A stretch of 64,000 nt of DNA from Alphaproteobacteria bacterium HGW-Alphaproteobacteria-18 (GTDB taxonomy: Bacteria > Pseudomonadota > Alphaproteobacteria > Caulobacterales > Hyphomonadaceae). Made by a program: the position numbers and the translations under genes. The notes beneath the pieces are model-generated. The model worked only from the letters and a program-made list of their open reading frames with translations, was not told the origin of the DNA and made no database searches. The stretch lies in the NCBI GenBank assembly GCA_002841155.1, contig PHEH01000005.1, forward strand, positions 62,001 through 126,000, in the 5' to 3' direction. Position 1 is the first letter of the stretch. Each line of letters starts with the position of its first letter. Below are positions 1 through 64,000 of the stretch, piece after piece.

Positions 1-673
1 CCTTACCCATCGGAATGCGGTCGTAGAGTGTTTCCGAGCGGAAGCAGATCTGCTTCATTTTGCGCAGGCTGCCCTGGCCTTCCAGCCTGATGCCAAGCGA
101 CTTGCGCACGGTGCTGCCGCCGCCATCGCAACCCGCAAGGAAGCTGCACCGGACCTCCTCCTGCCCGCCATCGGACGGCTTCAACGTCACCGTGACGGCT
201 TCTGCATCCTGCGCCAGGGCGGTCAGTTCGCATCCGTATCTCACCGTTACATTGGGGGTATTCTCGGCAACCGATTTCAGCAGGGGCTCAAGCCGGTTTT
301 GCGAGACAAGCTGGTAGGGCTCGAGTGGCTGGGAGTGATCGGTTGCCGCCTCGATGCGTTCGCGCATGGTGGCAACAGACGGATAGTGCTGCTTCAGCAA
401 CGGAGCCTCAGAAAGCGAACGCACAATGAAGATGTCCATTGAGGCGTCAGCAGGGTAACCCAGCGCCCGAACTTCATCTGCGATGCCAAGGCGGCGGTAG
501 AATTCCATTGTGCGGGAGTTGGACCGGTCCATTTTCGGCCAGGGGCCAGTTGAGGGGTTGCGTTCGACGATCAGCGTCCGGACGCCGCGCCGCCCGAGGT
601 CGATTGCCATCGTCAGTCCGACCGGGCCAGCGCCTGCGATGACGACATCAAATTGTGGTTTTACCTGGCTCAT
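1..673 (-). CDS. FAD-dependent aromatic monooxygenase, partial (C-terminus beyond window edge)
   Basis: An open frame runs from ATG at 673 leftwards off the window; about 224 N-terminal residues are visible. It starts MSQVKPQFDVVIAGAGPVGL, a Rossmann FAD-binding GxGxxG near residues 13-18, and has a DGGGSTVRKSLG segment matching the DG motif of the p-hydroxybenzoate hydroxylase (PHBH/MhpA/UbiH) family. By family it would use NAD(P)H and O2 to hydroxylate a phenolic ring; the substrate cannot be read. It is divergent from the flavoprotein gene at 867, sharing a 193 bp intergenic region, and is part of the catabolic island. The C-terminal half with the substrate pocket is not visible. Confidence 0.85.
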   Translation of the reverse strand, partial: MSQVKPQFDVVIAGAGPVGLTMAIDLGRRGVRTLIVERNPSTGPWPKMDRSNSRTMEFYRRLGIADEVRALGYPADASMDIFIVRSLSEAPLLKQHYPSVATMRERIEAATDHSQPLEPYQLVSQNRLEPLLKSVAENTPNVTVRYGCELTALAQDAEAVTVTLKPSDGGQEEVRCSFLAGCDGGGSTVRKSLGIRLEGQGSLRKMKQICFRSETLYDRIPMGK

Positions 674-866
674 GCGATTTCCCTCGAACTGATCTGAACC
701 GACTCTACGTGTGCGGCAGGGCGGCGGAACTGACAGAAGCGAGGATGCGGCTTTCCAGAAAAGTGAAGCCCGTTTGGCTGATTATGGCATTGCGGGAAAG
801 GCCCTGCGGCATACGGTCAATCAGGCTGGCATTGGCCAGCTTGATAGACCTTCCGGGAGGCACCGA

Positions 867-2258
867 ATGCTCAGGGAAACTGGCGAACTACCTACCGAAA
901 CAGACGTTCTCGTGCTGGGGGCGGGTATGGCAGGACACTGCGCGGCCCTTGCCGCGGCCGATGCGGGCGCGCGTGTCCTGCTTCTTGAGAAATCCTCGCA
1001 GGCAGGGGGAAGCTCGGCAATCGCGGGTGGTGGCTTTGCCTTTTGTGGAACAGACGAGCAGAAAGCGGCGAATGTCAGCGATTCGATCGAGGCTTTCCGC
1101 GATGCGCTGCTGCGCTCGGGGAAGGGGCGCAATAATCGTGACCTTGTCGAACTGTTTCTCGCAAAACAGCTGGATGCGTACAGCTTCCTCAAGGCGCAAG
1201 GTATCAGATTCGAGCTGTTCATGTCTCCGCCACCAGATATGCCGAGAGCTCATATGACCGGAACCGGCCGGGCCGTAACGCAGCTTCACATGAAGGTTCT
1301 GGCCCATCCGGGCATCCGCTTTGTCAGCAAGTCTGCCGGCGTGCGCCTTGTCCGTAATCCCGACACGGAGCGTGTGGAAGCGTGCCAGGTCATGTTCGGG
1401 GATCGTGCCGTCGAGATTTCTGCTCACAAAGGCGTGGTCCTGGCCACCGGCGGCTTTTCCCGTAACGCGGAGCTCCTGAGCATCTACGCGCCAGAACTTG
1501 CAGCGGGGGTAAAACATGGCGGTGTTGCCAACACGGGCGACGGTCTGATCATGGCGAGTGATCTGGGCGCGGGACATGCAGATCTGGGCTATGTCGCAGG
1601 ATCGTTCGGTGGGGCAATTCGCAATTATCCTGACACGGCAACCAAGGCCGACGAAATTCCGCCTCTTATCTTTGCGTTTCAGGATGCAGCCATCATGGTC
1701 AACAAGCATGGCAGGCGCTTTGTTGACGAAGCGCAGAGCTACAAGGCGCTGGGATCGATCGGTATGGCGCAGCCAGGCGGGATTGCTTTCCAGGTATTCG
1801 ACGACGTCATGATGTCGGCCTCGCTCGGTGACACCAGCGTCAACAACTACCAGGAAGCTCTGATAGGCGGTTATGTAAAGCAGGCAGAGACGATCCGGGG
1901 CGTTGCTGAGGCGGTTGGAATTGATCCCGATATGCTCGAAGCGACCGTCAGCACCTACAATACTGCAGCGGCTGCCGGGAAGGATGAGCTGTTTGGCCGG
2001 ACACGCGGCCTCCGCCCGATAGACAGTCCGCCTTATTATATTGCCGCAACGGCTAACGCGATAACCTCCACCTATGGCGGGGTCGCCGTGGATGGCCGCC
2101 TGGCTGTGGTGGACTGGTTCGGAGTGCCGATCGACGGGCTGTACGCTGCCGGGGAGGTCGCGGGCGGTTTCCACGGCGCCGGATATTACAGCGCGTCATC
2201 GCTCTCCAGCTCGGCAACATTCGGCCTTGTGGCCGGCCGGAACGCGGCCCAGGGCTGA
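867..2258 (+). CDS. FAD-dependent oxidoreductase of the fumarate reductase / 3-ketosteroid-1-dehydrogenase family
   Basis: A 463-residue protein opening with an FAD-binding LGAGMAG motif near residue 17, then a GGSSAIAGGG stretch and a C-terminal GLYAAGEVAGG...SSLSSSATFG segment, all typical of the succinate dehydrogenase/fumarate reductase flavoprotein fold used by KstD and related alpha,beta-dehydrogenases. ATG 867 is chosen over in-frame starts further upstream because GGGAGG lies 6 bases before it and the FAD motif follows soon after. A role in introducing or reducing a C=C bond in an alicyclic or aromatic intermediate is inference. It is convergent with the dehydrogenase gene ending at 2268, with only 9 bases between the stops. 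Exact substrate unknown. Confidence 0.8.
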   Translation: MLRETGELPTETDVLVLGAGMAGHCAALAAADAGARVLLLEKSSQAGGSSAIAGGGFAFCGTDEQKAANVSDSIEAFRDALLRSGKGRNNRDLVELFLAKQLDAYSFLKAQGIRFELFMSPPPDMPRAHMTGTGRAVTQLHMKVLAHPGIRFVSKSAGVRLVRNPDTERVEACQVMFGDRAVEISAHKGVVLATGGFSRNAELLSIYAPELAAGVKHGGVANTGDGLIMASDLGAGHADLGYVAGSFGGAIRNYPDTATKADEIPPLIFAFQDAAIMVNKHGRRFVDEAQSYKALGSIGMAQPGGIAFQVFDDVMMSASLGDTSVNNYQEALIGGYVKQAETIRGVAEAVGIDPDMLEATVSTYNTAAAAGKDELFGRTRGLRPIDSPPYYIAATANAITSTYGGVAVDGRLAVVDWFGVPIDGLYAAGEVAGGFHGAGYYSASSLSSSATFGLVAGRNAAQG

Positions 2259-2267
2259 TCTTGCCGG

Positions 2268-3161
2268 TCAGCTTTCCAGATGCTGGATCATTCTGAAGAC
2301 TGAATCGAAATGGGAAATGACGGGCAGGGGAACGCCGCGGGCACGCGCCATGTCGAGTGCCATTTCAAGGTCCTTCATCAGGATACTGAGATTGCCGGAA
2401 AGCTCCCGGCGAATGCGGCCGCCATAAAAGGCATCGAGTGTCTCGACCAGCAGGCGAACCGGACTGGCGTCGTCTGCGGCGAGCGACCGGCTGAATTCCC
2501 GTGACACGTTCGATTCGGCGAACCCGCCGGTCACGGCTTCGACGAGGGTCTGCGGCGTCAGACCGTAGCGGCCTCCCAAAGCAATCGCCTCTGCCAGCGC
2601 AGCCATGGTTCCGAAGTTCAGAACCTGATTGCAGGCTTTCATGGCCTGCCCCGAGCCGACGGGTCCGAGATGGGTTACCTTGCTCGCAAAGCTTTGCAGT
2701 ATCGGCTCCGCCACGGCGACGTCCGAAGGCGCGCCGCCGGCCATCACGGCCAGCGTGCCTGCACGCGCGCCGACTGCGCCGCCCGATACGGGGGCATCGA
2801 CAAATCGTATTGAGGCGGCCGCAAGCTTTTGAGCAAACGCGACGGCGTCCGCCGGGGGTACGGTTGAATTGTCAACGACAAGCCGCGCCCGGATGCCCGA
2901 TGCCTTAAGGACACCGTGGGTGCCGGACAGGACGTCGTGCATTGCGCCGACGCTGCCGAGACAGGTGAAGATCACATCGCACCTGCTGGCAAGGTCAGCC
3001 GGAGAAGAGGCCGCCTCCGCACCGGCCTGCAACAGGGGCTCGGTCTTCGCAGGCGTGCGGTTCCATACGGTCAGAGGCCATCCCGCTGAGCGTATGCGCT
3101 CCGCCATCGGTGCGCCGATGTCGCCGAGCCCGATATAACCGATTTTCGGCCGGTCACCCAT
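2268..3161 (-). CDS. 3-hydroxyisobutyrate dehydrogenase family NAD(P)-dependent beta-hydroxyacid dehydrogenase
   Basis: 297 residues, the usual length of the family. An N-terminal Rossmann motif (GYIGLGDIGAPMA), a substrate-loop signature (DAPVSGGAVGARAGTLAVM) and the catalytic lysine region (GSGQAMKACNQ) are all present. The family oxidises beta-hydroxyacids such as 3-hydroxyisobutyrate, glycerate-type or tartronate-type substrates with NAD(P). Its start overlaps the stop of the preceding SDR gene by one base (TGATG), so the two are translationally coupled in a three-gene minus-strand operon with the enoyl-CoA hydratase upstream. A role in oxidising a branched short-chain hydroxyacid released by the pathway would fit, but the substrate cannot be told from sequence. 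Confidence 0.85.
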   Translation of the reverse strand: MGDRPKIGYIGLGDIGAPMAERIRSAGWPLTVWNRTPAKTEPLLQAGAEAASSPADLASRCDVIFTCLGSVGAMHDVLSGTHGVLKASGIRARLVVDNSTVPPADAVAFAQKLAAASIRFVDAPVSGGAVGARAGTLAVMAGGAPSDVAVAEPILQSFASKVTHLGPVGSGQAMKACNQVLNFGTMAALAEAIALGGRYGLTPQTLVEAVTGGFAESNVSREFSRSLAADDASPVRLLVETLDAFYGGRIRRELSGNLSILMKDLEMALDMARARGVPLPVISHFDSVFRMIQHLES

Positions 3162-3919
3162 CAGAGCCCTCCATCAATGGTAACAATTGAACCACTTGTG
3201 TAGCCCGATCGTACGGACGCGAGGAATGCCGCTGCATCGCCAATTTCCCGCGGTTCAGCCGCGCGGCCGAAAGGCAGATCCCGGATCAGATCCTGCCATC
3301 GGCCAGCATCTGAAAAACGGCGCTCAGCCTCAGCCTGCAGCAGCATCCTGAAGCGGTCAGTGAGGACGGGGCCGGGATTGATGCCCAGGACGCGCACGCC
3401 ATCGCTGCGGGCGTGCCGGGCGAAGGCTTTCGTGAACATCATCAGGGCTGCATTGCCCGTGCTGCCGCAGATATAGTCCTTGTTGGGATTTTCGCCTGCA
3501 GAGCCGATGATGTTGATCACCACGCCCCCGGGCTTTGTCACCTTGGGGTAAAGTGATCGAGTCAGGTCAATGTATCCGTTGACTTTCAGATCCCAGGCTT
3601 TGCGCCATTGTTCGGCGCTGATGTCGGTCAGCGAGCCAGGCGGAATTGCGCCGGCATTGTTCACCAGAATATCTACCTGCGAAACAGCGCCGGACACCGC
3701 TTCAATACCGGCAGACGTCGCCAGATCGGCGCTGATCGTCTCGATACGGACTGTGTGACTGGATGAGAGACGGGTCTGGGCAGCCTGGAGGTCAGCCTCC
3801 GACCGTGAAACGAGAACGAGGCTCGCCCCCTCCCGGGCAAACGCATCGGCGATGGCAAGACCGATACCCTTTGATCCGCCGGTAATCAGGATACGCTTAC
3901 CCTGCAATTCGAGGTCCAT
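3161..3919 (-). CDS. Short-chain dehydrogenase/reductase with atypical active site
   Basis: 252 residues with the SDR cofactor motif TGGSKGIG near residue 13, NNAG in mid-protein and a C-terminal SGSIVTIDGG. Start 3919 is chosen because AAAGGGAG precedes it; the longer frame to 3961 adds only an unlikely Arg/Cys-rich lead. The catalytic segment reads KDYICGSTGNAAL, so the Tyr is present but the Lys four residues later in the usual YxxxK motif is not; residues GSTGN take its place. Some SDR subfamilies have this form. The gene sits between an enoyl-CoA hydratase and a HIBADH-like gene, probably acting on a hydroxyacyl-CoA or dihydrodiol. Activity may be altered rather than lost. Confidence 0.85.
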   Translation of the reverse strand: MDLELQGKRILITGGSKGIGLAIADAFAREGASLVLVSRSEADLQAAQTRLSSSHTVRIETISADLATSAGIEAVSGAVSQVDILVNNAGAIPPGSLTDISAEQWRKAWDLKVNGYIDLTRSLYPKVTKPGGVVINIIGSAGENPNKDYICGSTGNAALMMFTKAFARHARSDGVRVLGINPGPVLTDRFRMLLQAEAERRFSDAGRWQDLIRDLPFGRAAEPREIGDAAAFLASVRSGYTSGSIVTIDGGL

Positions 3920-3971
3920 GGCTGCTCCCTTTTTCCGGCATGCGCCGCCGCATGCCCGCAAAATTCCCTGA

Positions 3972-4742
3972 CTATCTTCCTGTCCAGACAGGTGCGCGTT
4001 TCTCCTTGAAGGCGTTCATGCCTTCATAGGCGTCTGCGCTTTGGGCAAGTTCGCCGGTCAGGTCGATTTCCAACTTATGCAGCGCCTCGCGCAGAAGTGG
4101 GGGATTGGTCGAGGCGAGTGCCAGCTTCTTCGACATGCGAAGCGCCAGAGGTGCACAGGCCAGCATATCCTGTGCCCATTTGCGGGCGGTTTCCAGCACC
4201 TTGCCGGGCTCGGAGACCTCATTGACGAGGCCCAGGCTGGCAGCAGCACCCGCCGTCAGCCTCCGTCCCGTGAGGAGCAGGCCCATTGCGATATGATGTG
4301 GAACACGGTGGGGGAGGAGGCGCGCGCCGCCGCCCAGCGCCGCAAAGCCCACCTTTGGCTCAGGCAGGCCAAAACTCGCGCGAGGGTCAGCCACCACCAC
4401 ATCACAGAGCAGGGCGAGTTCCCATCCGCCGCCCAGCGCAAGTCCATTGACCGCAGCGATCAGCGGCTTGTCCAGGCCGGCGCGATGGGAGAGGCCGGCC
4501 CATCCGGAGGCGGGCATGGGGTCAAAGAAATCATCAACGAGATCGTGTCCTGCGCAGAATGCCTTTTCGCCTGCGCCCGTCACGATGGCGACGCGGAGGG
4601 TTTCGTCCTTTTCATACTGGTCGAAGATGTCGGAAAGTTCGAAGCAGGCTTCCGAATTAAGGCTGTTGAGGGACTCCGGCCGCTGGAGCGTGATAGTCAG
4701 GATGCCGTCTCTGGAATCCGTTCGGATCAACTTTTCAGTCAT
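3972..4742 (-). CDS. Enoyl-CoA hydratase/isomerase family protein
   Basis: 256 residues, normal crotonase length. The crotonase oxyanion-hole segments are seen: EKAFCAGHDL (first) and NGLALGGGWELALLCD (second), followed by FGLPEPKVGFAALGG. By family it hydrates or isomerises enoyl-CoA, or hydrolyses a CoA-ring intermediate. ATG 4742 has AAAGGAGCG just upstream, which supports this start over 4802. It is first in a minus-strand operon with the SDR and the HIBADH-like gene. A palindrome TAGTAC-N4-GTACTA lies 66 bases upstream and recurs before the CoA-transferase gene, so the two CoA genes may be co-regulated. Confidence 0.88.
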   Translation of the reverse strand: MTEKLIRTDSRDGILTITLQRPESLNSLNSEACFELSDIFDQYEKDETLRVAIVTGAGEKAFCAGHDLVDDFFDPMPASGWAGLSHRAGLDKPLIAAVNGLALGGGWELALLCDVVVADPRASFGLPEPKVGFAALGGGARLLPHRVPHHIAMGLLLTGRRLTAGAAASLGLVNEVSEPGKVLETARKWAQDMLACAPLALRMSKKLALASTNPPLLREALHKLEIDLTGELAQSADAYEGMNAFKEKRAPVWTGR

Positions 4743-4807
4743 CGGTCGCTCCTTTGGGACCGCGCAGGGCTGCGATCCGGACGCTGCGTCTTGCGCGCAC
4801 ATCAGAT

Positions 4808-4823
4808 TAGTACGTCTGTACTA
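4808..4823. promoter_or_regulatory. Inverted-repeat operator candidate, copy 1 (TAGTAC-N4-GTACTA)
   Basis: The 16 bases TAGTACGTCTGTACTA form perfect 6-base arms around a 4-base spacer. The same arms and a nearly identical spacer occur at 31,327-31,342. Both copies lie 65-90 bases upstream of minus-strand CoA-metabolism genes, and on that strand the right arm contains a TACTAA/TACTAT sequence that could serve as a -10 box. The binding regulator is not known; GntR, IclR and TetR proteins are all encoded in the island. Confidence 0.55.
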
Positions 4824-4826
4824 TAA

Positions 4827-5202
4827 ATCAAGCCTGGCGTTTGGTCCTGAGACGGGAGCCGGTGTCGGCACGGCTGCTGCACCGCAGCTGCACCACTTAA
4901 ATTTCATCGTGGCTGACATTGACGATATCGGGCGGGCGAACGTGCGCATGAAACCCGAAGATGTTCCCATCGTCTGTGGGCCTGGCAGGCCCTCACAGTC
5001 GGAATCGATGTTCTTCTATTTCCCCGATCCGGACGGTATGACGCTCGAATACCGTTTTGGCATGAAAGAATTCTCCGAGACCGGTGCGCGCCTGCCACGG
5101 AGGGTCGCGCGAACTGTTGAATCCTCCGACCCTTGGGGTGGCATGCGGGAGCCTGATTTTGCCAGGATCAGGGCCATTGAGCAGATGGCGCCTGGTGGTT
5201 GA
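4827..5202 (+). pseudogene. 5'-truncated extradiol dioxygenase (VOC family) remnant
   Basis: About 125 codons in frame to TGA at 5200-5202 match the C-terminal domain of the complete dioxygenase at 19,762-20,667: HHLNFIVADIDDIGRAN against NHLNFMVTEMGDIGKAN, and FPDPDGMTLEYRFGM against FLDPDGMTVEYSYGM. The second His and the Glu metal ligands survive, but the N-terminal domain and the first His are missing. There is no credible start: the open frame upstream runs antisense through the enoyl-CoA hydratase gene. It is best read as the remains of a duplicated dioxygenase gene cut by a deletion or rearrangement. Confidence 0.75.
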
Positions 5203-5377
5203 TCCTCAGCGCCTATGCGACGTCAGCCGGCTCCGCCCCGGCCTGCATTTTCAGGCCTGCGTCTCACATGGCGGAAAAAAAACTCCGATGCCGACAAAAT
5301 GAGGGTTGATCAAAACCGGAATAGAACGGATGTTTCAGGCGGTAAATCAGAAAAATCCGAGGGGAGAAGAGGCCACT

Positions 5378-6220
5378 ATGTTTGACTCACCATATGAGAG
5401 CAAGTTCGTCGATGCTCCTAAAGGCAAGGTCCATTACCACGATACCGGAGAAGGTGATGTCGTCTTCCTGATCCAGGGCGGAGGCCCGGGTGCTTATGGC
5501 TATAGCAATTATCGCCGAAACATAGACCCGATTGCAGATCAGGGGCGCCGCGTCATCACCATTGATCTGCCGGGTTATGGCAAGTCCGATAAGCGTACCG
5601 GTTATGCGGGCCTTTTTGATCCGATGGCCGAGGCTGTTCTCGACATCATGGACCATGAGGGTATCGAGAAGGCGAGTTTCGTTGGTAACTCGCTGGGTGG
5701 TGGCACATCCCTGCGCTTTGCGCTGGATCATCCCGACCGGGCCCATAAGCTGGTCCTGATGGGGCCGGGTGGCAGCATTCCGATGACGTCGACTTTTCCG
5801 ACGGAGGGGCTATTCCGTATGCTGAACTTCTATGATGGTGAAGGCCCGACAATGGAGAAGCTGCGTAAGGTGGTGGAGCTGCTGGTTTATGATCCGTCTC
5901 AGATCTCTGATGAGCTTCTCGAGGAGCGCTTGAAGACGGCGATGGCGCCTCAGACGATGAAGGATCCTCCGCTTCGAGGCCAGGCTCATAATCCCCGCAA
6001 CGACCTCTGGCGTGAACGTCTGGATGAGTTGCAGCATCCGACGCTGATCCTGTGGGGCCGTGAGGATCGCGTCCTGCCTCTGGATGCTGCGTTCATTCTG
6101 CTCAAGACGATCCCCAATGCCGACCTGCACGTCTTCTCCAAGTGCGGGCACTGGTGCCAGTGGGAGCGTGCGGATGAGTTCAACAGCATTGTCGGCGCAT
6201 TCCTGGATCGCCCTTACTGA
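5378..6220 (+). CDS. Meta-cleavage product hydrolase (alpha/beta-hydrolase, BphD/MhpC/HsaD type)
   Basis: 280 residues, standard for C-C bond hydrolases of meta-cleavage pathways. Visible are the oxyanion/substrate signature GGGPGAYGYSNYRRNID (residues 34-50), nucleophile elbow GNSLGGG with Ser105, Asp230 in WGREDRVLPLD, and His258 in KCGHWCQWE. The enzyme cleaves a 2-hydroxy-6-oxo-dienoate into 2-hydroxypenta-2,4-dienoate (when C5) and a carboxylic acid. ATG 5378 follows GGGGAGAAGAGG. It lies downstream of the dioxygenase remnant and upstream of acyl-CoA dehydrogenase genes, and its dienoate product suits the hydratase at 15,803. The acyl side group it tolerates is not evident. Confidence 0.9.
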   Translation: MFDSPYESKFVDAPKGKVHYHDTGEGDVVFLIQGGGPGAYGYSNYRRNIDPIADQGRRVITIDLPGYGKSDKRTGYAGLFDPMAEAVLDIMDHEGIEKASFVGNSLGGGTSLRFALDHPDRAHKLVLMGPGGSIPMTSTFPTEGLFRMLNFYDGEGPTMEKLRKVVELLVYDPSQISDELLEERLKTAMAPQTMKDPPLRGQAHNPRNDLWRERLDELQHPTLILWGREDRVLPLDAAFILLKTIPNADLHVFSKCGHWCQWERADEFNSIVGAFLDRPY

Positions 6221-6412
6221 GTGCGGGCCGGGCGGGCGGCCCCCATGTTTTCCTGGCTGATCTGCCCGGCCCGGCGGCCGGCCGGGCGCGCTTTGAGCTT
6301 GCCTGCGCGGGGGCGCTCGCCTGGTCACCCCTGACCGTGCGGCTTGCCGTCAGTGCAGTTCCTCCGTTTCGCCCCGGTCGTCTGACTAGTTTTGACAAAG
6401 GAAATCAGAAGT

Positions 6413-7555
6413 ATGCTCGATACCAGCAGGCGTACAGTCTACAATGAGGAGCATGAGGTATTCCGTGACTCCGTGCGGAAGTTCTATGCGAAGGAGATCG
6501 TTCCGAATCTCGATCGCTGGGAGAACGCGGGCCTCATCGAGCCCGCCGTCATGAAGAAGCTCGGTGACGCAGGATTTCTGTGCCCTACGGTTCCGGAGGC
6601 TTATGGAGGTCTCGGGCTCGATTTTCGGTATAACGCGGTCGTCGCCGAGGAGAACTCCTATGTCGACTCCATGGTGCTGGTGACCCTTCAGTCAGATGTC
6701 GTGGTGGAGTACCTGGTTCATTACGGTTCTGAAGAGCAGAAACAGAAATGGCTTCCGCGCTGCGTCAGCGGCGATACAATTCTCGCCATTGCCATGACGG
6801 AACCCGGCGCAGGCTCCGACCTCCAGAGCATCCGGACTTCCGCAGTTCGGGACGGTGATGAATACGTCATAAACGGCGCGAAAACCTATATTTCGGCAGG
6901 GCAGAACTGTACCCTCGCCATCGTGGTTGCCAAGACCGATATGAGCGCGGGCGCAAAGGGCATCTCGCTTTTCCTCGTTGAATCCGATCGTCCGGGCTTC
7001 ACGCGCGGCCGCAATCTGGACAAGATCGGGCAGAATGCGGCGGACACCTCCGAGCTGTTCTTTGAAAATGTCCGTGTACCGGCAACCAACCTGCTCGGGC
7101 AGGAAAATATGGGCTTTGCCTACATGATGAGCCAGCTTCCGCAGGAGCGGCTGAGTATCGCGGTTTCGTCTCAGGCGATGGCGCAGCGCGCCTATGATGA
7201 AGCTGTGCGCTTTACGAAGGAGCGGACGGCTTTCGGCAAGAAGGTTTTCGAATTCCAGAACACCCGCTTCACCCTCGCTGACCTCAAGGCGCGCCTCCAG
7301 GTCGGCTGGGCCCATCTCGACTGGGCTCTGGCCCGCCATGTCCGCAAGCAGCTGACGGCTGACGAGGCGGCTGCGGCAAAACTTTTCCACACCGAGTTGC
7401 TCTGGGAGGTTTGTGATACCTCCCTGCAACTGCATGGTGGGGTCGGCTACATGAATGAGTATCCTATTGCGCGGATGTGGCGCGATGCGCGCGTGATGCG
7501 TATATTCGGCGGCTCTTCGGAAATCATGAAGGAACTGATGAGCCGCACGATCTGA
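6413..7555 (+). CDS. Acyl-CoA dehydrogenase (paralogue 1)
   Basis: 380 residues. FAD-binding signatures AMTEPGAGSDL and the GAKTYISAGQ strand are present, with arginine-rich FAD/tetramer motifs (RTAFGKKVFEFQNTRF, QLHGGVGYMNEYPIARMWRDAR). The Glu in GYMNEYP is the expected catalytic base. The family oxidises acyl-CoA to enoyl-CoA with electrons passed to ETF. ATG 6413 follows AAAGGAAA; a TTG at 6392 is a less likely start. It is strongly similar to the dehydrogenase at 21,182 (shared LCPTVPEAYGG, LDKIGQ, ADTSELFF), so the two probably arose by duplication. Substrate unknown. Confidence 0.9.
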   Translation: MLDTSRRTVYNEEHEVFRDSVRKFYAKEIVPNLDRWENAGLIEPAVMKKLGDAGFLCPTVPEAYGGLGLDFRYNAVVAEENSYVDSMVLVTLQSDVVVEYLVHYGSEEQKQKWLPRCVSGDTILAIAMTEPGAGSDLQSIRTSAVRDGDEYVINGAKTYISAGQNCTLAIVVAKTDMSAGAKGISLFLVESDRPGFTRGRNLDKIGQNAADTSELFFENVRVPATNLLGQENMGFAYMMSQLPQERLSIAVSSQAMAQRAYDEAVRFTKERTAFGKKVFEFQNTRFTLADLKARLQVGWAHLDWALARHVRKQLTADEAAAAKLFHTELLWEVCDTSLQLHGGVGYMNEYPIARMWRDARVMRIFGGSSEIMKELMSRTI

Positions 7556-8175
7556 GCTGCGCGGGCGGAGGTTTCTCTAAAATCTAAGCATAGCTGTTTT
7601 CGGCAGAGGGACGGGCGTGTTGATCCCGAGGCTTATCCCAGGCCGGGCGTGCCAACGTCTCTGTCCCAGAAGGAGGCGCTCGGGAGCGCGCGCATCCTCA
7701 CCCCTCAGCACGTCGGTTATCAGTGACAGCTTCGCAATGTGAAAGGGCCAGGCAGGCTGTTCTGCTCGGGACGTCGGGAGTGATCGTGGCCTGCGTCCCT
7801 GTCTGTCTCGTTTTTCTGTCTGAGCCTCAGGGAGGCTGGGGCCGGCTGGGCGGGCACAAGGCACAATCAGCTATCAAGCGTAATCTTCGGAAAGCTGGCG
7901 GCAAAGCTGTCCGTATCGGGACGCTCCGCATGAGAAGGGAAGGCAGATCGATGGGCCTTCCTGCGCGCAGGGACTTGACGTCGAACTAAAACAAACGAAC
8001 TAATGAGAGTGTGGCGAGGGTATTCCGAGGGTGCCCTGGTCTTGGACGTCAGGATTGCGCACTGCGAACAACGGAATGGCATTTCGCAATGGCTGAAACA
8101 GGTAAGATTCTACGCGCTGTCTCTCGTCAGGTGTGATGAGCGCAGCCTACAGGAAGTAAAGCGGAGGGATAAACT
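7556..8175. other. Intergenic region of about 620 bp
   Basis: This lies between two acyl-CoA dehydrogenase genes. Short open frames exist but none shows a recognisable domain or a good ribosome-binding site. It holds a copy of the AACGTTTGTT-type motif at 7,985-8,003 and is probably the promoter region of the acyl-CoA dehydrogenase pair that starts at 8,176. Confidence 0.5.
7985..8003 (-). promoter_or_regulatory. AACGTTTGTTTTAG-type motif, site A
   Basis: The reverse strand reads TTAGTTCGTTTGTTTTAGT. Related sequences occur at 11,831, 19,395, 19,689, 23,470, 26,083 and 28,768, all in promoter regions of the island. This one is 173 bases before the dehydrogenase pair. It may be an operator for the island's TetR-family regulator. 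Confidence 0.4.
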
Positions 8176-9378
8176 TTGGACTTCAATTTGCCGGGAGAAG
8201 ATGACCCGCGGCGCGTAAAGGTGCGCAGCTGGTTTGAAAAGAATCCCAACCCCACCTACGCCCAGCTGGCTGCGCAGGGCTGGACTGCCTCCAACTGGCC
8301 GGAGCCCTGGGGCGTGTCGGCGGATGCGGAGATGCAATGGATTATCGACGAGGAAATTCAGCGGGCAGGCCTGGAGCTTCCCTACACGATTAACGCGATC
8401 GGCCTGAATCAGTGCGGCCAGTCCCTGCTGACCCATGGCACCGAGGCGCAGCGCCAGAAGTTCCTGCCGCCGGCGCTCGCATGCGAAGAAATCTGGTGCA
8501 TGCTCTTCTCCGAGCCGTCTGGCGGCTCTGATCTGGGTGGACTACGTACGACCGCTAAACTTGAGGGTGATCACTACATTGTAAATGGTCACAAGATCTG
8601 GACGTCGGTGGCCGATCACGCTTCGGTGGGAGTTCTCGTGGCGCGCACGGACACCAGTAAGCCCAAACATACGGGCCTCAGCATGTTTCTCATCGACATG
8701 CACAGCCCGGGTATCACCGTGAACCCTATCATCGACCTTACGGGCAACAAGAACGAGTATAACGAAGTATTTCTCGACAATGTGAAGGTGCCGGCCGATG
8801 CCCTTCTCGGACGGGAAGGGGATGGCTGGAAGCTGGCAATCGAGCAGCTTCAGACCGAGCGCGTCGGCATGACGAAGCCAGGTGTCGTCTGGGGTATGGG
8901 GCCGACGGCGCGGGATCTTATGGATGGTCTTATCAAAACCGGACGCATCAGCGATCCGCTTCTCCGCGATGATGCCGCCAAGACGTATATCGAAGGCGAG
9001 ATCCTGCGGCTGCTGACCTACCGGAATATGAGCAACCGGATGAATGGCAAGCCTGCCGGCTTCGAGGGCAGTGCGGGCAAGATGCTGTCTTCGCCGCACG
9101 GGCAGCGCATGGCCGACATCGCCAAGCGCTCGCAAGGCGCGGCGGGCATGATCCGTGACCCGGACGTGCTGCCCTTGCCCGACAAGAAGTGGGGCATGTT
9201 CTCCGACTGGGATTACGCCTACTGGTTCTCGCCGGCCAATACGCTGGGCGTCGGTACGCAGGAAGTGCTGCTGAACGTGGTGGCTGAGCGTGTGCTGGGG
9301 CTTCCCAGAGATATAGACCCGACTGCAAAGATTCCGTTCTCGGAGCTTTCCGGTGGCCGGGCCAAAGCAGCAGAGTAG
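8176..9378 (+). CDS. Acyl-CoA dehydrogenase, first subunit of a probable heteromeric pair
   Basis: 400 residues starting at TTG 8176 (MDFNLPGEDD), chosen because GGAGGG lies 7 bases upstream and no ATG is near. It contains the FSEPSGGSDLGGLRTTA flavin segment and the C-terminal GVGTQEVLLNVVAERVLGLPRD found in FadE-type subunits of steroid and aromatic degraders, but not the GYxxEYP catalytic base of classical members. The next gene follows after 8 bases and is a shorter, divergent acyl-CoA dehydrogenase. Such adjacent unequal pairs usually form alpha2beta2 enzymes (as in ChsE1-ChsE2 and FadE28-FadE29) acting on bulky or short branched acyl-CoAs; assigning it here is inference. Confidence 0.88.
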   Translation: MDFNLPGEDDPRRVKVRSWFEKNPNPTYAQLAAQGWTASNWPEPWGVSADAEMQWIIDEEIQRAGLELPYTINAIGLNQCGQSLLTHGTEAQRQKFLPPALACEEIWCMLFSEPSGGSDLGGLRTTAKLEGDHYIVNGHKIWTSVADHASVGVLVARTDTSKPKHTGLSMFLIDMHSPGITVNPIIDLTGNKNEYNEVFLDNVKVPADALLGREGDGWKLAIEQLQTERVGMTKPGVVWGMGPTARDLMDGLIKTGRISDPLLRDDAAKTYIEGEILRLLTYRNMSNRMNGKPAGFEGSAGKMLSSPHGQRMADIAKRSQGAAGMIRDPDVLPLPDKKWGMFSDWDYAYWFSPANTLGVGTQEVLLNVVAERVLGLPRDIDPTAKIPFSELSGGRAKAAE

Positions 9379-9386
9379 GACACAGC

Positions 9387-10499
9387 ATGAATTTTGCACT
9401 GAGTGAGGACCACGAGTTCCTTCGCGATTCCGCCGCCAAGTTTGTCGACGAGCGGGTTGATCTGTCGCCGCTCCTTCGGCCGGGCGCGGATGTGTCGGCA
9501 GCAGGGTATGATCAGCTCTGGGACAAGATCGTTGAGCTCGGGTGGAGCGCTATTGCGGTTCCCGAGGTCTATGGCGGACTCGGAATGAGTTATATCGACC
9601 TGGTCATGATTATCGGCGAAACCGGGCGCACGCTGGCTCCGTCACCCCTGTTCGGAACGCTTGCGGGTGCATGGGCTATCGAAAAGGCGGGTTCGGAAGC
9701 CCAGAAAATGGCGTACCTGCCCAAGCTTGCAGAGGGCCTGAAGCTGGCGCTCGCGGTCGCTGATGAAAGCGGATCGTACGATAATATGGCGACGGATGTC
9801 GCAGCTACGAAGGCAGGTGATCGCTATCGGCTATCGGGTACGAAGTCGTTCGTGGTCGATGCAGCATCTGCGGACAAGATTATTGTTTCGGCCCTCGTTG
9901 AGGGTCGAAAGGACTTTTTTCTTGTCGATGCGGAGACTGCCGGCGTTGAAATTGAAGTCCTGCCCTGGCGGGATATAACGCGCCAGGTCTGCAAGCTTGT
10001 ACTGAAAGAGGTCGAGGCTGAGCGGCTGGAACAGAGCAGCGATCAGGTCTGGCCATGGGTGCGTGACCGGCTCTACCTTGTCCTTGCAGCTGAAAGCGCT
10101 TCTGGGATCCGGGCCGTTCTCGACGATGCAGTGTCTTACGCTAAACAGAGAATTGCGTTTGGCCGGCCAATCGGCGCTTTCCAGGCCATCAAGCACCAGC
10201 TTGCAAATATTGCGGGTGCCGCAGAGGGCGCCAATGCCATGGTGCAATACGCGGCCTGGGCGCTGTCAGAAGGTGACAGCCGGTCGAGCCTCGCTGCGGC
10301 CATGGCGCAGAGCTACGCCAGTGATCAGTATAAGGAGGCATCGCACCGGAACATTCAGGTCTACGGTGCGATCGGCTTTACCTGGGAGATGAAAAATCAC
10401 CTCTATTACAAGCGGGCCCGTTGCAATGCCGAGCTGCTGGGTTCGCCTGCCTCGCAACGCGAACAGGTCGTCCGCTTCCTGGAGCAGGAGGCAGCCTAG
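9387..10499 (+). CDS. Acyl-CoA dehydrogenase, second subunit of a probable heteromeric pair
   Basis: 370 residues, somewhat short for the family. It keeps the N-terminal helical domain and the C-terminal QVYGAIGFTWEMKNHLYYKRAR segment, where the Glu of GFTWE is the likely catalytic base. The mid-protein flavin-binding region is weak (ALAVADESGSYDNMATDVAA instead of a TEPxxGSD motif). With its 5' neighbour, 8 bases away and clearly cotranscribed, it probably forms a mixed tetramer in which the two chains share FAD and catalytic duties. No further gene follows in the operon. Confidence 0.87.
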   Translation: MNFALSEDHEFLRDSAAKFVDERVDLSPLLRPGADVSAAGYDQLWDKIVELGWSAIAVPEVYGGLGMSYIDLVMIIGETGRTLAPSPLFGTLAGAWAIEKAGSEAQKMAYLPKLAEGLKLALAVADESGSYDNMATDVAATKAGDRYRLSGTKSFVVDAASADKIIVSALVEGRKDFFLVDAETAGVEIEVLPWRDITRQVCKLVLKEVEAERLEQSSDQVWPWVRDRLYLVLAAESASGIRAVLDDAVSYAKQRIAFGRPIGAFQAIKHQLANIAGAAEGANAMVQYAAWALSEGDSRSSLAAAMAQSYASDQYKEASHRNIQVYGAIGFTWEMKNHLYYKRARCNAELLGSPASQREQVVRFLEQEAA

Positions 10500-10941
10500 A
10501 AAACCGGGGCGGTCTGTCAGACTTGCGGGGCGGCAGCTGGATCCGCCGGTGGATTGCTTTAGCAAGAACCGGTCCAGCCGCTTGCCCGGCGAGCCTGTCG
10601 CCGGCTTGAGGCTGTCTCATGCATTTGGATTTTCCGGGAACTCTGATCTGCTTAAGGGCAGGGGCTCCCTTCGTGCGCGGCAGAAGATCATGATTCTTGC
10701 GCTTCCCGGTTGACGGGTCACTTCAGTGCGTTGCGGGGAAGGCGTGCGAAGAAAGTCTGTACACCTCATTTTCCGGCAAGGTACGGCTATGCTCAGGTGT
10801 GCCCAAAACTGAGTCAGGTCGCCCGGCCTGTCTCTCTTCTGCTCCACTGAAGTCTTTTTGCGTGACGGCGGGCCAGGTCGAACTGTTCGGCGTGTCGCCG
10901 CGCCGCTCAGCCAGGGAGGCGCTTTCCCTCCAGGAGACATA
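10500..10941. other. Intergenic region between convergent genes
   Basis: About 440 bp between the stop of the dehydrogenase pair and the stop of the GntR gene. No convincing gene is seen. A hairpin with 7-base arms CCGGCGA/TCGCCGG at 10,586-10,604 lacks a following T-run, so it is at best a weak terminator. Confidence 0.45.
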
Positions 10942-11667
10942 TCAGGCGTGGCTATCAAATGGCTCGAGATCCAGCATGTGCAGGTTGCCGGATTTTTGCA
11001 CAACATAGGCGTGCAGCACTGCCATGTGCGCCGCCATTGCAGCGGAGGCTGCGTCGGCATCGCGCTGCCTGATCTTATCCAGAACTTCCCGCCTCATGGC
11101 GACGAGATCGGTCAGGTGTTCTGGCCGGAGAGCGAGCAGGATCTGGGCGATGATTTCCGATAGCGACCCAATTATCACGGTCAGCACGTCATTTTTGGCG
11201 GCGGTGCCGAGGAGTGCGTAGAAGTCCATGATTTCAGAGATCGACGCCTCGACCGCCTGCGCTTCGATAGCGACGCGCATGCGTTCGACGTTTGCGTCCA
11301 GGGCCGCGAAGTCGGCATCGGTCCCGCGCGCGCAGGCGAGCCGGACGGCCTGGTCGAGCAGGTAGCTCCGCGCCTCGGTGAGCTGGTCGAGTGACAGCTT
11401 CCCCAGGAAAACGAGGTCATTGACTGTCCTGGAGACTGCCCGGCCATCTCCCTGTCGGATGAATGCGCCGCCGCTGACTCCCTTGCGCAGTTCAAGCATC
11501 CCGGAGTTTTCAAGTGCGCGCAGTGCTTCGCGGACCACAGGGCGGCCCACACCGAGTTGTTCAGCGAGGTCGCGCTCGGACGGAAGCTTATCGCCAGGCT
11601 TCAGCTTTCCTCGCATCAGGTCGCGGCGGATAGAGTTATAGACTTCTTCAAAAAGACGTTGGGTCAT
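10942..11667 (-). CDS. GntR family transcriptional regulator, FadR (FCD) subfamily
   Basis: 241 residues from ATG 11667 (MTQRLFEEVYNSIRRDLMRG). The N-terminal winged helix shows LPSERDLAEQLGVGRPVVREALRALENSGMLELRKG, the GntR signature, followed by an all-helical FCD effector domain with its metal-ligand-type positions. Such proteins usually repress until they bind an acid or acyl-CoA ligand. It is transcribed divergently from the Rieske dioxygenase operon. The intergenic region holds TGGT-N3-ACCA at 11,880-11,890, a classical operator form for this subfamily, so it very probably controls that operon and itself. Confidence 0.9.
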   Translation of the reverse strand: MTQRLFEEVYNSIRRDLMRGKLKPGDKLPSERDLAEQLGVGRPVVREALRALENSGMLELRKGVSGGAFIRQGDGRAVSRTVNDLVFLGKLSLDQLTEARSYLLDQAVRLACARGTDADFAALDANVERMRVAIEAQAVEASISEIMDFYALLGTAAKNDVLTVIIGSLSEIIAQILLALRPEHLTDLVAMRREVLDKIRQRDADAASAAMAAHMAVLHAYVVQKSGNLHMLDLEPFDSHA

Positions 11668-11830
11668 GATCCGTCCGGCTTCAACTCTGCGGCTGTCACA
11701 GCCGAAGCCTTCTTCCTCCTCCAGGATGTCCAAACAACCCCTGTGGCTGTTGTGGCGGGTAAGGGTACGGAGAACGGCATGTGCCACCTGTCCAGATCCT
11801 GATCGCACATTGACGCACCGTTGTTATCGC

Positions 11831-11854
11831 GTAAAACAAATATTTTAGTTTGAC
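11831..11854 (-). promoter_or_regulatory. AACGTTTGTTTTAG-type motif, site H
   Basis: The top strand reads GTAAAACAAATATTTTAGTT followed by TGAC, imperfectly palindromic; the reverse contains ATTTGTTTTAC. It overlaps the TTGACA box of the Rieske operon promoter. It resembles the other members of the motif set but is the most divergent. Confidence 0.35.
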
Positions 11855-11878
11855 AGTCCGCACCCGGGACAATATCGA
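11850..11878 (+). promoter_or_regulatory. Putative sigma-70 promoter of the Rieske dioxygenase operon
   Basis: TTGACA at 11,850-11,855 is followed after 17 bases by TATCGA at 11,873-11,878. The -35 box is perfect and the -10 box weak. The GntR-type operator begins 2 bases after the -10 box, in position to block initiation. Confidence 0.5.
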
Positions 11879-11879
11879 T

Positions 11880-11890
11880 TGGTAATACCA
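11880..11890. promoter_or_regulatory. GntR/FadR-subfamily operator TGGT-N3-ACCA
   Basis: TGGTAATACCA is a perfect 4+3+4 inverted repeat of the form bound by FadR-subfamily GntR regulators. It sits between the gntR gene and the Rieske dioxygenase operon, just downstream of the predicted -10 box. Confidence 0.6.
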
Positions 11891-11996
11891 TTTGGAAGGC
11901 GCATCAAGGTGGACGCAAAGCCCCTGATCGAAGCCTCTTATGGCGATAAATTGGTCCCGGAACAGGGCGGGCGGGGCGAGGTGCAGGAGGATTGGC

Positions 11997-13286
11997 ATGC
12001 CGGATTCATTGGTCACGGAAAGTAAAACGCGCGGAACGTCCATGGTCGTGGACGATCGCGAAAACGGGCTGTTCAGGGTCAATCGCAAAGCGTTCCTGGA
12101 CGACGAAGTGCTCGCGATGGAGCGGGACAGGATTTTCAGCCGGTGCTGGCTGTTTCTCGGTCATGCGTCTGAGTTGCCTAATCCCAATGACTTCGTGACG
12201 CGCAATGTCGGCGGCAAGGAGATTATCTTCAATCGCGACCGCAAGGGCGAGTTTCATGCTTTCCTCAACACCTGTCCGCACAGGGGCGCGATGGTCGAGC
12301 GTCAGGAGGCTGGCAATTCGCTTGGCTTCAGGTGTTTCTACCATGGCTGGGCATTCAACAATAATGGCAGCTATGCGACACGCCACCAGCCGGGCACCTA
12401 TCCGGAAAACTTCAACCATGATGGTTGCGCCAACCTGGTTCCGGTAAAGCTGGAGCAATATCGGGATTTCTACTTCATCAACTATGACAATGGCGCGAAC
12501 TCGCTGGACTCCTATCTGGCAGACGCCAAGCTTGTGCTCGATATCATCGACCAGCACGGGCCGAACGGCATGGAAGTCGCAGGCGGCGCGCAGAAGTACA
12601 GCATTCGCTCGAACTGGAAGCTCCTTATGGAGAACAGTTACGATGGCTATCATGCAATGGACACGCACGAGACATACTTCAAGTATCTCGCCGATGCGAT
12701 TGGTGGGCCGGCTGAGTTGCCCAAGGTCACCAATGTCATGAACCTGAAGAATGGTCATGCGGCCATTGAGGGCGACGCGCCCTGGGGGCGGCCAGTCGCC
12801 AAGTGGATCCCCGCCTGGGGGGAGAAGGCCAAGACGGAAGTTGACGAGATCAAGCGTGAAGTGATCGGCCGTGTCGGAGTGGAGCAGGCTAACCGTATCT
12901 GCCAGCTTGGCCGCAACACGGGTATTTTTCCCAACCTTGTGATCAACGATATCATGGCGATCACGGTACGGACATTTTATCCGGTGGAACCGGGGCTCAT
13001 GAATGTGACGGCATGGGCGCTCGGTGTAAAAGGGGAATCAAGGGACTTCCGTAAGCGGCGTCTGGACAATTTTCTGGAATTCCTCGGGCCAGGCGGCTTT
13101 GCGACGCCGGACGATGTCGAGGCGCTTGAGTCGGCCTATCGGGGGTATGCTGCCCACCAGCTTGCGCCATGGAACGATATTTCTCGTGGCCTGTCGCGCG
13201 GCGCGGGTGAGCCGTTCAGGGCGGATGATGAAGAGCAGATGCGCTGCTTCTGGCGCGAATGGGATCGCAGGATGGGAGGCGAATGA
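11997..13286 (+). CDS. Rieske non-haem iron aromatic ring-hydroxylating dioxygenase, alpha subunit
   Basis: 429 residues from ATG 11997, preceded by AGGAGG. The Rieske cluster ligands are Cys93-Pro-His95 (NTCPHRG) and Cys113-x2-His116 (CFYHGW). The mononuclear iron site is in MENSYDGYHAMDTH, with Asp216, His219 and His224; the third ligand is likely in the GGFATPDD segment near the C-terminus. It adds both atoms of O2 to an aromatic ring, giving a cis-dihydrodiol, and needs a ferredoxin (probably the one at 20,767) and a reductase not seen here. It overlaps the beta subunit gene by ATGA. The benzoate/anthranilate/cumate-like branch seems closest, from memory of the family only. Confidence 0.93.
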   Translation: MPDSLVTESKTRGTSMVVDDRENGLFRVNRKAFLDDEVLAMERDRIFSRCWLFLGHASELPNPNDFVTRNVGGKEIIFNRDRKGEFHAFLNTCPHRGAMVERQEAGNSLGFRCFYHGWAFNNNGSYATRHQPGTYPENFNHDGCANLVPVKLEQYRDFYFINYDNGANSLDSYLADAKLVLDIIDQHGPNGMEVAGGAQKYSIRSNWKLLMENSYDGYHAMDTHETYFKYLADAIGGPAELPKVTNVMNLKNGHAAIEGDAPWGRPVAKWIPAWGEKAKTEVDEIKREVIGRVGVEQANRICQLGRNTGIFPNLVINDIMAITVRTFYPVEPGLMNVTAWALGVKGESRDFRKRRLDNFLEFLGPGGFATPDDVEALESAYRGYAAHQLAPWNDISRGLSRGAGEPFRADDEEQMRCFWREWDRRMGGE

Positions 13287-13807
13287 TGGCTGATCAGAAA
13301 CAGGTAGCAGGCGCAAAGGTAGAGCAGCCATTGCCACGCGCCGTCTATGAGGATTTCTTATTCGAAGAAGCCGCCATGCTCGACGAATGGCGGCTCGAAG
13401 AGTGGCTTGCCCTTTTCACCGAGGAGTCGGTTTATGAGGTGCCGCGGGCGGGCGCGCCGGACACGGCGGATTCTGCACAAGACCTTTTTTACATTGCCGA
13501 TAACTATTTCCGGCTCGGGCACCGCGTGAAGCGGTTGCTGGACAAGGCGGCACATGCCGAGTGGCCCCGATCGGTGCAGTCCCACCTGATATCGAACGTC
13601 CGGGTCAGAGGGAGTGATGAAAAAGGTGTTCACGTGACCTGCCGGTTCATTACGCATCGCGCAAAAAACGACGTGATCGACATCTATGCGGGACACCATA
13701 ATTATATTTTCAGAACGATAGGCGGGAAGCTGCGGATCCTGTCCAAGCGGTCCTTCCTCGCGTCCAACAGTCTTCGCGATCAGGGTAAGGTCACAATAAT
13801 TCTGTAA
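13283..13807 (+). CDS. Aromatic ring-hydroxylating dioxygenase, beta subunit
   Basis: 174 residues, the usual size of the small NTF2-fold subunit. Typical segments are EEAAMLDEWRLEEWLALFTEES near the start, the AHAEWPRSVQSHLISNVRV strand and an FRTIGGKLRILSKRSFL strand near the end. It has no cofactor and completes the alpha3beta3 hexamer. ATG 13283 overlaps the alpha stop codon (ATGA) and follows GGGAGG, so translation is coupled. Confidence 0.92.
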   Translation: MMADQKQVAGAKVEQPLPRAVYEDFLFEEAAMLDEWRLEEWLALFTEESVYEVPRAGAPDTADSAQDLFYIADNYFRLGHRVKRLLDKAAHAEWPRSVQSHLISNVRVRGSDEKGVHVTCRFITHRAKNDVIDIYAGHHNYIFRTIGGKLRILSKRSFLASNSLRDQGKVTIIL

Positions 13808-13862
13808 TCCGTCGCATCGCTGGGTCAGATTTTTCTGACTGTTCCGGACCTGGAGTCTGCTT

Positions 13863-14870
13863 GTGCCCATCATTGATGTTCACTGCCACGTCTCGCCATT
13901 GGATTACCCGGCAGCCCCGAACGCAGAGGCTGCCAAGCGCTGGCCGTGCATGGCTTGCGAAAGCCCGGTGTCGGGCACGCTCATGATCGGGGACAAGCCA
14001 TTCCGGTCTCTCGACAACCGGTCCTGGGACATTGCTCGGCGTCTTGAGGATATGGACCGCGACGATGTGGCGGTGCAGGTTCTCTCTCCGATGCCGGAAT
14101 TGCTGTCTTACTGGCATGCGACCGAAGACGCGGTGATCCTGTGCGATGCCGTCAATGCTCAGATTGCGGAGATGATTGCCCGGCATCCGGGACGCTTTCG
14201 CGGATTAGGCGCGGTTCCTCTTCAGGATCCTGCCGCAGCAAAGCGATATCTGAGGCGCATCAAGCTCGATTACGGCCTTTCAGGCGTGGAGCTGGGCAGC
14301 AACATCAACGGCACGATGCTTGGCGATCCGTCGTTCGATGAGTTTTATGCAGAGGCGGAATCGCTTGGACTGTCGGTATTCGTCCATGCGCTTCAGCCGG
14401 TCGCGGCAATAGCCGCAAACATGCCGCCGGCTGAGACGGCATTTGTCTATTTTCCGATCGATGTTGCCATGGCCGCCGCATCGATTGCGATGAGCGGGAT
14501 CCTGCACCGTTTCCCGCGTCTTCGCATCGCGTTCAGTCATGGCGGGGGGGCGATCGGGTCGATCATCGGGCGGATGGATACGGGATGGCATGCGACTGAC
14601 GGATATGGAGGACGCATGCCCGAGGCACCCAGTCAGACCATTCGGAAGATGTACTTCGACAGCAATGTTCTGGACCCGGACTATCTGTGCTATCTGGTTC
14701 GAAACGTCGCGCCCGGTCGCGTCTTTGCCGGAACAGATTACCCTTATCCGATCATGCAGCAGGATCCGGCGAAGTTCATTTCCAGCCTGCCTCTGTCCGT
14801 GAATGAAATTCAGAACCTCAACTGGGGGGCGGCGGAGAGGTTCCTCGACGAAGTGATCGTCCGTCCCTGA
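13863..14870 (+). CDS. Amidohydrolase-family decarboxylase/hydrolase (ACMSD-like)
   Basis: 335 residues from a GTG start. The metal-binding His-x-His is at residues 7 and 9 (IIDVHCH), with further ligands in FVHALQP, FSHGGG and the Asp of GTDYPY, the pattern of the 2-amino-3-carboxymuconate-6-semialdehyde decarboxylase branch of amidohydrolases. Members decarboxylate ring-cleavage products or aromatic acids through a divalent metal. It follows the dioxygenase genes in the same direction after 55 bases. If the Rieske enzyme acts on a benzoate-type acid, this enzyme would remove the retained carboxyl group after ring cleavage; this is inference. Confidence 0.88.
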   Translation: MPIIDVHCHVSPLDYPAAPNAEAAKRWPCMACESPVSGTLMIGDKPFRSLDNRSWDIARRLEDMDRDDVAVQVLSPMPELLSYWHATEDAVILCDAVNAQIAEMIARHPGRFRGLGAVPLQDPAAAKRYLRRIKLDYGLSGVELGSNINGTMLGDPSFDEFYAEAESLGLSVFVHALQPVAAIAANMPPAETAFVYFPIDVAMAAASIAMSGILHRFPRLRIAFSHGGGAIGSIIGRMDTGWHATDGYGGRMPEAPSQTIRKMYFDSNVLDPDYLCYLVRNVAPGRVFAGTDYPYPIMQQDPAKFISSLPLSVNEIQNLNWGAAERFLDEVIVRP

Positions 14871-14877
14871 CAGATTC

Positions 14878-15672
14878 TCAGGAACGCTGATCAGCCTCCT
14901 GAGCTGCGTCCCGCGGCGCGCCAAGAAGTTCACCGAGTGTCCTTGCGCAGGTTTCGAGGAAGGGGTGAAAGCCCATCGGGTCTGTGTTCTGACCTCTGCC
15001 GACCAGCATCGAAACGGATACCGCGGCGACGGTTTCTCCCAGTGGCCCGGCGACGGGTACAGCAAGACAGATCATATCCTCACTGACTTCCCTGTCGTCG
15101 ATTGCGAACCCCGTCTGCCGGGTTTTCAGAATTTCCTGTTTCAGGGAGGCAGGCTCAATCAGGGTATGAGGCGTCAGCGGCACGAAAGCGCCTTCGTGCA
15201 GATAGTCATCAAGATCGGCGTCTTGTAATCCTGCAAGCAGCACCTTTCCAAGTGCCGAGCAGTAAGCCTCCAGCTGCATGCCTTCTCGAGTGAAGCTGGC
15301 CGCTCTGGGGGGGCGGCCCGGGATGCGGATCTTGTAAGTGACCATGCCGCTCTCCAGGATGCCAAGATGAGAGGTCAGACCGGTTTCCTGAGACAATTGT
15401 TTCAGAAGCGGCCGTGCGACCCGCGTAATATGCGCGGAGGCATCGCTTTGACTGTACAGCAGCGTCGCAGCGAGGCCCGGCCCGTAAAGATTGGGTCCGT
15501 AGCGGCTGGCAAAGCCGGCATCCACCAGTTGTGAGGCCAGGCGATAAGCTGTCGACAGCGGCAGATCGAGCCCAGCCGCAATTTCATTGAATGGCGTCCT
15601 GCCGCCGTCCGCGACAATGCCTCTCAGGAGGGCCAGTGACTTTTCGAGCGATGTCGTGTGCGTTCGAGACAT
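14878..15672 (-). CDS. IclR family transcriptional regulator
   Basis: 264 residues from ATG 15672, preceded by GGGAG. The N-terminal winged helix (SLEKSLALLRGIVADGGRTPFNEIAAGLDLPLSTAYRL) is followed by the IclR effector domain with EAYCSALGKVLLA and DDREVSEDMICLAVPV. IclR proteins in aromatic catabolism can activate or repress and usually bind the pathway substrate. It is divergent from the hydratase-dehydrogenase-aldolase operon across a 130 bp region, so this operon is the likely target. It is convergent with the amidohydrolase gene, with 7 bases between stops. Confidence 0.92.
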   Translation of the reverse strand: MSRTHTTSLEKSLALLRGIVADGGRTPFNEIAAGLDLPLSTAYRLASQLVDAGFASRYGPNLYGPGLAATLLYSQSDASAHITRVARPLLKQLSQETGLTSHLGILESGMVTYKIRIPGRPPRAASFTREGMQLEAYCSALGKVLLAGLQDADLDDYLHEGAFVPLTPHTLIEPASLKQEILKTRQTGFAIDDREVSEDMICLAVPVAGPLGETVAAVSVSMLVGRGQNTDPMGFHPFLETCARTLGELLGAPRDAAQEADQRS

Positions 15673-15802
15673 ATGCGTTTTCTCCCGTATCCTGAGAACT
15701 CCCATAGCGGTGTTGATTGAAAATATAAGACCCGGAATTTAAAACCCTTGTCTAATTGAACGCTTCTCTCCAGCAAGAGACAGAGAACAGGGATCACCGC
15801 AT
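15673..15802. promoter_or_regulatory. Divergent promoter region of iclR and the lower-pathway operon
   Basis: 130 bp, AT-rich in its middle (15,717-15,760). It separates the two divergent genes and must hold both promoters and any IclR site; I could not fix a specific operator. Confidence 0.4.
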
Positions 15803-16594
15803 ATGGCGTCTGACAGAGATCAGTATCAAGCGGCCGCGCTCCGGCTGAGGGAAGCTTATTGCGGACAGACGGTGCCGCCGCTTCGCGACATTCTTTCTCC
15901 AACGGATGTAGAAGGAGCATACGCGATTCAGGCCATCAACACGAGCTACTGGAGTGATTCCGGGCGGAAGGTCGTTGGCCGGAAAGTTGGGTTGACGGCG
16001 AAGTCTGTGCAGCAGCAGCTCGGAGTAGATCAGCCTGATTTCGGTGTTCTGTTCGAGGATATGCGCCTTCCAAATCGGGGGACCTTGTTGCCATCCCAAT
16101 GCATTCAGCCCAAGGCCGAAGCCGAGGTTGCCATTATCCTGAAATCCGATCTGAAGAGCGCGGCAGTTACGAGAGCGGATGTGCTCGAGGCAACGGGTCA
16201 GGTGTTTGCTGCGATCGAAATCGTCGACAGCCGGATTTCGGACTGGAAGATCACTTTCGCCGACACGGTTGCAGACAACGGATCATCCGCATTCTTCGTG
16301 CTGGGTGATGCAAAAGATGCTGTTGCCGACCTTGATCTTTACACGTGCGGGATGGCGATGGAGGTCAATGGCCAGGTTGCTTCCCTCGGGGTCGGAGCTG
16401 CGTGTCTTGGCCATCCGCTGGAGGCGGCAGCGTGGCTGGCCTCTACGCTTGCAGCGCAGGGAGATCATCTAAAAGCAGGCGATATCGTGCTCACCGGCGC
16501 GCTGGGCCCCATGGTGACCCTGTCGCCAGGTGACAGGGTTGTGGCCAGAATCGGGGGCTTGGGGACCTGCGAATTCGAGTATGGAAGGGGATAG
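15803..16594 (+). CDS. mhpD: 2-hydroxypenta-2,4-dienoate (2-keto-4-pentenoate) hydratase
   Basis: 263 residues. The fumarylacetoacetase-like fold shows [28 protein letters not shown], then the metal-binding [10 protein letters not shown] pair of Glu residues, and [16 protein letters not shown], all typical of MhpD/BphH/HsaE. It adds water to 2-hydroxypenta-2,4-dienoate to give 4-hydroxy-2-oxovalerate. It is first in a compact operon with the acetaldehyde dehydrogenase and aldolase genes, with only 2 bases between the first two. This is the lower meta pathway, taking the C5 product of the hydrolase at 5,378. Confidence 0.93.
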
Positions 16595-16596
16595 GC

Positions 16597-17538
16597 ATGT
16601 CCGGAAAGACGAAAGTAGCGATTATAGGTTCGGGAAACATCGGCACCGACCTGATGATCAAGATCATTCGGAAGTCGACTGTCCTCGAGATGGGCGCGAT
16701 GGTCGGCATTGATCCGACGTCTGATGGCCTGGCGCGCGCGAAGCGACTGAATATTGCCACCACGCATGAAGGCATTGAGGGTCTCACAAAGCTTGAGGTC
16801 TGGCCTGAAATCGGGATCGTGTTCGATGCCACATCGGCAGGCGCCCATCTTCGCCATAACGAGGTCGTGACGCGGGCGGGGAAGGTGATGGTCGACCTCA
16901 CCCCGGCGGCCATCGGCCCGTATGTCATTCCGGTCGTAAACGGCGACGATCATCTTGATGCGCCCAATGTCAACATGGTGACCTGTGGCGGACAGGCGAC
17001 GATACCCGTCGTTGCCGCTGTGTCGTCTGTGGCGAAGGTTCACTACGCCGAGATTGTCGCGTCGATATCCTCGAAGTCAGCCGGCCCGGGAACACGCGCC
17101 AACATTGATGAATTCACGGAAACCACCTCCGCTGGCATAGAGCGCGTTGGCGGCGCCGAGAAAGGCAAGGCCATCATTATCCTCAATCCTGCCGAGCCCC
17201 CGATGATCATGCGAGACACAGTCTACACCCTTTCAAGCGGTGCCGACGAGGCTGTGATCGAGGACGCCATAAAGAAGATGGTGGAGAAGGTCCGGTCCTA
17301 TGTGCCTGGCTACCGGCTGAAGCAGGCGGTCCAGTTTGAGCGCTTTGGATCCAACAACCCCGTGCGCATTCCCGGTCTTGGTGAGTTCCAGGGTATAAAA
17401 ACGAGCGTTTTCCTCGAGGTCGAAGGGGCCGCGCATTACCTGCCGGCATATGCCGGCAATCTCGATATCATGACGTCTGCAGGCCTGGTGACAGCTGAGA
17501 AGATTGCAGTTCGCCGACGCGAAAAGGAAGTAGCGTGA
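16597..17538 (+). CDS. mhpF: Acetaldehyde dehydrogenase (acylating)
   Basis: 313 residues. NAD-binding [12 protein letters not shown] is at residues 9-20 and the catalytic Cys130 lies in [12 protein letters not shown]. It turns acetaldehyde into acetyl-CoA with NAD and CoA and works in a channelled complex with the aldolase encoded next. The aldolase ATG overlaps its stop codon (TGATG), fitting equal production of the two chains. Strong family match to MhpF/BphJ/HsaG. Confidence 0.95.
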
Positions 17539-18566
17539 TGCCTTTTAATCCGACTGAGACCAAGCTTTACATTCAGGATGTGACACTGCGCGACGGCATG
17601 CACGCCATCCGCCACCAGTACGGTCTCGATCATGTTCGCAAGATTGCCGCCGCTCTGGATGAAGCCGGGGTAGACGCGATCGAGATCGCCCATGGCGACG
17701 GCCTGAACGGTTCGAGCTTCAATTATGGCTTCGGCGCCCATACTGACTGGGAGTGGATCGAAGCCGTTGCAGATGTTGTCAAGAACGCTGTGTTGACGAC
17801 CTTGCTGTTGCCCGGAATCGGAACGATCGAGGAGCTCAAACACGCTTACAGGCTCGGTGTCCGGTCGGTCCGCGTTGCGACGCACTGTACCGAAGCTGAC
17901 GTTTCAAGACAGCATATCGAAACGGCGCGCGAGCTTGGTATGGACGCGGTTGGTTTCCTCATGATGAGCCACATGGTTGAGCCGGAGAAGCTCGCCGAGC
18001 AAGCCAAGCTGATGGAGAGTTACGGGGCCGGATGCGTCTACGTCACGGACAGTGGCGGCGCGCTCGATATGGACGGGTACACCGCGCGGCTTCAGGCCTA
18101 TGATCGGGTGCTCAAGCCTGAGACGCAGCGCGGTGTCCATGCGCACCACAACCTGTCCCTTGGGGTCGCAAATTCCATTGTTGCAGTTCAGAACGGCGTT
18201 TGCAGGGTGGATGCATCACTCGCGGGAATGGGGGCCGGGGCTGGCAATGCGCCGCTTGAAGTCTTTATCGCGGCCGCCGACCGGAAGGGCTGGAAGCATG
18301 GCTGTGATCTGTTCAAGCTGATGGATGCAGCAGACGAGCTGGTGCGGCCTCTGCAGGATCGTCCGGTCCGGGTGGATCGTGAAACGCTGTCCCTGGGATA
18401 TGCCGGCGTCTACTCCTCTTTCCTTCGCCATTCGGAAAAGGCAGCGGAGCAATATGGCCTCGACACGCGTGCCATCCTCGTCGAGCTTGGCCGTCGGCGC
18501 ATGGTCGGCGGCCAGGAAGACATGATCGTCGATGTCGCGCTCGACCTTGCTGGCAAGCGGGCCTAG
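17538..18566 (+). CDS. mhpE: 4-hydroxy-2-oxovalerate aldolase
   Basis: 342 residues from ATG 17538; a GTG one codon earlier is also possible. The HMGL-like TIM barrel begins [16 protein letters not shown], giving the Arg, Asp and His of the active site, and carries the metal-binding [13 protein letters not shown] later. A C-terminal helical communication domain follows. It splits 4-hydroxy-2-oxovalerate into pyruvate and acetaldehyde, which is passed to the dehydrogenase. It is last in the operon and convergent with the tetR gene, 12 bases apart. Confidence 0.95.
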
Positions 18567-18578
18567 TGCCCCGCGGCG

Positions 18579-19304
18579 TTATACGGGAAATGCTGCATGC
18601 AGGGCGCGTATCCGGGCCTGGTTCTTGTTGCCGCCGGATTTGTTCCTCGCGGTGTCGCCCGGGGCGCTTTTCTCTGCTGCGGAGCAGGGGGCCTCGAGCA
18701 GCCCGGTGCCGCAATCAATCAGGTTCTCCAGCGGGTCATAGCCTTCCCAGATCGGGTTTTTCTTGCCTGACGCAATATAGCTTTCCAGCGCGGCCTTGGC
18801 AGAGATGACGTACCAGGAAAAGTAGATAAGCCTTTGCTCGATCACGGGCTGAGGAAGGTCTGACTTGAGATCTCGAATGTAGCGAAGCAGCTGGCCGAAG
18901 ACAGAGAAATTTCCGACCTCAAGAAAGTCGCGAACCATTTTCCGCCGTGTGCTGAGCAGGCTGCTCAGGAAGCGATTCGCTGTCGGAGAGGGATCTTCCA
19001 TCTTGTTATATTCATCCGGCCAGCGAACGAGAACTGTGACAATGTCCCGTACACTCTTTGGGCCGCCGGCGCGCTGCAGTTCAGACAGGCCTTCGAGCCA
19101 GCCGTCGCTGCTGTCGCGAAAGACGTCGGCGAGGAGCTCGGAGATCAGTCCTTCCTTGGACTTGAAGTAGTAATTCAGAGATCCGCCATTCTTGGCGCCA
19201 GACGCCGCCACGATTTCGCGGACAGTTACGGCTTCAACGCCGCGTTCGGCGAACAGTCGGCGGGCGCAGACCTTAATTCTGCTCTTGGTGTCTAAGTCGT
19301 TCAC
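18579..19304 (-). CDS. TetR family transcriptional regulator
   Basis: 241 residues if started at GTG 19304, which follows AAAGGA; an ATG at 19364 would add 20 residues. The helix-turn-helix is in RIKVCARRLFAERGVEAVTVREIVAASGA...GSLNYYFKSKEGLI, followed by a helical ligand domain. The C-terminal tail is Lys/Arg/Asn-rich. It is divergent from the extradiol dioxygenase gene. The shared region contains at least two AACGTTTGTT-type motifs that recur upstream of several other island genes, so it may be a regulator of much of the island; that link is inference. Confidence 0.9.
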   Translation of the reverse strand: MNDLDTKSRIKVCARRLFAERGVEAVTVREIVAASGAKNGGSLNYYFKSKEGLISELLADVFRDSSDGWLEGLSELQRAGGPKSVRDIVTVLVRWPDEYNKMEDPSPTANRFLSSLLSTRRKMVRDFLEVGNFSVFGQLLRYIRDLKSDLPQPVIEQRLIYFSWYVISAKAALESYIASGKKNPIWEGYDPLENLIDCGTGLLEAPCSAAEKSAPGDTARNKSGGNKNQARIRALHAAFPV

Positions 19305-19394
19305 CGCTGGAATCCTTTGGCTGAGCGTCGGTGCGTAGTTGATCAGTGTGCAATGCGAGATCACATTCGTAAACTAGTTGCTGCATTGCACAAG

Positions 19395-19414
19395 TTCAAT
19401 CGTTTGTCCTAACT
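19395..19414 (+). promoter_or_regulatory. AACGTTTGTTTTAG-type motif, site B
   Basis: Reads TTCAATCGTTTGTCCTAACT, about 91 bases upstream of the tetR start. The core CGTTTGT and the following YTA match the other sites. Confidence 0.4.
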
Positions 19415-19678
19415 CCGATATCTGATTTTGAACTGAAGCGCGCGATATGGGCAGGCCTGCAGATCGACTGATCAGAATATCGACTGACTCGAAATTGTCT
19501 GAGAGTCGGAAGCGACTCCGGTTTCAGAGGCAGACAGGCCCTGTTCAGCCCTGACGGGTTAAAGGAGCGTCCGGCGTTCTGGTTTCCCATGCGGCCGCGG
19601 AGGGCTTCGGCGGCCTCTCAGGCATTCTATCTCATCCCTATCTCTCGAATCCGGCATTTTCGTCCTTCACCTTTTTGC

Positions 19679-19703
19679 GAGTTTGTTTTAGACGTTTGTT
19701 CTA
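19679..19703 (+). promoter_or_regulatory. AACGTTTGTTTTAG-type motif, double site C
   Basis: Two overlapping copies: GAGTTTGTTTTAG (19,679-19,691) and TAGACGTTTGTTCTA (19,689-19,703). The second is a TAGA-N7-TCTA inverted repeat. It lies 60 bases before the GTG of the dioxygenase gene, where a repressor would act. Confidence 0.45.
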
Positions 19704-19761
19704 CAGTGAGTTTGAGCCGGGGGACGGCGCAGAGGTGGTCGCAGACCGAGGGAGGATTGAC

Positions 19762-20667
19762 GTGAGCATTGATGACATAAGGTACAGGCGTCTTGGTTAC
19801 ATCGCCCTGACAGTAACGGATCTGGAGAAATCCCGGCATTTCTACGAAACGCTTGTCGGGCTCAAGATGGACGAAGAACCGGACGGAAAGCGGGCTTTCC
19901 TCAGGTGCAGCGACCGCCACCATGATCTGGTTATCTACAGCGGCGCCGAGCCCGCCCTCAAGCGGGTGGCCTGGCAGATGGAGAGTGACCGGGCGCTCGA
20001 GGCCGTAAGGGCGCATTTTGTCAGGCTTGGCATTGAGTGCGTGGCGGTCAGCCCGGAAGAGCAGTCCGATTTGGGCATCGGAGAAGCTTTCAGGATGTCT
20101 GAGCCGACGACCGGTGTGACGTTCGAGTTCTACAGCAGTATGGCGGACGCGCCATCCTCCTATCAGACCACCCACACGAAGATCGCGCGTCTCGGTCATC
20201 TCGTCCTGAGTAGTCCTGATCGGAAGGCCACGGAAAAATTCCTGATGGAAGAAATGAATTTCCGCGTGTCTGACCGCATTGATGGCATGGTCACATTCAT
20301 GCGCTGTTTCCCGAACCCCTTTCACCACTCCTTTGGCGTAGGTTCTGCAAAGCATCCGGGGCTGAATCACCTGAATTTCATGGTCACGGAGATGGGGGAT
20401 ATCGGCAAAGCGAACAACCGGATGAAGAAGGCTGGCGTGCCGATCGTGTTTGGTATCGGAAAGCACCCGCCTTCGGAGTCGGTCTTCATTTATTTCCTCG
20501 ACCCGGACGGAATGACCGTCGAGTACAGCTACGGTATGGAGGAGTTTCCGGAACATTCGCCGAGAACGCCCCGTGACCTGCCGGCCTCGCTGGAGTCCAT
20601 TGATTACTGGGAGGGCACGCCGGATCCCAGGATGGCCAAGGTCGGTATTGTTGAGCCGCTGAAATAG
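19762..20667 (+). CDS. Type I extradiol ring-cleavage dioxygenase (VOC superfamily)
   Basis: 301 residues from GTG 19762, preceded by GAGGGAGG; longer starts lack a site. Two VOC domains are visible. The metal triad is His146 (ARLGHLVLS), His203 (LNHLNFM) and Glu254 (MTVEYSYG), the same spacing as in BphC-type catechol 2,3-dioxygenases. It cleaves a catechol next to the diol using Fe(II) and O2, giving a yellow 2-hydroxy-6-oxo-dienoate for the hydrolase at 5,378. It is followed by a ferredoxin and an acyl-CoA dehydrogenase gene in one direction. A truncated paralogue is at 4,827-5,202. Confidence 0.92.
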   Translation: MSIDDIRYRRLGYIALTVTDLEKSRHFYETLVGLKMDEEPDGKRAFLRCSDRHHDLVIYSGAEPALKRVAWQMESDRALEAVRAHFVRLGIECVAVSPEEQSDLGIGEAFRMSEPTTGVTFEFYSSMADAPSSYQTTHTKIARLGHLVLSSPDRKATEKFLMEEMNFRVSDRIDGMVTFMRCFPNPFHHSFGVGSAKHPGLNHLNFMVTEMGDIGKANNRMKKAGVPIVFGIGKHPPSESVFIYFLDPDGMTVEYSYGMEEFPEHSPRTPRDLPASLESIDYWEGTPDPRMAKVGIVEPLK

Positions 20668-20766
20668 GGGACTTGCCGGGGGGGGGTGACGTCTTGGGCG
20701 CGATGTCCCGGATGTGCCCGCTATTCGATGTCCAAACTCGAAGACTTTAAGAGGAGGCGGCGGGGC

Positions 20767-21111
20767 ATGGCCCTGCCGCAGACAGGATACATGCCAAAAA
20801 TTACCGTTGTCGATCATTTGGGAAATGCCCGGATCATAGAGGCTGCTTCTGGCGCATCGCTCATGGAGGCTGGCGTCAAGGCGGGCGTTCCTGACCTGGT
20901 CGCCGAATGCGGGGGTGCCCGCGCCTGTGCGACCTGCCATGTCTATGTTGAGGATGTTTTCTTCGAGAAAGTCGGGCCTGCCGACGACATGGAGCGGGAG
21001 ATGCTTGAATATGCCGTGTCCCCGGTCAGGGCGACCTCAAGATTGTCCTGCCAGATCACAATCAGCGATGAACTGGAAGGGATGACAGTTTCCACGCCCC
21101 CGGCCCAGTGA
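20767..21111 (+). CDS. [2Fe-2S] ferredoxin, adrenodoxin/putidaredoxin type
   Basis: 114 residues from ATG 20767, chosen because AGGAGG is about 9 bases upstream; a later ATG at 20,791 (MPKITVVDHLG) is also possible. Cluster ligands are Cys48, Cys54, Cys57 (ECGGARACATC) and Cys95 (RLSC). It carries electrons from a reductase to an oxygenase, most likely the Rieske dioxygenase at 11,997, as no P450 or other oxygenase partner is seen. Note that it is the plant/adrenodoxin fold, not a Rieske ferredoxin. The reductase is missing from the window. Confidence 0.92.
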   Translation: MALPQTGYMPKITVVDHLGNARIIEAASGASLMEAGVKAGVPDLVAECGGARACATCHVYVEDVFFEKVGPADDMEREMLEYAVSPVRATSRLSCQITISDELEGMTVSTPPAQ

Positions 21112-21181
21112 TGGCCCGATCGTTCGCACTGCCAGCAGTGCATGAATTCGCAAGTCGCCTGCCGAGAAAGCCAAACTGCTC

Positions 21182-22324
21182 ATGCCCATTCCCATAGAAC
21201 GCCTCGGTCAGGGCGATACTCACGCGATGTTTCGCGATTCCGTGCGGCGTTTCTTCGCTCTGGAGCTTGATCTGGATACCTGGGAACGGGAGCGCCTTAC
21301 GCCGCGCAGCTTCTGGAGGGCGGCGGGCGAGGCCGGTTTGCTGTGTCCTACCGTACCAGAGGCCTATGGTGGTCCAGGGCTCGACTTTTCGTACAATGCA
21401 ATCGTGACGGAAGAACTGACCTATGCAGGATCGTCTGCGAGCCTGCCGCTCCAGTCCGATATCATTGCGGATTATTTCATTCATCTCGGGACCGAAGAGC
21501 AGAAGCGGAAATACCTCCCCGGCATGGTGAATGGATCCCTGATCTCGGCGATCGCTATGACCGAGCCGAGCGCGGGGTCAGACCTTAAATCAATCCGTAC
21601 GCGGGCTATTCGGGATGGCAATGAGTATGTCATCAGTGGCGCAAAGACCTATATCTCCAGCGGCCAGAACGCCGATTTCGTTATCGTGGCTGCAAAGACT
21701 GATCCAGACGGTGGAGCGCAGGGTATCAGCCTGCTGGTCGTTGATGCAGACAGCGCGGGCTTTTCGCGCGGGCGCAAGCTCGACAAGATCGGCCAGCATT
21801 CTGCAGATACGTCCGAGCTGTTCTTCGACGAGGTGCGCGTACCGGTTGATGCATTGATTGGCGGGGAAGGGCGTGGGTTTGCCGCGATCATGACCCTGAT
21901 GCCGCAGGAGCGTCTCTCGCAGGCGATTATGGGGCAGGCAAGCGTTCAGCGCGCGATGGACGATACAGTAAGGTTTACGTCTGATCGTCGGGCATTTGGC
22001 CGGTCGGTGTTCGACTTCCAAAACACGCAGTTCGTGCTCGCCGAAATTGCGACAGAGCTCCAGGTTGGCTGGTCCCACCTCGACTGGGCCATCAACCGAC
22101 ACGTTGCGGGCAAGCTGACAGCTGTAGAGGCGTCGGCCGCGAAGCTGTGGCACACCGAAACGCAGTGGGCGTCTCTCGACAAGTGCCTGCAGCTCCACGG
22201 CGGGGCCGGCTATATGGAAGAATATCCCATTGCCCGCATGTGGCGCGATGCCCGGGTGCAAAGGATCTATGGCGGCACGTCCGAGATCCTCAAGCTGGTC
22301 ATTGGCCGCTCGCTGAAGACTTAG
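21182..22324 (+). CDS. Acyl-CoA dehydrogenase (paralogue 2)
   Basis: 380 residues. Motifs are AMTEPSAGSDLKSIR, GAKTYISSGQ, RRAFGRSVFDFQNTQF and LHGGAGYMEEYPIARMWRD, with the Glu before Tyr-Pro as expected catalytic base. It has the same length and many shared stretches with the dehydrogenase at 6,413. It lies downstream of the dioxygenase and ferredoxin genes, 70 bases on, and is tail to tail with a kinase gene (6 bases between stops). Kinase and acyl-CoA dehydrogenase together recall the LvaA/LvaC type of hydroxyacyl-CoA handling. Only a weak ribosome-binding site precedes ATG 21182. Confidence 0.9.
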   Translation: MPIPIERLGQGDTHAMFRDSVRRFFALELDLDTWERERLTPRSFWRAAGEAGLLCPTVPEAYGGPGLDFSYNAIVTEELTYAGSSASLPLQSDIIADYFIHLGTEEQKRKYLPGMVNGSLISAIAMTEPSAGSDLKSIRTRAIRDGNEYVISGAKTYISSGQNADFVIVAAKTDPDGGAQGISLLVVDADSAGFSRGRKLDKIGQHSADTSELFFDEVRVPVDALIGGEGRGFAAIMTLMPQERLSQAIMGQASVQRAMDDTVRFTSDRRAFGRSVFDFQNTQFVLAEIATELQVGWSHLDWAINRHVAGKLTAVEASAAKLWHTETQWASLDKCLQLHGGAGYMEEYPIARMWRDARVQRIYGGTSEILKLVIGRSLKT

Positions 22325-22330
22325 AGCCTT

Positions 22331-23404
22331 CTAGCGCAGGCCCAGTGCGCCGATCATGTCCAGGTCAATCGCCGCCTCAAGCGCGCGAACAGCTGCCGTA
22401 TCTGTTACTTCAACAGTCTGCATATCGTAGGGGTTCATGACGCTGAAGCCCATGAGGTGCATTTGATTCTGCCGGTAGGAGAGGAAGATTTCCTCCTCAC
22501 CCGGTGCATCGGAGACGCCGCACTCGACGAGGACGGACCGGTAGAGCTTGAGCAGCTCTCTCTCATTCTCGCGGCGGCTTTGCGTATCCAGCGCGCAGTT
22601 GATCATTTCCGCGTGGTCGTGACCCGGCGTTCCGGGGAAGGTGCACTGCCAGTCCATGAAGCCAGGTGAGCCGTCGGGATGAAAATAGAGATTGCCCACA
22701 TGGCAGTCCCCGTGAAGCAGTGTCTGCGGCCCCTGAGCATTGATTTTCCATAGCCGCTCAGTCGCTGCCAGAGCAAACTCCCGATCCGGCAGGACGTGCG
22801 GGATCATGCTGGCATAGGAGCGCTGGTTGACGTGATCCCAGTGCTTTTCGCGATAAAGGTAACGCACGAATGCCCGCGCCGGCTCCGCCCACTCGCGATA
22901 CGCTTCCAGCCGCGGATCTTTCCAGAAATGGGCATGAAGCCTGGCCTGCGCCGTGATGATTTCGGCCACCGTATCAACGCTGACATCCTGGGTAATGTGG
23001 CCAAACCTTATTCCGCGTTGGCGCATGTCCTCCATGATCAGAACGCCCTGCTTGGCCTCCTCATCAACCCCTGCAAAATAAACGGCGGGAACCGGTACCG
23101 GAACTTCGGGTGCAAGTTCAGCATAGAAGCGGGCTTCCTGAATGAGAGCTGCCCAGACGCGCTTGCGCATGATTTCGTCGAAGCCGCCCTTAATATAGAC
23201 TGAGCTCGGTGCGCCCTCTGGCTTTTGGGCATAGGTCAGGTTGAATTGAGCGGAGGAGGAGGTGCCAGACCGCTCGCCCTCCCGTTCAACGCTGCTGATC
23301 TTGATGCCGGGGAAGCGGTCGGAGAGTGCGCGGCTCAGCCACTCCGGCGTCACTTCATCGAGCGAGAGGGGGAGAGCCAGTGACTTCGTGAGATTGAGAT
23401 TCAT
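22331..23404 (-). CDS. APH/EcKL-like small-molecule phosphotransferase (kinase 1)
   Basis: 357 residues from ATG 23404 (AAAAGGGG upstream). The protein-kinase-like fold is clear: Lys72 in VYIKGG, an N-lobe Glu at about residue 90, a hinge VLIMEDM, the catalytic loop HGDCHVGN (Asp233) and the metal-binding Asp251 in MDWQ. Such kinases phosphorylate hydroxyl groups of small molecules (aminoglycosides, choline, ecdysteroids) or 4-hydroxyacyl-CoAs (LvaA, ACAD10/11). It sits between an acyl-CoA dehydrogenase and a flavin monooxygenase gene, which favours a catabolic intermediate over antibiotic resistance. A similar kinase is at 28,805. A motif site lies 66 bases upstream. Confidence 0.85.
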   Translation of the reverse strand: MNLNLTKSLALPLSLDEVTPEWLSRALSDRFPGIKISSVEREGERSGTSSSAQFNLTYAQKPEGAPSSVYIKGGFDEIMRKRVWAALIQEARFYAELAPEVPVPVPAVYFAGVDEEAKQGVLIMEDMRQRGIRFGHITQDVSVDTVAEIITAQARLHAHFWKDPRLEAYREWAEPARAFVRYLYREKHWDHVNQRSYASMIPHVLPDREFALAATERLWKINAQGPQTLLHGDCHVGNLYFHPDGSPGFMDWQCTFPGTPGHDHAEMINCALDTQSRRENERELLKLYRSVLVECGVSDAPGEEEIFLSYRQNQMHLMGFSVMNPYDMQTVEVTDTAAVRALEAAIDLDMIGALGLR

Positions 23405-23469
23405 GTATGGCCCCTTTTGAATTGACTGAACCAGCTTAAGCAAGTGCAGGGCGGCGCGCAAGCATTTCA

Positions 23470-23485
23470 AAACGTTTGTTTTAGT
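23470..23485 (+). promoter_or_regulatory. AACGTTTGTTTTAG-type motif, site D
   Basis: AAAACGTTTGTTTTAG has AAAAC/GTTTT arms around GTTT, the most symmetrical member of the set. It is 66 bases upstream of the kinase 1 start (minus strand). Confidence 0.45.
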
Positions 23486-23569
23486 CGTGCGGAGGGATTG
23501 TCAGCAGGAATCGCGATCCTTGTTTGCGGCTGAGCCTGCGCGATGCTTCTATCTGAACTCTGTTTCAGA

Positions 23570-24775
23570 TCATGCGCTCAGATATCGCGTGCCGTTCAGA
23601 AGCGAGGGCGTTTCAAGCGCAGCCGGTGTCCAGAGCAGTTTCCGTAACCGGGCCGGATCACGGATGCGCTCGCGCAACTGCTGGATATCCCAGTCCAGGC
23701 GCTGCGGATTGGTGGAGTCGAAGCAGAGGCGCAGGCTTTCAATCGAGACCGGGGAGGTGACGTCAAGGAACACCTGTCTGCGGGCCTCCGAGTAGCGGTC
23801 GAGAATGCTGTCATCCACATCGCCCGCGATGGTTGCCCCGAGCGCTTCAATTAAAGCAAATGCATCATAGAGTCCTCCCATGAGGCCGAAGCCGCTCGTG
23901 GGGTTTGTCAGGTGCGCCGCATCGCCCGCCAGGAGGGCGCGCCCTCTGCGATAGGTCGGCGCCGTTCTCTGATGCATGTTATAGGGCGAAAAATGTTTGA
24001 GCCGGTATTTTCCATCTCCAGGCAGAGCCGCATTCGCAAATGACGGCATACGGCCCAGAACGTGCGCCTCAGGCAAGGTGGCGCCTTCTGAATAGGTAAA
24101 GCGCCACAGGCCGGGTTCGTTGAGTTTATAGACGACAGCGCCATAGACCGGGTCGATCAGGTAACAGGACTGCCAGCCATGCGCGCCGAAGTCGAAATAG
24201 ATGTCGGTCGCAACAAAGCGCCTGTCCCAGGAGAAACCTTCCAGCGATAATCCCATGGCGCGGCGCACAGCGCTTCTCCCGCCGTCAGCCCCGACCACCC
24301 AGCCGCAGTCTATGGTGGTTCCGCCGCCGGGCTGTTCGACGCGGATGCATGCTGCGTCCGATTGCAGGTCCACAGCGGTGAGCCGGCTGTTCCAGTGAAC
24401 CCGGGCTGTCGCCTGGTGCTGGAGGTGTTCCAGCAGAACGCCTGCGAGCAAATCCTGGCCAAGTGTCAGCGCAAAAGGCGTGTCCGTGTCATCCCTGATT
24501 GCTGAATGGTCAAAGACGACCTGTTCGCCTGTGGCATGGACGCGCCAGCAGCGTTCCTGTTCGACTGAGCCTGCGGCGAGCATCGCATCCAAAAGGCCGT
24601 GGGCCTTAAGCGCATGCAGAATTGGCCATGCATAGCCGATAGCGCGCGGGGAATAGACGATACCTGCTTCGGCTTCGAACAGATCGACCTGAATGCCTTG
24701 CCTTGCAAGGCCCAGCGCAATCATCAGGCCCACCGGTCCCCCGCCGGCGACAACAACATTCTCCGGCATGGGCAT
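23570..24775 (-). CDS. FAD-dependent aromatic monooxygenase (PHBH/MhpA-like)
   Basis: 401 residues. FAD motif VVAGGGPVGLMIALGLARQG near residue 7, the DG motif VVGADGGRSAVRRAMG in mid-protein, and the second FAD motif RGRALLAGDAAHLTNPTSGFGL. It would hydroxylate a phenolic ring with NAD(P)H and O2, for example making the catechol for ring cleavage. A second ATG at 24,769 has better spacing from GGAGAGA than the first. Upstream and in the same direction as kinase 1, with about 165 bases between. It is complete, unlike the relative at the left window edge. Confidence 0.88.
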   Translation of the reverse strand: MPMPENVVVAGGGPVGLMIALGLARQGIQVDLFEAEAGIVYSPRAIGYAWPILHALKAHGLLDAMLAAGSVEQERCWRVHATGEQVVFDHSAIRDDTDTPFALTLGQDLLAGVLLEHLQHQATARVHWNSRLTAVDLQSDAACIRVEQPGGGTTIDCGWVVGADGGRSAVRRAMGLSLEGFSWDRRFVATDIYFDFGAHGWQSCYLIDPVYGAVVYKLNEPGLWRFTYSEGATLPEAHVLGRMPSFANAALPGDGKYRLKHFSPYNMHQRTAPTYRRGRALLAGDAAHLTNPTSGFGLMGGLYDAFALIEALGATIAGDVDDSILDRYSEARRQVFLDVTSPVSIESLRLCFDSTNPQRLDWDIQQLRERIRDPARLRKLLWTPAALETPSLLNGTRYLSA

Positions 24776-25061
24776 TCTCTCCGAATTGGCGCCAGTGAGA
24801 CGAGGGTTGCCAGATCAGGCCTGTACCGGCTGCGTTTGGCTGCAGGCGCATTGCCGGAGCGTAGCCCTCTAAACAGAAAGTACAATCATTTTAATTTAAA
24901 TATTCATATCACTTAGTGTCCTGTAATAAATAAAGTTTTTAAAAAATTCCAACAAAACCAGATAAAGCAATTGATCTATCCCGGCTTGCCTCCGGAGGGC
25001 TCGGGTGATTGTGATGTGCTTCGGGAACTTTATGAAATCGCCAGGGAGGGCGGGGAGCGCA

Positions 25062-25820
25062 ATGAGAAAGTTTGGCTCAATCGAGGTTGAGATCGAGACG
25101 GGGTTTGCCCTGGTTGCATTCAACCGGCCCGACAGCATGAACTCGATCGTCCCGCAAATGCTCGCCGAGTTTGACGACTGTATGGCGGGCCTCGCGGCAG
25201 AGCCGGGCGTAGAGGTGGTGATCCTGACCGGACGGGGGCGAAACTTTTGTGCCGGCCTGAATGTGGAAATGCTCAAGAGCGACGGGGCTGAAGCCGTTGC
25301 AGGATTTAATCCGGCAAAGACAATTTCTGACTGGCCCGGGCCTGTCATCGCCGCTGTGCAGGGAGCCGTGGCGACTGGCGGCTTCGAGATCACTGTCGCC
25401 TGCGATATAATTATTGCCGGGGAATCGGCGCGGTTTATCGACACGCATTCGCGTGTGGGGCTGTTGCCGGGCTGGGGCCTCAGCGCGCGCCTTCATCATG
25501 CGATCGGTCTCTACCGCGCCAAGGAGCTGGAGCTCACCGGGCGCCCCCTGCATGCGCGGGAGGCCTCGGACTGGGGACTCGTAAATCGCGTGGTCCCTGA
25601 CCGGGAGCTCCTCGATTCCGCGCGCGCGATGGCCCGCATGATCCTTGCCGGCGCGCCGCAGATGGCGGCCCCGACAAAAGCGCTCATCGATGGCAACAGC
25701 CTGCGCACGCTCGAAGAGGCACTCGAGTTCGAGCGCGAAACTTCGAAAAAGGCGAATACCGGTCTGGTGCCGGGGTCTCTTAGCTTTAATCATGTGGGCG
25801 GCGGCAAGTTTTCGAAATAG
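25062..25820 (+). CDS. Enoyl-CoA hydratase/isomerase family protein
   Basis: 252 residues from ATG 25062, after GGGGAG. Crotonase motifs: GRNFCAGLNVEM for the first oxyanion strand and QGAVATGGFEITVACD for the second, then RFIDTHSRVGLLPGWGLS. It hydrates or isomerises a CoA thioester. It stands alone with a large AT-rich upstream region (24,776-25,061), with no partner in the same direction until the transporter 460 bp later. It differs clearly from the crotonase at 3,972, so the two probably act on different intermediates. Confidence 0.88.
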   Translation: MRKFGSIEVEIETGFALVAFNRPDSMNSIVPQMLAEFDDCMAGLAAEPGVEVVILTGRGRNFCAGLNVEMLKSDGAEAVAGFNPAKTISDWPGPVIAAVQGAVATGGFEITVACDIIIAGESARFIDTHSRVGLLPGWGLSARLHHAIGLYRAKELELTGRPLHAREASDWGLVNRVVPDRELLDSARAMARMILAGAPQMAAPTKALIDGNSLRTLEEALEFERETSKKANTGLVPGSLSFNHVGGGKFSK

Positions 25821-26284
25821 TCTGTACCCTGCATTTGTGGCAGCCGGCCTTCGCCCGCTATAAAACGTAAGAACTTTTTCTGCGTTTCTCATGCCTCTCC
25901 GCATCATTGCGCCGTGTGTGCAAAAAGTGTTGTTGCGGGATCTGACAGGTCCGAAGAGGGGCGTGTAAGATCCTAATAATAATGAAAAAAATGCCTCGAA
26001 GCGGGGCCGGAGAGCTAAAGCTTTCCGGGCTGGTCTGGGCTGGCGGCGTGCAGGAGTTTCCCCGGGGCGCGTTGGCCAGCAATTAAAACGTTTGCTTGAC
26101 CCGAATTTGCGTTACCCATACTTCTGGGCAATCAGAAGGGGGCGGGGCGAACCGGGGCGGAAGATTCCGGTCTGCGCGTCAGCTGATGTTGATAGCCAGC
26201 ATTTGCCGGATGCGCAGTCCGGCAAATGCACGGGCTGGTGCATTACAAGGCGCGATGTTCGCCAGAAAAGGTCTCGGTAAGATA
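25821..26284. other. Intergenic region before the MFS transporter gene
   Basis: About 460 bp. Open frames run through part of it but lack a recognisable domain. It holds motif site E at 26,083-26,099 and a GCTTGACC box that may belong to the transporter promoter. Confidence 0.4.
26083..26099 (+). promoter_or_regulatory. AACGTTTGTTTTAG-type motif, site E
   Basis: TTAAAACGTTTGCTTGA, sharing AAAACGTTTG with site D. It lies about 190 bases before the transporter start. Confidence 0.35.
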
Positions 26285-27607
26285 ATGACTTCGCAAATTG
26301 TGTCAGTCGACAATGCCGGTTCGAGACCGAGGCCGACGAAGCTGCATGCCTGGTACACGGTCGGGCTTCTGACGGTTCTGTTCGTCCTCTCTTTTATTGA
26401 TCGCAGTATCCTGGCGTTGCTCGCCGAACCGGTCGGACAGTCGCTCGGTCTGGCAGACCGTCAGCTCGCACTCCTGCTCGGCTTTGGTTTCGCCGTGGTC
26501 TATTCGTTTGGCGGGCTGCCCCTGGCACAGCTTGTCGACACGCGTGACAGGCGCCTTGTCGTCGCTGTCGGGGTTGCTGTCTGGAGCCTGGCAACTGTTC
26601 TCTCCGCTTTTGCGGTGGACTTCTGGAGTCTCCTGATTCTTCGCTGCGGCGTCGCGCTTGGCGAGGCCGTCCTGACGCCCGCCGCTGTTTCCCTGATAGC
26701 TGACCTCTTCACGAAGGAAAGGCGGAGCCTCCCAATGTCCGTCTACCTGTCCGTGGGCAGCTTCATGTCCATAGGTTCATACACCCTCGGGGCAATGGCC
26801 TATGACCTCGCTGCAGGCGTAAGCAGCGCGACCGGGCTCGAGCCATGGCAGCTCACATTCGTGCTGGTTGGTCTCCCAGGGCTTGTTCTCGCGCTTGTTT
26901 TTTTCTCGACAGCCGCCAACCCGCCCAGAGGGGAGTCACTGGCGATCGGCCAGGACGATTCCTCCTGGAGTGCCTTTTTCAGCTATATCAGGCAGCGGGG
27001 TATGTTTTTTGTACCGCTTCTGACAGCGGCGGGCGTCTACAGTTTCTTTGCGCTGGCGGTCGTTACGTGGCTTCCGACACTTCTCGTGCGGGAGGAGGGG
27101 CTCAGCCTTTCGAGGGCGGGCTATTTGCTTGGATGGATCGGTATTCCGGCAGCCCTGATCGGTAACTTCCTGTGGCCGCAGGTCGCGATGAAAATAGACG
27201 CCAAATGGCCGAAAAGAGGGGCTGTCACTGTACTGATGATAGCGGGATGCGCCGTTGGCCCGGCGTTTGCGGCAGGCATTTCTTCCGGCGGTGTGGGCCT
27301 GTACGTTTGCCTCGCCATTGGTATCCTGTTCGGCTCTGCTTTCGCTGTCATGCCGCCAATTGCGTACCAGCAGTTTGGTCCGATCCGGATGAGGGCGCGC
27401 CTGGCGGCCGTGAACCTCCTTGTCATCGCGCTGCTCGGATATGGATTGGGGCCACTTGTGGCGGTTGAGCTTGGGGCGCTGATCCGGGGCGGCGAGCACA
27501 GTCTCGGCGTCGGCCTTGTATGGCTGTCATTGCTGACGACGCCTTTCCTGATTTTGCTTACCTTCCTCGCTACACGTCAATCCCGATTTGCTGAAGACCA
27601 GGACTAG
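26285..27607 (+). CDS. Major facilitator superfamily transporter
   Basis: 440 residues from ATG 26285, where the hydrophobic core begins soon after; the open frame extends further upstream without a clear ribosome-binding site. About twelve membrane spans can be counted. The loop-2/3 motif GGLPLAQLVDTRDRR matches the MFS motif A (GxLaDrxGRR), and FIDRSILALL in span 1 is typical of the spinster/aromatic-acid carriers. It probably takes up the island's substrate. A phosphatase gene follows 23 bases later, perhaps in the same transcript. Confidence 0.87.
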   Translation: MTSQIVSVDNAGSRPRPTKLHAWYTVGLLTVLFVLSFIDRSILALLAEPVGQSLGLADRQLALLLGFGFAVVYSFGGLPLAQLVDTRDRRLVVAVGVAVWSLATVLSAFAVDFWSLLILRCGVALGEAVLTPAAVSLIADLFTKERRSLPMSVYLSVGSFMSIGSYTLGAMAYDLAAGVSSATGLEPWQLTFVLVGLPGLVLALVFFSTAANPPRGESLAIGQDDSSWSAFFSYIRQRGMFFVPLLTAAGVYSFFALAVVTWLPTLLVREEGLSLSRAGYLLGWIGIPAALIGNFLWPQVAMKIDAKWPKRGAVTVLMIAGCAVGPAFAAGISSGGVGLYVCLAIGILFGSAFAVMPPIAYQQFGPIRMRARLAAVNLLVIALLGYGLGPLVAVELGALIRGGEHSLGVGLVWLSLLTTPFLILLTFLATRQSRFAEDQD

Positions 27608-27630
27608 GTCGAAAACGGAGCCAGACTATC

Positions 27631-28416
27631 TTGTTGAATTGCGCGCCGAATTTCCGGGATATCGGAGGTCTTCCGACAGCTGACGGACGACAGGTCAAAC
27701 CCTCCAGGCTGTTCCGTTCAGAGGCCATCCTTGAGCCCTGTCCGGCCGATATGGAATGCCTCCGTTCGCTGAGGTTAGGGCTGGTTCTGGATATCCGGAG
27801 TGCGTCGGAGGCGCGCGACTTCCCGAACACGGCTGTTCAGGAGGTTTGTGCGGATGTCCGCCAGCTTAACGTCGGCACCGATGTGAAAGCCAGAGGCACC
27901 TTTTGGGATGTGCTTGCGCAGGATTGCTCTCCTGCGGGTGTTCAGGCGCTGGTTCACAGGATCTATCGGGCGATACCCGTGGCCGTCGCCCCGGCCCTTT
28001 CGGTGTACTTTGATCATGCCGCCGGGCACCCGGCGCCGACGCTTATTCACTGCACAGCCGGCAAGGATCGAACCGGTGTGGCGGTCGCTTTACTGCTCGA
28101 GATACTCGGCGTGACGCGGGAGAGTATTGTTGCGGACTACCTCGCCACCCAGCAGACCATTTCCGGTGACAAGATCGAAAACGGTGCCCGCAAGTTTGCA
28201 GAGATTGCCGGCCGTATACTGCCGGATGAGAGCCTGCGGATGCTTGCGGGTGTGCGCGCAGACTTTCTGGAGCAGAGCTATGCCTGGATCGAACGAAAGC
28301 ATCTCTCGACGGAGGCCTTCCTCCGGATGTATGCGGGGCTGACCGAGGAAAGATTGGAAGCCATGCGCGGGGCGCTGCTGGAGCCCGCCGCGCATTCAGA
28401 AAAGGCGATGTTGTAA
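27631..28416 (+). CDS. Tyrosine/lipid phosphatase (MptpB-like, Y_phosphatase3 family)
   Basis: 261 residues from a TTG start with GGAG upstream. The N-terminal NFRDIGGLPTADGRQVKPSRLFRS and the P-loop HCTAGKDRTG, with Cys141 and Arg147, define the family; Asp54 in VLDIRS is conserved too. Relatives remove phosphate from Tyr, Ser/Thr or phosphoinositides. There is no tyrosine kinase nearby, but two small-molecule kinase genes are in the island, one directly downstream. A role in removing phosphate from a metabolite is possible but unproven. Confidence 0.85.
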   Translation: MLNCAPNFRDIGGLPTADGRQVKPSRLFRSEAILEPCPADMECLRSLRLGLVLDIRSASEARDFPNTAVQEVCADVRQLNVGTDVKARGTFWDVLAQDCSPAGVQALVHRIYRAIPVAVAPALSVYFDHAAGHPAPTLIHCTAGKDRTGVAVALLLEILGVTRESIVADYLATQQTISGDKIENGARKFAEIAGRILPDESLRMLAGVRADFLEQSYAWIERKHLSTEAFLRMYAGLTEERLEAMRGALLEPAAHSEKAML

Positions 28417-28804
28417 GAGGCAGTGCTTTCCGGTGCCTGTACGCAGGTTCAAGATGACGCGTGCCTGACGATCCGCCCTCTGAATTTCCCTGCTCCACTC
28501 AGCTGCGTGCCTGGAAGGCGATATCCCGGAGCTGCAGAGCACAACGCCGAGCATCGTCGCTTCCCCGAGGCCGGAGACAACGACTGTCAAACCGGGCAGG
28601 GGGGCTGTCCGCTCAACGAAAAACATACACAGAGAATGCCCGTACATCGCCTCTCTCTGTTGCGCTGCGCGCATCGGGATCGGCAGAAAATTGCAGAAGA
28701 TGTGGTCTCTCAGGTGCCGGCTTCAGCAACAAGGTTGACTTTATGCCGCCCCAAAGCCACTCATAAATTTAGTCAGTTGTTTTAAATTTGCGAGGATGCT
28801 TGTT
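28417..28804. other. Intergenic region before kinase 2
   Basis: About 390 bp without a supported gene. It becomes AT-rich near 28,760-28,795, where motif site G lies. Confidence 0.4.
28768..28787 (+). promoter_or_regulatory. AACGTTTGTTTTAG-type motif, site G
   Basis: TTTAGTCAGTTGTTTTAAAT, sharing GTTGTTTTA with the set. It is 18 bases before the kinase 2 start and is a weaker match. Confidence 0.3.
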
Positions 28805-29869
28805 ATGAGTGACGATGCGCTGCCACGTGCCTTCGATGACTTTACAGCCGATTGGTTCACCAAGGCGCTTTCAGCGAGATTTCCGGGTGTGAAAGTCGTC
28901 GGTTTCTCCCGCACCGGTGAGCGAATTGGTACTTCCGCGTCGTGTAAATTTTCACTCGATTATGCAGATACCGGAGCCGTGGGTAATCCGCCCGCCTCTG
29001 TCTATATAAAGGGCGGATTTACGGAAAAGCAGCGAAATCGTTATTGGGTTGTTTTGCAACAGGAAGTCCGTTTCTTCAACGCAATGGCGCAAGACGTGCC
29101 GATGAATATTCCGGATTGTTATTTCGCCGCGTGTGACGCCGACAAGCAGGGACTGACGATGCTCGAAGACATCGTTCAGACTCGTGGCGCGAGATTTGGC
29201 AACTGGGGCGCGCTCACTGTGGATGAGGTCGCGGCGTTGCTTGAGCAGTTCGCTTCCATGCACGCCCGATGGTCGGAGGATCCGCGCCTTGGCGACCTCG
29301 CCGGATTCGAAAAACCTCAACGCGAGTTCTTCCAATATGTGCTTCGGGACAAGCATTGGGAGGAATTGAAGACACGTCAGTTCGGACAACGCCTTGAGCA
29401 GACTTTTCCGGACGTCCAGCTTTTGCGGGATGCCTTGCAGCGCATGTGGGAATTGAATGATGCTGCGCCAAGAACCCTTTGCCATGGCGACGCTCACGGT
29501 GGAAACATGTTCTTCGAGCGTGACGGGAAACCGGGTGTTCTCGACTTCCAGCTCTATTTTGCCGGCACATACATGCATGATGTCTCATGGTTGATCGTGA
29601 GCGCGCTCCCGATCAAGGATCGGCGAAATGAAGAGCAGCGCCTTCTGCGGCATTACCTTGATGCGGCGCGAGCCGCCGGAATGGAAGTGTACTCGTTTGA
29701 GCAGGCTTGGCTGGTTTACCGGCAACAGATGGCCCATGCCGTCCCAAGCGGCGCGTGCAATCCAATTGAGTCGGGGCCGATCGAAATGATCAACGCTGCA
29801 GGCGAACTTGTGACGACAGCGGCCGAAGACCTTGATGTGCTTGGCGCGCTAGGCATTCCCCGCCGGTGA
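28805..29869 (+). CDS. APH/EcKL-like small-molecule phosphotransferase (kinase 2)
   Basis: 354 residues from ATG 28805, where GAGG is well spaced; an ATG at 28,796 is too close to it. Kinase features: SVYIKGG with the ATP-binding Lys, LTMLEDI hinge, the catalytic loop CHGDAHGGNMFF and a metal-binding LDFQ in place of DWQ. It resembles kinase 1 (22,331) in length and order of motifs, so they are paralogues that have diverged. It is preceded by the phosphatase gene. Its substrate is probably a hydroxylated pathway intermediate or its CoA ester; antibiotic resistance is less likely in this setting. Confidence 0.85.
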   Translation: MSDDALPRAFDDFTADWFTKALSARFPGVKVVGFSRTGERIGTSASCKFSLDYADTGAVGNPPASVYIKGGFTEKQRNRYWVVLQQEVRFFNAMAQDVPMNIPDCYFAACDADKQGLTMLEDIVQTRGARFGNWGALTVDEVAALLEQFASMHARWSEDPRLGDLAGFEKPQREFFQYVLRDKHWEELKTRQFGQRLEQTFPDVQLLRDALQRMWELNDAAPRTLCHGDAHGGNMFFERDGKPGVLDFQLYFAGTYMHDVSWLIVSALPIKDRRNEEQRLLRHYLDAARAAGMEVYSFEQAWLVYRQQMAHAVPSGACNPIESGPIEMINAAGELVTTAAEDLDVLGALGIPRR

Positions 29870-29984
29870 CGTTGCGGGGAGCCTAGGTGGATTGATGCCA
29901 AGGTCTGGCATCCTTGTTTCTGGCCTGGATGATTTTGTGCGGATCTGCCCTGGAGCGCTGTCGGCGACGCGTCGCGGCGCATGA

Positions 29985-30023
29985 ACCGAAAACTCTCCGG
30001 CCCCCGGTCCCGATGGGGGCCGG
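29985..30023 (-). terminator. Intrinsic terminator of the CoA-transferase gene
   Basis: On the minus strand, 7 bases after the stop codon, arms CCGGCCCCC/GGGGGCCGG (30,015-30,023 and 29,997-30,005) enclose a 9-base loop, followed by AGAGTTTTC. Confidence 0.65.
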
Positions 30024-30030
30024 TCAGGTC

Positions 30031-31239
30031 TTATTTGATAGCCTGGGATTTTCGGGCAGCTTCAATGTCATCGTCGCTCCGGCCAAGGCCCTTCAAGATT
30101 TCGCCGGTATGTTCCCCGAGCTTCGGCGCGCGCATCCGGATGGACGGCGGCGATGCTTCGAAGTCTGCAAAGAACCCCGATGTCCGCATCCGTCCGAATT
30201 CGGGATCCTCGGTATCGATGAAGCATTCGGTATGGACGGCCTGCGGATCAGCCATGAACTCTTCGACGCTGTTCACGGGGGCAAGGGGGACGCCATACTC
30301 ATCGGCGAGAGCAATGACTTCCGCCTTGGTCATCTTTGAAGCTGGTTCTTCCAGCTCCTTCCAGAAGTCGGCGTAGTTGAAGATGCGCGACCAGGACGTG
30401 TTGTAGCGCTTATCCTCCAAAAGGTCTTCGCGCCCGAAAATCCGGCAGAGCCCTTTGAACTGCGGATCCAGCTGCACGTGTCCCATTACGCTACCATCTT
30501 TCAGTCGCAGGGGATGGTGGATCTTTATGTTGGGAATCTTCTGGACGTCCTTTGTCTGGAACAGGAAGTTATTCAGCAAGTCTGGCATCAGGAAGGCGGC
30601 GTAAGCTTTCATCAGCGAGAGGGAAACTTTCTGCCCCTTGCCGCCTGCGCGTTCCCGGTGCAGCAGAGCGGCGATGATCGCATTGCACGCCAGGATCGAG
30701 GCCACCTTGTCGGCAATGATATGCGGTATGGGCGCGGGATCTTCGGGTGAGCCCATCACCGGCATCGCGCCGCTGAGAGCCTGAATGACATGATCGTAGG
30801 CAGGTTTGTCCTTGTACGGCCCATCTTCACCAAAACCCGACAGTCCGGCATAGATAAGCCGAGGATTGCGTTGCCGGAGCGCTTCATAGCCCAGTCCCAA
30901 GCGTTCCATTGTCCCGGGGCGGAAGTTTTCGAGAACGACATCCGCGCCGGCGATCAGGTCGGCTGCGATGGTCCGTCCCTCATCCGACTTGAGATCCAGG
31001 CAGATGCTCTTCTTGTTTCTGTTGAAGAGGGAGAAATAGGCTGACATCCCTTCATGCATCGGGTGGTTGCCCCGCATGGGGTCGCCGGCCGTCGTTTCGA
31101 TCTTGATGACTTCTGCTCCAAGGTCGCCCAGCATCTGGCCGGCGAATGGGCCTGACACCATGGTGGCAACTTCGATGACACGGAGGCCCGCACAAGGACC
31201 CTTTCCTGCGTTTTCCTGATCGTTGCTGCGCGTTGTCAT
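30031..31239 (-). CDS. Class III (CaiB/BaiF) acyl-CoA transferase
   Basis: 402 residues, the usual size. The family start (AGLRVIEVATMVSGPFAGQMLGDLGAEVIKIE), FRPGTMERLGLGYEAL, and LIYAGLSGFGEDGPYKDKPAYDHVIQALSG are all present; the catalytic Asp is expected in the IIADKVAS segment. It moves CoA between carboxylic acids. As no CoA ligase is seen in the window, it may activate the acid released by the meta-cleavage hydrolase or the starting substrate. The palindrome TAGTAC-N4-GTACTA lies 88 bases upstream. Divergent from the SDR/MaoC pair. Confidence 0.92.
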   Translation of the reverse strand: MTTRSNDQENAGKGPCAGLRVIEVATMVSGPFAGQMLGDLGAEVIKIETTAGDPMRGNHPMHEGMSAYFSLFNRNKKSICLDLKSDEGRTIAADLIAGADVVLENFRPGTMERLGLGYEALRQRNPRLIYAGLSGFGEDGPYKDKPAYDHVIQALSGAMPVMGSPEDPAPIPHIIADKVASILACNAIIAALLHRERAGGKGQKVSLSLMKAYAAFLMPDLLNNFLFQTKDVQKIPNIKIHHPLRLKDGSVMGHVQLDPQFKGLCRIFGREDLLEDKRYNTSWSRIFNYADFWKELEEPASKMTKAEVIALADEYGVPLAPVNSVEEFMADPQAVHTECFIDTEDPEFGRMRTSGFFADFEASPPSIRMRAPKLGEHTGEILKGLGRSDDDIEAARKSQAIK

Positions 31240-31628
31240 TTTTTTCTCCCATAGGCCGGCTGCTCGGGCATTCCCCTGATCCCGGCGAAGTCGCTTTTGT
31301 GACTTCCGCCAGGTTCGCCTTATAAATAGTACGCGTGTACTACACTGGTTTCAGAGCGTGATCCAGAGGCAATTCGTCAGAGAAAAGTTCAGAGAGGGAC
31401 GGTCGGGCGGGATATTGGCCGGCCTATTCTCTCAGAATTATCGCACTTCTGGCTAGGCCTGAGGCGTTTAGAGGGGCTGGCAGGTCTCGGGGAAAGGGCG
31501 CGGGAGTTGACCGCGAAGGGCACTTGGGGAAGAAACAGTTGTACTAGTCATCTTCTGCAAGCGCTGGCTACATCGATAAAGATGGCTACGCGAGAAATGT
31601 GGCCACAAAAGTTTGAGGAGGGTGTGAT
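31240..31628. other. Divergent control region between CoA-transferase and SDR genes
   Basis: 389 bp without a gene. It holds the palindrome at 31,327-31,342 and a possible half-site GTACTAGT at 31,540-31,547 nearer the SDR gene. Confidence 0.5.
31327..31342. promoter_or_regulatory. Inverted-repeat operator candidate, copy 2 (TAGTAC-N4-GTACTA)
   Basis: TAGTACGCGTGTACTA has the same two 6-base arms as the site at 4,808-4,823, with 14 of 16 bases identical overall. It lies upstream of the CoA-transferase gene. Confidence 0.55.
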
Positions 31629-32390
31629 ATGCGAGGGTTAGCGGGCCGGGTTCACGTCATTACGGGAGGCTATGGTGGGATCGCCATGGCTACTGCAAAA
31701 GCGCTCGCAGAGCAGGGCGGCACAGTCGTCCTGACCGGGCGGAACCAGGAGAAGGGCGAAGCCGCTGTCGGACACCTGAAGCAGGAAACCGGCGCCGTGG
31801 CGCACTTCTACCAACTGGATGTTTCGGATGCAGCGGCCGTATCTGAGGTGGCGGCCCGCATCAACAGAGAGGTCGGTCAGGTTTACGGACTGGTTGCCAA
31901 CGCAGCGGCCATTTTCCCCGGAGCCGCTTTCGACCTCGCCCCGGAGGACTGGCGCAGGACCTTTGCTGTTACCCTGGACGGAAGTTTCTATTGCGCGCAG
32001 GCGTTTGGGCGGCTGATGAAGGATGTGGGCGGTTCGATCGTTCTTGTCTCATCCGTTGCGGCGTCCAAAGCGATCTGGCCGCCGCCTGTTGTTTCCTATT
32101 CGGCGTCGAAGGCGGCATTGTCCCATCTTGCAGCTGTGCTCGGCGTGGAGTGGGCCCAGCACGATATCCGGGTGAACGCTATAGAACCCGGGCATATCGA
32201 GACGGAGCTGACGCTCAGGGCGAAGGAGCGCCGCCCGGAGATGATGGAGAAGTGGATTGCCGACGTCCCGCAAGGGCGCCTGATCACACCTGAAGAGATT
32301 GGGGAGATCATTTGCTTCCTGCTTTCAGACCTTTCCAGCTCCATGACAGCGTCGGTCCTGACGGCCGATGGTGGCTTTTCGCGTCGCTGA
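31629..32390 (+). CDS. Short-chain dehydrogenase/reductase (classical)
   Basis: 253 residues; GGAGG precedes the ATG. The cofactor motif reads ITGGYGGIAMA, a slight variant of TGxxxGIG, then LVANAA and a complete active site with Ser in VLVSSVAAS and YSASK. C-terminal ASVLTADGGFS fits. It would oxidise a hydroxyacyl-CoA or a cis-dihydrodiol; the latter step is needed after the Rieske dioxygenase and no other clear candidate is seen except the atypical SDR at 3,161. The MaoC gene follows after 34 bases, so the pair may work on CoA esters. Confidence 0.9.
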   Translation: MRGLAGRVHVITGGYGGIAMATAKALAEQGGTVVLTGRNQEKGEAAVGHLKQETGAVAHFYQLDVSDAAAVSEVAARINREVGQVYGLVANAAAIFPGAAFDLAPEDWRRTFAVTLDGSFYCAQAFGRLMKDVGGSIVLVSSVAASKAIWPPPVVSYSASKAALSHLAAVLGVEWAQHDIRVNAIEPGHIETELTLRAKERRPEMMEKWIADVPQGRLITPEEIGEIICFLLSDLSSSMTASVLTADGGFSRR

Positions 32391-32424
32391 TGCTTGGCGC
32401 ACCTATTCGGAGAGAGTCAGGATT

Positions 32425-32916
32425 ATGCTGAAAGCAGACTATTCAGAGCTCGAATTGCTCGTGGGCCGGGAGATCGGGCCGTCTGGTTGGATTGAGGTAT
32501 CGCAGAACCGCATCGATACCTACGCCGATGCCGTCAGCGATCACAACTGGATTCATGTTGACCGGGAAAGGGCCAGGGCGGCCTTTGGCGGAACGATCGC
32601 TCACGGACTTCTGGTTCTCTCTTTGGCGCCGCCCATGGCGCAAGAGATGCTCCATATCGGCGGTGTTGCAGCTGACCTGAACTATGGCTTCGAGAAGGTA
32701 CGTTTTGTCAGGGTGGTGAAGGGCGGAGACCGGGTGCGACTGTGGCTGAAGGTCCTTAAAGTCAGTACACGTGGCAGCGGTAAACTGCTGCGCATGGAAT
32801 ACCGTCTGGAGCTTGAAGAGGGGCTGCAGACGGCCATTGTGGCCGACTGGGCTTTCCTCCTGTTCCCGGAAACGGTCGCTCTGGCGGAACAGGCATTCAG
32901 GGAACAAGCTCAATGA
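32425..32916 (+). CDS. MaoC-like enoyl-CoA hydratase ((R)-specific type)
   Basis: 163 residues from ATG 32425 with AGGA upstream. The hot-dog fold hydratase motif is seen as DAVSDHNWIHVD...AAFGGTIAHGLLVLSL, giving the Asp/His catalytic dyad. It hydrates trans-2-enoyl-CoA to the (R)-3-hydroxyacyl-CoA. Together with the SDR just upstream it could carry out two successive beta-oxidation steps. It is the last cargo gene before the integrase, which faces it tail to tail about 100 bp away. Confidence 0.9.
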   Translation: MLKADYSELELLVGREIGPSGWIEVSQNRIDTYADAVSDHNWIHVDRERARAAFGGTIAHGLLVLSLAPPMAQEMLHIGGVAADLNYGFEKVRFVRVVKGGDRVRLWLKVLKVSTRGSGKLLRMEYRLELEEGLQTAIVADWAFLLFPETVALAEQAFREQAQ

Positions 32917-33018
32917 GGCCAGGCGAAACGCAGATCGACCCATTTTTATCTGAGCCCGAGCGCCCGCGTCCATGCGAGCCCTCCTGCTGATATCTGGTTT
33001 CGGGACGATTGAAGCAGA

Positions 33019-34308
33019 TCAGCCCCGTTGTTTGGCTGCAGTGATCTTGAGCAGGGTTTTTGCCCAGAGTTCGAGCGCTGCGCGTTTCTCCGCAGCGTAG
33101 TCATACCGGTTATATATCTGGGTGACCGGAGAGCCGAGCGGGGTGTGGTTCAGAATGCGGGCGATGACCTCGCCTCGAACGCCGCACCGCTCTGACGCCA
33201 TCATGCTCGCGCCCGTGCGCCGCAGGTCGTGGGCGGTGCCGTTGTCGATGTCGAGCTTCTCCCGGATCCGGCTCATGGCGCGGGTGACGACGTGACGATC
33301 GACCGGCCCGCTGCCATGGATCGCCGGAAACACATGCCCCCGGTAATTGGCGACGAGCCGGGGCAGGGGTTTTTCGATATCGCCGGGTACCTCTGTTGCC
33401 GTTGCGAGCGCGAGGGCGCGCCGGATGAGTTGCTGGCTGAGCGGGGAGAGAGGAACATGGTGGGACCTGCGGTTCTTCGACCGCTCCGAGGCGATGACCC
33501 ATGACCGGGTCGTCCAGTCAAGTTCATCGGTATGCATGCCGATCACTTCACCCGCCCGCTGCAGGGTCGTCAGGCAGAGCTGGAGTGCGATCGCGACAGG
33601 TTCAGAGACGCCAAGCCTCGCGCCCACCTTGGCCGCCGACCAGGTTTCCCAGAGCAGGCGGATTTCCGCTTCACTGAAGACGCGGTCGCGCGACTTATGC
33701 TGATAGAGTTGGGGAAACTGGGCGGGGTTCATCTCGATCCATTCTTCCCGGATGCCAAAATTATAGATCCGCCGCAGCACTGCATGGGCATAGTTTGCTG
33801 TCCGGTTGCCGGAGCCTTCGGCGACCTCTCGGACACAGGCGCGCACTTCGCCGCGCTTAAGGTCCTGCAATGGACGCTTCGCCAGTTTCGGCGCGAGGTG
33901 ATTTCGCCAGACCCCGGACTCCATGATATTGGTCTGTTTTGTGCGCTGGGCGGCTTCGGGCGAGGCAAAAAACGCTGCGGCGAGGTCTTCGACCGTACGC
34001 TCTGCGGCGATGGCCTCTGCTTTCTCAACCTTCCTGACGGCTGCCGGATCACCGCCACTGACGGCAGCGGCGAGCGCCTGGATGGCCCGGTCCCGGGCTT
34101 CGGCGAGCGAGAGGGCGGGATACCTGCCGAGGGAAAGTCTGTTTCGCTTGCCGCTCTTTGTCCGGTAGCGCAGCGACCACATCTTTGAGCCGTTCGTGCC
34201 AACCCGGAGCTCCAGCCCTTCAACGACTGAATCTGTAACGGTGATGCGCTCGCCGGGTTTCGGTTTGATGGTTTCGACGAAACGCGCTGTCATATTCTGT
34301 GGCATCAT
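33019..34308 (-). CDS. Tyrosine-type site-specific integrase (DUF4102/P4-like)
   Basis: 429 residues from ATG 34308, which follows GGGAGAGA; the frame stays open to 34,527 but that lead has no family character. The N-terminal Arm-DNA-binding domain (TVTDSVVEGLELRVGTNGSK...LSLGRYPALSLAEARD) is followed by a SAM-like core-binding domain and the catalytic domain: Arg in TTLQRAGEV, HDLRRTG, LNHTPLG and the nucleophile Tyr in YNRYDYAAEKR. It integrates or excises the island at a tRNA 3' end. The gene starts about 230 bases from the tRNA-Arg fragment at 34,540, the usual layout. All catalytic residues are kept, so it may be active. Confidence 0.95.
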   Translation of the reverse strand: MMPQNMTARFVETIKPKPGERITVTDSVVEGLELRVGTNGSKMWSLRYRTKSGKRNRLSLGRYPALSLAEARDRAIQALAAAVSGGDPAAVRKVEKAEAIAAERTVEDLAAAFFASPEAAQRTKQTNIMESGVWRNHLAPKLAKRPLQDLKRGEVRACVREVAEGSGNRTANYAHAVLRRIYNFGIREEWIEMNPAQFPQLYQHKSRDRVFSEAEIRLLWETWSAAKVGARLGVSEPVAIALQLCLTTLQRAGEVIGMHTDELDWTTRSWVIASERSKNRRSHHVPLSPLSQQLIRRALALATATEVPGDIEKPLPRLVANYRGHVFPAIHGSGPVDRHVVTRAMSRIREKLDIDNGTAHDLRRTGASMMASERCGVRGEVIARILNHTPLGSPVTQIYNRYDYAAEKRAALELWAKTLLKITAAKQRG

Positions 34309-34539
34309 ATTCTCTCCCTTGGGACCCGCCGAGGGACTTCTGACCCCCAGACGATCGGATTTCAGCCCGGCGGCCTCATACAGGGGGTCAAAGGACCCCG
34401 GGTCCCATTTGATCGCTGCTTGAAGCAAAACGCCGTGAAACCTAAGGGAGCACAAATTGTACAATAATTCAATATAAACAAGGGTTATTGTGAGCGCCTC
34501 GCAACCCATCGAAACGCAATGAAACAACCAAAAATTGCG
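34309..34539. other. Region between integrase gene and attachment site
   Basis: About 230 bp, AT-rich around 34,450-34,500. It must hold the integrase promoter and arm-type binding sites; I could not assign individual sites. Confidence 0.4.
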
Positions 34540-34584
34540 CTACGAATCTGGGGGTCAGGAGTTCGAATCTCTTCGGGTGCACCA
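34540..34584 (+). repeat. tRNA-Arg(ACG) 3' fragment, attachment site (att) of the island
   Basis: From the anticodon loop to CCA: loop CTACGAA with anticodon ACG (34,540-34,546), 3' anticodon stem TCTGG, variable GGGTC, T arm AGGAG-TTCGAAT-CTCTT (34,557-34,573), acceptor strand CGGGTGC, discriminator A and encoded CCA (34,582-34,584). The bases before it do not pair with TCTGG and no D arm or 5' acceptor strand is present, so it is not a complete tRNA gene. This is the scar left when an element integrates into the 3' part of a tRNA gene; the intact gene should lie at the other end, left of the window. Confidence 0.85.
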
Positions 34585-34970
34585 TTTCCTTTTCAGTCCT
34601 GAGACTTTCATGCTCGCGCCTTGAGGGGCCTTGCGTTTGTCCTCACTGAAAGGCTGCATTTCAGTATGAAGACGCGACCCGCTCGGCAATGTGCAGCCTA
34701 TCCAATCAAGTTCATTCGCGTCGCCCTGATGGCAGAAGGTCATCTATGGTGCGGGGATGCAGATGCTGGAATGCAGAAAATGTCCCCTAGGGACATATTC
34801 AGGCGGCTTCCAGATGTGCAACCGGCTCTTCTCCTGGACCTGCTGCATTTGCAACAGGTTGCGAGAAAATCTCGAAAATCCTGCGAAGGTTTCCAAAATG
34901 CCGGTGTCAGTTTAACCTTTTAGACCATTCGGCAATACGACTGTAGCACTTAGTGTGTTTTGGTGGCGTC
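34585..34970. other. Intergenic region right of the attachment site
   Basis: About 385 bp between the tRNA fragment and the sigma-like gene. Open frames on both strands show no known domain or good start site; the minus-strand one runs antisense into the tRNA fragment. No structure could be supported. Confidence 0.4.
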
Positions 34971-35495
34971 ATGGAGAAGCGCGCCAGATTTCAGAGACCA
35001 GAGATGCCAGACGAGTTTGTCGACCTCGAATACGATTTGCGTCGTGTAGAGGCGAGCCGGTTGAGGGCCTTCGCAAAATGTGTGACGGCCAACCGGATCG
35101 AAGCCGATGAACTGGTGGAAGACGCCTTGATGCTCTTCCTGGCCGAGGACCGCATCCTCAGGGAGTGCGACGCTTGTTTTGCCGAGCTGGTGGAGGTCTT
35201 CAGAAGGGTGCATGCCCGTGTCGCGCTGATCCAGGTGTCCCGGACGTCTCCGGACAAAGAATATGCAGCGCTTATCCATCTTTCCCTGCCTGAGCGCGAA
35301 GTCGCCGCGCTCGTCATGGGCGCTGGCATGAGTTTGCCTCAGGCGGCCGGGCTTCTTGGGCTCCCCCTGATAGATATTGAAGTTCTGCTGCAATGTGCGC
35401 GCTCCAAGCTGGGAACCGCAAGTTTGCCGGAATGGCCCCTCATGCAAGGCGCGATGGGCGGGTATCAATCGTTTGAGGATGACGGTATCGAGTGA
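34971..35495 (+). CDS. Sigma-factor-like protein (degenerate ECF/PhyR-type sigma domain)
   Basis: 174 residues from ATG 34971. A first part, SRLRAFAKCVTANRIEADELVEDALMLFL, resembles sigma region 2, and LPEREVAALVMGAGMSLPQAAGLLGLPLIDIEVLLQCARSKL resembles region 4 with its helix-turn-helix. The link between them is short, and the recognition helix lacks the usual positively charged VKSRLHRAR pattern. It may therefore be a sigma mimic like the N-terminal half of PhyR, or a decayed sigma factor. No receiver domain follows. The hybrid kinase gene starts 32 bases downstream, so they may form an operon. Confidence 0.6.
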   Translation: MEKRARFQRPEMPDEFVDLEYDLRRVEASRLRAFAKCVTANRIEADELVEDALMLFLAEDRILRECDACFAELVEVFRRVHARVALIQVSRTSPDKEYAALIHLSLPEREVAALVMGAGMSLPQAAGLLGLPLIDIEVLLQCARSKLGTASLPEWPLMQGAMGGYQSFEDDGIE

Positions 35496-35527
35496 CATGA
35501 CTTCTCTCGGCGCGAAGGGGGCAAGGG

Positions 35528-38197
35528 GTGTCGAGTTTTGAAGCTATTTTCCAGGTTCATCCTGATCCGATGATGATCGTCGACCCGGAAACGAGACGTT
35601 TCCTGGTCACCAACCGCGCCGCAGAGGCGGTTTACGGATACGATCCGGTGAAATTCTCCCGGCTCCGTCTCAATGATATCGATGACACGCCGTCAGATTA
35701 TCCTCTGAATGGCGATGCCGAGCCCCTTGTACGGACACATCGTTGTTTGACGGGTGATCTCGTCATGGTGCGAATTCGCCAACACAGGCTTGAGCATGAG
35801 GGACGCGAAGCCATACTCCTGATAGTTCAGGATGTGCGCCAACTTGCAGAGTCTTTGGGCGCGCTGGGGCCGGCGCAGGAACCGGGATTGGTTCGCCTCC
35901 AGGAACAAGAAGCCAATCTCAGGATTGCCCAACGACTTCTGAAAATTGGCTTCTGGAAATATGAGATCGGGAGCCGAAGGCTCGTCTGGTCCTCAAGTCT
36001 TTATGAAATGGCGGGCATTGAGCCTCACGAGTTTGATGGCTCTGTTGAGAGCTATGTAAATATTCTCTATACTGATGATAGAGATCAGGCTGCCCTGGCA
36101 GTCAAAGCGCTCAACAATCCAGACATTGAACTCTTTGAATTCGAGCGCCGCCTCAACAGAAAGGACGGAAGCCTCGTCCATATCAAAGGTGTCGGTGAGC
36201 GCACCCGGACCTATTCTGGCGATGTTATCACCGGCGTTGTGCAGGATGTCTCGGCCGAAAGACAGCGGGAAAGCAGGCTTCGTCTTCTCGGGGCATCGGT
36301 GGAACGTCTCAACGACATTGTCGTTATCCTCCGTGTAGATACATATCTTCCAGGGACGGATTCGCCGATTGTCTATATCAACTCAGCCTTTGAGCGGATT
36401 ACAGGGTATGCCCAGAAAGATGTGCTTGGCCGGCCTTTGTCATTTATCCTGGCGCTTGCGGAGCCCAAGATTGATCCACGGGAAATGGAAGCTACCCTCA
36501 GCGCCGGTCAGTCCCTTCGCGTGGAATTGTCTGGCCCTGCAAGGCCAGACAGATGGGTGACATGGGATGTCGAATTCCTTCCGGTGGCGGATGCGCATGG
36601 CAAGTATTCCCATTGGGTTGCTGTTGCCAGGGACATTACGGATAAACGTGCCGCAGAGCAGCGCGCAGCTATAAACGAAGACCGCTTTCAACTCGTCAGC
36701 CGCTCGACAGAGGATGTGGTCTGGGAATGGGATGTCATTGCCGACAGTTTGGTATGGAGCGCAGCTTTCGACAAGCTGACGGGTATGCCAGGTGCTCATC
36801 TCGAGGCGGGTTTCGATTCATGGACCCGGCGTGTTCATCCAGAGGATCGAGACCGGGTTGTTACATCCCTGCGGGGAGTTGTTGCCTCGCCCTTCTCGCA
36901 AAGCTGGTCTGAAGAATACAGGTTCATCCGCGATGATGGCAATGAGCGTGCGATACTGGATCGCGGTTTCATCGTGCGCGATGAAACAGGACGCGCGGCG
37001 CGAATGGTTGGAACAATGATTGATCTTACCGAGCGCCTGGCAAGTGAGCAGAGATCGCGCGACTCTGAGCGGCTGGAGGCAATCGGGCAGCTTACGGGCG
37101 GTGTGGCGCATGATTTCAATAATCTGCTCACGGTCATTTTAGGGAACAGCGATATTCTTCGGGACAAGCTAGATGATCCTGTCCAGCGCAGGATGGCGGA
37201 GTTGATCCTTCTGGCGGCCAGCCGCGGTTCGGATCTGACCCGGCGTCTGCTGGCGTTTGCCCGCCGCCAGCCTCTCAAACCACAACGTATCTGTCTCAAT
37301 GAAAGAACCGGGTCCGTGTATGCGCTGCTGCGCGGCGCTCTGGACGCGCGTATCCGCGTCCGGCACGCACCGGCTCCGGATTTGTGGAAAGCTCATGTTG
37401 ATCCGGGCCAGTTTGATGTCGCTATCCTCAATCTTGCGTTCAACGGACGCGACGCGATGCCGGAGGGAGGAACCCTCACAATCGCGACCGAGAACCTCCG
37501 TGTACGCGGCCGTTCGGGGATGGAATGGGAAGGGGTTCCTTCAGGTGATTATGTCTGCGTCACGGTGAAGGACTCTGGCACAGGTATGGAAGAGGAAGCA
37601 TTGCGGCGTGCTTTCGAGCCATTTTTTACAACGAAGCCTGCGGGCAAGGGAAGTGGGCTTGGACTCAGTATGGTCTACGGTTTCGCCCGGCAATCTGAGG
37701 GGCATGTGCTTATCCGGTCTCTGCCAGGAAAGGGCACCTCAGTTCGCCTGTTTTTCCCCAGATGTTCCAAAGGGCCGTCTGATGCCGTTGTTGCGGCTTT
37801 GCCCGCAGCCGAAGTTGCTGTCGCCGAGACGGGTAGAGTCCTCATCGTGGAGGACGATCCACTCGTACGCGAACACGCGTCTCATAATTTCGAGGCGCTT
37901 GGCTATTTTGTGAAGCTGGCGTCATCAGCAGATGAAGCATTGAGCGTGCTGGACGCAGATCCAGAGATATTTCTGTTGTTCACGGATGTTATTCTTGGGG
38001 CCGGGATGAATGGTATGGAGCTTGCTGCGGAAGCCAGGAAACGTAAGCCGGGGCTGAATGTTCTTTACACGTCCGGATATGTTCCGGGCGATCACGGTTT
38101 CACGAGTCCGATGGATGAAGACGCAGAGTTGCTTCGCAAGCCCTATGAGCGTGAGGAACTGGTCAGAAAGCTTGGGCGCATTCTAAAAAACCGCTGA
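35528..38197 (+). CDS. Hybrid sensor histidine kinase with four PAS domains and C-terminal receiver
   Basis: 889 residues from GTG 35528. No membrane spans, so it is cytoplasmic. PAS-like domains lie at roughly 1-110, 130-245, 255-385 and 395-510, several ending in the PAC-type RDIT/IDLTER motif. The H-box GGVAHDFNN has His528, followed by an ATPase domain with DSGTGM and FFTTKPAGKGSGLGLSMVYG. A receiver domain covers the last 125 residues with Asp820 in LLFTDVIL. This resembles LOV/PAS-HisKA hybrid kinases of alphaproteobacteria. Signal unknown. It is convergent with an OmpR-type regulator gene (8 bases apart), a likely but unproven partner. Confidence 0.93.
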   Translation: MSSFEAIFQVHPDPMMIVDPETRRFLVTNRAAEAVYGYDPVKFSRLRLNDIDDTPSDYPLNGDAEPLVRTHRCLTGDLVMVRIRQHRLEHEGREAILLIVQDVRQLAESLGALGPAQEPGLVRLQEQEANLRIAQRLLKIGFWKYEIGSRRLVWSSSLYEMAGIEPHEFDGSVESYVNILYTDDRDQAALAVKALNNPDIELFEFERRLNRKDGSLVHIKGVGERTRTYSGDVITGVVQDVSAERQRESRLRLLGASVERLNDIVVILRVDTYLPGTDSPIVYINSAFERITGYAQKDVLGRPLSFILALAEPKIDPREMEATLSAGQSLRVELSGPARPDRWVTWDVEFLPVADAHGKYSHWVAVARDITDKRAAEQRAAINEDRFQLVSRSTEDVVWEWDVIADSLVWSAAFDKLTGMPGAHLEAGFDSWTRRVHPEDRDRVVTSLRGVVASPFSQSWSEEYRFIRDDGNERAILDRGFIVRDETGRAARMVGTMIDLTERLASEQRSRDSERLEAIGQLTGGVAHDFNNLLTVILGNSDILRDKLDDPVQRRMAELILLAASRGSDLTRRLLAFARRQPLKPQRICLNERTGSVYALLRGALDARIRVRHAPAPDLWKAHVDPGQFDVAILNLAFNGRDAMPEGGTLTIATENLRVRGRSGMEWEGVPSGDYVCVTVKDSGTGMEEEALRRAFEPFFTTKPAGKGSGLGLSMVYGFARQSEGHVLIRSLPGKGTSVRLFFPRCSKGPSDAVVAALPAAEVAVAETGRVLIVEDDPLVREHASHNFEALGYFVKLASSADEALSVLDADPEIFLLFTDVILGAGMNGMELAAEARKRKPGLNVLYTSGYVPGDHGFTSPMDEDAELLRKPYEREELVRKLGRILKNR

Positions 38198-38205
38198 TCG
38201 GGTAT

Positions 38206-38907
38206 CTAAGTGGGCTTGGTGACAAGCCGATAGCCGATGCCTCGTGCTGTCTGGAGGGCTTGGGCTGAGCCTTTGTCCAGCTCTTCAATCTTATACCGCA
38301 GGCGGCTGATATAGGTTTCCAGGACTTTCTCTCCGTCCCTGTAGGGGCGGCTGAAGGCCTGGTAGTAGAGATCATTGCGGCTGACCGGTTTGCCGTTGGC
38401 TGAGGCAAGCGCGTCCAGCAGGCGCGCTTCAGCATGCGTCAGTTCGATCTTTTCGTCCGCATGCCGTAGAACCTGCTCCTGGGAGCGGTATTCAACGCCT
38501 CCGATCATGACGGTGTGAGACGCTTCCGCCGCAGGGTGGGGGGCTGCCCGGCGCGCAAGCCGACTCGCTCTGGCGTGCAGTTCCTTTGCACTGACAGGCT
38601 TGAGGACATAGTCATCAATGCCGCGATTTATGAGATCGGCGCGAAAGTTTGTGTCCCCCCAGCCTGAAAGCATGATGATTGGAACATCGCTGATCTTGCG
38701 GATTTCAGCCAGAATCTGCGATCCTGAAATGTCAGGCAATTGCAGATCCAGGATGACGCAATCTGTGGCGTGGAAATCCGGTGAAAAAAGAAAGGGTTTC
38801 AGGGCTTCGAATGAGTCAAAGGCATCGAACTGGTCTGCAGGTTCCGGCCAGCCGAGCGTAATGGTTTCCAGAACCATCCTGTCATCATCGATTAGCACAA
38901 TCCGCAT
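38206..38907 (-). CDS. OmpR/PhoB-family response regulator
   Basis: 233 residues from ATG 38907. The receiver domain has the acidic pocket IDDDR, phospho-acceptor Asp54 in VILDLQLP, the Ser in IIMLSGWG and the Lys in YVLKPVSAKE. A winged-helix DNA-binding domain follows (ELTHAEARLLDALASANGKPVSRNDLYYQAF...ETYISRLRYKIEE...IQTARGIGYRLV type). It faces the hybrid kinase gene tail to tail. Target genes are unknown. Confidence 0.93.
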   Translation of the reverse strand: MRIVLIDDDRMVLETITLGWPEPADQFDAFDSFEALKPFLFSPDFHATDCVILDLQLPDISGSQILAEIRKISDVPIIMLSGWGDTNFRADLINRGIDDYVLKPVSAKELHARASRLARRAAPHPAAEASHTVMIGGVEYRSQEQVLRHADEKIELTHAEARLLDALASANGKPVSRNDLYYQAFSRPYRDGEKVLETYISRLRYKIEELDKGSAQALQTARGIGYRLVTKPT

Positions 38908-39629
38908 TGCCAACTCCGGCTTCGGCAAGTGTAGAACGCGCGCCTACTGCGAGGGGTTCCCAGCCATACCAAGTAATCCATCTTCAGATTTACAGAACAA
39001 TAACTGATTCCGCAGCATTCCGCGAAACTGTACTGAGCAAGGCCGCATCTTGAGGGTGATTTATGTAAGTGACACCCAACATATAGGCCGCCATCAACCC
39101 GTTTCCACCATAAGAAATGCCGCAACGGGTGACCCTGGCGTTTGTACTCTTATCGAGAAAGACGTTCTCACCTTTCAGCGTGAGGTGTTATTATTTCTGA
39201 AGTTCCATGCGCACCCACGTGCTTGGATCATTCTAAGGCTGTCTGCATGGGCGACATGGCTTCGTGCACAGCTGAAGGGTTGTGGCTTTGTAAAAAAATC
39301 GCCCGCATTCGTTTGGGTTTTTTTGTTCCGGAGAATGGAACGGAATCCCCGCTCTTGCGTATCTGACTCATACCGGAAGGACGCGCAGCGATCATTGCCC
39401 CCCTCCCCAATCGCAACAGCGCAGTCTTTCCGGTTCCCTTGCCTCGCTTCAGGATCCCATCCCGTTTGAAGCGTAGGCATGATCCGGCTGTCCCGGCTAA
39501 AGACGTGCCGGATCTCTGTCTGATGCAGAAGCGCAGACATAGTTAGCGGAATCAGACGTATGCTGTCACCGCTGAGTTCCGGGCCAAACCAGAATGGCGC
39601 AGGCCCGGAGCTTTCGGAGCACAAGAAGG
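38908..39629. other. 720 bp region without a supported gene
   Basis: Overlapping open frames on both strands (about 140-150 codons) show no recognised domain, uneven composition and no good ribosome-binding site. The region separates the response regulator's promoter from the 3' end of the ECF sigma gene. A short RNA or decayed gene cannot be ruled out. Confidence 0.35.
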
Positions 39630-40199
39630 TCAGGCCGCATTGTCAGTGCGCGATGAAGACGCCTCGATACTGTCCTCCGTCGAGCCAGATGATGTCATCA
39701 GACCAACCAGGGCTTCTCGTGCCCGGCTGACCCGGCTTTTGACGGTGCCTTCACTACAGCCCAGAATCTGGCCGGCCTCTTCATAACTGAAACCAGCTGC
39801 CAGCACGGTGACCAAGGCTTCCCGCTGCTTTTCTGGCAGGTGTTGCAGCGCCTCTTGCATCACAAGAAAGTCACTGCTCCATTCCTGATTGCCGGGAGTT
39901 GTAAGTGTTTTCTCTGCATCAGAGGCGTCCAATGGCGTTAGTCGCCAGGCCCGGCGCCAGTGCTGTGCATAAGCGTTCCGTACGATCCGGAAGATCCAGG
40001 GCTTCATGGGGGCTCCCGAAATGAAACGGTCGCGCGCAGCCCAAGCGTTCAGGCATGCATCCTGAACGATATCATCGGCGAGATCATTATTTCGGCAGAG
40101 GCTGCGGGCAAAAGCACGCATATGCGGAACCAGCGCTTCAAGCTGTTCTATGAACCTTGCACCGTCTCCAGTGCTGTCGTTCTGCTCGGTCATGCGCAT
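39630..40199 (-). CDS. ECF sigma factor, EcfG-like
   Basis: 189 residues. Region 2 reads LVPHMRAFARSLCRNNDLADDIVQDACLNAWAARDRF with FRIVRNAYAQHWRRAWR, and region 4 reads LPEKQREALVTVLAAGFSYEEAGQILGCSEGTVKSRVSRAREAL. These are close to the alphaproteobacterial EcfG group that runs the general stress response. No nepR-type anti-sigma gene is adjacent and the sigma-like protein at 34,971 is 4 kb away. The C-terminal tail is Ser/Thr-rich. Start ATG 40199 or 40193; neither has a strong ribosome-binding site. Confidence 0.9.
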   Translation of the reverse strand: MRMTEQNDSTGDGARFIEQLEALVPHMRAFARSLCRNNDLADDIVQDACLNAWAARDRFISGAPMKPWIFRIVRNAYAQHWRRAWRLTPLDASDAEKTLTTPGNQEWSSDFLVMQEALQHLPEKQREALVTVLAAGFSYEEAGQILGCSEGTVKSRVSRAREALVGLMTSSGSTEDSIEASSSRTDNAA

Positions 40200-40500
40200 A
40201 ACAATACTTCATTGCGATCTGGGTTGCTCGCATTCGGGTCTTGTTCCGCCGTCGGATCAAAGGGCTGATCCGCTCTGTGTGCCCTAGGGGCACGATGCGG
40301 ATCAACGTCAGCCGCGGAAGGCAAAGCGAGCAACCATTTTTGGTTGTCCTGCGGAAGCCATCTTGCCCTAAAGTGGGCGAGTATTTTTTGATGCTGCTCT
40401 GTGCAACTATTGTGAGTATCTGCCCCAATAGTAAACGACTTGTTAAGTCATGCTGAGCGGCCTAGCCGCTTTCCAGCCACAGGATTGGATGTTGCATCTG
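40200..40500. other. Region between the ECF sigma gene and the efp terminator
   Basis: About 300 bp. It must hold the sigma gene promoter. No gene or specific promoter could be supported. Confidence 0.35.
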
Positions 40501-40538
40501 GCCCAAAAAAAGGCCGGCGCGGGGGCGACCGCACCGGC
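40501..40538 (-). terminator. Intrinsic terminator downstream of efp
   Basis: On the minus strand arms GCCGGTGCGG and CCGCGCCGGC (40,529-40,538 and 40,513-40,522, one wobble) enclose a 6-base loop and are followed by CTTTTTTTGG. Confidence 0.75.
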
Positions 40539-40632
40539 TCAGGGTACAAGATAGATGGCATAGCAACAGTTGCTACATTGAAAATTACGCGCGATCTGGA
40601 ATCCGGTTCCAGATTTTTTCATTGCTTATTGT

Positions 40633-41205
40633 TTAGTCTTTGGCGCGTTCCAGATAGGTGCCGTCTTCTGTGTTGATGATCACGCGTGTGCCTACGCCGA
40701 CATGTGCTGGCACCATGATGCGGACGCCGTTTTCCAGGATTGCCGGTTTGTAGGAGCCAGAGGCTGTCTGACCTTTGACGACAGGTTCGGTTTCGACGAT
40801 TTCTGCCGTGAACCGCTGGGGCAGGGTGATCGAAACAGCCTCGCCGTTGAACATCTGCAAGCTGACGGGCATGTTCTCCTGAAGGTAGGGCGCGCCGTCG
40901 CCAACCATGGCGCCAGATACGGTGACCTGTTCGAAGTTGGCTGAATTCATGAAGACGAAATTGTCGCCTTCCGGGTAGAGATAGGTGTGCTCGACTTCCT
41001 CAACAAAGGCCTTCTCAAGCTTCTCTGAGGTCTTGAAGGTATTGGTGACCTTTATCCCGTCGGAGATGCGCCGCATCTCGATGGTTGTCGTGGGCGTCCC
41101 TTTACCAGGACGAAAGGATTCCGCCTTGAGGACGACATAGAGTTGACCATCGGTGTGTTCGATGATGTTGCCTCTGCGGATATCCGCTGCGATTTCAACG
41201 GCCAT
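40633..41205 (-). CDS. efp: Translation elongation factor P
   Basis: 190 residues from ATG 41205 with AGGA upstream; the frame is open a little further but [17 protein letters not shown] is the family start. Three beta-barrel domains. The loop RPGKGTP carries Lys35, the residue that receives beta-lysine. EF-P binds between the P and E sites and relieves stalling at proline runs. The gene is divergent from epmA and epmB, the enzymes that modify this Lys, so the full modification system is in one place. No epmC-type hydroxylase was recognised. Confidence 0.96.
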
Positions 41206-41339
41206 GACGTGTTCCTGAGTTGCGGGAGCCAAAGGGCCGCTATATACCGCCTCCGCGCCATTTGGCCAGCCGCATGCTGTGGCTTTTCAACCCTCACCCG
41301 GTAGTTTTCTGCTGACAATCAACCCCAGGAACAGGCCTC

Positions 41340-42383
41340 ATGGAAGCATCTGCATGGTGGAGTCCTGAGGTACATGCCCGCCGCCGGCGTCATTTGCTGG
41401 CGCGCGGCCGGGTCAAAACTGCGCTTCGCCGCTGGTTCGAAGCCGAGGCGTTCATCGAGACCGAATGCGGCGCGCTGGTGATTTCGCCCGGCAATGAAGC
41501 GCATTTACACGCCTTTCAGACCCAGTTTGTCGCCGAAAATGGACAAACCAGGACATTTTACCTCCACACCTCGCCAGAATTTGCCATGAAAAAGCTTCTC
41601 GCCGCCGGCGAGCCGCGCATTTTCGATTTCGCCAGGGCCTACCGGAACCGCGAGACTGGTGGGCGGCACGCCCCGGAGTTCACCATGCTGGAATGGTACA
41701 GGGCCGGGGCGGAGATGGCAGACGTGATGAACGACTGCGCCGCCATCGCCCGGATCGCGGCCGAGGCGGCCGGAACGGGGCAACTCTTCTGGAAAGGCCG
41801 GACCTGTGATCCGGGCCTTGAGCCGGAGACGCTCACGCTCGCTGAGGCATTTGACCGTTATGCCGGGATCGATCTGGTGGCCCATCTGGATGATCCCGCC
41901 GCCTTCCGCTCTGCGGCCCTGGCCGCTGGCGTGGGGATATCCGAAGGCGCTAGCTGGACGGATATCTTCTCGGCCATTCTGGTCACGAAAATTGAGCCCC
42001 ATCTGGGGATGGAGCGTCTGACTTTCCTCTCCCGCTATCCGATCAGCGAGGCGGCGCTGTCGCGGCCCGCGCCCGATGATCCGCGTTTTGCCGAGCGGTT
42101 TGAGCTTTATGCCTGCGGCGTCGAACTCGCCAATGGCTACCGTGAGCTGACGGACGCGGCCCTGCTTGAAGCGCGTCAGCGGTTCGAGATGGATATCAAG
42201 GAACAGATTTATGGCGAGCGGTATCCGCTTGACCGTGAGTTCATTGACGCAGTGGCCGCCATGTCCGAAGCGAGCGGCGTAGCCCTTGGCTTTGACCGGC
42301 TGGTGATGCTGGCGAGCGGGGCGGCGTCCATCGCGGATGTCGTCTGGACGCCGCCTGTGATCTCTGAGGAATCAGCGCCATGA
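41340..42383 (+). CDS. epmA: EF-P--(R)-beta-lysine ligase (lysyl-tRNA synthetase paralogue)
   Basis: 347 residues, a class II LysRS catalytic core without the N-terminal anticodon-binding OB fold. Motif 2 is in IFDFARAYRNRETGGRHAPEFTMLEWYRA and motif 3 in SGVALGFDRLVMLASG. It activates (R)-beta-lysine as the adenylate and attaches it to Lys35 of EF-P. Its stop overlaps the epmB start (ATGA), and the efp gene lies divergently 134 bases upstream. Confidence 0.95.
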   Translation: MEASAWWSPEVHARRRRHLLARGRVKTALRRWFEAEAFIETECGALVISPGNEAHLHAFQTQFVAENGQTRTFYLHTSPEFAMKKLLAAGEPRIFDFARAYRNRETGGRHAPEFTMLEWYRAGAEMADVMNDCAAIARIAAEAAGTGQLFWKGRTCDPGLEPETLTLAEAFDRYAGIDLVAHLDDPAAFRSAALAAGVGISEGASWTDIFSAILVTKIEPHLGMERLTFLSRYPISEAALSRPAPDDPRFAERFELYACGVELANGYRELTDAALLEARQRFEMDIKEQIYGERYPLDREFIDAVAAMSEASGVALGFDRLVMLASGAASIADVVWTPPVISEESAP

Positions 42384-43429
42384 AACCGGTGACCTTTCGG
42401 CATGCGGAGGAGTTGCTGGCCGCAGGGGTCATATCGGCCGATCAGCTTGGGCTGATATCCCAGGTGGCTGAGAGCTATGTGATCGCGCTGCCCGAGCGCC
42501 TTGCCGCCCTGATCGACAAAGCCGGCCCTTCCGACCCGATCCGCGCGCAATATGTTCCGTCTGGGGAAGAACTCAACACGCAGCCCGGCGAGGCAGAAGA
42601 CCCCATCGGAGACGAAGCCCACAGCCCCCTGCCGGGAATTGTGCACCGTTACCCTGACCGGGTACTCCTGAAGATCACCTCGACCTGCCCGGTTTATTGC
42701 CGCTTCTGCTTCCGGCGGGAACGGGTTGGCCCCGACAAGGGTAAAGCCCTGAGCAAGGCCGAAGTGGACGCTGCCTGCGCTTACATTGCGGCGCGGCCGG
42801 AAATTTTCGAAGTAATCCTGACGGGCGGCGATCCCATGATCCTTTCCCCCGCCAGGGCAGGCGCGCTGACGCGCCGGCTGGAAGCCATCGGCCATGTGAA
42901 GGTTATCCGTTGGCATAGCCGTGTGCCGGTGGCTGCTCCGGAGCAGATCACGCCGGAATTTGTCGACGCAATCGCCAGCAATACAAAGGCGGTTTTTGTA
43001 GCGGTGCACGCCAATCACGCGCGGGAGTTCACGCCTGAGGCCGTCGCTGCCATTCGGCGCCTGTCACGCGCCGGCATATCCCTCATTTCCCAGTCGGTGC
43101 TGCTGCGCGGCGTGAACGATACGTTCGAAGCTCTGGCCGGCCTGATGCGCGCTTTCCTCAGTGTGGGGATAAAGCCCTACTACCTCCACCAGTTGGACGC
43201 GGCGCCGGGCACCTCGCATTTCCGGGTGCCGGTAGAGGAGGGGCAATCCCTCGTGCGCCGCCTGCGGGACGAGTTGTCCGGGCTGGCCACCCCCCATTAT
43301 GTGGCCGATATTCCAGGCGGTGTCTCAAAAGCCGTCATGAACCTTCCGGATATAGAACGCCGAGACGACATCTTTCTGCTGCGTGGCCGGGACGGGGAGC
43401 TGCACTTGCCACCGGGTCAGCTCGAATAG
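42380..43429 (+). CDS. epmB: L-lysine 2,3-aminomutase acting for EF-P (radical SAM, PLP)
   Basis: 349 residues. The radical-SAM cluster is Cys103, Cys107 and Cys110 (STCPVYCRFCFRRE), and the PLP-binding Lys is expected in VADIPGGVSKAVMN near residue 322. It converts L-alpha-lysine to beta-lysine for EpmA. It is shorter than clostridial lysine 2,3-aminomutase, as usual for EpmB. Its 3' end overlaps the convergent hydroxylase gene by 13 bases. Confidence 0.95.
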   Translation: MKPVTFRHAEELLAAGVISADQLGLISQVAESYVIALPERLAALIDKAGPSDPIRAQYVPSGEELNTQPGEAEDPIGDEAHSPLPGIVHRYPDRVLLKITSTCPVYCRFCFRRERVGPDKGKALSKAEVDAACAYIAARPEIFEVILTGGDPMILSPARAGALTRRLEAIGHVKVIRWHSRVPVAAPEQITPEFVDAIASNTKAVFVAVHANHAREFTPEAVAAIRRLSRAGISLISQSVLLRGVNDTFEALAGLMRAFLSVGIKPYYLHQLDAAPGTSHFRVPVEEGQSLVRRLRDELSGLATPHYVADIPGGVSKAVMNLPDIERRDDIFLLRGRDGELHLPPGQLE

Positions 43430-44586
43430 TATTCGTTTCTTGCGGTCATCAACTCAGTTATGAGCGCGCGCTCACCTTCGCTCAGGAACGGATTCCAGAC
43501 ATCAAAAATCAGGATGGTACGCGCTTCATTGGCGTCGTTGCGTGCTTCGTGTTCTATTGTGTCGTCGAATACCCAGGCTTCACCCATTTTCCATTCGCGG
43601 GTCTCGTTTCCAACCCGAAAGCTTGCCGGGCCGGGCAGGATCAACGGCAAATGTGCGATCAGGCGAATATTTGTGGAGCCGGTATGGGGAGGGATCACTG
43701 TATGCGGGTCAAGTTTTGAGAACATCACAGTCGGCGCAAACCCGCTTTGATGCGCTAGAGGCAGCGCGTCCAGAAGAGACACGGTTGCAGGAAACATATC
43801 ACACGCCTCTTGTTGGCGCTCGCCGTCCTTCCACAGGAAAAACGTGCTCCACCGAGCGGATTGATTGAGTTCAGCCCATTGGTTTACAGGGGCATGATCA
43901 GGATACTGAATATAAGGTTTGAAATCATCAGCTATGTTTCTCTGCGCGTGCTCCAGTTCTGACAAGATCGTGCTTGTGGCGGCCTCAAGTTCGGGGAGCC
44001 AGCCAAATAACTCCCGGGGGTAAAACGTGATCGCGGGAAGTTGTGGATAATGAAAGAACAGAGGTTCCTGTGCGAACGGTTTCTTTCGTCCGAGCATTAT
44101 GTCCACGCTTTCACCAAACCGGAAGGTCGCCGCGCCAGGATGTTGATCCGCCACACCGGCTATCCGCGCCGTAAGGAATTCCGCAAGCGCTAACTGATCC
44201 ATGCTGACGATGTGTCTCGCATGGTCGGTTGGCCCCTTCAAATTGGGCGGCATGGTCTCTTCTGGAGGCGCGATTTTGAGAGCATCGCGATAAATTCGCG
44301 CTGCAGCTTTGGGCCCGGAAAGGCGCTCAACTAGCGATCCCTTCGAGAGCAGCGCGAAAAAGTGGTAAGGGTCAATCGATAGAACCTCATCAAGTGCTGC
44401 GATCGACTGGACAAGATTGCCGGTGACGCGAAGCAAGACCGCTTTGGCCATACCCACTTCAGGGTCGCGCGGAAACTGGCGTTCTGCTTCAGCTGAGATT
44501 GCAAGCGCTGTGGCCATGTCGCCACGCTGCATGGCAATCGCGATTTCAGAGAGCAAAATCCCCGAAGGCGACGACGGCGCGCGCAT
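43417..44586 (-). CDS. TPR-containing aspartyl/asparaginyl beta-hydroxylase
   Basis: 389 residues. The N-terminal third carries TPR-like helices (residues about 10-110). The C-terminal AspH-type double-stranded beta helix shows the metal ligands in IPPHTGSTNIRLIAHLPL and DDTIEHEARND, and the 2-oxoglutarate-binding RTILIFDVWNP. Relatives hydroxylate Asp/Asn side chains or lipids with Fe(II) and 2-oxoglutarate. It overlaps epmB convergently. Because EF-P needs a hydroxylase in some bacteria (EpmC, an unrelated family), a link to EF-P is tempting but has no support beyond location. Confidence 0.88.
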   Translation of the reverse strand: MRAPSSPSGILLSEIAIAMQRGDMATALAISAEAERQFPRDPEVGMAKAVLLRVTGNLVQSIAALDEVLSIDPYHFFALLSKGSLVERLSGPKAAARIYRDALKIAPPEETMPPNLKGPTDHARHIVSMDQLALAEFLTARIAGVADQHPGAATFRFGESVDIMLGRKKPFAQEPLFFHYPQLPAITFYPRELFGWLPELEAATSTILSELEHAQRNIADDFKPYIQYPDHAPVNQWAELNQSARWSTFFLWKDGERQQEACDMFPATVSLLDALPLAHQSGFAPTVMFSKLDPHTVIPPHTGSTNIRLIAHLPLILPGPASFRVGNETREWKMGEAWVFDDTIEHEARNDANEARTILIFDVWNPFLSEGERALITELMTARNEYYSS

Positions 44587-44695
44587 CCCTGTAGTCCTCT
44601 ATCCTCACCCTCTACAATATTGGACGTTTATCTGAAGAAACTCAATAGATGTTTCTATGCGGACAAATAAGGGGGCATGCGCGGTCGGAAAAATG

Positions 44696-45907
44696 TCAGT
44701 TTTCCGGGCTGCGTCGGCCGCTTGTGAGCAATAAAAGGGCAACAAAGCCGATGGACGTGGCCTGGCTTGAAAACAGCTCCAGCAGCGCCGCAAACAGCCA
44801 GCTTGGCAGGGAGGCGCGCTGCTCCGCCTGGAGGAGGATATTACCCGACCCCTGGCCGAGAAGCTCAGCATTGGCGGCCTCAATCCGGGTGATCAGCTCG
44901 TCCCGGCGTTTGGCGAGGCCGAGTTCGTTCTGGGCGTCCCGGTAGGGTTTCTGATCCGCGCGCCCGACGCGCTCGACTTCGGAGATATAGGCCTCAAGGC
45001 CCTCGACGGAGCGTGTTTCAGGCGGAATGCCTTCCAGTTGCCGGCGCCAGTCTGCGATCTGGCTTTCCAGCACCCCCCGGTTCGAACTTGCCGTCTCAAC
45101 GGCGGCGGCGGCGGCCTCGGCGTTTCCGCGTATATAGATCTCGGTGCCAAGGATCGAGGCGCCGGCGCCCACGGCGGCGAAGACAAGCGCGCGGAACGCT
45201 TCCTTGAACCGCTTATTGGCGCCGTGCCAGTAAACGAAGGTAAAGCCCCCGAAGGAGATGATGGCGGCGATCACCCCCGCCCAGCCCCAGATGCGCCCCT
45301 GCATGGGGTCGGTCACCGTCGAGGAAAATGCCTGATAGTTTGCAAAGCCCGACAGCCCGGCTGCGGCAAGCCCGGCGAGCAGGAAGACGAGCGAGAGAGC
45401 GCCGATGATTAGCCGCTCACTGCGGCCCCGGCGCTTTTCCGCCTGCTGGGCCTTGAGGGCAGCCATCCGGTCTTGGCGCTCTGCTTCTATCTCTGCGGCA
45501 GTTGGGAGGCGTTGTTCCGGCTTGAGGTGCAGCACTTTGGCTTCTGTCTTCAGAACAGGATTGGCCGCGCGGGTGACAATCGAGTATTCATTCTCGGCAG
45601 GGGCAGGTGGGCTCTCAGCCACCAGTTCGGCCGGCGGTGTCTCGGGGCGTAGCGCCGGAAGCAGATCGCCGCGCCTGTTTTCCAGCGCTCGGATAAGGTT
45701 TCGCAGGGAACCGCTCTCGCCCTCATTCTGGCAGTAATAGCTTCGCCCCTGCCAGTTGAGGCTGAGGCTGTTGTCTCCGGAGGTCACGCAATCCTCGTGC
45801 AAGGGACAGGGCACGCGCGCTTCAGCTTCGTCCTGGCTAACGTCTCCGTCCAGACCCAGGAGCTCGCGCACACGCCGCATCTCTTCCAGACGGCCTTCTT
45901 CGCTCAT
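44696..45907 (-). CDS. Membrane protein with DnaG/CHC2-like zinc ribbon
   Basis: 403 residues from ATG 45907 (MSEEGRLEEMRRVRELLGLD). Near residues 34-65 the segment CPLHEDC...LNWQGRSYYCQNEGESGSLRNLI matches the pattern of the DnaG-type CHC2 zinc ribbon (CPxH...YYCxxxGxxG). An acidic/proline-rich linker and an Arg/Lys-rich stretch (about 145-175) precede three hydrophobic spans, then an Ala/Glu/Arg coiled coil (about 270-360) and a final span. No primase catalytic domain is present. I do not recognise the family; a nucleic-acid-binding membrane protein is a guess. Confidence 0.7.
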   Translation of the reverse strand: MSEEGRLEEMRRVRELLGLDGDVSQDEAEARVPCPLHEDCVTSGDNSLSLNWQGRSYYCQNEGESGSLRNLIRALENRRGDLLPALRPETPPAELVAESPPAPAENEYSIVTRAANPVLKTEAKVLHLKPEQRLPTAAEIEAERQDRMAALKAQQAEKRRGRSERLIIGALSLVFLLAGLAAAGLSGFANYQAFSSTVTDPMQGRIWGWAGVIAAIISFGGFTFVYWHGANKRFKEAFRALVFAAVGAGASILGTEIYIRGNAEAAAAAVETASSNRGVLESQIADWRRQLEGIPPETRSVEGLEAYISEVERVGRADQKPYRDAQNELGLAKRRDELITRIEAANAELLGQGSGNILLQAEQRASLPSWLFAALLELFSSQATSIGFVALLLLTSGRRSPEN

Positions 45908-46145
45908 GGTAACCCCGATCAACCCAACGTGTGCTTTGCATAGCGGATTGTCCCCCGGCTCGTCACCCCGCCTCGAGGTAGGGCAATCACACCTGCGTGC
46001 AGAATGCAGCTGACACGCAAATTCAACTTTTACTGCCTGCCGAGACATCTTAATCAGGTCTTAAGGCAGCTAAAGTGAGACTGCCCACCTATATGGGGAA
46101 GGCTGCGCCCTGAATCCGGCCAGCTATTAAGAGGACTGAACTGCA

Positions 46146-47036
46146 ATGACACCGCGTTCCACCGCGATCCCGAAAAACTGGAAAACCTTCGACATCCCGA
46201 GCTTTTTCTCGGCCTTTGGCTACCCCGTAATAGGCATTGGCCTGTTCACCACGATGGTTCTGCTCGGCATCTTTGTCAGCGATCTGACCTTTCATTGGTG
46301 GTATATTCCAACGGCGCTCGCGGTCGTCGCTTTCTCCGTTTTCTGGTGCAATCTGGGGATCGGCCCGATGCACCGCATCCTTCAGCACCGCGCCGGTGAA
46401 ATGAAATGGCCCGCCCAAGTGCTGACCATGCTCAACATTATCATCGCCATGCAAGGCAACCTGCGCGACTGGGTGAACTATCACTCACAGCACCACCGCT
46501 TTGCCGACGGGCCGGGTGACCCGCACAACCCCTTCGAGTCCAAGCGCTGGGCCTGGGTTGGCTGGATTCTGTTCCGTGACCGTAAGGATACCGCCCGGCC
46601 GATGGCCGCCTGGCTGAAACAGCATCCGGTTATCGTCTGGATGGACCGGTTCTATAACGAGATCAGCATTGTCATCCATTTCGTCATCCCCGCGGTCATC
46701 TATCTGATCGTCTGGGCGGCAGGCGGCTCGCTGGTCTTGACCGCGCTGCTGCATGCCAGCGTCATCATCGGCCGTGCCATTCAGTTCCATGCCACTGTCT
46801 ATGGCATCAACGTGCTGGGCCACCTGAAAACGCCGGTCTGGGCCGATCATCTGATGGCTCTGCTCACCGGCGGGGAAGCCTTTCACGACCATCATCATGA
46901 CGAGCCCCAGAGCGCGCTGCATCGTCCGCGCAAGGGCATCTGGAACCGGATCGTGGATTACAACGGCACGGTCCTTCTCTTCCTTGAGAAGATCGGTTGG
47001 GTGAAAGACCTGAAGATCGCGCCGCGCTTCGCCTGA
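46146..47036 (+). CDS. Acyl-CoA/acyl-lipid delta-9-type fatty acid desaturase
   Basis: 296 residues with four membrane spans. The three histidine boxes of membrane di-iron desaturases are seen: MHRILQHR, HSQHHRFAD and FHDHHHDEP. The first box differs from the common HRLWSHR only in its middle. The enzyme puts a cis double bond into a saturated acyl chain, needing O2 and an electron donor. It is followed by a strong terminator and stands alone. Confidence 0.9.
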   Translation: MTPRSTAIPKNWKTFDIPSFFSAFGYPVIGIGLFTTMVLLGIFVSDLTFHWWYIPTALAVVAFSVFWCNLGIGPMHRILQHRAGEMKWPAQVLTMLNIIIAMQGNLRDWVNYHSQHHRFADGPGDPHNPFESKRWAWVGWILFRDRKDTARPMAAWLKQHPVIVWMDRFYNEISIVIHFVIPAVIYLIVWAAGGSLVLTALLHASVIIGRAIQFHATVYGINVLGHLKTPVWADHLMALLTGGEAFHDHHHDEPQSALHRPRKGIWNRIVDYNGTVLLFLEKIGWVKDLKIAPRFA

Positions 47037-47079
47037 TCTGTCCCCGGAACGTACCAGTCTGAATGCCTGTTCAGTTTCG

Positions 47080-47113
47080 AAAGGGCCGCCCCTCAAAAGG
47101 TGGCCCTTTTCCT
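47080..47113 (+). terminator. Intrinsic terminator of the desaturase gene
   Basis: AAAGGGCCGCC pairs with GGTGGCCCTTT around the loop CCTCAAAA (one G-T wobble), followed by TTCCTTTTC; 44 bases after the stop codon. Confidence 0.75.
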
Positions 47114-47197
47114 TTTCAATTCCTGATTCGTGACACAGACGTGCCGTATTCGGGGCGCAGCCTCTTCCCCACACAGCAACTGGGAAGGGACGCCCGC

Positions 47198-47959
47198 ATG
47201 AAACTCTTTCATTCCATCATCGCCCTCGCCGCCGGCGCGGCGCTCGCTGCCACCGCTTCTGCAAAGGTGGTCCCGATCAAGCCGCCCAAGCCTGATACGG
47301 TCCAATCCTACATCCTGCTGGACCGCACCGGATCGATGTCCAACATCTGGGATGAGGCGCTTTCTTCCGTGAACGCCTATGCTGGCAGCTTTGCCGCTGA
47401 TGCTCCGGGGGCAGAGATTGCCGGGGCAGACATCAAGACGGCGGTGACGGTTGCCGTTTTCGACTATCAGGATGGCATGCAGTTCGATGTGCTACGCGAC
47501 AAGGTTGATCCCAAGGTTTGGAAAACCATCACCAATGATGAAGCCAGTCCGCGCGGCATGACCCCGCTATTTGATGCCATCGGCAAGATCATCACCCGCG
47601 CAGAAGCGGATAATCCTGAGAAGGCTGTCATCGTCATCATGACCGACGGTCTTGAGAATGCCTCGAAGGAGTTCACCAGGGAAGGCGCCAAGGCTGCCCT
47701 TGACCGGGCGCAGGCGCGCGGCTGGGAAGTCATTTTCCTGGGCGCTGAATTTGCCCGCTTCAACGATGCCGATGCTGTCGGCATGGCCTCCTCCAAGACC
47801 ATGGCTATCGGTCAGGGCCGCATGGAGGGCTCGATGGATGCCCTCGCCCAGAAAGCCCGTGCCTATGGCAAGGGCGCGGCGGCGGAGATTGAGTTCAACG
47901 CAGCCGACCGCGCGGCTGCCGATGAAGCCGGCGTCAAGGAACGCAAAGGCGGCAACTGA
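47198..47959 (+). CDS. Exported von Willebrand factor type A domain protein
   Basis: 253 residues from ATG 47198, with GGGAAGGGA upstream. The first 22 residues (ending AATASA) form a signal peptide. The VWA fold starts SYILLDRTGSMSNIWDEAL, where DxTGS replaces the usual DxSxS of the MIDAS metal site, and continues with RGMTPLFDAIGKI and VIVIMTDGLENAS. It is likely a periplasmic or surface metal-dependent binding protein. It stands alone between two terminators; partner unknown. Confidence 0.85.
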   Translation: MKLFHSIIALAAGAALAATASAKVVPIKPPKPDTVQSYILLDRTGSMSNIWDEALSSVNAYAGSFAADAPGAEIAGADIKTAVTVAVFDYQDGMQFDVLRDKVDPKVWKTITNDEASPRGMTPLFDAIGKIITRAEADNPEKAVIVIMTDGLENASKEFTREGAKAALDRAQARGWEVIFLGAEFARFNDADAVGMASSKTMAIGQGRMEGSMDALAQKARAYGKGAAAEIEFNAADRAAADEAGVKERKGGN

Positions 47960-47989
47960 CCGCTCCAGAAATTGAAACAGAAAAGTCCG

Positions 47990-48025
47990 GCGGCCCGCTC
48001 CATCCTTCTGGAGCGGGCCGCTGCA
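47990..48025 (+). terminator. Intrinsic terminator of the VWA gene
   Basis: Perfect 13-base arms GCGGCCCGCTCCA/TGGAGCGGGCCGC (47,990-48,002 and 48,009-48,021) with loop TCCTTC, then TGCATTTTCC. Confidence 0.75.
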
Positions 48026-48103
48026 TTTTCCGCTGCGTCAGGCTTGCCTTAGGCCCGCGTTCCCGCTTCAGGGAAGGGGTATGGCAGCAGGCGGGGTGAG
48101 CCC

Positions 48104-48571
48104 ATGAAATATTACGAGGATCTGGTCATTGGCACGGTCACGCGGTCGTCCCGGTCTTATCAGGTGACGCGCGAAGAGGTGATCGACTTTGCCTCCAAAT
48201 ATGATCCCCAGCCTTTTCATCTCGATGACGAAGCAGCCGCAAAAACCCATTTCGGCCGCCTCTCTGCCTCCGGCTGGCACACCGGCGCGATGGCCATGCG
48301 GATGATGGTCGACACCTGGAAAGATATGGAGCCGACCGCCGGTCTCGGCTCTCCGGGCATTGATGAGCTACGTTGGGTGAAACCCGTCTATCCGGGCGAC
48401 GAGCTGACCGTGGAGATGGAGCTCATCTCCAAACGCCGCATGAAAAGCCGCCGCGATATGGGTCTCTCCAAATCCCGCCAGACCGTGCTCAACCAGCACG
48501 GCGAGACCGTCATGACGATGGTCTCCAACGGCCTTATCCAGGTCCGCAATCCGGAACTGGATACGGAATAG
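48104..48571 (+). CDS. MaoC family acyl-CoA dehydratase
   Basis: 155 residues. The hot-dog hydratase motif appears as FASKYDPQPFHLDDEAAAKTHFGRLSASGWHTGAMAM, with the Asp and His dyad. Similar proteins hydrate enoyl-CoA or, in this bacterial group, can act in the ethylmalonyl-CoA pathway; the ccr and ecm genes are 10 kb away. It is convergent with the thiolase gene, separated by a terminator. Precise substrate unknown. Confidence 0.88.
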   Translation: MKYYEDLVIGTVTRSSRSYQVTREEVIDFASKYDPQPFHLDDEAAAKTHFGRLSASGWHTGAMAMRMMVDTWKDMEPTAGLGSPGIDELRWVKPVYPGDELTVEMELISKRRMKSRRDMGLSKSRQTVLNQHGETVMTMVSNGLIQVRNPELDTE

Positions 48572-48580
48572 GCGCAACAA

Positions 48581-48609
48581 AAAACGCCGGTCCTCTGAAG
48601 CCCGGCGTT
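48581..48609 (-). terminator. Terminator of the thiolase gene (possibly bidirectional)
   Basis: Arms AACGCCGG/CCGGCGTT (48,583-48,590 and 48,602-48,609). On the minus strand the stem runs into TTTTTTGTTG; it lies between two convergent genes. Confidence 0.7.
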
Positions 48610-48634
48610 CCTTGAAATCCCATCCGTGACCGGA

Positions 48635-49810
48635 TCAGAGCGCTTCGATGATGGTGACGTTCGCGACGCCGCCGCCTTCGCACATCGTTTGCAGGCCATA
48701 TTTTCCGCCACGCGCGCGCAGGGCGTGGACCAGCGTTGCCATCAGCTTGGTGCCCGAGGCGCCCAGCGGGTGGCCGAGCGCGATCGCCCCGCCATTGACG
48801 TTGAGCTTTGCCGGATCGCCGCCGACATGTTTCAGCCAGGCGAGCGGCACGGGCGCAAAGGCTTCGTTGACTTCATAGAGGTCAATGTCGCCGATCTTGA
48901 GGCCAGCGCGTTGCAGCGCGCGGTCTGTCGCAAACAGCGGCTCTTCCAGCATGATAACCGGATCGCCAGCCGTGACCGTCACATTGTGAATGCGCGCCAG
49001 CGGGGTGAGGCCGTGCGCCTTGATGGCCGCTTCTGATGCAATCATCACGCCGGAGGCGCCGTCACAGATCTGGCTGGCATTGGCGGCGGTCATGATGCCG
49101 TCATCCATGAGGATCTTGAGGCTTGCCATGCCTTCCATGCTGGCGTCGTAGCGGATGCCTTCATCCTTGTCGTGCACCACTTCCTGGCCTTCGCCATTGC
49201 GGCCACGGATCGCGACGATCTCATTGGCGAAGACGCCGGCTTTGGTCGCCGCCGCGCCCCGGCGGTGGCTTTCCACTGAGAAAGCGTCGAGTTGTTCCTT
49301 GGTGTGGCCATGCTTCTTGGCGATCATCTCGGCGCCGACGAACTGGCTGAAATGCTTGATGCCGAACTTTTCCTTCACCGAGGCGGGTGTCGGATCGGTC
49401 GGGATGTCGAACAGCTTGCCCGCGCGCGCATTGATGCCCATCGGGCAGCGGGTCATGCTTTCCACGCCGGCGGCAATGATGAGATCCTGCGTGCCCGACA
49501 TGATCGCCTGCGCGGCAAACTGGATCGATTGCTGGGACGAGCCGCACTGGCGGTCAATGGTCACGGCGGGGACAGAATTGGGAAGGTTGGAGGCCAGAAC
49601 AGCCGTGCGGCCGATCTGGCCAGCCTGCTCGCCGGCCTGCGAGACGCAGCCCATGATCACGTCTTCGATGGCTTTGGGGTCAACGCCGGTCTCGGCAACG
49701 AGAGCGTTGAGCACCTGCGCGCCGAGGTCTCCGGGGTGCCACTCGGCAAGGGCGCCGTTCTTGCGGCCACCGGCCGTGCGTTTTGCTGCTACGATATAAG
49801 CGGTCGCCAT
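48635..49810 (-). CDS. Acetyl-CoA acetyltransferase family thiolase
   Basis: 391 residues. The acylated Cys89 is in DRQCGSSQQS, the His in GHPLGASG near 347 and the second catalytic Cys in MCEGGGVANV near 377 (the family mostly has CIGGG). The chain is the length of degradative or acetoacetyl-CoA thiolases. The HH-type loop NEAFAPVPLAWLK is typical of steroid and lipid catabolic members (FadA5-like). It would cleave 3-ketoacyl-CoA or condense acetyl-CoA. It has its own terminator. Confidence 0.93.
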   Translation of the reverse strand: MATAYIVAAKRTAGGRKNGALAEWHPGDLGAQVLNALVAETGVDPKAIEDVIMGCVSQAGEQAGQIGRTAVLASNLPNSVPAVTIDRQCGSSQQSIQFAAQAIMSGTQDLIIAAGVESMTRCPMGINARAGKLFDIPTDPTPASVKEKFGIKHFSQFVGAEMIAKKHGHTKEQLDAFSVESHRRGAAATKAGVFANEIVAIRGRNGEGQEVVHDKDEGIRYDASMEGMASLKILMDDGIMTAANASQICDGASGVMIASEAAIKAHGLTPLARIHNVTVTAGDPVIMLEEPLFATDRALQRAGLKIGDIDLYEVNEAFAPVPLAWLKHVGGDPAKLNVNGGAIALGHPLGASGTKLMATLVHALRARGGKYGLQTMCEGGGVANVTIIEAL

Positions 49811-49909
49811 GATCTTGAGTTCCTCCTGTCTGACGCGGCAATTTTAATGCGCGTTCAGGCCTGCGCCAGCGGTCACGCCGGGGCAGGGTAGGGAGGGAAG
49901 GCGATTTTT

Positions 49910-50587
49910 TTACTCGTCAAAGCCGACGAACACCGCTGCCTCATCGACCGACTTCCGGTTCGAGACAACCGCATTGGCCGGGAAACTGTCGTCCGGCCAG
50001 CCCATCGCGACGCAAGTCTGGATCACCTGATCGTCGGGTATGCCCGCCTCGGCGCGCACCACCGGGCTCTGCATGATGCCCTGGCTGTTGATCACGCAGC
50101 CCAGCCCCTTGTTCCAGGCGGCATTGACGAGGCAATTGACGACGCCGCCGCAGTCAAACGGTGCAATGTCGCTGCCATGGATCGAGCGGTCATAAGTCAC
50201 CACAATGGAAACGGGCGCATCAAACTGGCGGAAACCGCGCAGCACCCAGTCCATCCGCTTTTCCTTGTTTTCCCGCTCAATGCCCATGGCGGCGAATAGC
50301 TGTTTGGCAATCTCGATCTGGCGCTCGCGGTGGGGGCCTTCATAGCCCGGCCCCATGCGGAACTCCCGGCTGTCGGGAACGCCCGCCAGGTTGCGCTCGA
50401 CATTGCCCGCCCGGATACGGTCGAGGACCTCACCGGAGACCACATAGAAGTTCCAGGGCTGGGTGTTCAGCGAGGTCGGCGCCCGCATGGCAATCTCGAG
50501 GACTTCCAGGATCAGGGCTTTGGGCACCGGCTTCTTCTGGAACCCGCGGATACTTCTCCGCCCTCGGACAACGTCATCAAATTCCAC
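49910..50587 (-). CDS. Nitroreductase family FMN-dependent oxidoreductase
   Basis: 225 residues if started at GTG 50587, which is well spaced from AGGGAGG; a TTG two codons earlier is too close. The family start GRRSIRGFQKKPV, the NTQPWNFYVV segment and MGWPDDSFPAN near the C-terminus mark the NfsB/FMN-reductase fold. It reduces nitro groups, quinones or enones with NAD(P)H. No operon partner; physiological substrate unknown. Confidence 0.88.
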   Translation of the reverse strand: MEFDDVVRGRRSIRGFQKKPVPKALILEVLEIAMRAPTSLNTQPWNFYVVSGEVLDRIRAGNVERNLAGVPDSREFRMGPGYEGPHRERQIEIAKQLFAAMGIERENKEKRMDWVLRGFRQFDAPVSIVVTYDRSIHGSDIAPFDCGGVVNCLVNAAWNKGLGCVINSQGIMQSPVVRAEAGIPDDQVIQTCVAMGWPDDSFPANAVVSNRKSVDEAAVFVGFDE

Positions 50588-50696
50588 GGCCAAGGCCTCC
50601 CTGAGTTTATCTGTGCTCGCGGGAACTCTAGCGCAGGCTTCGGCGCTGTCCTCCCCTGACGCAGCGACAGGCGAAGGCCGCGACGAACATCCGAAC

Positions 50697-50728
50697 TAAA
50701 AAAGGCCCGCTCGGCTGAGCGGGCCTTT
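50697..50728 (-). terminator. Terminator of the type-2 hydroxyacyl-CoA dehydrogenase gene
   Basis: Perfect 12-base arms AAAGGCCCGCTC/GAGCGGGCCTTT (50,701-50,712 and 50,717-50,728), loop GGCT. On the minus strand the stem runs into a further TTTTAG. Confidence 0.8.
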
Positions 50729-50758
50729 CATGAGGAGGTTTAAGGATTGCCGCGCCTA

Positions 50759-51541
50759 TTAGCGCGGGGCCATCCGGATGGCGCCGTCGAGGCGCACGTC
50801 TTCGCCGTTGAAGTAGTTGTTGCGGACCATTTCGGTGGCCAGCGACGCATACTCTTCCGGGTTGCCAAGGCGCGGCGGGAACGGAACCTGCGCGCCGAGC
50901 GCCTGTTTCACAGGCTCAGGCGCAGCGGCCAGCAGCGGGGTATTGAAGATACCCGGCAGGATCGTGTTGACGCGGATATTCTCGCGCGACAGGTCGCGGG
51001 CGATCGGCAGCGTCATGCCGACAACGCCGCCTTTGGAGGCCGAATAGGCCGCCTGGCCGATCTGGCCATCTTCAGCGGCCACAGACGCCGTGTTGACGAT
51101 GGCGCCGCGGTCGCCGCAGGGCAGCGGGTCGAGGCTCATCATGCCGGCAGCGGATTTCGCGATGCAGCGGAAGGTGCCGACGAGGTTGATCTGGATGATC
51201 AGATTGAACTTATCGAGCGGGAAATGGTCGATATTGCCAGTGTTCTTGTCACGGCTGGCGGTCTTGATGGCGTTGCCGGTGCCGGCGCAGTTGATCAGGA
51301 TACGCTCCTGACCGATGGCTGCGCGGGCTTTCGCAAAGCCAGCATCCACCGATGCTTCATCGGTAACGTTGACATTGCAGAACACGCCGCCAAGCTCTTT
51401 TGCGAGCGCTTCGCCCTTTTCTGCGTTAAGATCGAACAGCGCGACTTTGACGCCGTAGCTGGCCAGTTTGCGGGCGGTTGCGGCGCCCAGGCCAGACGCA
51501 CCGCCTGTGATGACGGCGGAGATGTTTGAATTAAGTTCCAT
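50759..51541 (-). CDS. SDR family 3-hydroxyacyl-CoA dehydrogenase (HSD10-like)
   Basis: 260 residues from ATG 51541 after GGGAGGG. Motifs: ITGGASGLGAATA cofactor loop, LINCAG, Ser in IVNTASVAA and YSASK, then NTILPGIFNTPLL. The extended segment after NCAGTG and the overall form match type 2 3-hydroxyacyl-CoA dehydrogenases, which oxidise (S)-3-hydroxyacyl-CoA with NAD. The divergent gene at 51,607 is 65 bases away. Likely part of general fatty acid or isoleucine breakdown. Confidence 0.9.
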   Translation of the reverse strand: MELNSNISAVITGGASGLGAATARKLASYGVKVALFDLNAEKGEALAKELGGVFCNVNVTDEASVDAGFAKARAAIGQERILINCAGTGNAIKTASRDKNTGNIDHFPLDKFNLIIQINLVGTFRCIAKSAAGMMSLDPLPCGDRGAIVNTASVAAEDGQIGQAAYSASKGGVVGMTLPIARDLSRENIRVNTILPGIFNTPLLAAAPEPVKQALGAQVPFPPRLGNPEEYASLATEMVRNNYFNGEDVRLDGAIRMAPR

Positions 51542-51606
51542 GGGGCACTGCCCTCCCTGTTTTCGAAAACGGCGAACTTCAATTATAATGCCCCTAGGAG
51601 AGCGCA

Positions 51607-52008
51607 ATGTCTGACGCAGCGGAAATCATCGAGACGGTCAAAGGGCAGGGCAACGTCTACCTGCCCAAGACGATTCAACGCAATGAGCGCCTGGCCCGTG
51701 GGCTGGTGCCAAAGCTGATGCGTCTGGCAGGAAAGCTGCCTTTTGCCGATGATCTGGCCGCTGCCTATTATGCCGCACGCGATCCGCGCACGCCGATGAA
51801 GGCCAAGGCCGTTCTGTTTGGCGCTGCGGCCTATTTCGTACTGCCGGTCGATGTGATCCCGGACGTGGTGGTCGGTCTCGGCTTCACCGATGACGCCACA
51901 GTGCTGGCCACGGCGCTCAGCGTGGTGGGCATGCACGTCAAGGAAAGCCACCGCTCGATGGCCCGCAAGCTGCTGAACCTCCCGGAGCCTGTGCGGGACG
52001 CCCCATGA
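51607..52008 (+). CDS. YkvA family (DUF1232) membrane-associated protein
   Basis: 133 residues. The DUF1232 core is KAKAVLFGAAAYFVLPVDVIPDVVVGLGFTDDATVLATAL, with the conserved LPxDxIPD motif. Function of the family is unknown; a single hydrophobic hairpin suggests membrane association. Its stop overlaps the YhhN gene start (ATGA), so the two are coupled. Confidence 0.85.
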   Translation: MSDAAEIIETVKGQGNVYLPKTIQRNERLARGLVPKLMRLAGKLPFADDLAAAYYAARDPRTPMKAKAVLFGAAAYFVLPVDVIPDVVVGLGFTDDATVLATALSVVGMHVKESHRSMARKLLNLPEPVRDAP

Positions 52009-52643
52009 CGCTCTGGCTGCCGCTGGGCTTCGCGGGGCTGCTGGCGATTGCCTATGGATTCACGCTGAGCCGTAGCGCGCCAGGTCCAGCCAAGCTGCTG
52101 CTCAAGATTTCCGGCATGGTCATCCTGACCGGCGTTGCCATCTGGGCCGGCGCGCACTGGATGCTCATTGCGGGCCTGGCCGCATGTACGGTCGGCGACG
52201 CCTTCCTGGCAGGGAAACCTCAGCGCTGGCTGATCCCCGGCATGGCCGCGTTTTTCATCGGTCATGTCTTTTATGTCGCCCTGTTCTGGTCAACGGGGCA
52301 GGTGAGCGGTGATCTCCTGAACTATCTGGGGCGCGCTCTGCTTGTACTGGCCGGCGCCGGCTATGTGCTCTGGCTGTCGCCGTCGCTGGGCAAGATGCGG
52401 CTGCCGGTGCTGGCCTATGCCGGCGTCATCCTGGTGATGGGCGCTGCGGCCATTGCCCTGCCGCCTGGCTATGGGCTCGTCCTGATCGGAGCGCTCATGT
52501 TCATTGCGTCGGATGCCATTCTGGCAAACGAACTGTTCCGCAGGCCGCCGGGTGAAATGCCCCGCAGGCTACCCTCTATCTCATTGTGGAATCTGTACTT
52601 TTTTGGTCAGATGCTGATCGCGCTCGGCTTCCTTGCAAAATAA
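52005..52643 (+). CDS. YhhN family (TMEM86/lysoplasmalogenase-like) membrane protein
   Basis: 212 residues with about seven or eight hydrophobic spans. The conserved features of the family are seen: Lys in KLLLKISGM, CTVGDAFL, FIGHVFYV and the IASDAILA motif. Eukaryotic TMEM86 and some bacterial relatives split the vinyl-ether bond of lysoplasmalogens; whether this one does is unknown. It is translated with the YkvA-like protein and lies upstream of serC. Confidence 0.85.
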   Translation: MTLWLPLGFAGLLAIAYGFTLSRSAPGPAKLLLKISGMVILTGVAIWAGAHWMLIAGLAACTVGDAFLAGKPQRWLIPGMAAFFIGHVFYVALFWSTGQVSGDLLNYLGRALLVLAGAGYVLWLSPSLGKMRLPVLAYAGVILVMGAAAIALPPGYGLVLIGALMFIASDAILANELFRRPPGEMPRRLPSISLWNLYFFGQMLIALGFLAK

Positions 52644-52653
52644 TTCACGCAGA

Positions 52654-52745
52654 CCCCCTTTGTGCTTGCGGGGAAACTATGCGAAGGACGCGGCGGGCCA
52701 GGCGCCCCCAACGGCGCCCAGCCTATCTGTGAGGATAGGAGTAAA
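52654..52745 (+). promoter_or_regulatory. Structured leader of serC (candidate riboregulator)
   Basis: Three hairpins: CCCC/GGGG (52,655-52,673); GGCGCC/GGCGCC (52,701-52,718) extendable with GGC/GCC out to 52,723; and CCTATC/GATAGG (52,722-52,739). The 3' arm of the last one contains the start of AGGAG, the serC ribosome-binding site, and its 5' arm shares bases with the extended second hairpin, so the two compete. A serC leader motif has been described in alphaproteobacteria; I could not compare against it. Confidence 0.45.
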
Positions 52746-52749
52746 ACAG

Positions 52750-53919
52750 ATGACCGTGACCACCGCCAAGCCGGCTGTACGCCCCGCTTGCCCCCATTTT
52801 TCGTCCGGCCCCACCGCCAAATATCCCGGTTTCTCGCTGCAGAACCTCGTGACGGCCGCCCTCGGCCGCTCGCACCGTTCGGGCGACGCCAAGAAAAAGC
52901 TGAAAGCTGCGATTGATCGCACCAAGCTGATCCTTGGCATTCCCGAGGATTACCGCGTGGCCATCGTACCCGCGTCCGATACCGGCGCGGTCGAGATGTG
53001 CATGTGGTCGATGCTCGGCGTGAAGCCCGTCGATGTCTTCGCCTGGGAAGCCTTCGGGCAGGACTGGGTGACCGATGCCGTAAAGCAGCTGAAGCTCGCA
53101 AATTGCAACACCCATGTCGCCGAGTTCGGCCAGCTGCCGGACTTTGCCAAGGCCCGCGACGATGCGGATATCATCTTCACCTGGAACGGCACCACGTCTG
53201 GCGTGCGCGTGAAGGATGTCGATTGGATCAAGCCAAACCCGGACCGCGTCGTGATCTGCGACGCCACCTCGGCCGCCTTCAGCCAGGACATCGCCTGGGA
53301 AAAGCTCGATGTGATCACCTATAGCTGGCAGAAATGCCTCGGCGGGGAAGCGGCCCATGGCATGTTGGTCCTGTCGCCCAACGCCGTCAAACGCCTCGAA
53401 AGCTACACGCCCGACCGCGCGCTGCCGAAACTCTTCCGCATGACCAAAGGCGGCAAGATCGACGAAGAGCTCTTCCAGGGCGCCACGATCAACACGCCCT
53501 CCATGCTCTGCGTGGAAGACTATCTTCAGGCCCTCGATTGGGTGGAGCGTCTGGGCGGCTGGAAGAAGCTGAAAGCCCGCTCGGACGAGAGCCTCGCCAT
53601 TCTCACCGAGTGGGAAAAGAAATCCGACTGGGTCGAGTTCCTCTGCAAGGATGCTTCGGTGCGCTCCAACACTGGCGTGACATTCCTCATCAAGGACGCC
53701 CGCGTGGCGGGTCTCGACGAGGCCGGGCAGCGCGATTTCGTCAAGAAGATGATGAAACGTCTCGAGACGGAGAATGCCTGCTTTGACGCCGCCGGTTATG
53801 CCAAGGCCCCTCCGGGCCTGCGCATCTGGGTCGGCGGCTCGGTTGAGCCTTCGGACGTGAAAAAGCTTCTCCCCTGGCTCGACTGGGCCTTCCAGGAAGA
53901 AGCGGCAAAGCTTTCCTGA
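52750..53919 (+). CDS. serC: Phosphoserine aminotransferase
   Basis: 389 residues from ATG 52750, with AGGAG upstream. The protein starts with the alphaproteobacterial form RPACPHFSSGPTAKYPGF, has WNGTTSGVRV and the PLP-Lys region TYSWQKCLGGEAAHGML. It converts 3-phosphohydroxypyruvate and glutamate to phosphoserine and 2-oxoglutarate. It is followed by serA, the preceding enzyme, after 105 bases. This longer SerC type differs from the E. coli enzyme but is usual in this class. Confidence 0.95.
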   Translation: MTVTTAKPAVRPACPHFSSGPTAKYPGFSLQNLVTAALGRSHRSGDAKKKLKAAIDRTKLILGIPEDYRVAIVPASDTGAVEMCMWSMLGVKPVDVFAWEAFGQDWVTDAVKQLKLANCNTHVAEFGQLPDFAKARDDADIIFTWNGTTSGVRVKDVDWIKPNPDRVVICDATSAAFSQDIAWEKLDVITYSWQKCLGGEAAHGMLVLSPNAVKRLESYTPDRALPKLFRMTKGGKIDEELFQGATINTPSMLCVEDYLQALDWVERLGGWKKLKARSDESLAILTEWEKKSDWVEFLCKDASVRSNTGVTFLIKDARVAGLDEAGQRDFVKKMMKRLETENACFDAAGYAKAPPGLRIWVGGSVEPSDVKKLLPWLDWAFQEEAAKLS

Positions 53920-53927
53920 TGCGGCGT

Positions 53928-53947
53928 GTCCCCGCGAGAGCGGGGAC
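53928..53947. other. Perfect hairpin between serC and serA
   Basis: GTCCCCGC-GAGA-GCGGGGAC: 8-base arms with a GAGA tetraloop and no T-run. It could be a repeat-type element or an mRNA processing/stability signal that tunes serA relative to serC. Confidence 0.5.
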
Positions 53948-54024
53948 GGCTTCTCCAGACTTCAAACCCAATTCCAACAGATCCTCGCCTGTCCGGCATG
54001 AGTGGATCGAAACGGGAAACTGAC

Positions 54025-55620
54025 ATGCCTAAAGTTCTTATCGGAGACACGCTCTCCCCCGCCGCCGTCGAGATTTTCAAGGCACGCGGCATCGAAACCG
54101 ACATCAAGGTCGGTCTGTCCAAGGAAGATCTGATCAAGATCATTCCTGAGTATGACGGCCTGGCCGTGCGCTCGGCCTGCAAGCCCGACGCCGACGTCAT
54201 CGCCGCTGCGACCAATCTCAAGGTCATCGGCCGGGCCGGTATCGGCGTTGATAATATCGACATCAAAGCCGCGACCGCCAAAGGCGTCGTCGTCATGAAT
54301 ACGCCCTTCGGCAACGCCATCACCACGGCAGAACACGCCATCGCGATGCTGTTTGCCGCCGCCCGCCAGATCCCGGCGGCCAATGCCGATACCCAGGCCG
54401 GCAAATGGCCGAAGTCTGGCTATATGGGCGTTGAACTTTCCTACAAGACGCTCGGCCTCATCGGTTGCGGCAATATCGGCAGCCGCGTCGCCGAGCGCGC
54501 CATCGGCCTCAAGATGAAGGTGGTCGCCTATGACCCGTTCCTGACCGAGGAGCGCGCGGTCGAGCTCGGTGTGGAGAAAGTGGAGCTTGATACGCTTCTG
54601 AAGCGCGCCGACTTCATCACACTGCACGTTCCGCTTACGGATCAGACCAAAAACGTCCTCTCGCGCGAAGCACTCGAGAAGACCAAGAAAGGCCTGATCC
54701 TCGTCAACTGTGCCCGGGGCGGTCTCGTCGATGAAGAAGCTGTGCGCGATCTGCTCGAAAGCGGGCATCTCGCAGGCGCGGCATTCGATGTGTTTGCCGT
54801 TGAGCCTGCCAAGGAAAACGTGCTGTTCGGCGCGAAGAATTTCGTGGCGACCCCTCACCTTGGCGCGGCCACAGCCGAGGCGCAGGAGAATGTGGCCCTG
54901 CAGGTGGCCGAGCAGATGGCCGACTATATCCTCACCGGCGCGGTCACCAACGCCCTCAACATGCCCTCGGTGACCGCCGAAGAGGCCCCGCGCCTCAAGC
55001 CCTTCGCCGCGCTGGCGGAAAGGCTTGGCAGTTTTGCCGGCCAGATCTCCGATTATGGCTATGAAGAAGTCGTCATCGAATATGAAGGCGAAGTCTCAGA
55101 GCTGAACCGCAAGCCCATCACGGCCGCGCTTCTGGCGGGCCTACTACGCGCCTCGCGCGGGGACGTGAATATGGTGTCGGCTCCCGCGATCCTGGCCGAT
55201 AGCGGCGTCAAGCTCACCGAGACCAAGACCGAGACGAGCCCCGTCTATGACAGCCTGATCCGCATCAAGGTGAAGACCAAGGCGACGAAGAACTCCCCCG
55301 AAGGCGGCTGGCGCACCCTCGCCGGCGCGCTGATTGCCGGCAAGCCCCGCATCGTCGAGGTGAAGGGCATGGCGCTTGAGGGGGATTTCTCGCCGGTCAC
55401 GCTCTATGTGAACAATATCGACAAGCCAGGCTTTATCGGCGCGCTCGGCCAGATGCTGGGCGAGGCGAAGGTCAATATCGCGACCTTCCACCTTGGCCGC
55501 CAGGAAGCCGGCGGCGAGGCGATTGCCCTGATTGGCATCGATTCAACGCCGCCTGCCTCCCTTGTCGAGAAGCTCGATGCGCTGCCGCAGGTGCGTTACG
55601 TCAAAGTCCTGTCCTTCTGA
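54025..55620 (+). CDS. serA: D-3-phosphoglycerate dehydrogenase, long form
   Basis: 531 residues from ATG 54025 (MPKVLIGDTLSPAAVEIF). The substrate domain (about 1-100 and 290-315) surrounds the NAD domain with LIGCGNIGSRVAERA; the catalytic Arg is in NCARGGLVDEEA, with Glu and His (TPHLGAAT) after it. An intervening domain and a C-terminal ACT domain follow (VNNIDKPGFIGALGQMLG), the site of serine feedback in many relatives. First step of serine synthesis; in an operon with serC. Confidence 0.95.
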   Translation: MPKVLIGDTLSPAAVEIFKARGIETDIKVGLSKEDLIKIIPEYDGLAVRSACKPDADVIAAATNLKVIGRAGIGVDNIDIKAATAKGVVVMNTPFGNAITTAEHAIAMLFAAARQIPAANADTQAGKWPKSGYMGVELSYKTLGLIGCGNIGSRVAERAIGLKMKVVAYDPFLTEERAVELGVEKVELDTLLKRADFITLHVPLTDQTKNVLSREALEKTKKGLILVNCARGGLVDEEAVRDLLESGHLAGAAFDVFAVEPAKENVLFGAKNFVATPHLGAATAEAQENVALQVAEQMADYILTGAVTNALNMPSVTAEEAPRLKPFAALAERLGSFAGQISDYGYEEVVIEYEGEVSELNRKPITAALLAGLLRASRGDVNMVSAPAILADSGVKLTETKTETSPVYDSLIRIKVKTKATKNSPEGGWRTLAGALIAGKPRIVEVKGMALEGDFSPVTLYVNNIDKPGFIGALGQMLGEAKVNIATFHLGRQEAGGEAIALIGIDSTPPASLVEKLDALPQVRYVKVLSF

Positions 55621-55630
55621 TCGGGTAGGG

Positions 55631-55656
55631 GTGGCCGGGCGTGACCGTCCGGCCAC
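55631..55656 (+). terminator. Possible terminator hairpin after serA
   Basis: GTGGCCGG/CCGGCCAC arms (8 bases) with a 10-base loop, 10 bases after the serA stop. No T-run follows, so termination would be weak or factor-assisted. Confidence 0.4.
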
Positions 55657-55717
55657 ACTTGACGCGGTAGGGTCGTGGGCCGATGGATTTTGACGGAAAT
55701 GTCATGAAAGGTCACCC

Positions 55718-56296
55718 ATGCACCGTCTTGCTCTGCTGATCGCGACTCTGACTGTGGTGCCTGCTGCCGCAACAGCCCAGATCGTCGATGAAGTTCGCGC
55801 CGGCGTCATCGCGCACAATGTCTGCATCGCCAATTGCGATAATGCCAACAAGGAAGACGGACCGAATTTGAATGGCGAGATCGTCTTCAGATCTCCGGAC
55901 TTCCTGAGCCTTATCTGGAGCCCCCGGCCATATGTGATGGGCAGCATCAACACGGCTGGCGACACCAGTTTTGGCGGGGCCGGCCTGCATTGGAACTGGG
56001 ACTTTGCCGATGGCTGGTCGCTGGAACCCGGCGTCGGCTATGTCATCCATGATGGGGAGCTGTCTTTCCCCTTCCCGCAGGGCGATCCGCGCAACGATCC
56101 GATTTCGGAGACAACCGTCTTCTTCGGCTCGCGTGATCTCTTCCGCACCAGCCTGTCGCTGAACCGCGATCTTGTGGGGCCCTGGGGTGTGCAGCTGATG
56201 TATGAACACCTCAGCCATGGCCAGATCCTGGGCAATGGCCGCAATCAAGGCCTTGATAATATTGGCGTGCGCGTAAGCTACGCTTTCGGCGAATAA
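55718..56296 (+). CDS. PagL-like outer-membrane lipid A deacylase (acyloxyacyl hydrolase family)
   Basis: 192 residues with a signal peptide (first about 20, ending AATAQ). Alternating strands and a C-terminal aromatic residue pattern (VRVSYAFGE) suit a small outer-membrane beta-barrel. The segment YEHLSHGQILGNGRNQGLDNIGVRVSYAF resembles the PagL catalytic region, with a His-x-Ser pair and NxG spacing. PagL removes the 3-O-acyl chain of lipid A. A short Cys-x3-Cys (CIANC) in the barrel's first part is unusual. Function is by family likeness only. Confidence 0.7.
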   Translation: MHRLALLIATLTVVPAAATAQIVDEVRAGVIAHNVCIANCDNANKEDGPNLNGEIVFRSPDFLSLIWSPRPYVMGSINTAGDTSFGGAGLHWNWDFADGWSLEPGVGYVIHDGELSFPFPQGDPRNDPISETTVFFGSRDLFRTSLSLNRDLVGPWGVQLMYEHLSHGQILGNGRNQGLDNIGVRVSYAFGE

Positions 56297-56303
56297 CCCT
56301 TGC

Positions 56304-56329
56304 GCAAGGGGTGGCAAAAGGCCCCTTGC
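56304..56329. other. Hairpin between the PagL-like gene and purA
   Basis: GCAAGGGG/CCCCTTGC arms of 8 bases around a 10-base loop, 8 bases after the upstream stop. No T-run follows. It may be a weak terminator or part of the purA leader. Confidence 0.35.
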
Positions 56330-56383
56330 AATTGCCTGCCGAATGCTGCCCTTGTCGCCGCGGCTTAAGAACGGAGCAGCGTA

Positions 56384-57676
56384 ATGGCAGGTGTAGTGGT
56401 CGTCGGGGCCCAATGGGGTGACGAAGGCAAAGGCAAGATCGTTGACTGGCTCTCCAGCCGCGCCGATGTCGTGGTCCGCTTCCAGGGCGGGCACAATGCC
56501 GGCCACACGCTCGTCATTGACGGCAAGGTGTTCAAGCTCGCGCTGCTGCCCTCGGGCCTCGTGCGTGGCGGCAAGCTGTCGGTCATCGGCAATGGCGTCG
56601 TCGTAGATCCCTGGCACTTCCTGACCGAGATTGAAGGCATCCGCGCGCAAGGCGTTGAAGTGTCTCCGGAAAGTCTCGTCCTGGCCGACAATGCCTCGCT
56701 CATCCTGCCCTGGCACAAAGATATCGACGCAGCTCGCGAAGGCGCCCTCGGCGCCGCCCAGATCGGCACCACCAAGCGCGGCATCGGCCCGGCCTATGAA
56801 GACCGCGTGGGCCGCCGCGCCATTCGCGTGGCTGACCTTGCAGACCCCGCCGCCCTCGACCTCAAGATCGAACGCCTCCTGGCCCATCACCGCCCGCTGC
56901 GCGCCGGCCTAGACCTGCCCGAGCCTGATGGCGCGGCGCTGAAAGCGGCGCTTCTGGAGATCGCGCCGCAAGTGCTCGCCTATGCCCAGCCGGTCTGGAA
57001 ACTGCTGGACGAGAAGGTCCGCCGGGGGAGCCGCATCCTGTTTGAGGGCGCCCAGGGCGTAATGCTCGACGTTGACCATGGCACCTATCCGTTTGTGACC
57101 TCATCGAACGTCGTGGCGGGCAATGCTTCGGCCGGTTCCGGCGTCGGGCCGGGCGCGATTTCCTATGTTCTGGGCCTTGCAAAGGCCTATACGACGCGCG
57201 TGGGCGCCGGGCCGTTCCCGTCCGAGCAGGACAATGAGATCGGCAAACGCCTCGGCACGGTCGGCCATGAATTTGGCACCAATACCGGCCGCGCGCGCCG
57301 CTGCGGCTGGTTTGACTCGGTCATGGTGCGCCAGGCGTGTGCCACTTCGGGCGTCAATGGCCTGGCGCTGACCAAGCTCGATGTCCTTGATGGATTTGAA
57401 GAAATCAAGGTTTGCGTCGCCTATCGGCTGAACGGCAAGACCATCGACTATTACCCCGCCGGCCTCACCGACCAGGCCGCTGTCGAGCCCGTCTATGAGA
57501 CCCTGAAAGGCTGGAGCGGCTCGACCCGCGGGGCCCGCAGCTGGACCGATCTGCCACCTGAAGCGGTCGTCTATGTGCGCCGCCTTGAGGAACTCGTCGG
57601 CAAGCCCTGCGCCCTCGTCTCGACCTCGCCGGAGCGCGAAGACGTGATCCTGATGCGCGATCCGTTTGAGGGATAA
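56384..57676 (+). CDS. purA: Adenylosuccinate synthetase
   Basis: 430 residues. The GTP-binding start [20 protein letters not shown], the IMP site [28 protein letters not shown], and the conserved [13 protein letters not shown] near the C-terminus identify PurA. It couples GTP hydrolysis to joining IMP and aspartate, the first committed AMP step. It ends in a T-rich terminator zone with repeated AACTCCA units. Confidence 0.97.
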
Positions 57677-57710
57677 GAGACCCCCTTATCCCGTGGATAA
57701 GGGCCCCAAA

Positions 57711-57779
57711 AACTCCAAGAAAAACTCCAACGGTGAGCCCGAAAACTCCAAAAAACTCCAACGCCGTTGGAGTTTTTTT
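57711..57779. terminator. Bidirectional terminator zone with repeated AACTCCA units
   Basis: AACTCCAAC at 57,754-57,762 pairs with GTTGGAGTT at 57,766-57,774, followed by TTTTT. Further copies of AAACTCCA lie just upstream (near 57,712, 57,722 and 57,742), so the single GTTGGAG arm could pair with any of several partners. On the minus strand the same stem is followed by TTTTTTGG, serving the convergent kinase-like gene. Confidence 0.8.
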
Positions 57780-57784
57780 ATGCG

Positions 57785-58306
57785 TCAGAGGCGGGCAAGG
57801 ATTTCGGCGGCGGCTTCGGCCGGCGAGGTCTGATCGGTGTCGATCACGATATCGGCGGCCGGCATCGCGGCCATGGACGCGGTGAAGGCCTCTTTCAATT
57901 CGCTGAGGATTTCAGGCGAGCGCAGCTTGCCGAACTCCGCGCGGCTGGAATTCGCGATCCGCTGCATCTGTTCTTCCGCGCTCACCGTCAGGGCAATGAA
58001 AATCACTTCGCCGCCGGCATTTTCGACCAGGGTTTTCACCTGTTCGGGAAAGCCCGGGTCGACCGTGGGTTCCGGCGCGAAGGTGAAGATCAGGGAGCGG
58101 TCTTCGGCCACCGCCGCGCTGAACACATCCATCCAGAACTGCTCGCGCAGGCGAATGAAGCTTTCAGAGCCGAAGGGGAAGACCGAGGCGACCGCATCGA
58201 CCACGAGATGATTGTGGAAGAGGGGCAGGCCGGTCTGCCTGGCCAGATGTCTTGCCACGGTGAGCTTGCCGGCGGCGGCCTCGCCATAGATGAAGATCAG
58301 GCGCAT
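57785..58306 (-). CDS. Small P-loop kinase-like ATPase
   Basis: 173 residues. Walker A is at residues 8-16 (GEAAAGKLT), followed by HNHLVVDAVASVFPFG and IFTFAPEP, a layout typical of gluconate/shikimate-kinase-like and zeta-toxin-like small kinases. There is no partner antitoxin. It is next to an NTF2-like gene in the same direction, 12 bases apart. Substrate not known; the family is often annotated as AAA family ATPase. Confidence 0.75.
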   Translation of the reverse strand: MRLIFIYGEAAAGKLTVARHLARQTGLPLFHNHLVVDAVASVFPFGSESFIRLREQFWMDVFSAAVAEDRSLIFTFAPEPTVDPGFPEQVKTLVENAGGEVIFIALTVSAEEQMQRIANSSRAEFGKLRSPEILSELKEAFTASMAAMPAADIVIDTDQTSPAEAAAEILARL

Positions 58307-58318
58307 GGCGGTTTCCTT

Positions 58319-58675
58319 TCAGCGATACGCCGCAATCGAGCGCACGACCTTGCCTTCGGGGCCGAACACGAACGTTTCGGCCACCAGCTCCTCACGATGG
58401 TTCGTGTAGAGAATAGTCAGCGCGTCCGATCCAACGAGAATATCATCGAGTTCGAAGAAGAGTTGCGGGGCGAGGCCAAGCGCCTTCGTCCAGTAATCCC
58501 GCAGTGCCTTTTTGCCGAAGAGGCTCATCGCCTCATTTTCCATCACCCGCGCGATACGCGGGGAATGGAAAATGATCTCCTCACTATAATGAGAGAGGAT
58601 GCGTTCTATGTCGCGATCATTCCAGGCCGCGAGCCAGTCACGCGCGAAGCTTTCGGCAAAACCGCGGGAGAGCAT
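58319..58675 (-). CDS. NTF2-like/SnoaL fold protein
   Basis: 118 residues from ATG 58675; the frame can start at TTG 58684, inside the ccr stop region. WLAAWNDRDIERILSHYSEEIIFHSPRI is the classic start of SnoaL-like polyketide-cyclase or ketosteroid-isomerase-like domains. Function unknown. It directly follows ccr on the same strand and probably shares its transcript. Confidence 0.75.
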   Translation of the reverse strand: MLSRGFAESFARDWLAAWNDRDIERILSHYSEEIIFHSPRIARVMENEAMSLFGKKALRDYWTKALGLAPQLFFELDDILVGSDALTILYTNHREELVAETFVFGPEGKVVRSIAAYR

Positions 58676-58680
58676 GGCTC

Positions 58681-59952
58681 TCAAGCCTGGCCGTTGACGG
58701 CGAGTACGTCTTCCACCGTGCGCAGGCCCGGCTTGGGCGATGTGACGAGCACGGCCATATTGCCCGGCATATGCTTGTTATCGAGCATCTTTTCGTGCGC
58801 CAGCGGAATATCGGCCCAGGTGAAGACTTCCGACATGCCAGGGTCGATGCGCCGGTTGAGGACGAGCTGGTTGGCCTCAGAGGCCTGTTTCAGGTTTGCA
58901 AAGTGGGAGCCCTGCACCCGCTTCTGCCGCATCCAGAGGAAGCGGGCATCCATGGTGAGGTTAAAGCCCGACGTGCCCGCGCAGATGACAACCATGCCGC
59001 CGCGTTTGACCACAAAGACCGAGACCGGGAAGGTGGCTTCGCCGGGGTGTTCGAAGACGATGTCGACGTCTTTCTTGCCGGTGATGTCCCAGATGGCTTT
59101 GCCGAATTTGCGGCTTTCTTTCATATAGTCGTTGAATTCCGGCCCGTTGACCTTCGGCAGCTGTCCCCAGCAATTGAAGTCGTTCCGGTTGATGACACCC
59201 TTGGCGCCGAGCGAGAGCACATAGTCGCGCTTGTCTTCGGAGGAGACGACGCCGATCGCATTGGCCCCGGCGATCGCGCAGAGCTGCACGGCAAAGCTGC
59301 CGAGCCCCCCCGAGGCACCCCAGACGAGGACATTGTCAGATGGCTTCAGCACATGCGGGCGGTGGCCGAACAGCATCCGGTAGGCAGTGGCGAGGGTGAG
59401 CGTGTAGCAGGCGCTTTCTTCCCAGGTGAGGTGTTTGGGGCGCGGCATGCACTGGCGGGCCTGGACGCGGCAGAACTGGGCGAAGGAGCCGTCCGGCGTC
59501 TCATAGCCCCAGATGCGCTGGCTGGGCGAGAACATCGGGTCGCCGCCATTGCATTCTTCATCGTCGCCATCATCCTGATTGCAATGGATGACGACCTCGT
59601 CGCCCGGCTTCACGCGCGTCACCTTGCGGCCGACGGCCCAGACGATGCCGGCCGCGTCAGAGCCGGCGACATGGAAAGGCTGTTTGTGAACATCGAAGGG
59701 GGAGATCGGCTCGCCGAGCGCGGCCCAGATGCCATTATAGTTCACGCCCGCCGCCATCACGAGGACGAGCACTTCATCCGAATCGATGTCCGGGACGGGC
59801 ACCTGCTCGACGAGCATTGCCGTCGACGGCCGGCCATGACGCTCGCGCCGGATCGACCAGGCGTGCATCAGCTTTGGAACATGGAATTCGGGCGGGATTT
59901 CTCCCACCTCGTAGATATCTTTTTTAACCCGTCCTGCCGTTTCAGTGGTCAT
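58681..59952 (-). CDS. ccr: Crotonyl-CoA carboxylase/reductase
   Basis: 423 residues, the expected length. Zinc-independent MDR fold: EVLVLVMAAGVNYNGIWAALGEPIS near the start, then the NADPH motif VLVWGASGGLGSFAVQLC, and FEHPGEATFPVSVFVVKRGGMVVICAGTSG, hallmarks of Ccr. It makes (2S)-ethylmalonyl-CoA from crotonyl-CoA, CO2 and NADPH, the key step of the ethylmalonyl-CoA pathway. The mutase gene for the next carbon-skeleton step is 1.7 kb away on the other strand. Confidence 0.96.
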   Translation of the reverse strand: MTTETAGRVKKDIYEVGEIPPEFHVPKLMHAWSIRRERHGRPSTAMLVEQVPVPDIDSDEVLVLVMAAGVNYNGIWAALGEPISPFDVHKQPFHVAGSDAAGIVWAVGRKVTRVKPGDEVVIHCNQDDGDDEECNGGDPMFSPSQRIWGYETPDGSFAQFCRVQARQCMPRPKHLTWEESACYTLTLATAYRMLFGHRPHVLKPSDNVLVWGASGGLGSFAVQLCAIAGANAIGVVSSEDKRDYVLSLGAKGVINRNDFNCWGQLPKVNGPEFNDYMKESRKFGKAIWDITGKKDVDIVFEHPGEATFPVSVFVVKRGGMVVICAGTSGFNLTMDARFLWMRQKRVQGSHFANLKQASEANQLVLNRRIDPGMSEVFTWADIPLAHEKMLDNKHMPGNMAVLVTSPKPGLRTVEDVLAVNGQA

Positions 59953-60109
59953 GGACCTTCCTCCGTCATTTCGGGCGGGGGCGGGCTCGCTCTATGCGGC
60001 GTCTTCACAGCCCCGTCCGGCGCGGGCACAGTGGCAAGTGTTGTGAGGCTTCGCAAGGTCAATGTTGCACCGCACAATCACTGTTCTCTTCCTGCTGAGG
60101 CTTTCCTGC

Positions 60110-61000
60110 ATGCCCCTTTGTCCGCTGGTCCACCTGAATGGCGCGCTGATGGCGCTGACCGATGCCCATATTTCCCCTCTGGACCGGGGATTTCTGTTCG
60201 CCCATGCCGCCTATGAGGTGACGGCTGTCTATGGCGGCAGGTTTGTCGATCTCGACGGCCATATTGCCCGGCTGGAGCGCACGCTGGCGGGAATTTCCAT
60301 TCCCAATCCGCATATTTCCGAAGGCTGGGCAAACCTCCACCGGGAACTGATCGCTCAAAATGACCTCGTGGAGGGGCTGGTCTATCTGCAAGTTACCGGC
60401 GGGGCCTATGACGCGCGCGATTTTGCCGGGCCGCAATCGTTTACGCCAACGGTATTTGCCTATGCCGATGCTAGGCCGCTGATCGGCGCCAGCGCCCGCA
60501 TGGGCATAGGGGCGGTGTTCATCGAGGACTCGCGCTGGAAACGGCGCGACATGAAGACGACGCAGCTTCTCTCCCAGGCGCTCGCCTATCGCTTGGCGCA
60601 GGGGCAGGGGGCGGAAACAGCGTTGATGGTGGAGGATGGCTTCGTCACTGAGGCGGCCTCGGCGAATGCGTGGATCGTGACGCAGGACGGCGAGATCATG
60701 ACGCGCCAGCTGTCGCCGGCGATCCTTCCGGGGATCACCCGGGCGGGCGTGATGGGCCTGCGCGCGGCGGGCGGCTTTACCATCACCGAGCGCGCCTTCA
60801 CGCCGGAAGAGGCGGTTAATGCGGCCGAGATTTTCACAAGCTCGGCCGGCGCCATGATCGCGCCGGTGGTGACGTTGGAGGGCAGACCCGTCGGCGATGG
60901 CAGGCCCGGCCCGGTAACGCGCAAGATCCAGAAGCTTTACTATGAGGCGATGGGGGCGGATGTGGCGGTCGCCGCGCCGTTCGTCTTTGACCGGGACTAG
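60110..61000 (+). CDS. Class IV PLP-dependent aminotransferase (D-amino-acid aminotransferase-like)
   Basis: 296 residues from ATG 60110. The class IV start HLNGALMALTDAHISPLDRGFLFAHAAYEVTAVYGG is clear. The PLP Lys is in RRDMKTTQLLSQALAY, and VTEAASANAWIVTQDGEI then SPAILPGITRAGVM follow. D-alanine aminotransferases have this form; they make D-Glu or D-Ala for the cell wall. Branched-chain aminotransferase is less likely from the start motif. Its stop overlaps the convergent gene at 60,997 by 4 bases. Confidence 0.9.
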   Translation: MPLCPLVHLNGALMALTDAHISPLDRGFLFAHAAYEVTAVYGGRFVDLDGHIARLERTLAGISIPNPHISEGWANLHRELIAQNDLVEGLVYLQVTGGAYDARDFAGPQSFTPTVFAYADARPLIGASARMGIGAVFIEDSRWKRRDMKTTQLLSQALAYRLAQGQGAETALMVEDGFVTEAASANAWIVTQDGEIMTRQLSPAILPGITRAGVMGLRAAGGFTITERAFTPEEAVNAAEIFTSSAGAMIAPVVTLEGRPVGDGRPGPVTRKIQKLYYEAMGADVAVAAPFVFDRD

Positions 61001-61530
61001 CTGCGCGGCGGTCCGTCGCTGTCGATAATTTCGCCCTCGATGATGTCGCCGTCTGCATTGGCAGGGCCGCTGCCAGCCCCTGGGGGCTGGCCGAAGGCGG
61101 CGCTGAGCTGGGTGCGCATATCGGAGAATTCGCGCACGGCGATGCGGGCGCTGATCTCGTTGGCGATGAGGGCGATGGCGGCGGGCAGGGCGATCAGGGC
61201 GAAGTCTATCAGCTCCAGTTGCCGTGCCAGCGATGTATCCCGGAAGAGGGCGAGCACGCCGATCGTTAGAATGAAAATGCCGATCAAGAGGCCGAGGCGA
61301 AAGCCGAAACCGGTGAGCAGCGAGGCGCCCGTAACGGCGGTCTGCGCGCCTGCCGCCGCTGCCAGCCGGCGGCGCTCATAGAGGCCAACGGCCAGCATTG
61401 CGGCGGTGAGAAGCGCGAGTGCCAGGGGGCTGCGCTGGAAGATCGCCATCAGCGCGGCGCCAAAGGGAAAGGCCAGCAGGGATGCAAGGCGCAAGGTGAG
61501 GGCAGTCTGGAGGGGCGCGGGCTGGGTCAC
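60997..61530 (-). CDS. Hypothetical membrane protein
   Basis: 177 residues with about four hydrophobic segments (near 13-30, 38-50, 75-95 and 108-125) and a hydrophilic C-terminal tail rich in Gly, Asp and Glu (GDIIEGEIIDSD). No family recognised. It overlaps the aminotransferase gene end to end and faces away from ecm, 140 bases upstream of the ecm start. The acidic tail repeat IIEGEIIDSD is the only distinctive feature. Confidence 0.6.
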   Translation of the reverse strand: MTQPAPLQTALTLRLASLLAFPFGAALMAIFQRSPLALALLTAAMLAVGLYERRRLAAAAGAQTAVTGASLLTGFGFRLGLLIGIFILTIGVLALFRDTSLARQLELIDFALIALPAAIALIANEISARIAVREFSDMRTQLSAAFGQPPGAGSGPANADGDIIEGEIIDSDGPPRS

Positions 61531-61670
61531 GAGGTCTGGCGGGGTCCGTTTCTATGGTGCAGGATAGGTGGCGTCTGGCAATGCGGGCTGCAAGTGTGGC
61601 AGAGGTGCCGCTTGCCAGCCGGGAGGCGCTCGGCCATGTTGCGCCGCAGCATAGGGGAGGCCAGAAAACC

Positions 61671-63665
61671 ATGACAAAAGCCGCCAAAGATTACCAGCAC
61701 GAACCCGACGAACCCTGGATCTTCCGCACCTATGCGGGCCATTCGACGGCGAAGAAATCCAATGAACTCTACCGGCTGAACCTCTCCAAGGGCCAGACGG
61801 GCCTCTCCATTGCCTTCGACCTGCCGACCCAGACGGCCTATGACGCCGATCATATCCTCAGCCGCGGGGAAGTCGGCAAGGTGGGCGTGCCGGTCAAGCA
61901 TCTGGGCGATATGCGCGCGCTGTTTGCGCAGCTGCCGCTGGAGACGATGAATACCTCGATGACCATCAATGCGCCGGCCGCCTGGATGCTGGCGCTGTAT
62001 GTGGCGCTGGCCGATGAGCGCGGGGATGATCGCAGGAAACTGCGCGGCACGACACAGAACGACATCGTGAAGGAATACCTCTCGCGCGGCACCTATGTGT
62101 TTCCGCCCGAGCCGTCGCTGCGCCTGATCGGCGATATGGTGAGCTGGTGTTATCTGGAAGTTCCAAAATGGAACCCGATGAATGTCTGCTCCTATCACCT
62201 GCAGGAAGCGGGCGCGACGCCGGAACAGGAGCTGGCCTATGCGCTGGCGACCGCCATTGCGGTGCTCGATACCGTGAAGGCCGGCGGGCAAGTTCCAGAA
62301 TCAGACTTTGAAACCGTGTTCGGCCGCATTTCCTTCTTTGTGAATGCCGGGGTCCGTTTCGTAACGGAACTTTGCAAGATGCGGGCGTTCGTCGATCTCT
62401 GGGAAGAGATTGGCCGCGAGCGTTATGGCGTCACCGATCCCAAGGCGCTGCTCTTCCGCTATGGCGTGCAGGTGAACTCGCTGGGCCTGACCGAGCCGCA
62501 GCCGGAAAACAATGTCTACCGTATCCTGATGGAGGCGATGGCGGTGACGCTTTCCAAACGGGCCCGCTGCCGCGCGTTGCAGCTGCCCGCCTGGAATGAG
62601 GCGCTGGGCCTGCCACGCCCCTGGGACCAACAATGGTCGCTGCGCCTGCAGCAGATCCTCGCCTATGAAACCGACCTTCTGGAATTTGAAGACATCTTCG
62701 ATGGCAGCCATGTCATCACCGCCAAGACCGAAGAGCTGAAAGAAAAAGCCCGCGTCGCGCTGGCAGAGATCGACGAGATCGGCGGCGCGCAGGCGGCGAT
62801 CCCGTTCATGAAGGAAAGCCTCGTCGGCGCCCATATCGACCGTATACGCGCAATTGAGTCCGGCGCGCTCACCGTGGTCGGCGTCAACCGCTTCACCGAA
62901 ACCGCAGAGAGCCCGCTGGGCGGCGGGGATGGCGCGATCCAGACGGTCGATCCGGCCGAAGAAGCCGCGCAGGTGCGTGATCTCAAAGCCTGGCGCGCCG
63001 CGCGCGACAATGGCGCCGCCGAGGCTGCCCTCGCTGAGCTGCGCGCAGCCGCCGCCGAGAACCGCAACATCATGGAACCCTCGATCACCTGCGCCAAGGC
63101 GGGCGTGACCACCGGCGAATGGGGCACGGTGCTGCGCGAAGTGTTCGGCGAATTCCGCGCGCCGACGGGGGTTGCCCTCGTCGTTACAAGCAGCGGTGAA
63201 GAAGATGTTGAGAAGGTGAAAGCCGAAGTCGCCCGCGTCTCGATGGCATTGGGCCGTACACTGACATATGTGCTCGGCAAGCCCGGCCTTGATGGCCACT
63301 CCAACGGCGCCGAGCAGATCGCCGCGCGCGGGCGCGAGGTCGGCATGGAGGTTGTCTATGAAGGCATCCGCTTCACGCCCGCCGAGATTGCCGCGCAGGC
63401 CAAGGAAGCCAAAGCGCATGTCGTCGGCCTCTCGATCCTCTCGGGCAGCCATCTTGATCTTGTGCGCGAGACCGTGGCGGAGCTGCGCAAGCTCGGCCTC
63501 GAAAATGTGCCCGTGGTCGTCGGCGGTATCATCCCGCCCGAAGATGGCCGCGCGCTGCGCCAGATGGGCGTTGCGGCGGTCTATACACCCAAGGATTTCC
63601 GGATCACGGAGATCATGGGCGATGTCACCCGCCTTGTTGAAAAAGCCTGGCTTGTGAAGGGATAA
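61671..63665 (+). CDS. ecm: Ethylmalonyl-CoA mutase (B12-dependent)
   Basis: 664 residues from ATG 61671, after GGGAGG. The N-terminal barrel shows the mutase motif EPWIFRTYAGHSTAKKSNELYRLNLSKGQTGLSIAFDLPTQ (in parts), and the C-terminal B12 domain has the DxHxxG motif in PGLDGHSNGAEQIA (about residues 543-556) and SGS near the end. One chain holds both domains, as in MeaA/Ecm rather than two-subunit MutAB. It interconverts (2R)-ethylmalonyl-CoA and methylsuccinyl-CoA. Next to ccr this assignment is much favoured over methylmalonyl-CoA mutase. Confidence 0.93.
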   Translation: MTKAAKDYQHEPDEPWIFRTYAGHSTAKKSNELYRLNLSKGQTGLSIAFDLPTQTAYDADHILSRGEVGKVGVPVKHLGDMRALFAQLPLETMNTSMTINAPAAWMLALYVALADERGDDRRKLRGTTQNDIVKEYLSRGTYVFPPEPSLRLIGDMVSWCYLEVPKWNPMNVCSYHLQEAGATPEQELAYALATAIAVLDTVKAGGQVPESDFETVFGRISFFVNAGVRFVTELCKMRAFVDLWEEIGRERYGVTDPKALLFRYGVQVNSLGLTEPQPENNVYRILMEAMAVTLSKRARCRALQLPAWNEALGLPRPWDQQWSLRLQQILAYETDLLEFEDIFDGSHVITAKTEELKEKARVALAEIDEIGGAQAAIPFMKESLVGAHIDRIRAIESGALTVVGVNRFTETAESPLGGGDGAIQTVDPAEEAAQVRDLKAWRAARDNGAAEAALAELRAAAAENRNIMEPSITCAKAGVTTGEWGTVLREVFGEFRAPTGVALVVTSSGEEDVEKVKAEVARVSMALGRTLTYVLGKPGLDGHSNGAEQIAARGREVGMEVVYEGIRFTPAEIAAQAKEAKAHVVGLSILSGSHLDLVRETVAELRKLGLENVPVVVGGIIPPEDGRALRQMGVAAVYTPKDFRITEIMGDVTRLVEKAWLVKG

Positions 63666-63749
63666 CTCCAGAACTCTGTAGCTGGTCTTGCGGGGCAGGG
63701 TGAAAGCTGACTAACGGAGGGCGAAGTCAGATGACGGAGCCCGCGCGCC

Positions 63750-64000
63750 ATGCCTTCTGCTGCCCCGTTCCAGCTCGGCTGGGAAGAATGGATCGCGCTG
63801 CGCGAGCTCGGCCTTCCCGCCATCAAGGCCAAGATCGATACCGGCGCCAAGACGTCCGCCCTGCATGCCAGCGTGATCGAACCCTTCGGGCCAGCGCATG
63901 CCCCCCAGGTGCGTTTCCTGATCCAGCCTGACCCCAGCGACCCTTCCCTTGAGATCACCTGCTCGGCCCCGGTGGTCGACCGGCGCGAGGTTGCCAGTTC
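63750..64000 (+). CDS. RimK-associated ATP-dependent zinc protease-like protein (partial)
   Basis: The gene starts at ATG 63750 and runs off the right edge; 83 codons are visible. FQLGWEEWIALRELGLPAIKAKIDTGAKTSALHA is the family signature of the RimB/COG4067 retropepsin-like proteins, with the aspartate in DTGAKTSALHA. Such proteins accompany RimK-type ATP-grasp ligases, which may follow to the right. Too little is seen to judge completeness. Confidence 0.85.
   Translation, partial: MPSAAPFQLGWEEWIALRELGLPAIKAKIDTGAKTSALHASVIEPFGPAHAPQVRFLIQPDPSDPSLEITCSAPVVDRREVAS

Follow-up and report, generated by a model that had tools for sequence, protein, structure and literature searches.

EcKL kinases are chiefly familiar from insects, as enzymes that act on hormones and in detoxification. 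The described systems closest to the locus reported here are LvaA/LvaC of Pseudomonas putida and mammalian ACAD10/ACAD11, in which an APH-fold, ATP-dependent kinase operates in an acyl-CoA catabolic setting; an HCMR motif together with a catalytic Asp is given as specific to ACAD10/11 and LvaC in the accessible part of the source (PMC12440821). The HpeHI dikinase likewise places a kinase in a bacterial aromatic pathway, but, in the accessible text describing it, is a two-component enzyme of a different protein family from the kinases considered below (PMC12167813). A literature search, with most subscription journals outside its reach, recognized no bacterial EcKL kinases in catabolism, was without result for 9FSG, and found the words “kinase” and “phosphotransferase” absent from the main text, as available, of a paper on saponin-degrading Sphingobium (PMC10653915).

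We analyzed a 64,000-nucleotide stretch (the window) of an alphaproteobacterium of the family Hyphomonadaceae, in which two EcKL/APH-type kinases, KIN1 and KIN2, lie within a catabolic island. The features are as follows.

711..2258, plus strand: FAD_binding_2 flavoprotein of the fumarate reductase/3-ketosteroid dehydrogenase type
5306..6220, plus: HsaD/BphD-type hydrolase of meta-cleavage products, scoring under the HsaD cut-off
6392..7555, plus: ACAD1, acyl-CoA dehydrogenase with catalytic Glu, 61% identical to ACAD4
8176..9378, plus: ACAD2, Glu kept at the catalytic place
9387..10499, plus: ACAD3, lacking an acid at the catalytic position; resembles IpdE2, below the IpdE2 cut-off
11940..13807, plus: two-subunit Rieske ring-hydroxylating dioxygenase
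13863..14870, plus: amidohydrolase, kin to ACMSD-type decarboxylases
15803..18566, plus: 2-hydroxypentadienoate hydratase type, acetaldehyde dehydrogenase and 4-hydroxy-2-oxovalerate aldolase type
19675..21111, plus: VOC/BphC-type extradiol dioxygenase with a 2Fe-2S ferredoxin, both upstream of ACAD4
21182..22324, plus: ACAD4, ordinary acyl-CoA dehydrogenase by Pfam and alignment, catalytic Glu (YGGTSEI), convergent with KIN1
22331..23470, minus: KIN1, EcKL/APH-type small-molecule kinase (Pfam PF01636 5.4e-18, PF02958 1.6e-13); likely start, the ATG at 23404
23570..24775, minus: FAD-binding_3 monooxygenase (Pfam PF01494), upstream of KIN1 on the same strand
25005..25820, plus: enoyl-CoA hydratase (ECH2), opening a plus-strand run that ends in KIN2
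26096..27607, plus: MFS transporter
27631..28416, plus: Y_phosphatase3 phosphatase (Pfam PF13350 5.8e-54), intact HCTAGKDRTG loop, upstream of KIN2
28796..29869, plus: KIN2, EcKL/APH-type kinase paralogous to KIN1 (Pfam PF01636 2.1e-17, PF02958 2.1e-13)
30031..31239, minus: family III CoA transferase, 162 bp from KIN2
31629..32916, plus: SDR and MaoC-type dehydratase
33019..34527, minus: tyrosine integrase, at the island's right end

The island spans at least 65 kb and is 90-98% identical to DNA of Hyphomonas polymorpha, while the DNA to its right is 71-82% identical; the high identity stops in a sharp step at about 34,585. The island appears to be horizontally mobile. It shares with meta-cleavage pathways of the HsaD/BphD type, by family, the Rieske dioxygenase, extradiol dioxygenase, hydrolase, hydratase, aldolase and acetaldehyde dehydrogenase, and apparently encodes a complete meta-cleavage pathway; unlike those pathways, it adds the ACMSD-like decarboxylase, the ACAD2/ACAD3 pair, two kinases and the phosphatase. 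Steroid, terpenoid and cumate-like substrates were weighed, and the evidence points to none in particular.

A sequence-only reading of this DNA had described two APH/EcKL-like kinases with intact loops among hydratases, SDRs and four acyl-CoA dehydrogenases. The kinases and their loops were confirmed, as were the hydratases and SDRs; the first kinase was correctly placed at 22,331, while the second, put at 28,805, begins at 28,796. Both are open frames above the Pfam cut-offs for the two families: EcKL (PF02958) scores 51.1 bits in KIN1 and 50.7 in KIN2 against a cut-off of 22, and is outscored in both by APH (PF01636; 66.1 and 64.1). The catalytic loops read HGDCHVGN...MDWQ in KIN1 and HGDAHGGN...LDFQ in KIN2, and HGDxHxxN and DxQ are invariant across a 10-row kinase alignment that includes the pair. 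KIN1 and KIN2 thus resemble the EcKL family in score and in their HGDxHxGN and DxQ motifs, but differ from typical members in being bacterial, repeatedly paired and located in catabolic clusters.

The two kinases are 41% identical, and their pairing goes beyond coincidence. The host genome has 15 APH-type places; blastp, run with 12 of the 13 others, showed none as close to KIN1 or KIN2 as these are to each other (39.7%, E about 1e-82), the next own-genome kinase reaching 27-31% (E about 1e-21). In the kinase tree (which was built without aminoglycoside or choline kinase references, without five own-genome kinases, L001, L002, L003, L006 and L012, that had no blastp match to the pair at E 1e-3, and without the KIN1 of G490, which lies in two frames, and two Croceicoccus fragments), KIN1 belongs to a clade of 10 rows from Hyphomonas, Phenylobacterium, Sphingomonas and Nocardioides and KIN2 to one of eight, each with support 100/99.

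The sequence-only reading had proposed that the island applies the LvaA/LvaC or ACAD10/11 step to a hydroxy acid from ring cleavage. For the window proteins this would mean phosphorylation of a 4- or 5-hydroxyacyl-CoA by KIN1 and removal of the phosphate by ACAD4 or ACAD1-3. The kinase tree separated the own-genome LvaA-type kinase from the KIN1 and KIN2 clades at 100/100, with long branches flagged. Neither kinase had an ACAD11 chain among its phmmer PDB matches up to E<=10, while the LvaA-type kinase matched ACAD11 at 8e-29. The four dehydrogenases were found in the island as described, at 6392, 8176, 9387 and 21,182, although three lie outside the interval to which they had been assigned. 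In the alignment none of the four has the HCMR motif on the active-site helix, and none has the catalytic Asp (Glu in ACAD1, ACAD2 and ACAD4, no acid in ACAD3); the closest PDB sequences to ACAD4 are 2pg0 and long-chain acyl-CoA dehydrogenase. ACAD2 probably supplies the catalytic subunit in a heteromeric dehydrogenase, and ACAD2 and ACAD3 were each found in 6 of 11 cluster pieces. A dehydrogenase on contig C3 of the same genome does carry HCMR, and the genuine LvaA/LvaC-type pair of the host is located there, outside the window. By these sequence features, the window kinases and dehydrogenases fall outside the LvaA/LvaC (ACAD10/11) family. A 120-aa frame at 28423-28785 was considered as an analogue of LvaB and was dropped, having no Pfam match up to E 1 and being absent from codon-scored gene calls.

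KIN1 and ACAD4 do lie tail to tail, as had been noted, with a gap of 7 bp; being convergent, they do not form one operon. ACAD1, ACAD2 and ACAD3 are 12-15 kb from KIN1. This adjacency is not conserved: a dehydrogenase lies within 1.5 kb of only 2 of 25 kinases, both from copies of this island, and ACAD4 is split over two frames in H. polymorpha. (The set of 25 was compiled without L051 and L054, at 36-40% identity, L031, which is on the same contig as L050, and G482.)

The kinase pair recurs elsewhere. KIN1-like and KIN2-like kinases co-occur in clusters of Hyphomonas, Sphingomonas and Nocardioides that share ring-cleavage genes, and this recurrence is a new observation. A match at E<=1e-100 was obtained in 8 of the 101 host-family genomes searched; six of these eight have two, 5-22 kb apart and in opposite orientation. 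At least two kinase matches (E<=1e-60) were present in all seven genomes behind seven of the eight related loci, on a single contig in four. The cluster pieces, 11 in all and drawn from 10 genomes, share many genes: both Rieske subunits (alpha and beta) were found in eight, the hydrolase in nine, CoA transferase in nine, CoA ligase in nine and the amidohydrolase in eight. The commonest neighbors among those tested were CoA transferase/ligase genes, within 1.5 kb of 16/25 kinases, and SDR/ADH genes, within 300 bp of 12/25. The former count would fit a hydroxy acid or hydroxyacyl-CoA substrate; proximity is nevertheless weak evidence, because catabolic islands of every kind are rich in CoA, SDR and ADH genes, part of the neighbor labels are based on 25-35% identity and the counts are raw, with no background rate. 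Of the earlier suggestion, the setting in a ring-cleavage pathway is supported, and the nearby CoA genes agree with the kind of substrate proposed; an Lva-type step by window proteins is not supported.

The association also has limits. A plasmid of Pseudosulfitobacter, considered at the level of the plasmid, carries a similar ring-cleavage module without these kinases, and the kinase matches include no Pseudosulfitobacter; the kinases are therefore not necessarily part of ring cleavage. Ring-cleavage genes were not found in 20 kb around the lone KIN2 of G450 and of G417, nor in three Phenylobacterium stretches. In 14 of 20 more distant EcKL neighborhoods in the family (11.6-15 kb stretches), no member of the 13 other tested families was present, indicating that EcKLs are generally not tied to such pathways.

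Our leading, though tentative, explanation, to which we assign a probability of roughly 40%, is that KIN1 and KIN2 phosphorylate a hydroxyl group of an intermediate, either an acid or an acyl-CoA, and so prime that hydroxyl for removal. We infer the order of the pathway, the substrate class (a hydroxy acid or hydroxyacyl-CoA) and elimination as the purpose of phosphorylation. A ring compound would be taken up and CoA-activated, its ring desaturated or aromatized, hydroxylated by the Rieske dioxygenase and cut by the extradiol dioxygenase, with decarboxylation, a hydrolytic step and the hydratase-aldolase-acetaldehyde dehydrogenase module completing the route. Each kinase would spend ATP on phosphorylating a hydroxyl that a neighboring SDR/ADH has made or exposed, and later loss of the phosphate, much as in Lva-type phospho-elimination, would leave a double bond in the ring or chain. 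A candidate for the eliminating enzyme is the FAD_binding_2 flavoprotein, a member of which directly follows KIN1 in all three Nocardioides KIN1 loci; a conserved eliminating enzyme was not found. A more specific version seems improbable as a whole: a second bacterial phosphorylation-elimination route, unrelated to LvaA/LvaC, in which the EcKL pair phosphorylates CoA-activated alicyclics and the fumarate-reductase/ketosteroid-dehydrogenase-type flavoprotein drives phosphate loss on the path to an aromatic ring, which meta-cleavage would then open.

The strongest competitor to hydroxyl priming, itself rather unlikely, is reversible masking, in which the kinases trap, solubilize or detoxify a substrate and the Y_phosphatase3 enzyme beside KIN2 reverses the modification. 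Insect EcKLs phosphorylate ecdysteroids, which is in keeping with such a role, although many Y_phosphatase3 enzymes act on proteins or phosphoinositides. The enzyme in the island is intact, with 380 bp separating it from KIN2; relatives of it (30-52%) occur in the clusters of G487, G488 and G489, and a Diaphorobacter plasmid has another, some 12 kb away from two EcKLs. It was not found, however, by tblastn (E<=1e-6) in pieces G432, G438, G476, G490, G486, G485, G450 and G417. The position of the phosphatase beside KIN2 fits masking as well as it fits priming.

Elimination by a window dehydrogenase we regard as improbable on the motif, match and adjacency results above, despite the proximity of ACAD4 to KIN1 and the presence of CoA-activating genes close to many of these kinases, a setting that recalls the oxidoreductase and CoA-activating context of LvaA/LvaC and ACAD10/11. 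The known Lva route may still serve the pathway, since LvaC-type dehydrogenases with HCMR and Asp are present in two related two-kinase clusters (L030, 17924-19759; L047, 17014-18576). LvaA-type kinases also occur in the examined stretches of three relatives' genomes; that of Sphingomonas colocasiae (L046, frame 2542-3573), between a hydrolase and an amidohydrolase, is 57.5% identical to the own-genome LvaA type. Given these genes, we dropped the view that the pathways have no link to LvaA/LvaC. Such dehydrogenases are not island-specific, however, as the own-genome LvaC type was matched at E<=1e-100, counting by match and not by motif, in 95 of 101 genomes of the host family.

Equally doubtful is activation of an aromatic ring through its phenolic hydroxyls, which the kinases would phosphorylate in the way that HpeHI treats hydroxyphenylethanones. 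Available text from two reports provides the precedent of an aerobic aromatic pathway that begins with ATP-dependent phosphorylation (PMC12167813; PMC9618137), and the island has FAD_binding_3 monooxygenases of the aromatic hydroxylase type; but HpeHI is described in the accessible text as a rifampin phosphotransferase homologue (PMC12167813), while Pfam gives only APH/EcKL domains for KIN1 and KIN2, with no rifampin-phosphotransferase-like components, and no carboxylase was seen among the annotated genes at 1-34.5 kb of the window.

That the pair are resistance or unrelated housekeeping kinases merely carried on the island is least likely: the APH-type fold, nearest solved folds that include aminoglycoside and choline kinases, and a KIN2 match (E 0.0014) to a PDB chain named aminoglycoside phosphotransferase-like protein would fit, but both Pseudomonadota and Actinomycetota have such kinases together with catabolic genes, the matches from the fold search are weak and of a generic kinase fold (TM on model 0.38-0.51, top ten rows), and the grouping with antibiotic or choline kinases named beforehand as counting against the phosphorylation-elimination route was not seen, no characterized antibiotic, aminoglycoside or choline kinase being among the 13 (KIN1) and eight (KIN2) PDB sequence matches at E<=10.

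A recurring EcKL pair in ring-degradation clusters of two bacterial phyla would add a catabolic role to the family and a tractable bacterial model; if the priming reading is true, ATP-dependent hydroxyl activation joins aerobic cyclic-compound degradation. HCMR plus Asp offers a simple sequence test to tell LvaC-type from ordinary acyl-CoA dehydrogenases in such islands. Viral contigs gave zero matches with KIN2 as the sole query. Minus-strand frames at 19627-20940 and 25077-25907, considered as unknown genes, were rejected as shadows of the extradiol/ferredoxin and hydratase genes. A betaproteobacterial MAG carries a KIN2 together with a kinase placed outside the KIN1 clade.

The pair of intact small-molecule kinases claimed in the sequence-only reading was confirmed. 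KIN1 and KIN2, which are 41% identical to one another, both score above the curated Pfam cut-offs for APH and EcKL and retain their catalytic loops. Neighboring genes in the window, assigned by codon scoring and Pfam, are listed with the kinases below; together they apparently encode a complete meta-cleavage pathway alongside acyl-CoA chemistry (genome size, 3.88 Mb).

Kinases, neighboring genes, and an LvaA/LvaC-type locus elsewhere in the genome (window positions unless stated)
22331-23470, minus: KIN1, EcKL/APH-type kinase, HGDCHVGN...DWQ
28796-29869, plus: KIN2, EcKL/APH-type kinase, HGDAHGGN...DFQ
Upstream of KIN1, minus: FAD monooxygenase
Upstream of the acyl-CoA dehydrogenase ACAD4, plus: extradiol dioxygenase and ferredoxin
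Before KIN2, plus, in this order: hydratase, MFS transporter, Y_phosphatase3 phosphatase
After KIN2: family III CoA transferase, SDR, MaoC dehydratase, integrase
33019-34585 region: the integrase, at the right end of the island
Left side of window: Rieske dioxygenase, two subunits
Left side of window: ACMSD-like amidohydrolase
Left side of window: hydratase-acetaldehyde dehydrogenase-aldolase module
Left side of window: HsaD-like hydrolase
Left side of window: acyl-CoA dehydrogenases ACAD1-ACAD3 and a FAD_binding_2 flavoprotein
Contig C3, locus L025, 6811-9186: ACAD11/LvaC-type acyl-CoA dehydrogenase, adjoining an LvaA-type kinase

An AlphaFold model of KIN1, built with 10 sequences (pLDDT 83.8, pTM 0.82), gave weak matches in a fold search to APH, choline kinase, and N-acetylhexosamine kinase folds (best E 1.6e-05; TM on the model 0.38-0.51 among the top ten matches). 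The modeled fold class is that of a kinase, and does not specify the substrate.

The proposal that these kinases and dehydrogenases perform the phosphorylation-elimination known from LvaA/LvaC fared less well. Two papers (one of them PMC12440821) give as markers of this route an LvaA-type kinase and an acyl-CoA dehydrogenase with a catalytic Asp, an HCMR motif, and an upstream Arg. The dehydrogenase on contig C3 carries GRIHHCMR and IADGPDEVH and matches human ACAD11 (2wbi) at 3.4e-123, and its adjoining kinase matches ACAD11 at 8e-29; neither KIN1 nor KIN2 matches ACAD11 at any E-value to 10. When the four window dehydrogenases were aligned, none had HCMR: ACAD1 reads GGSSEI and ACAD4 reads GGTSEI, while at the catalytic place ACAD2 keeps the ordinary Glu and ACAD3 has no acid. 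The closest solved relatives of ACAD4 are 2pg0 and a long-chain acyl-CoA dehydrogenase, with no ACAD11 chain among its matches listed up to E 1e-60. It is therefore unlikely that the window's own dehydrogenases run the LvaA/LvaC mechanism. Because the C3 dehydrogenase is matched at E<=1e-100 in 95 of the 101 genomes of the family (judged by E-value), its presence in this genome is uninformative about the island. Contig C3 holds two more matches to it, at 28732 and 31443.

A pair of EcKL kinases within a ring-degradation island is real, recurrent, and partly new. Eight of the 101 family genomes matched the kinase alignment at E<=1e-100, six of them twice, with the two matches 5-22 kb apart and in opposite orientation; G450 and G417 have KIN2 only. 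Seven of the eight KIN1-related loci lie in seven genomes, all with at least two matches at E<=1e-60, on a single contig in four; in G490, one of the two kinases is split across two frames. The kinases are rare in the class (2/385 genomes at E<=1e-60, this one counted) and in the genus of G487 (2/147 at the same threshold, both known before). A tree of 39 rows placed KIN1 with Phenylobacterium, Sphingomonas, Nocardioides, and other Hyphomonas (10 rows, support 100/99) and KIN2 with Sphingomonas, Phenylobacterium, a betaproteobacterium, and Hyphomonadaceae (8 rows, 100/99). KIN2-like rows from three Nocardioides and three Hyphomonas genomes fall near the KIN2 clade in a branching order that the tree leaves open, and the second kinase of the betaproteobacterium does not join the KIN1 clade. 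A 100/100 branch, among branches flagged as long, separates the LvaA type.

Shared gene content was scored by reciprocal best hits, in which paralogs may merge, over 11 cluster pieces from 10 genomes. The kinases were present in all 11 pieces; hydrolase, CoA transferase, and CoA ligase in nine each; Rieske alpha and beta, and amidohydrolase, in eight; ACAD2 and ACAD3 in six; and hydratase, acetaldehyde dehydrogenase, and aldolase in five. Rieske, extradiol, and aldolase genes were not found in three Phenylobacterium stretches (separate contigs) or in those of G450 and G417. By tblastn, the best hits to ACAD4 were in Hyphomonas polymorpha and Sphingomonas colocasiae only. The H. polymorpha copy (L027 11147-12285) reads in two overlapping frames, so either the gene is disrupted or the sequence contains an error; the S. 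colocasiae hits (46%, and 32% for an LvaC-type frame) are at least 11 kb from any kinase.

Around 25 kinases of the KIN1 and KIN2 lines, several from closely related genomes and with some neighbor labels at 25-35% identity, the nearest CoA transferase or ligase lay within 1.5 kb of 16 and within 300 bp of nine; an SDR/ADH lay within 300 bp of 12, and an acyl-CoA dehydrogenase within 1.5 kb of two, both in this island. The FAD_binding_2 flavoprotein follows KIN1 in all three Nocardioides KIN1 loci. Among 20 more distant EcKL neighborhoods of the family (3.8-15 kb fetched each), none contained an acyl-CoA dehydrogenase, and 14 contained none of 13 other tested families.

The island DNA is 90-98% identical to H. 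polymorpha in aligned pieces separated by short gaps, and a protein of strain PS728 of that species is 97% identical to KIN1; the H. polymorpha record and G449, with identical coordinates, are probably one genome. This high identity can be followed leftward from 34,585, just beyond the integrase, to a point about 30.7 kb outside the window, giving a length of at least 65 kb, a lower bound set by the edge of the compared stretch. Right of 34,585, aligned pieces are only 71-82% identical, an identity step that marks the island's right border. The H. polymorpha island is set apart from the flanking genes by about 18 kb that found no match in the right-hand DNA retrieved. The island looks mobile and was probably transferred recently between Hyphomonas species.

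Our best guess, to which we give roughly a 40% chance, is that KIN1 and KIN2 activate a hydroxyl on an acid or acyl-CoA intermediate. Three sets of results speak against this guess. On a Pseudosulfitobacter plasmid, a comparable module for ring cleavage (Rieske 53%, amidohydrolase 43%, aldolase 72%) occurs with no KIN1/KIN2-type kinase in the 25 kb examined, which suggests that the kinases act outside ring cleavage. Distant EcKLs also occur in pairs on plasmids of Mycobacterium branderi and Diaphorobacter; the Diaphorobacter pair has a tyrosine phosphatase some 12 kb away, an arrangement that fits reversible masking by kinase and phosphatase. Two related clusters contain LvaC-type dehydrogenases (L030 17924-19759, 48.8% to the C3 protein; L047 17014-18576, 34%), and LvaA-type kinases are present in three genomes (G488, 57.5%, between hydrolase and amidohydrolase, and a second at 32%; G487, 34%; G486, 37% and 29%); therefore, some hosts may use the known phospho-elimination in this pathway, and the function of the EcKLs may be a different one.

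Several other kinase loci were observed. Four APH-type kinases, none close to KIN1 or KIN2, occupy 21 kb of this genome (contig C14, 248420-268957). The M. branderi and Diaphorobacter pairs (L055 13721-16059 and L056 14983-19115) are tandem or near one another, with a spirocyclase AveC-family gene and the tyrosine phosphatase, respectively, within about 14 kb. In Paraburkholderia sprentiae (L058 14830-17137), an EcKL annotated as ecdysteroid 22-kinase adjoins a spirocyclase AveC-family gene. On a Sphingobium sp. TomTYG65 plasmid (L079 13949-31468), about 16 kb separate an EcKL-like kinase from a Y_phosphatase3 relative; P450, amidohydrolase, and CoA-ligase genes lie in the same region.
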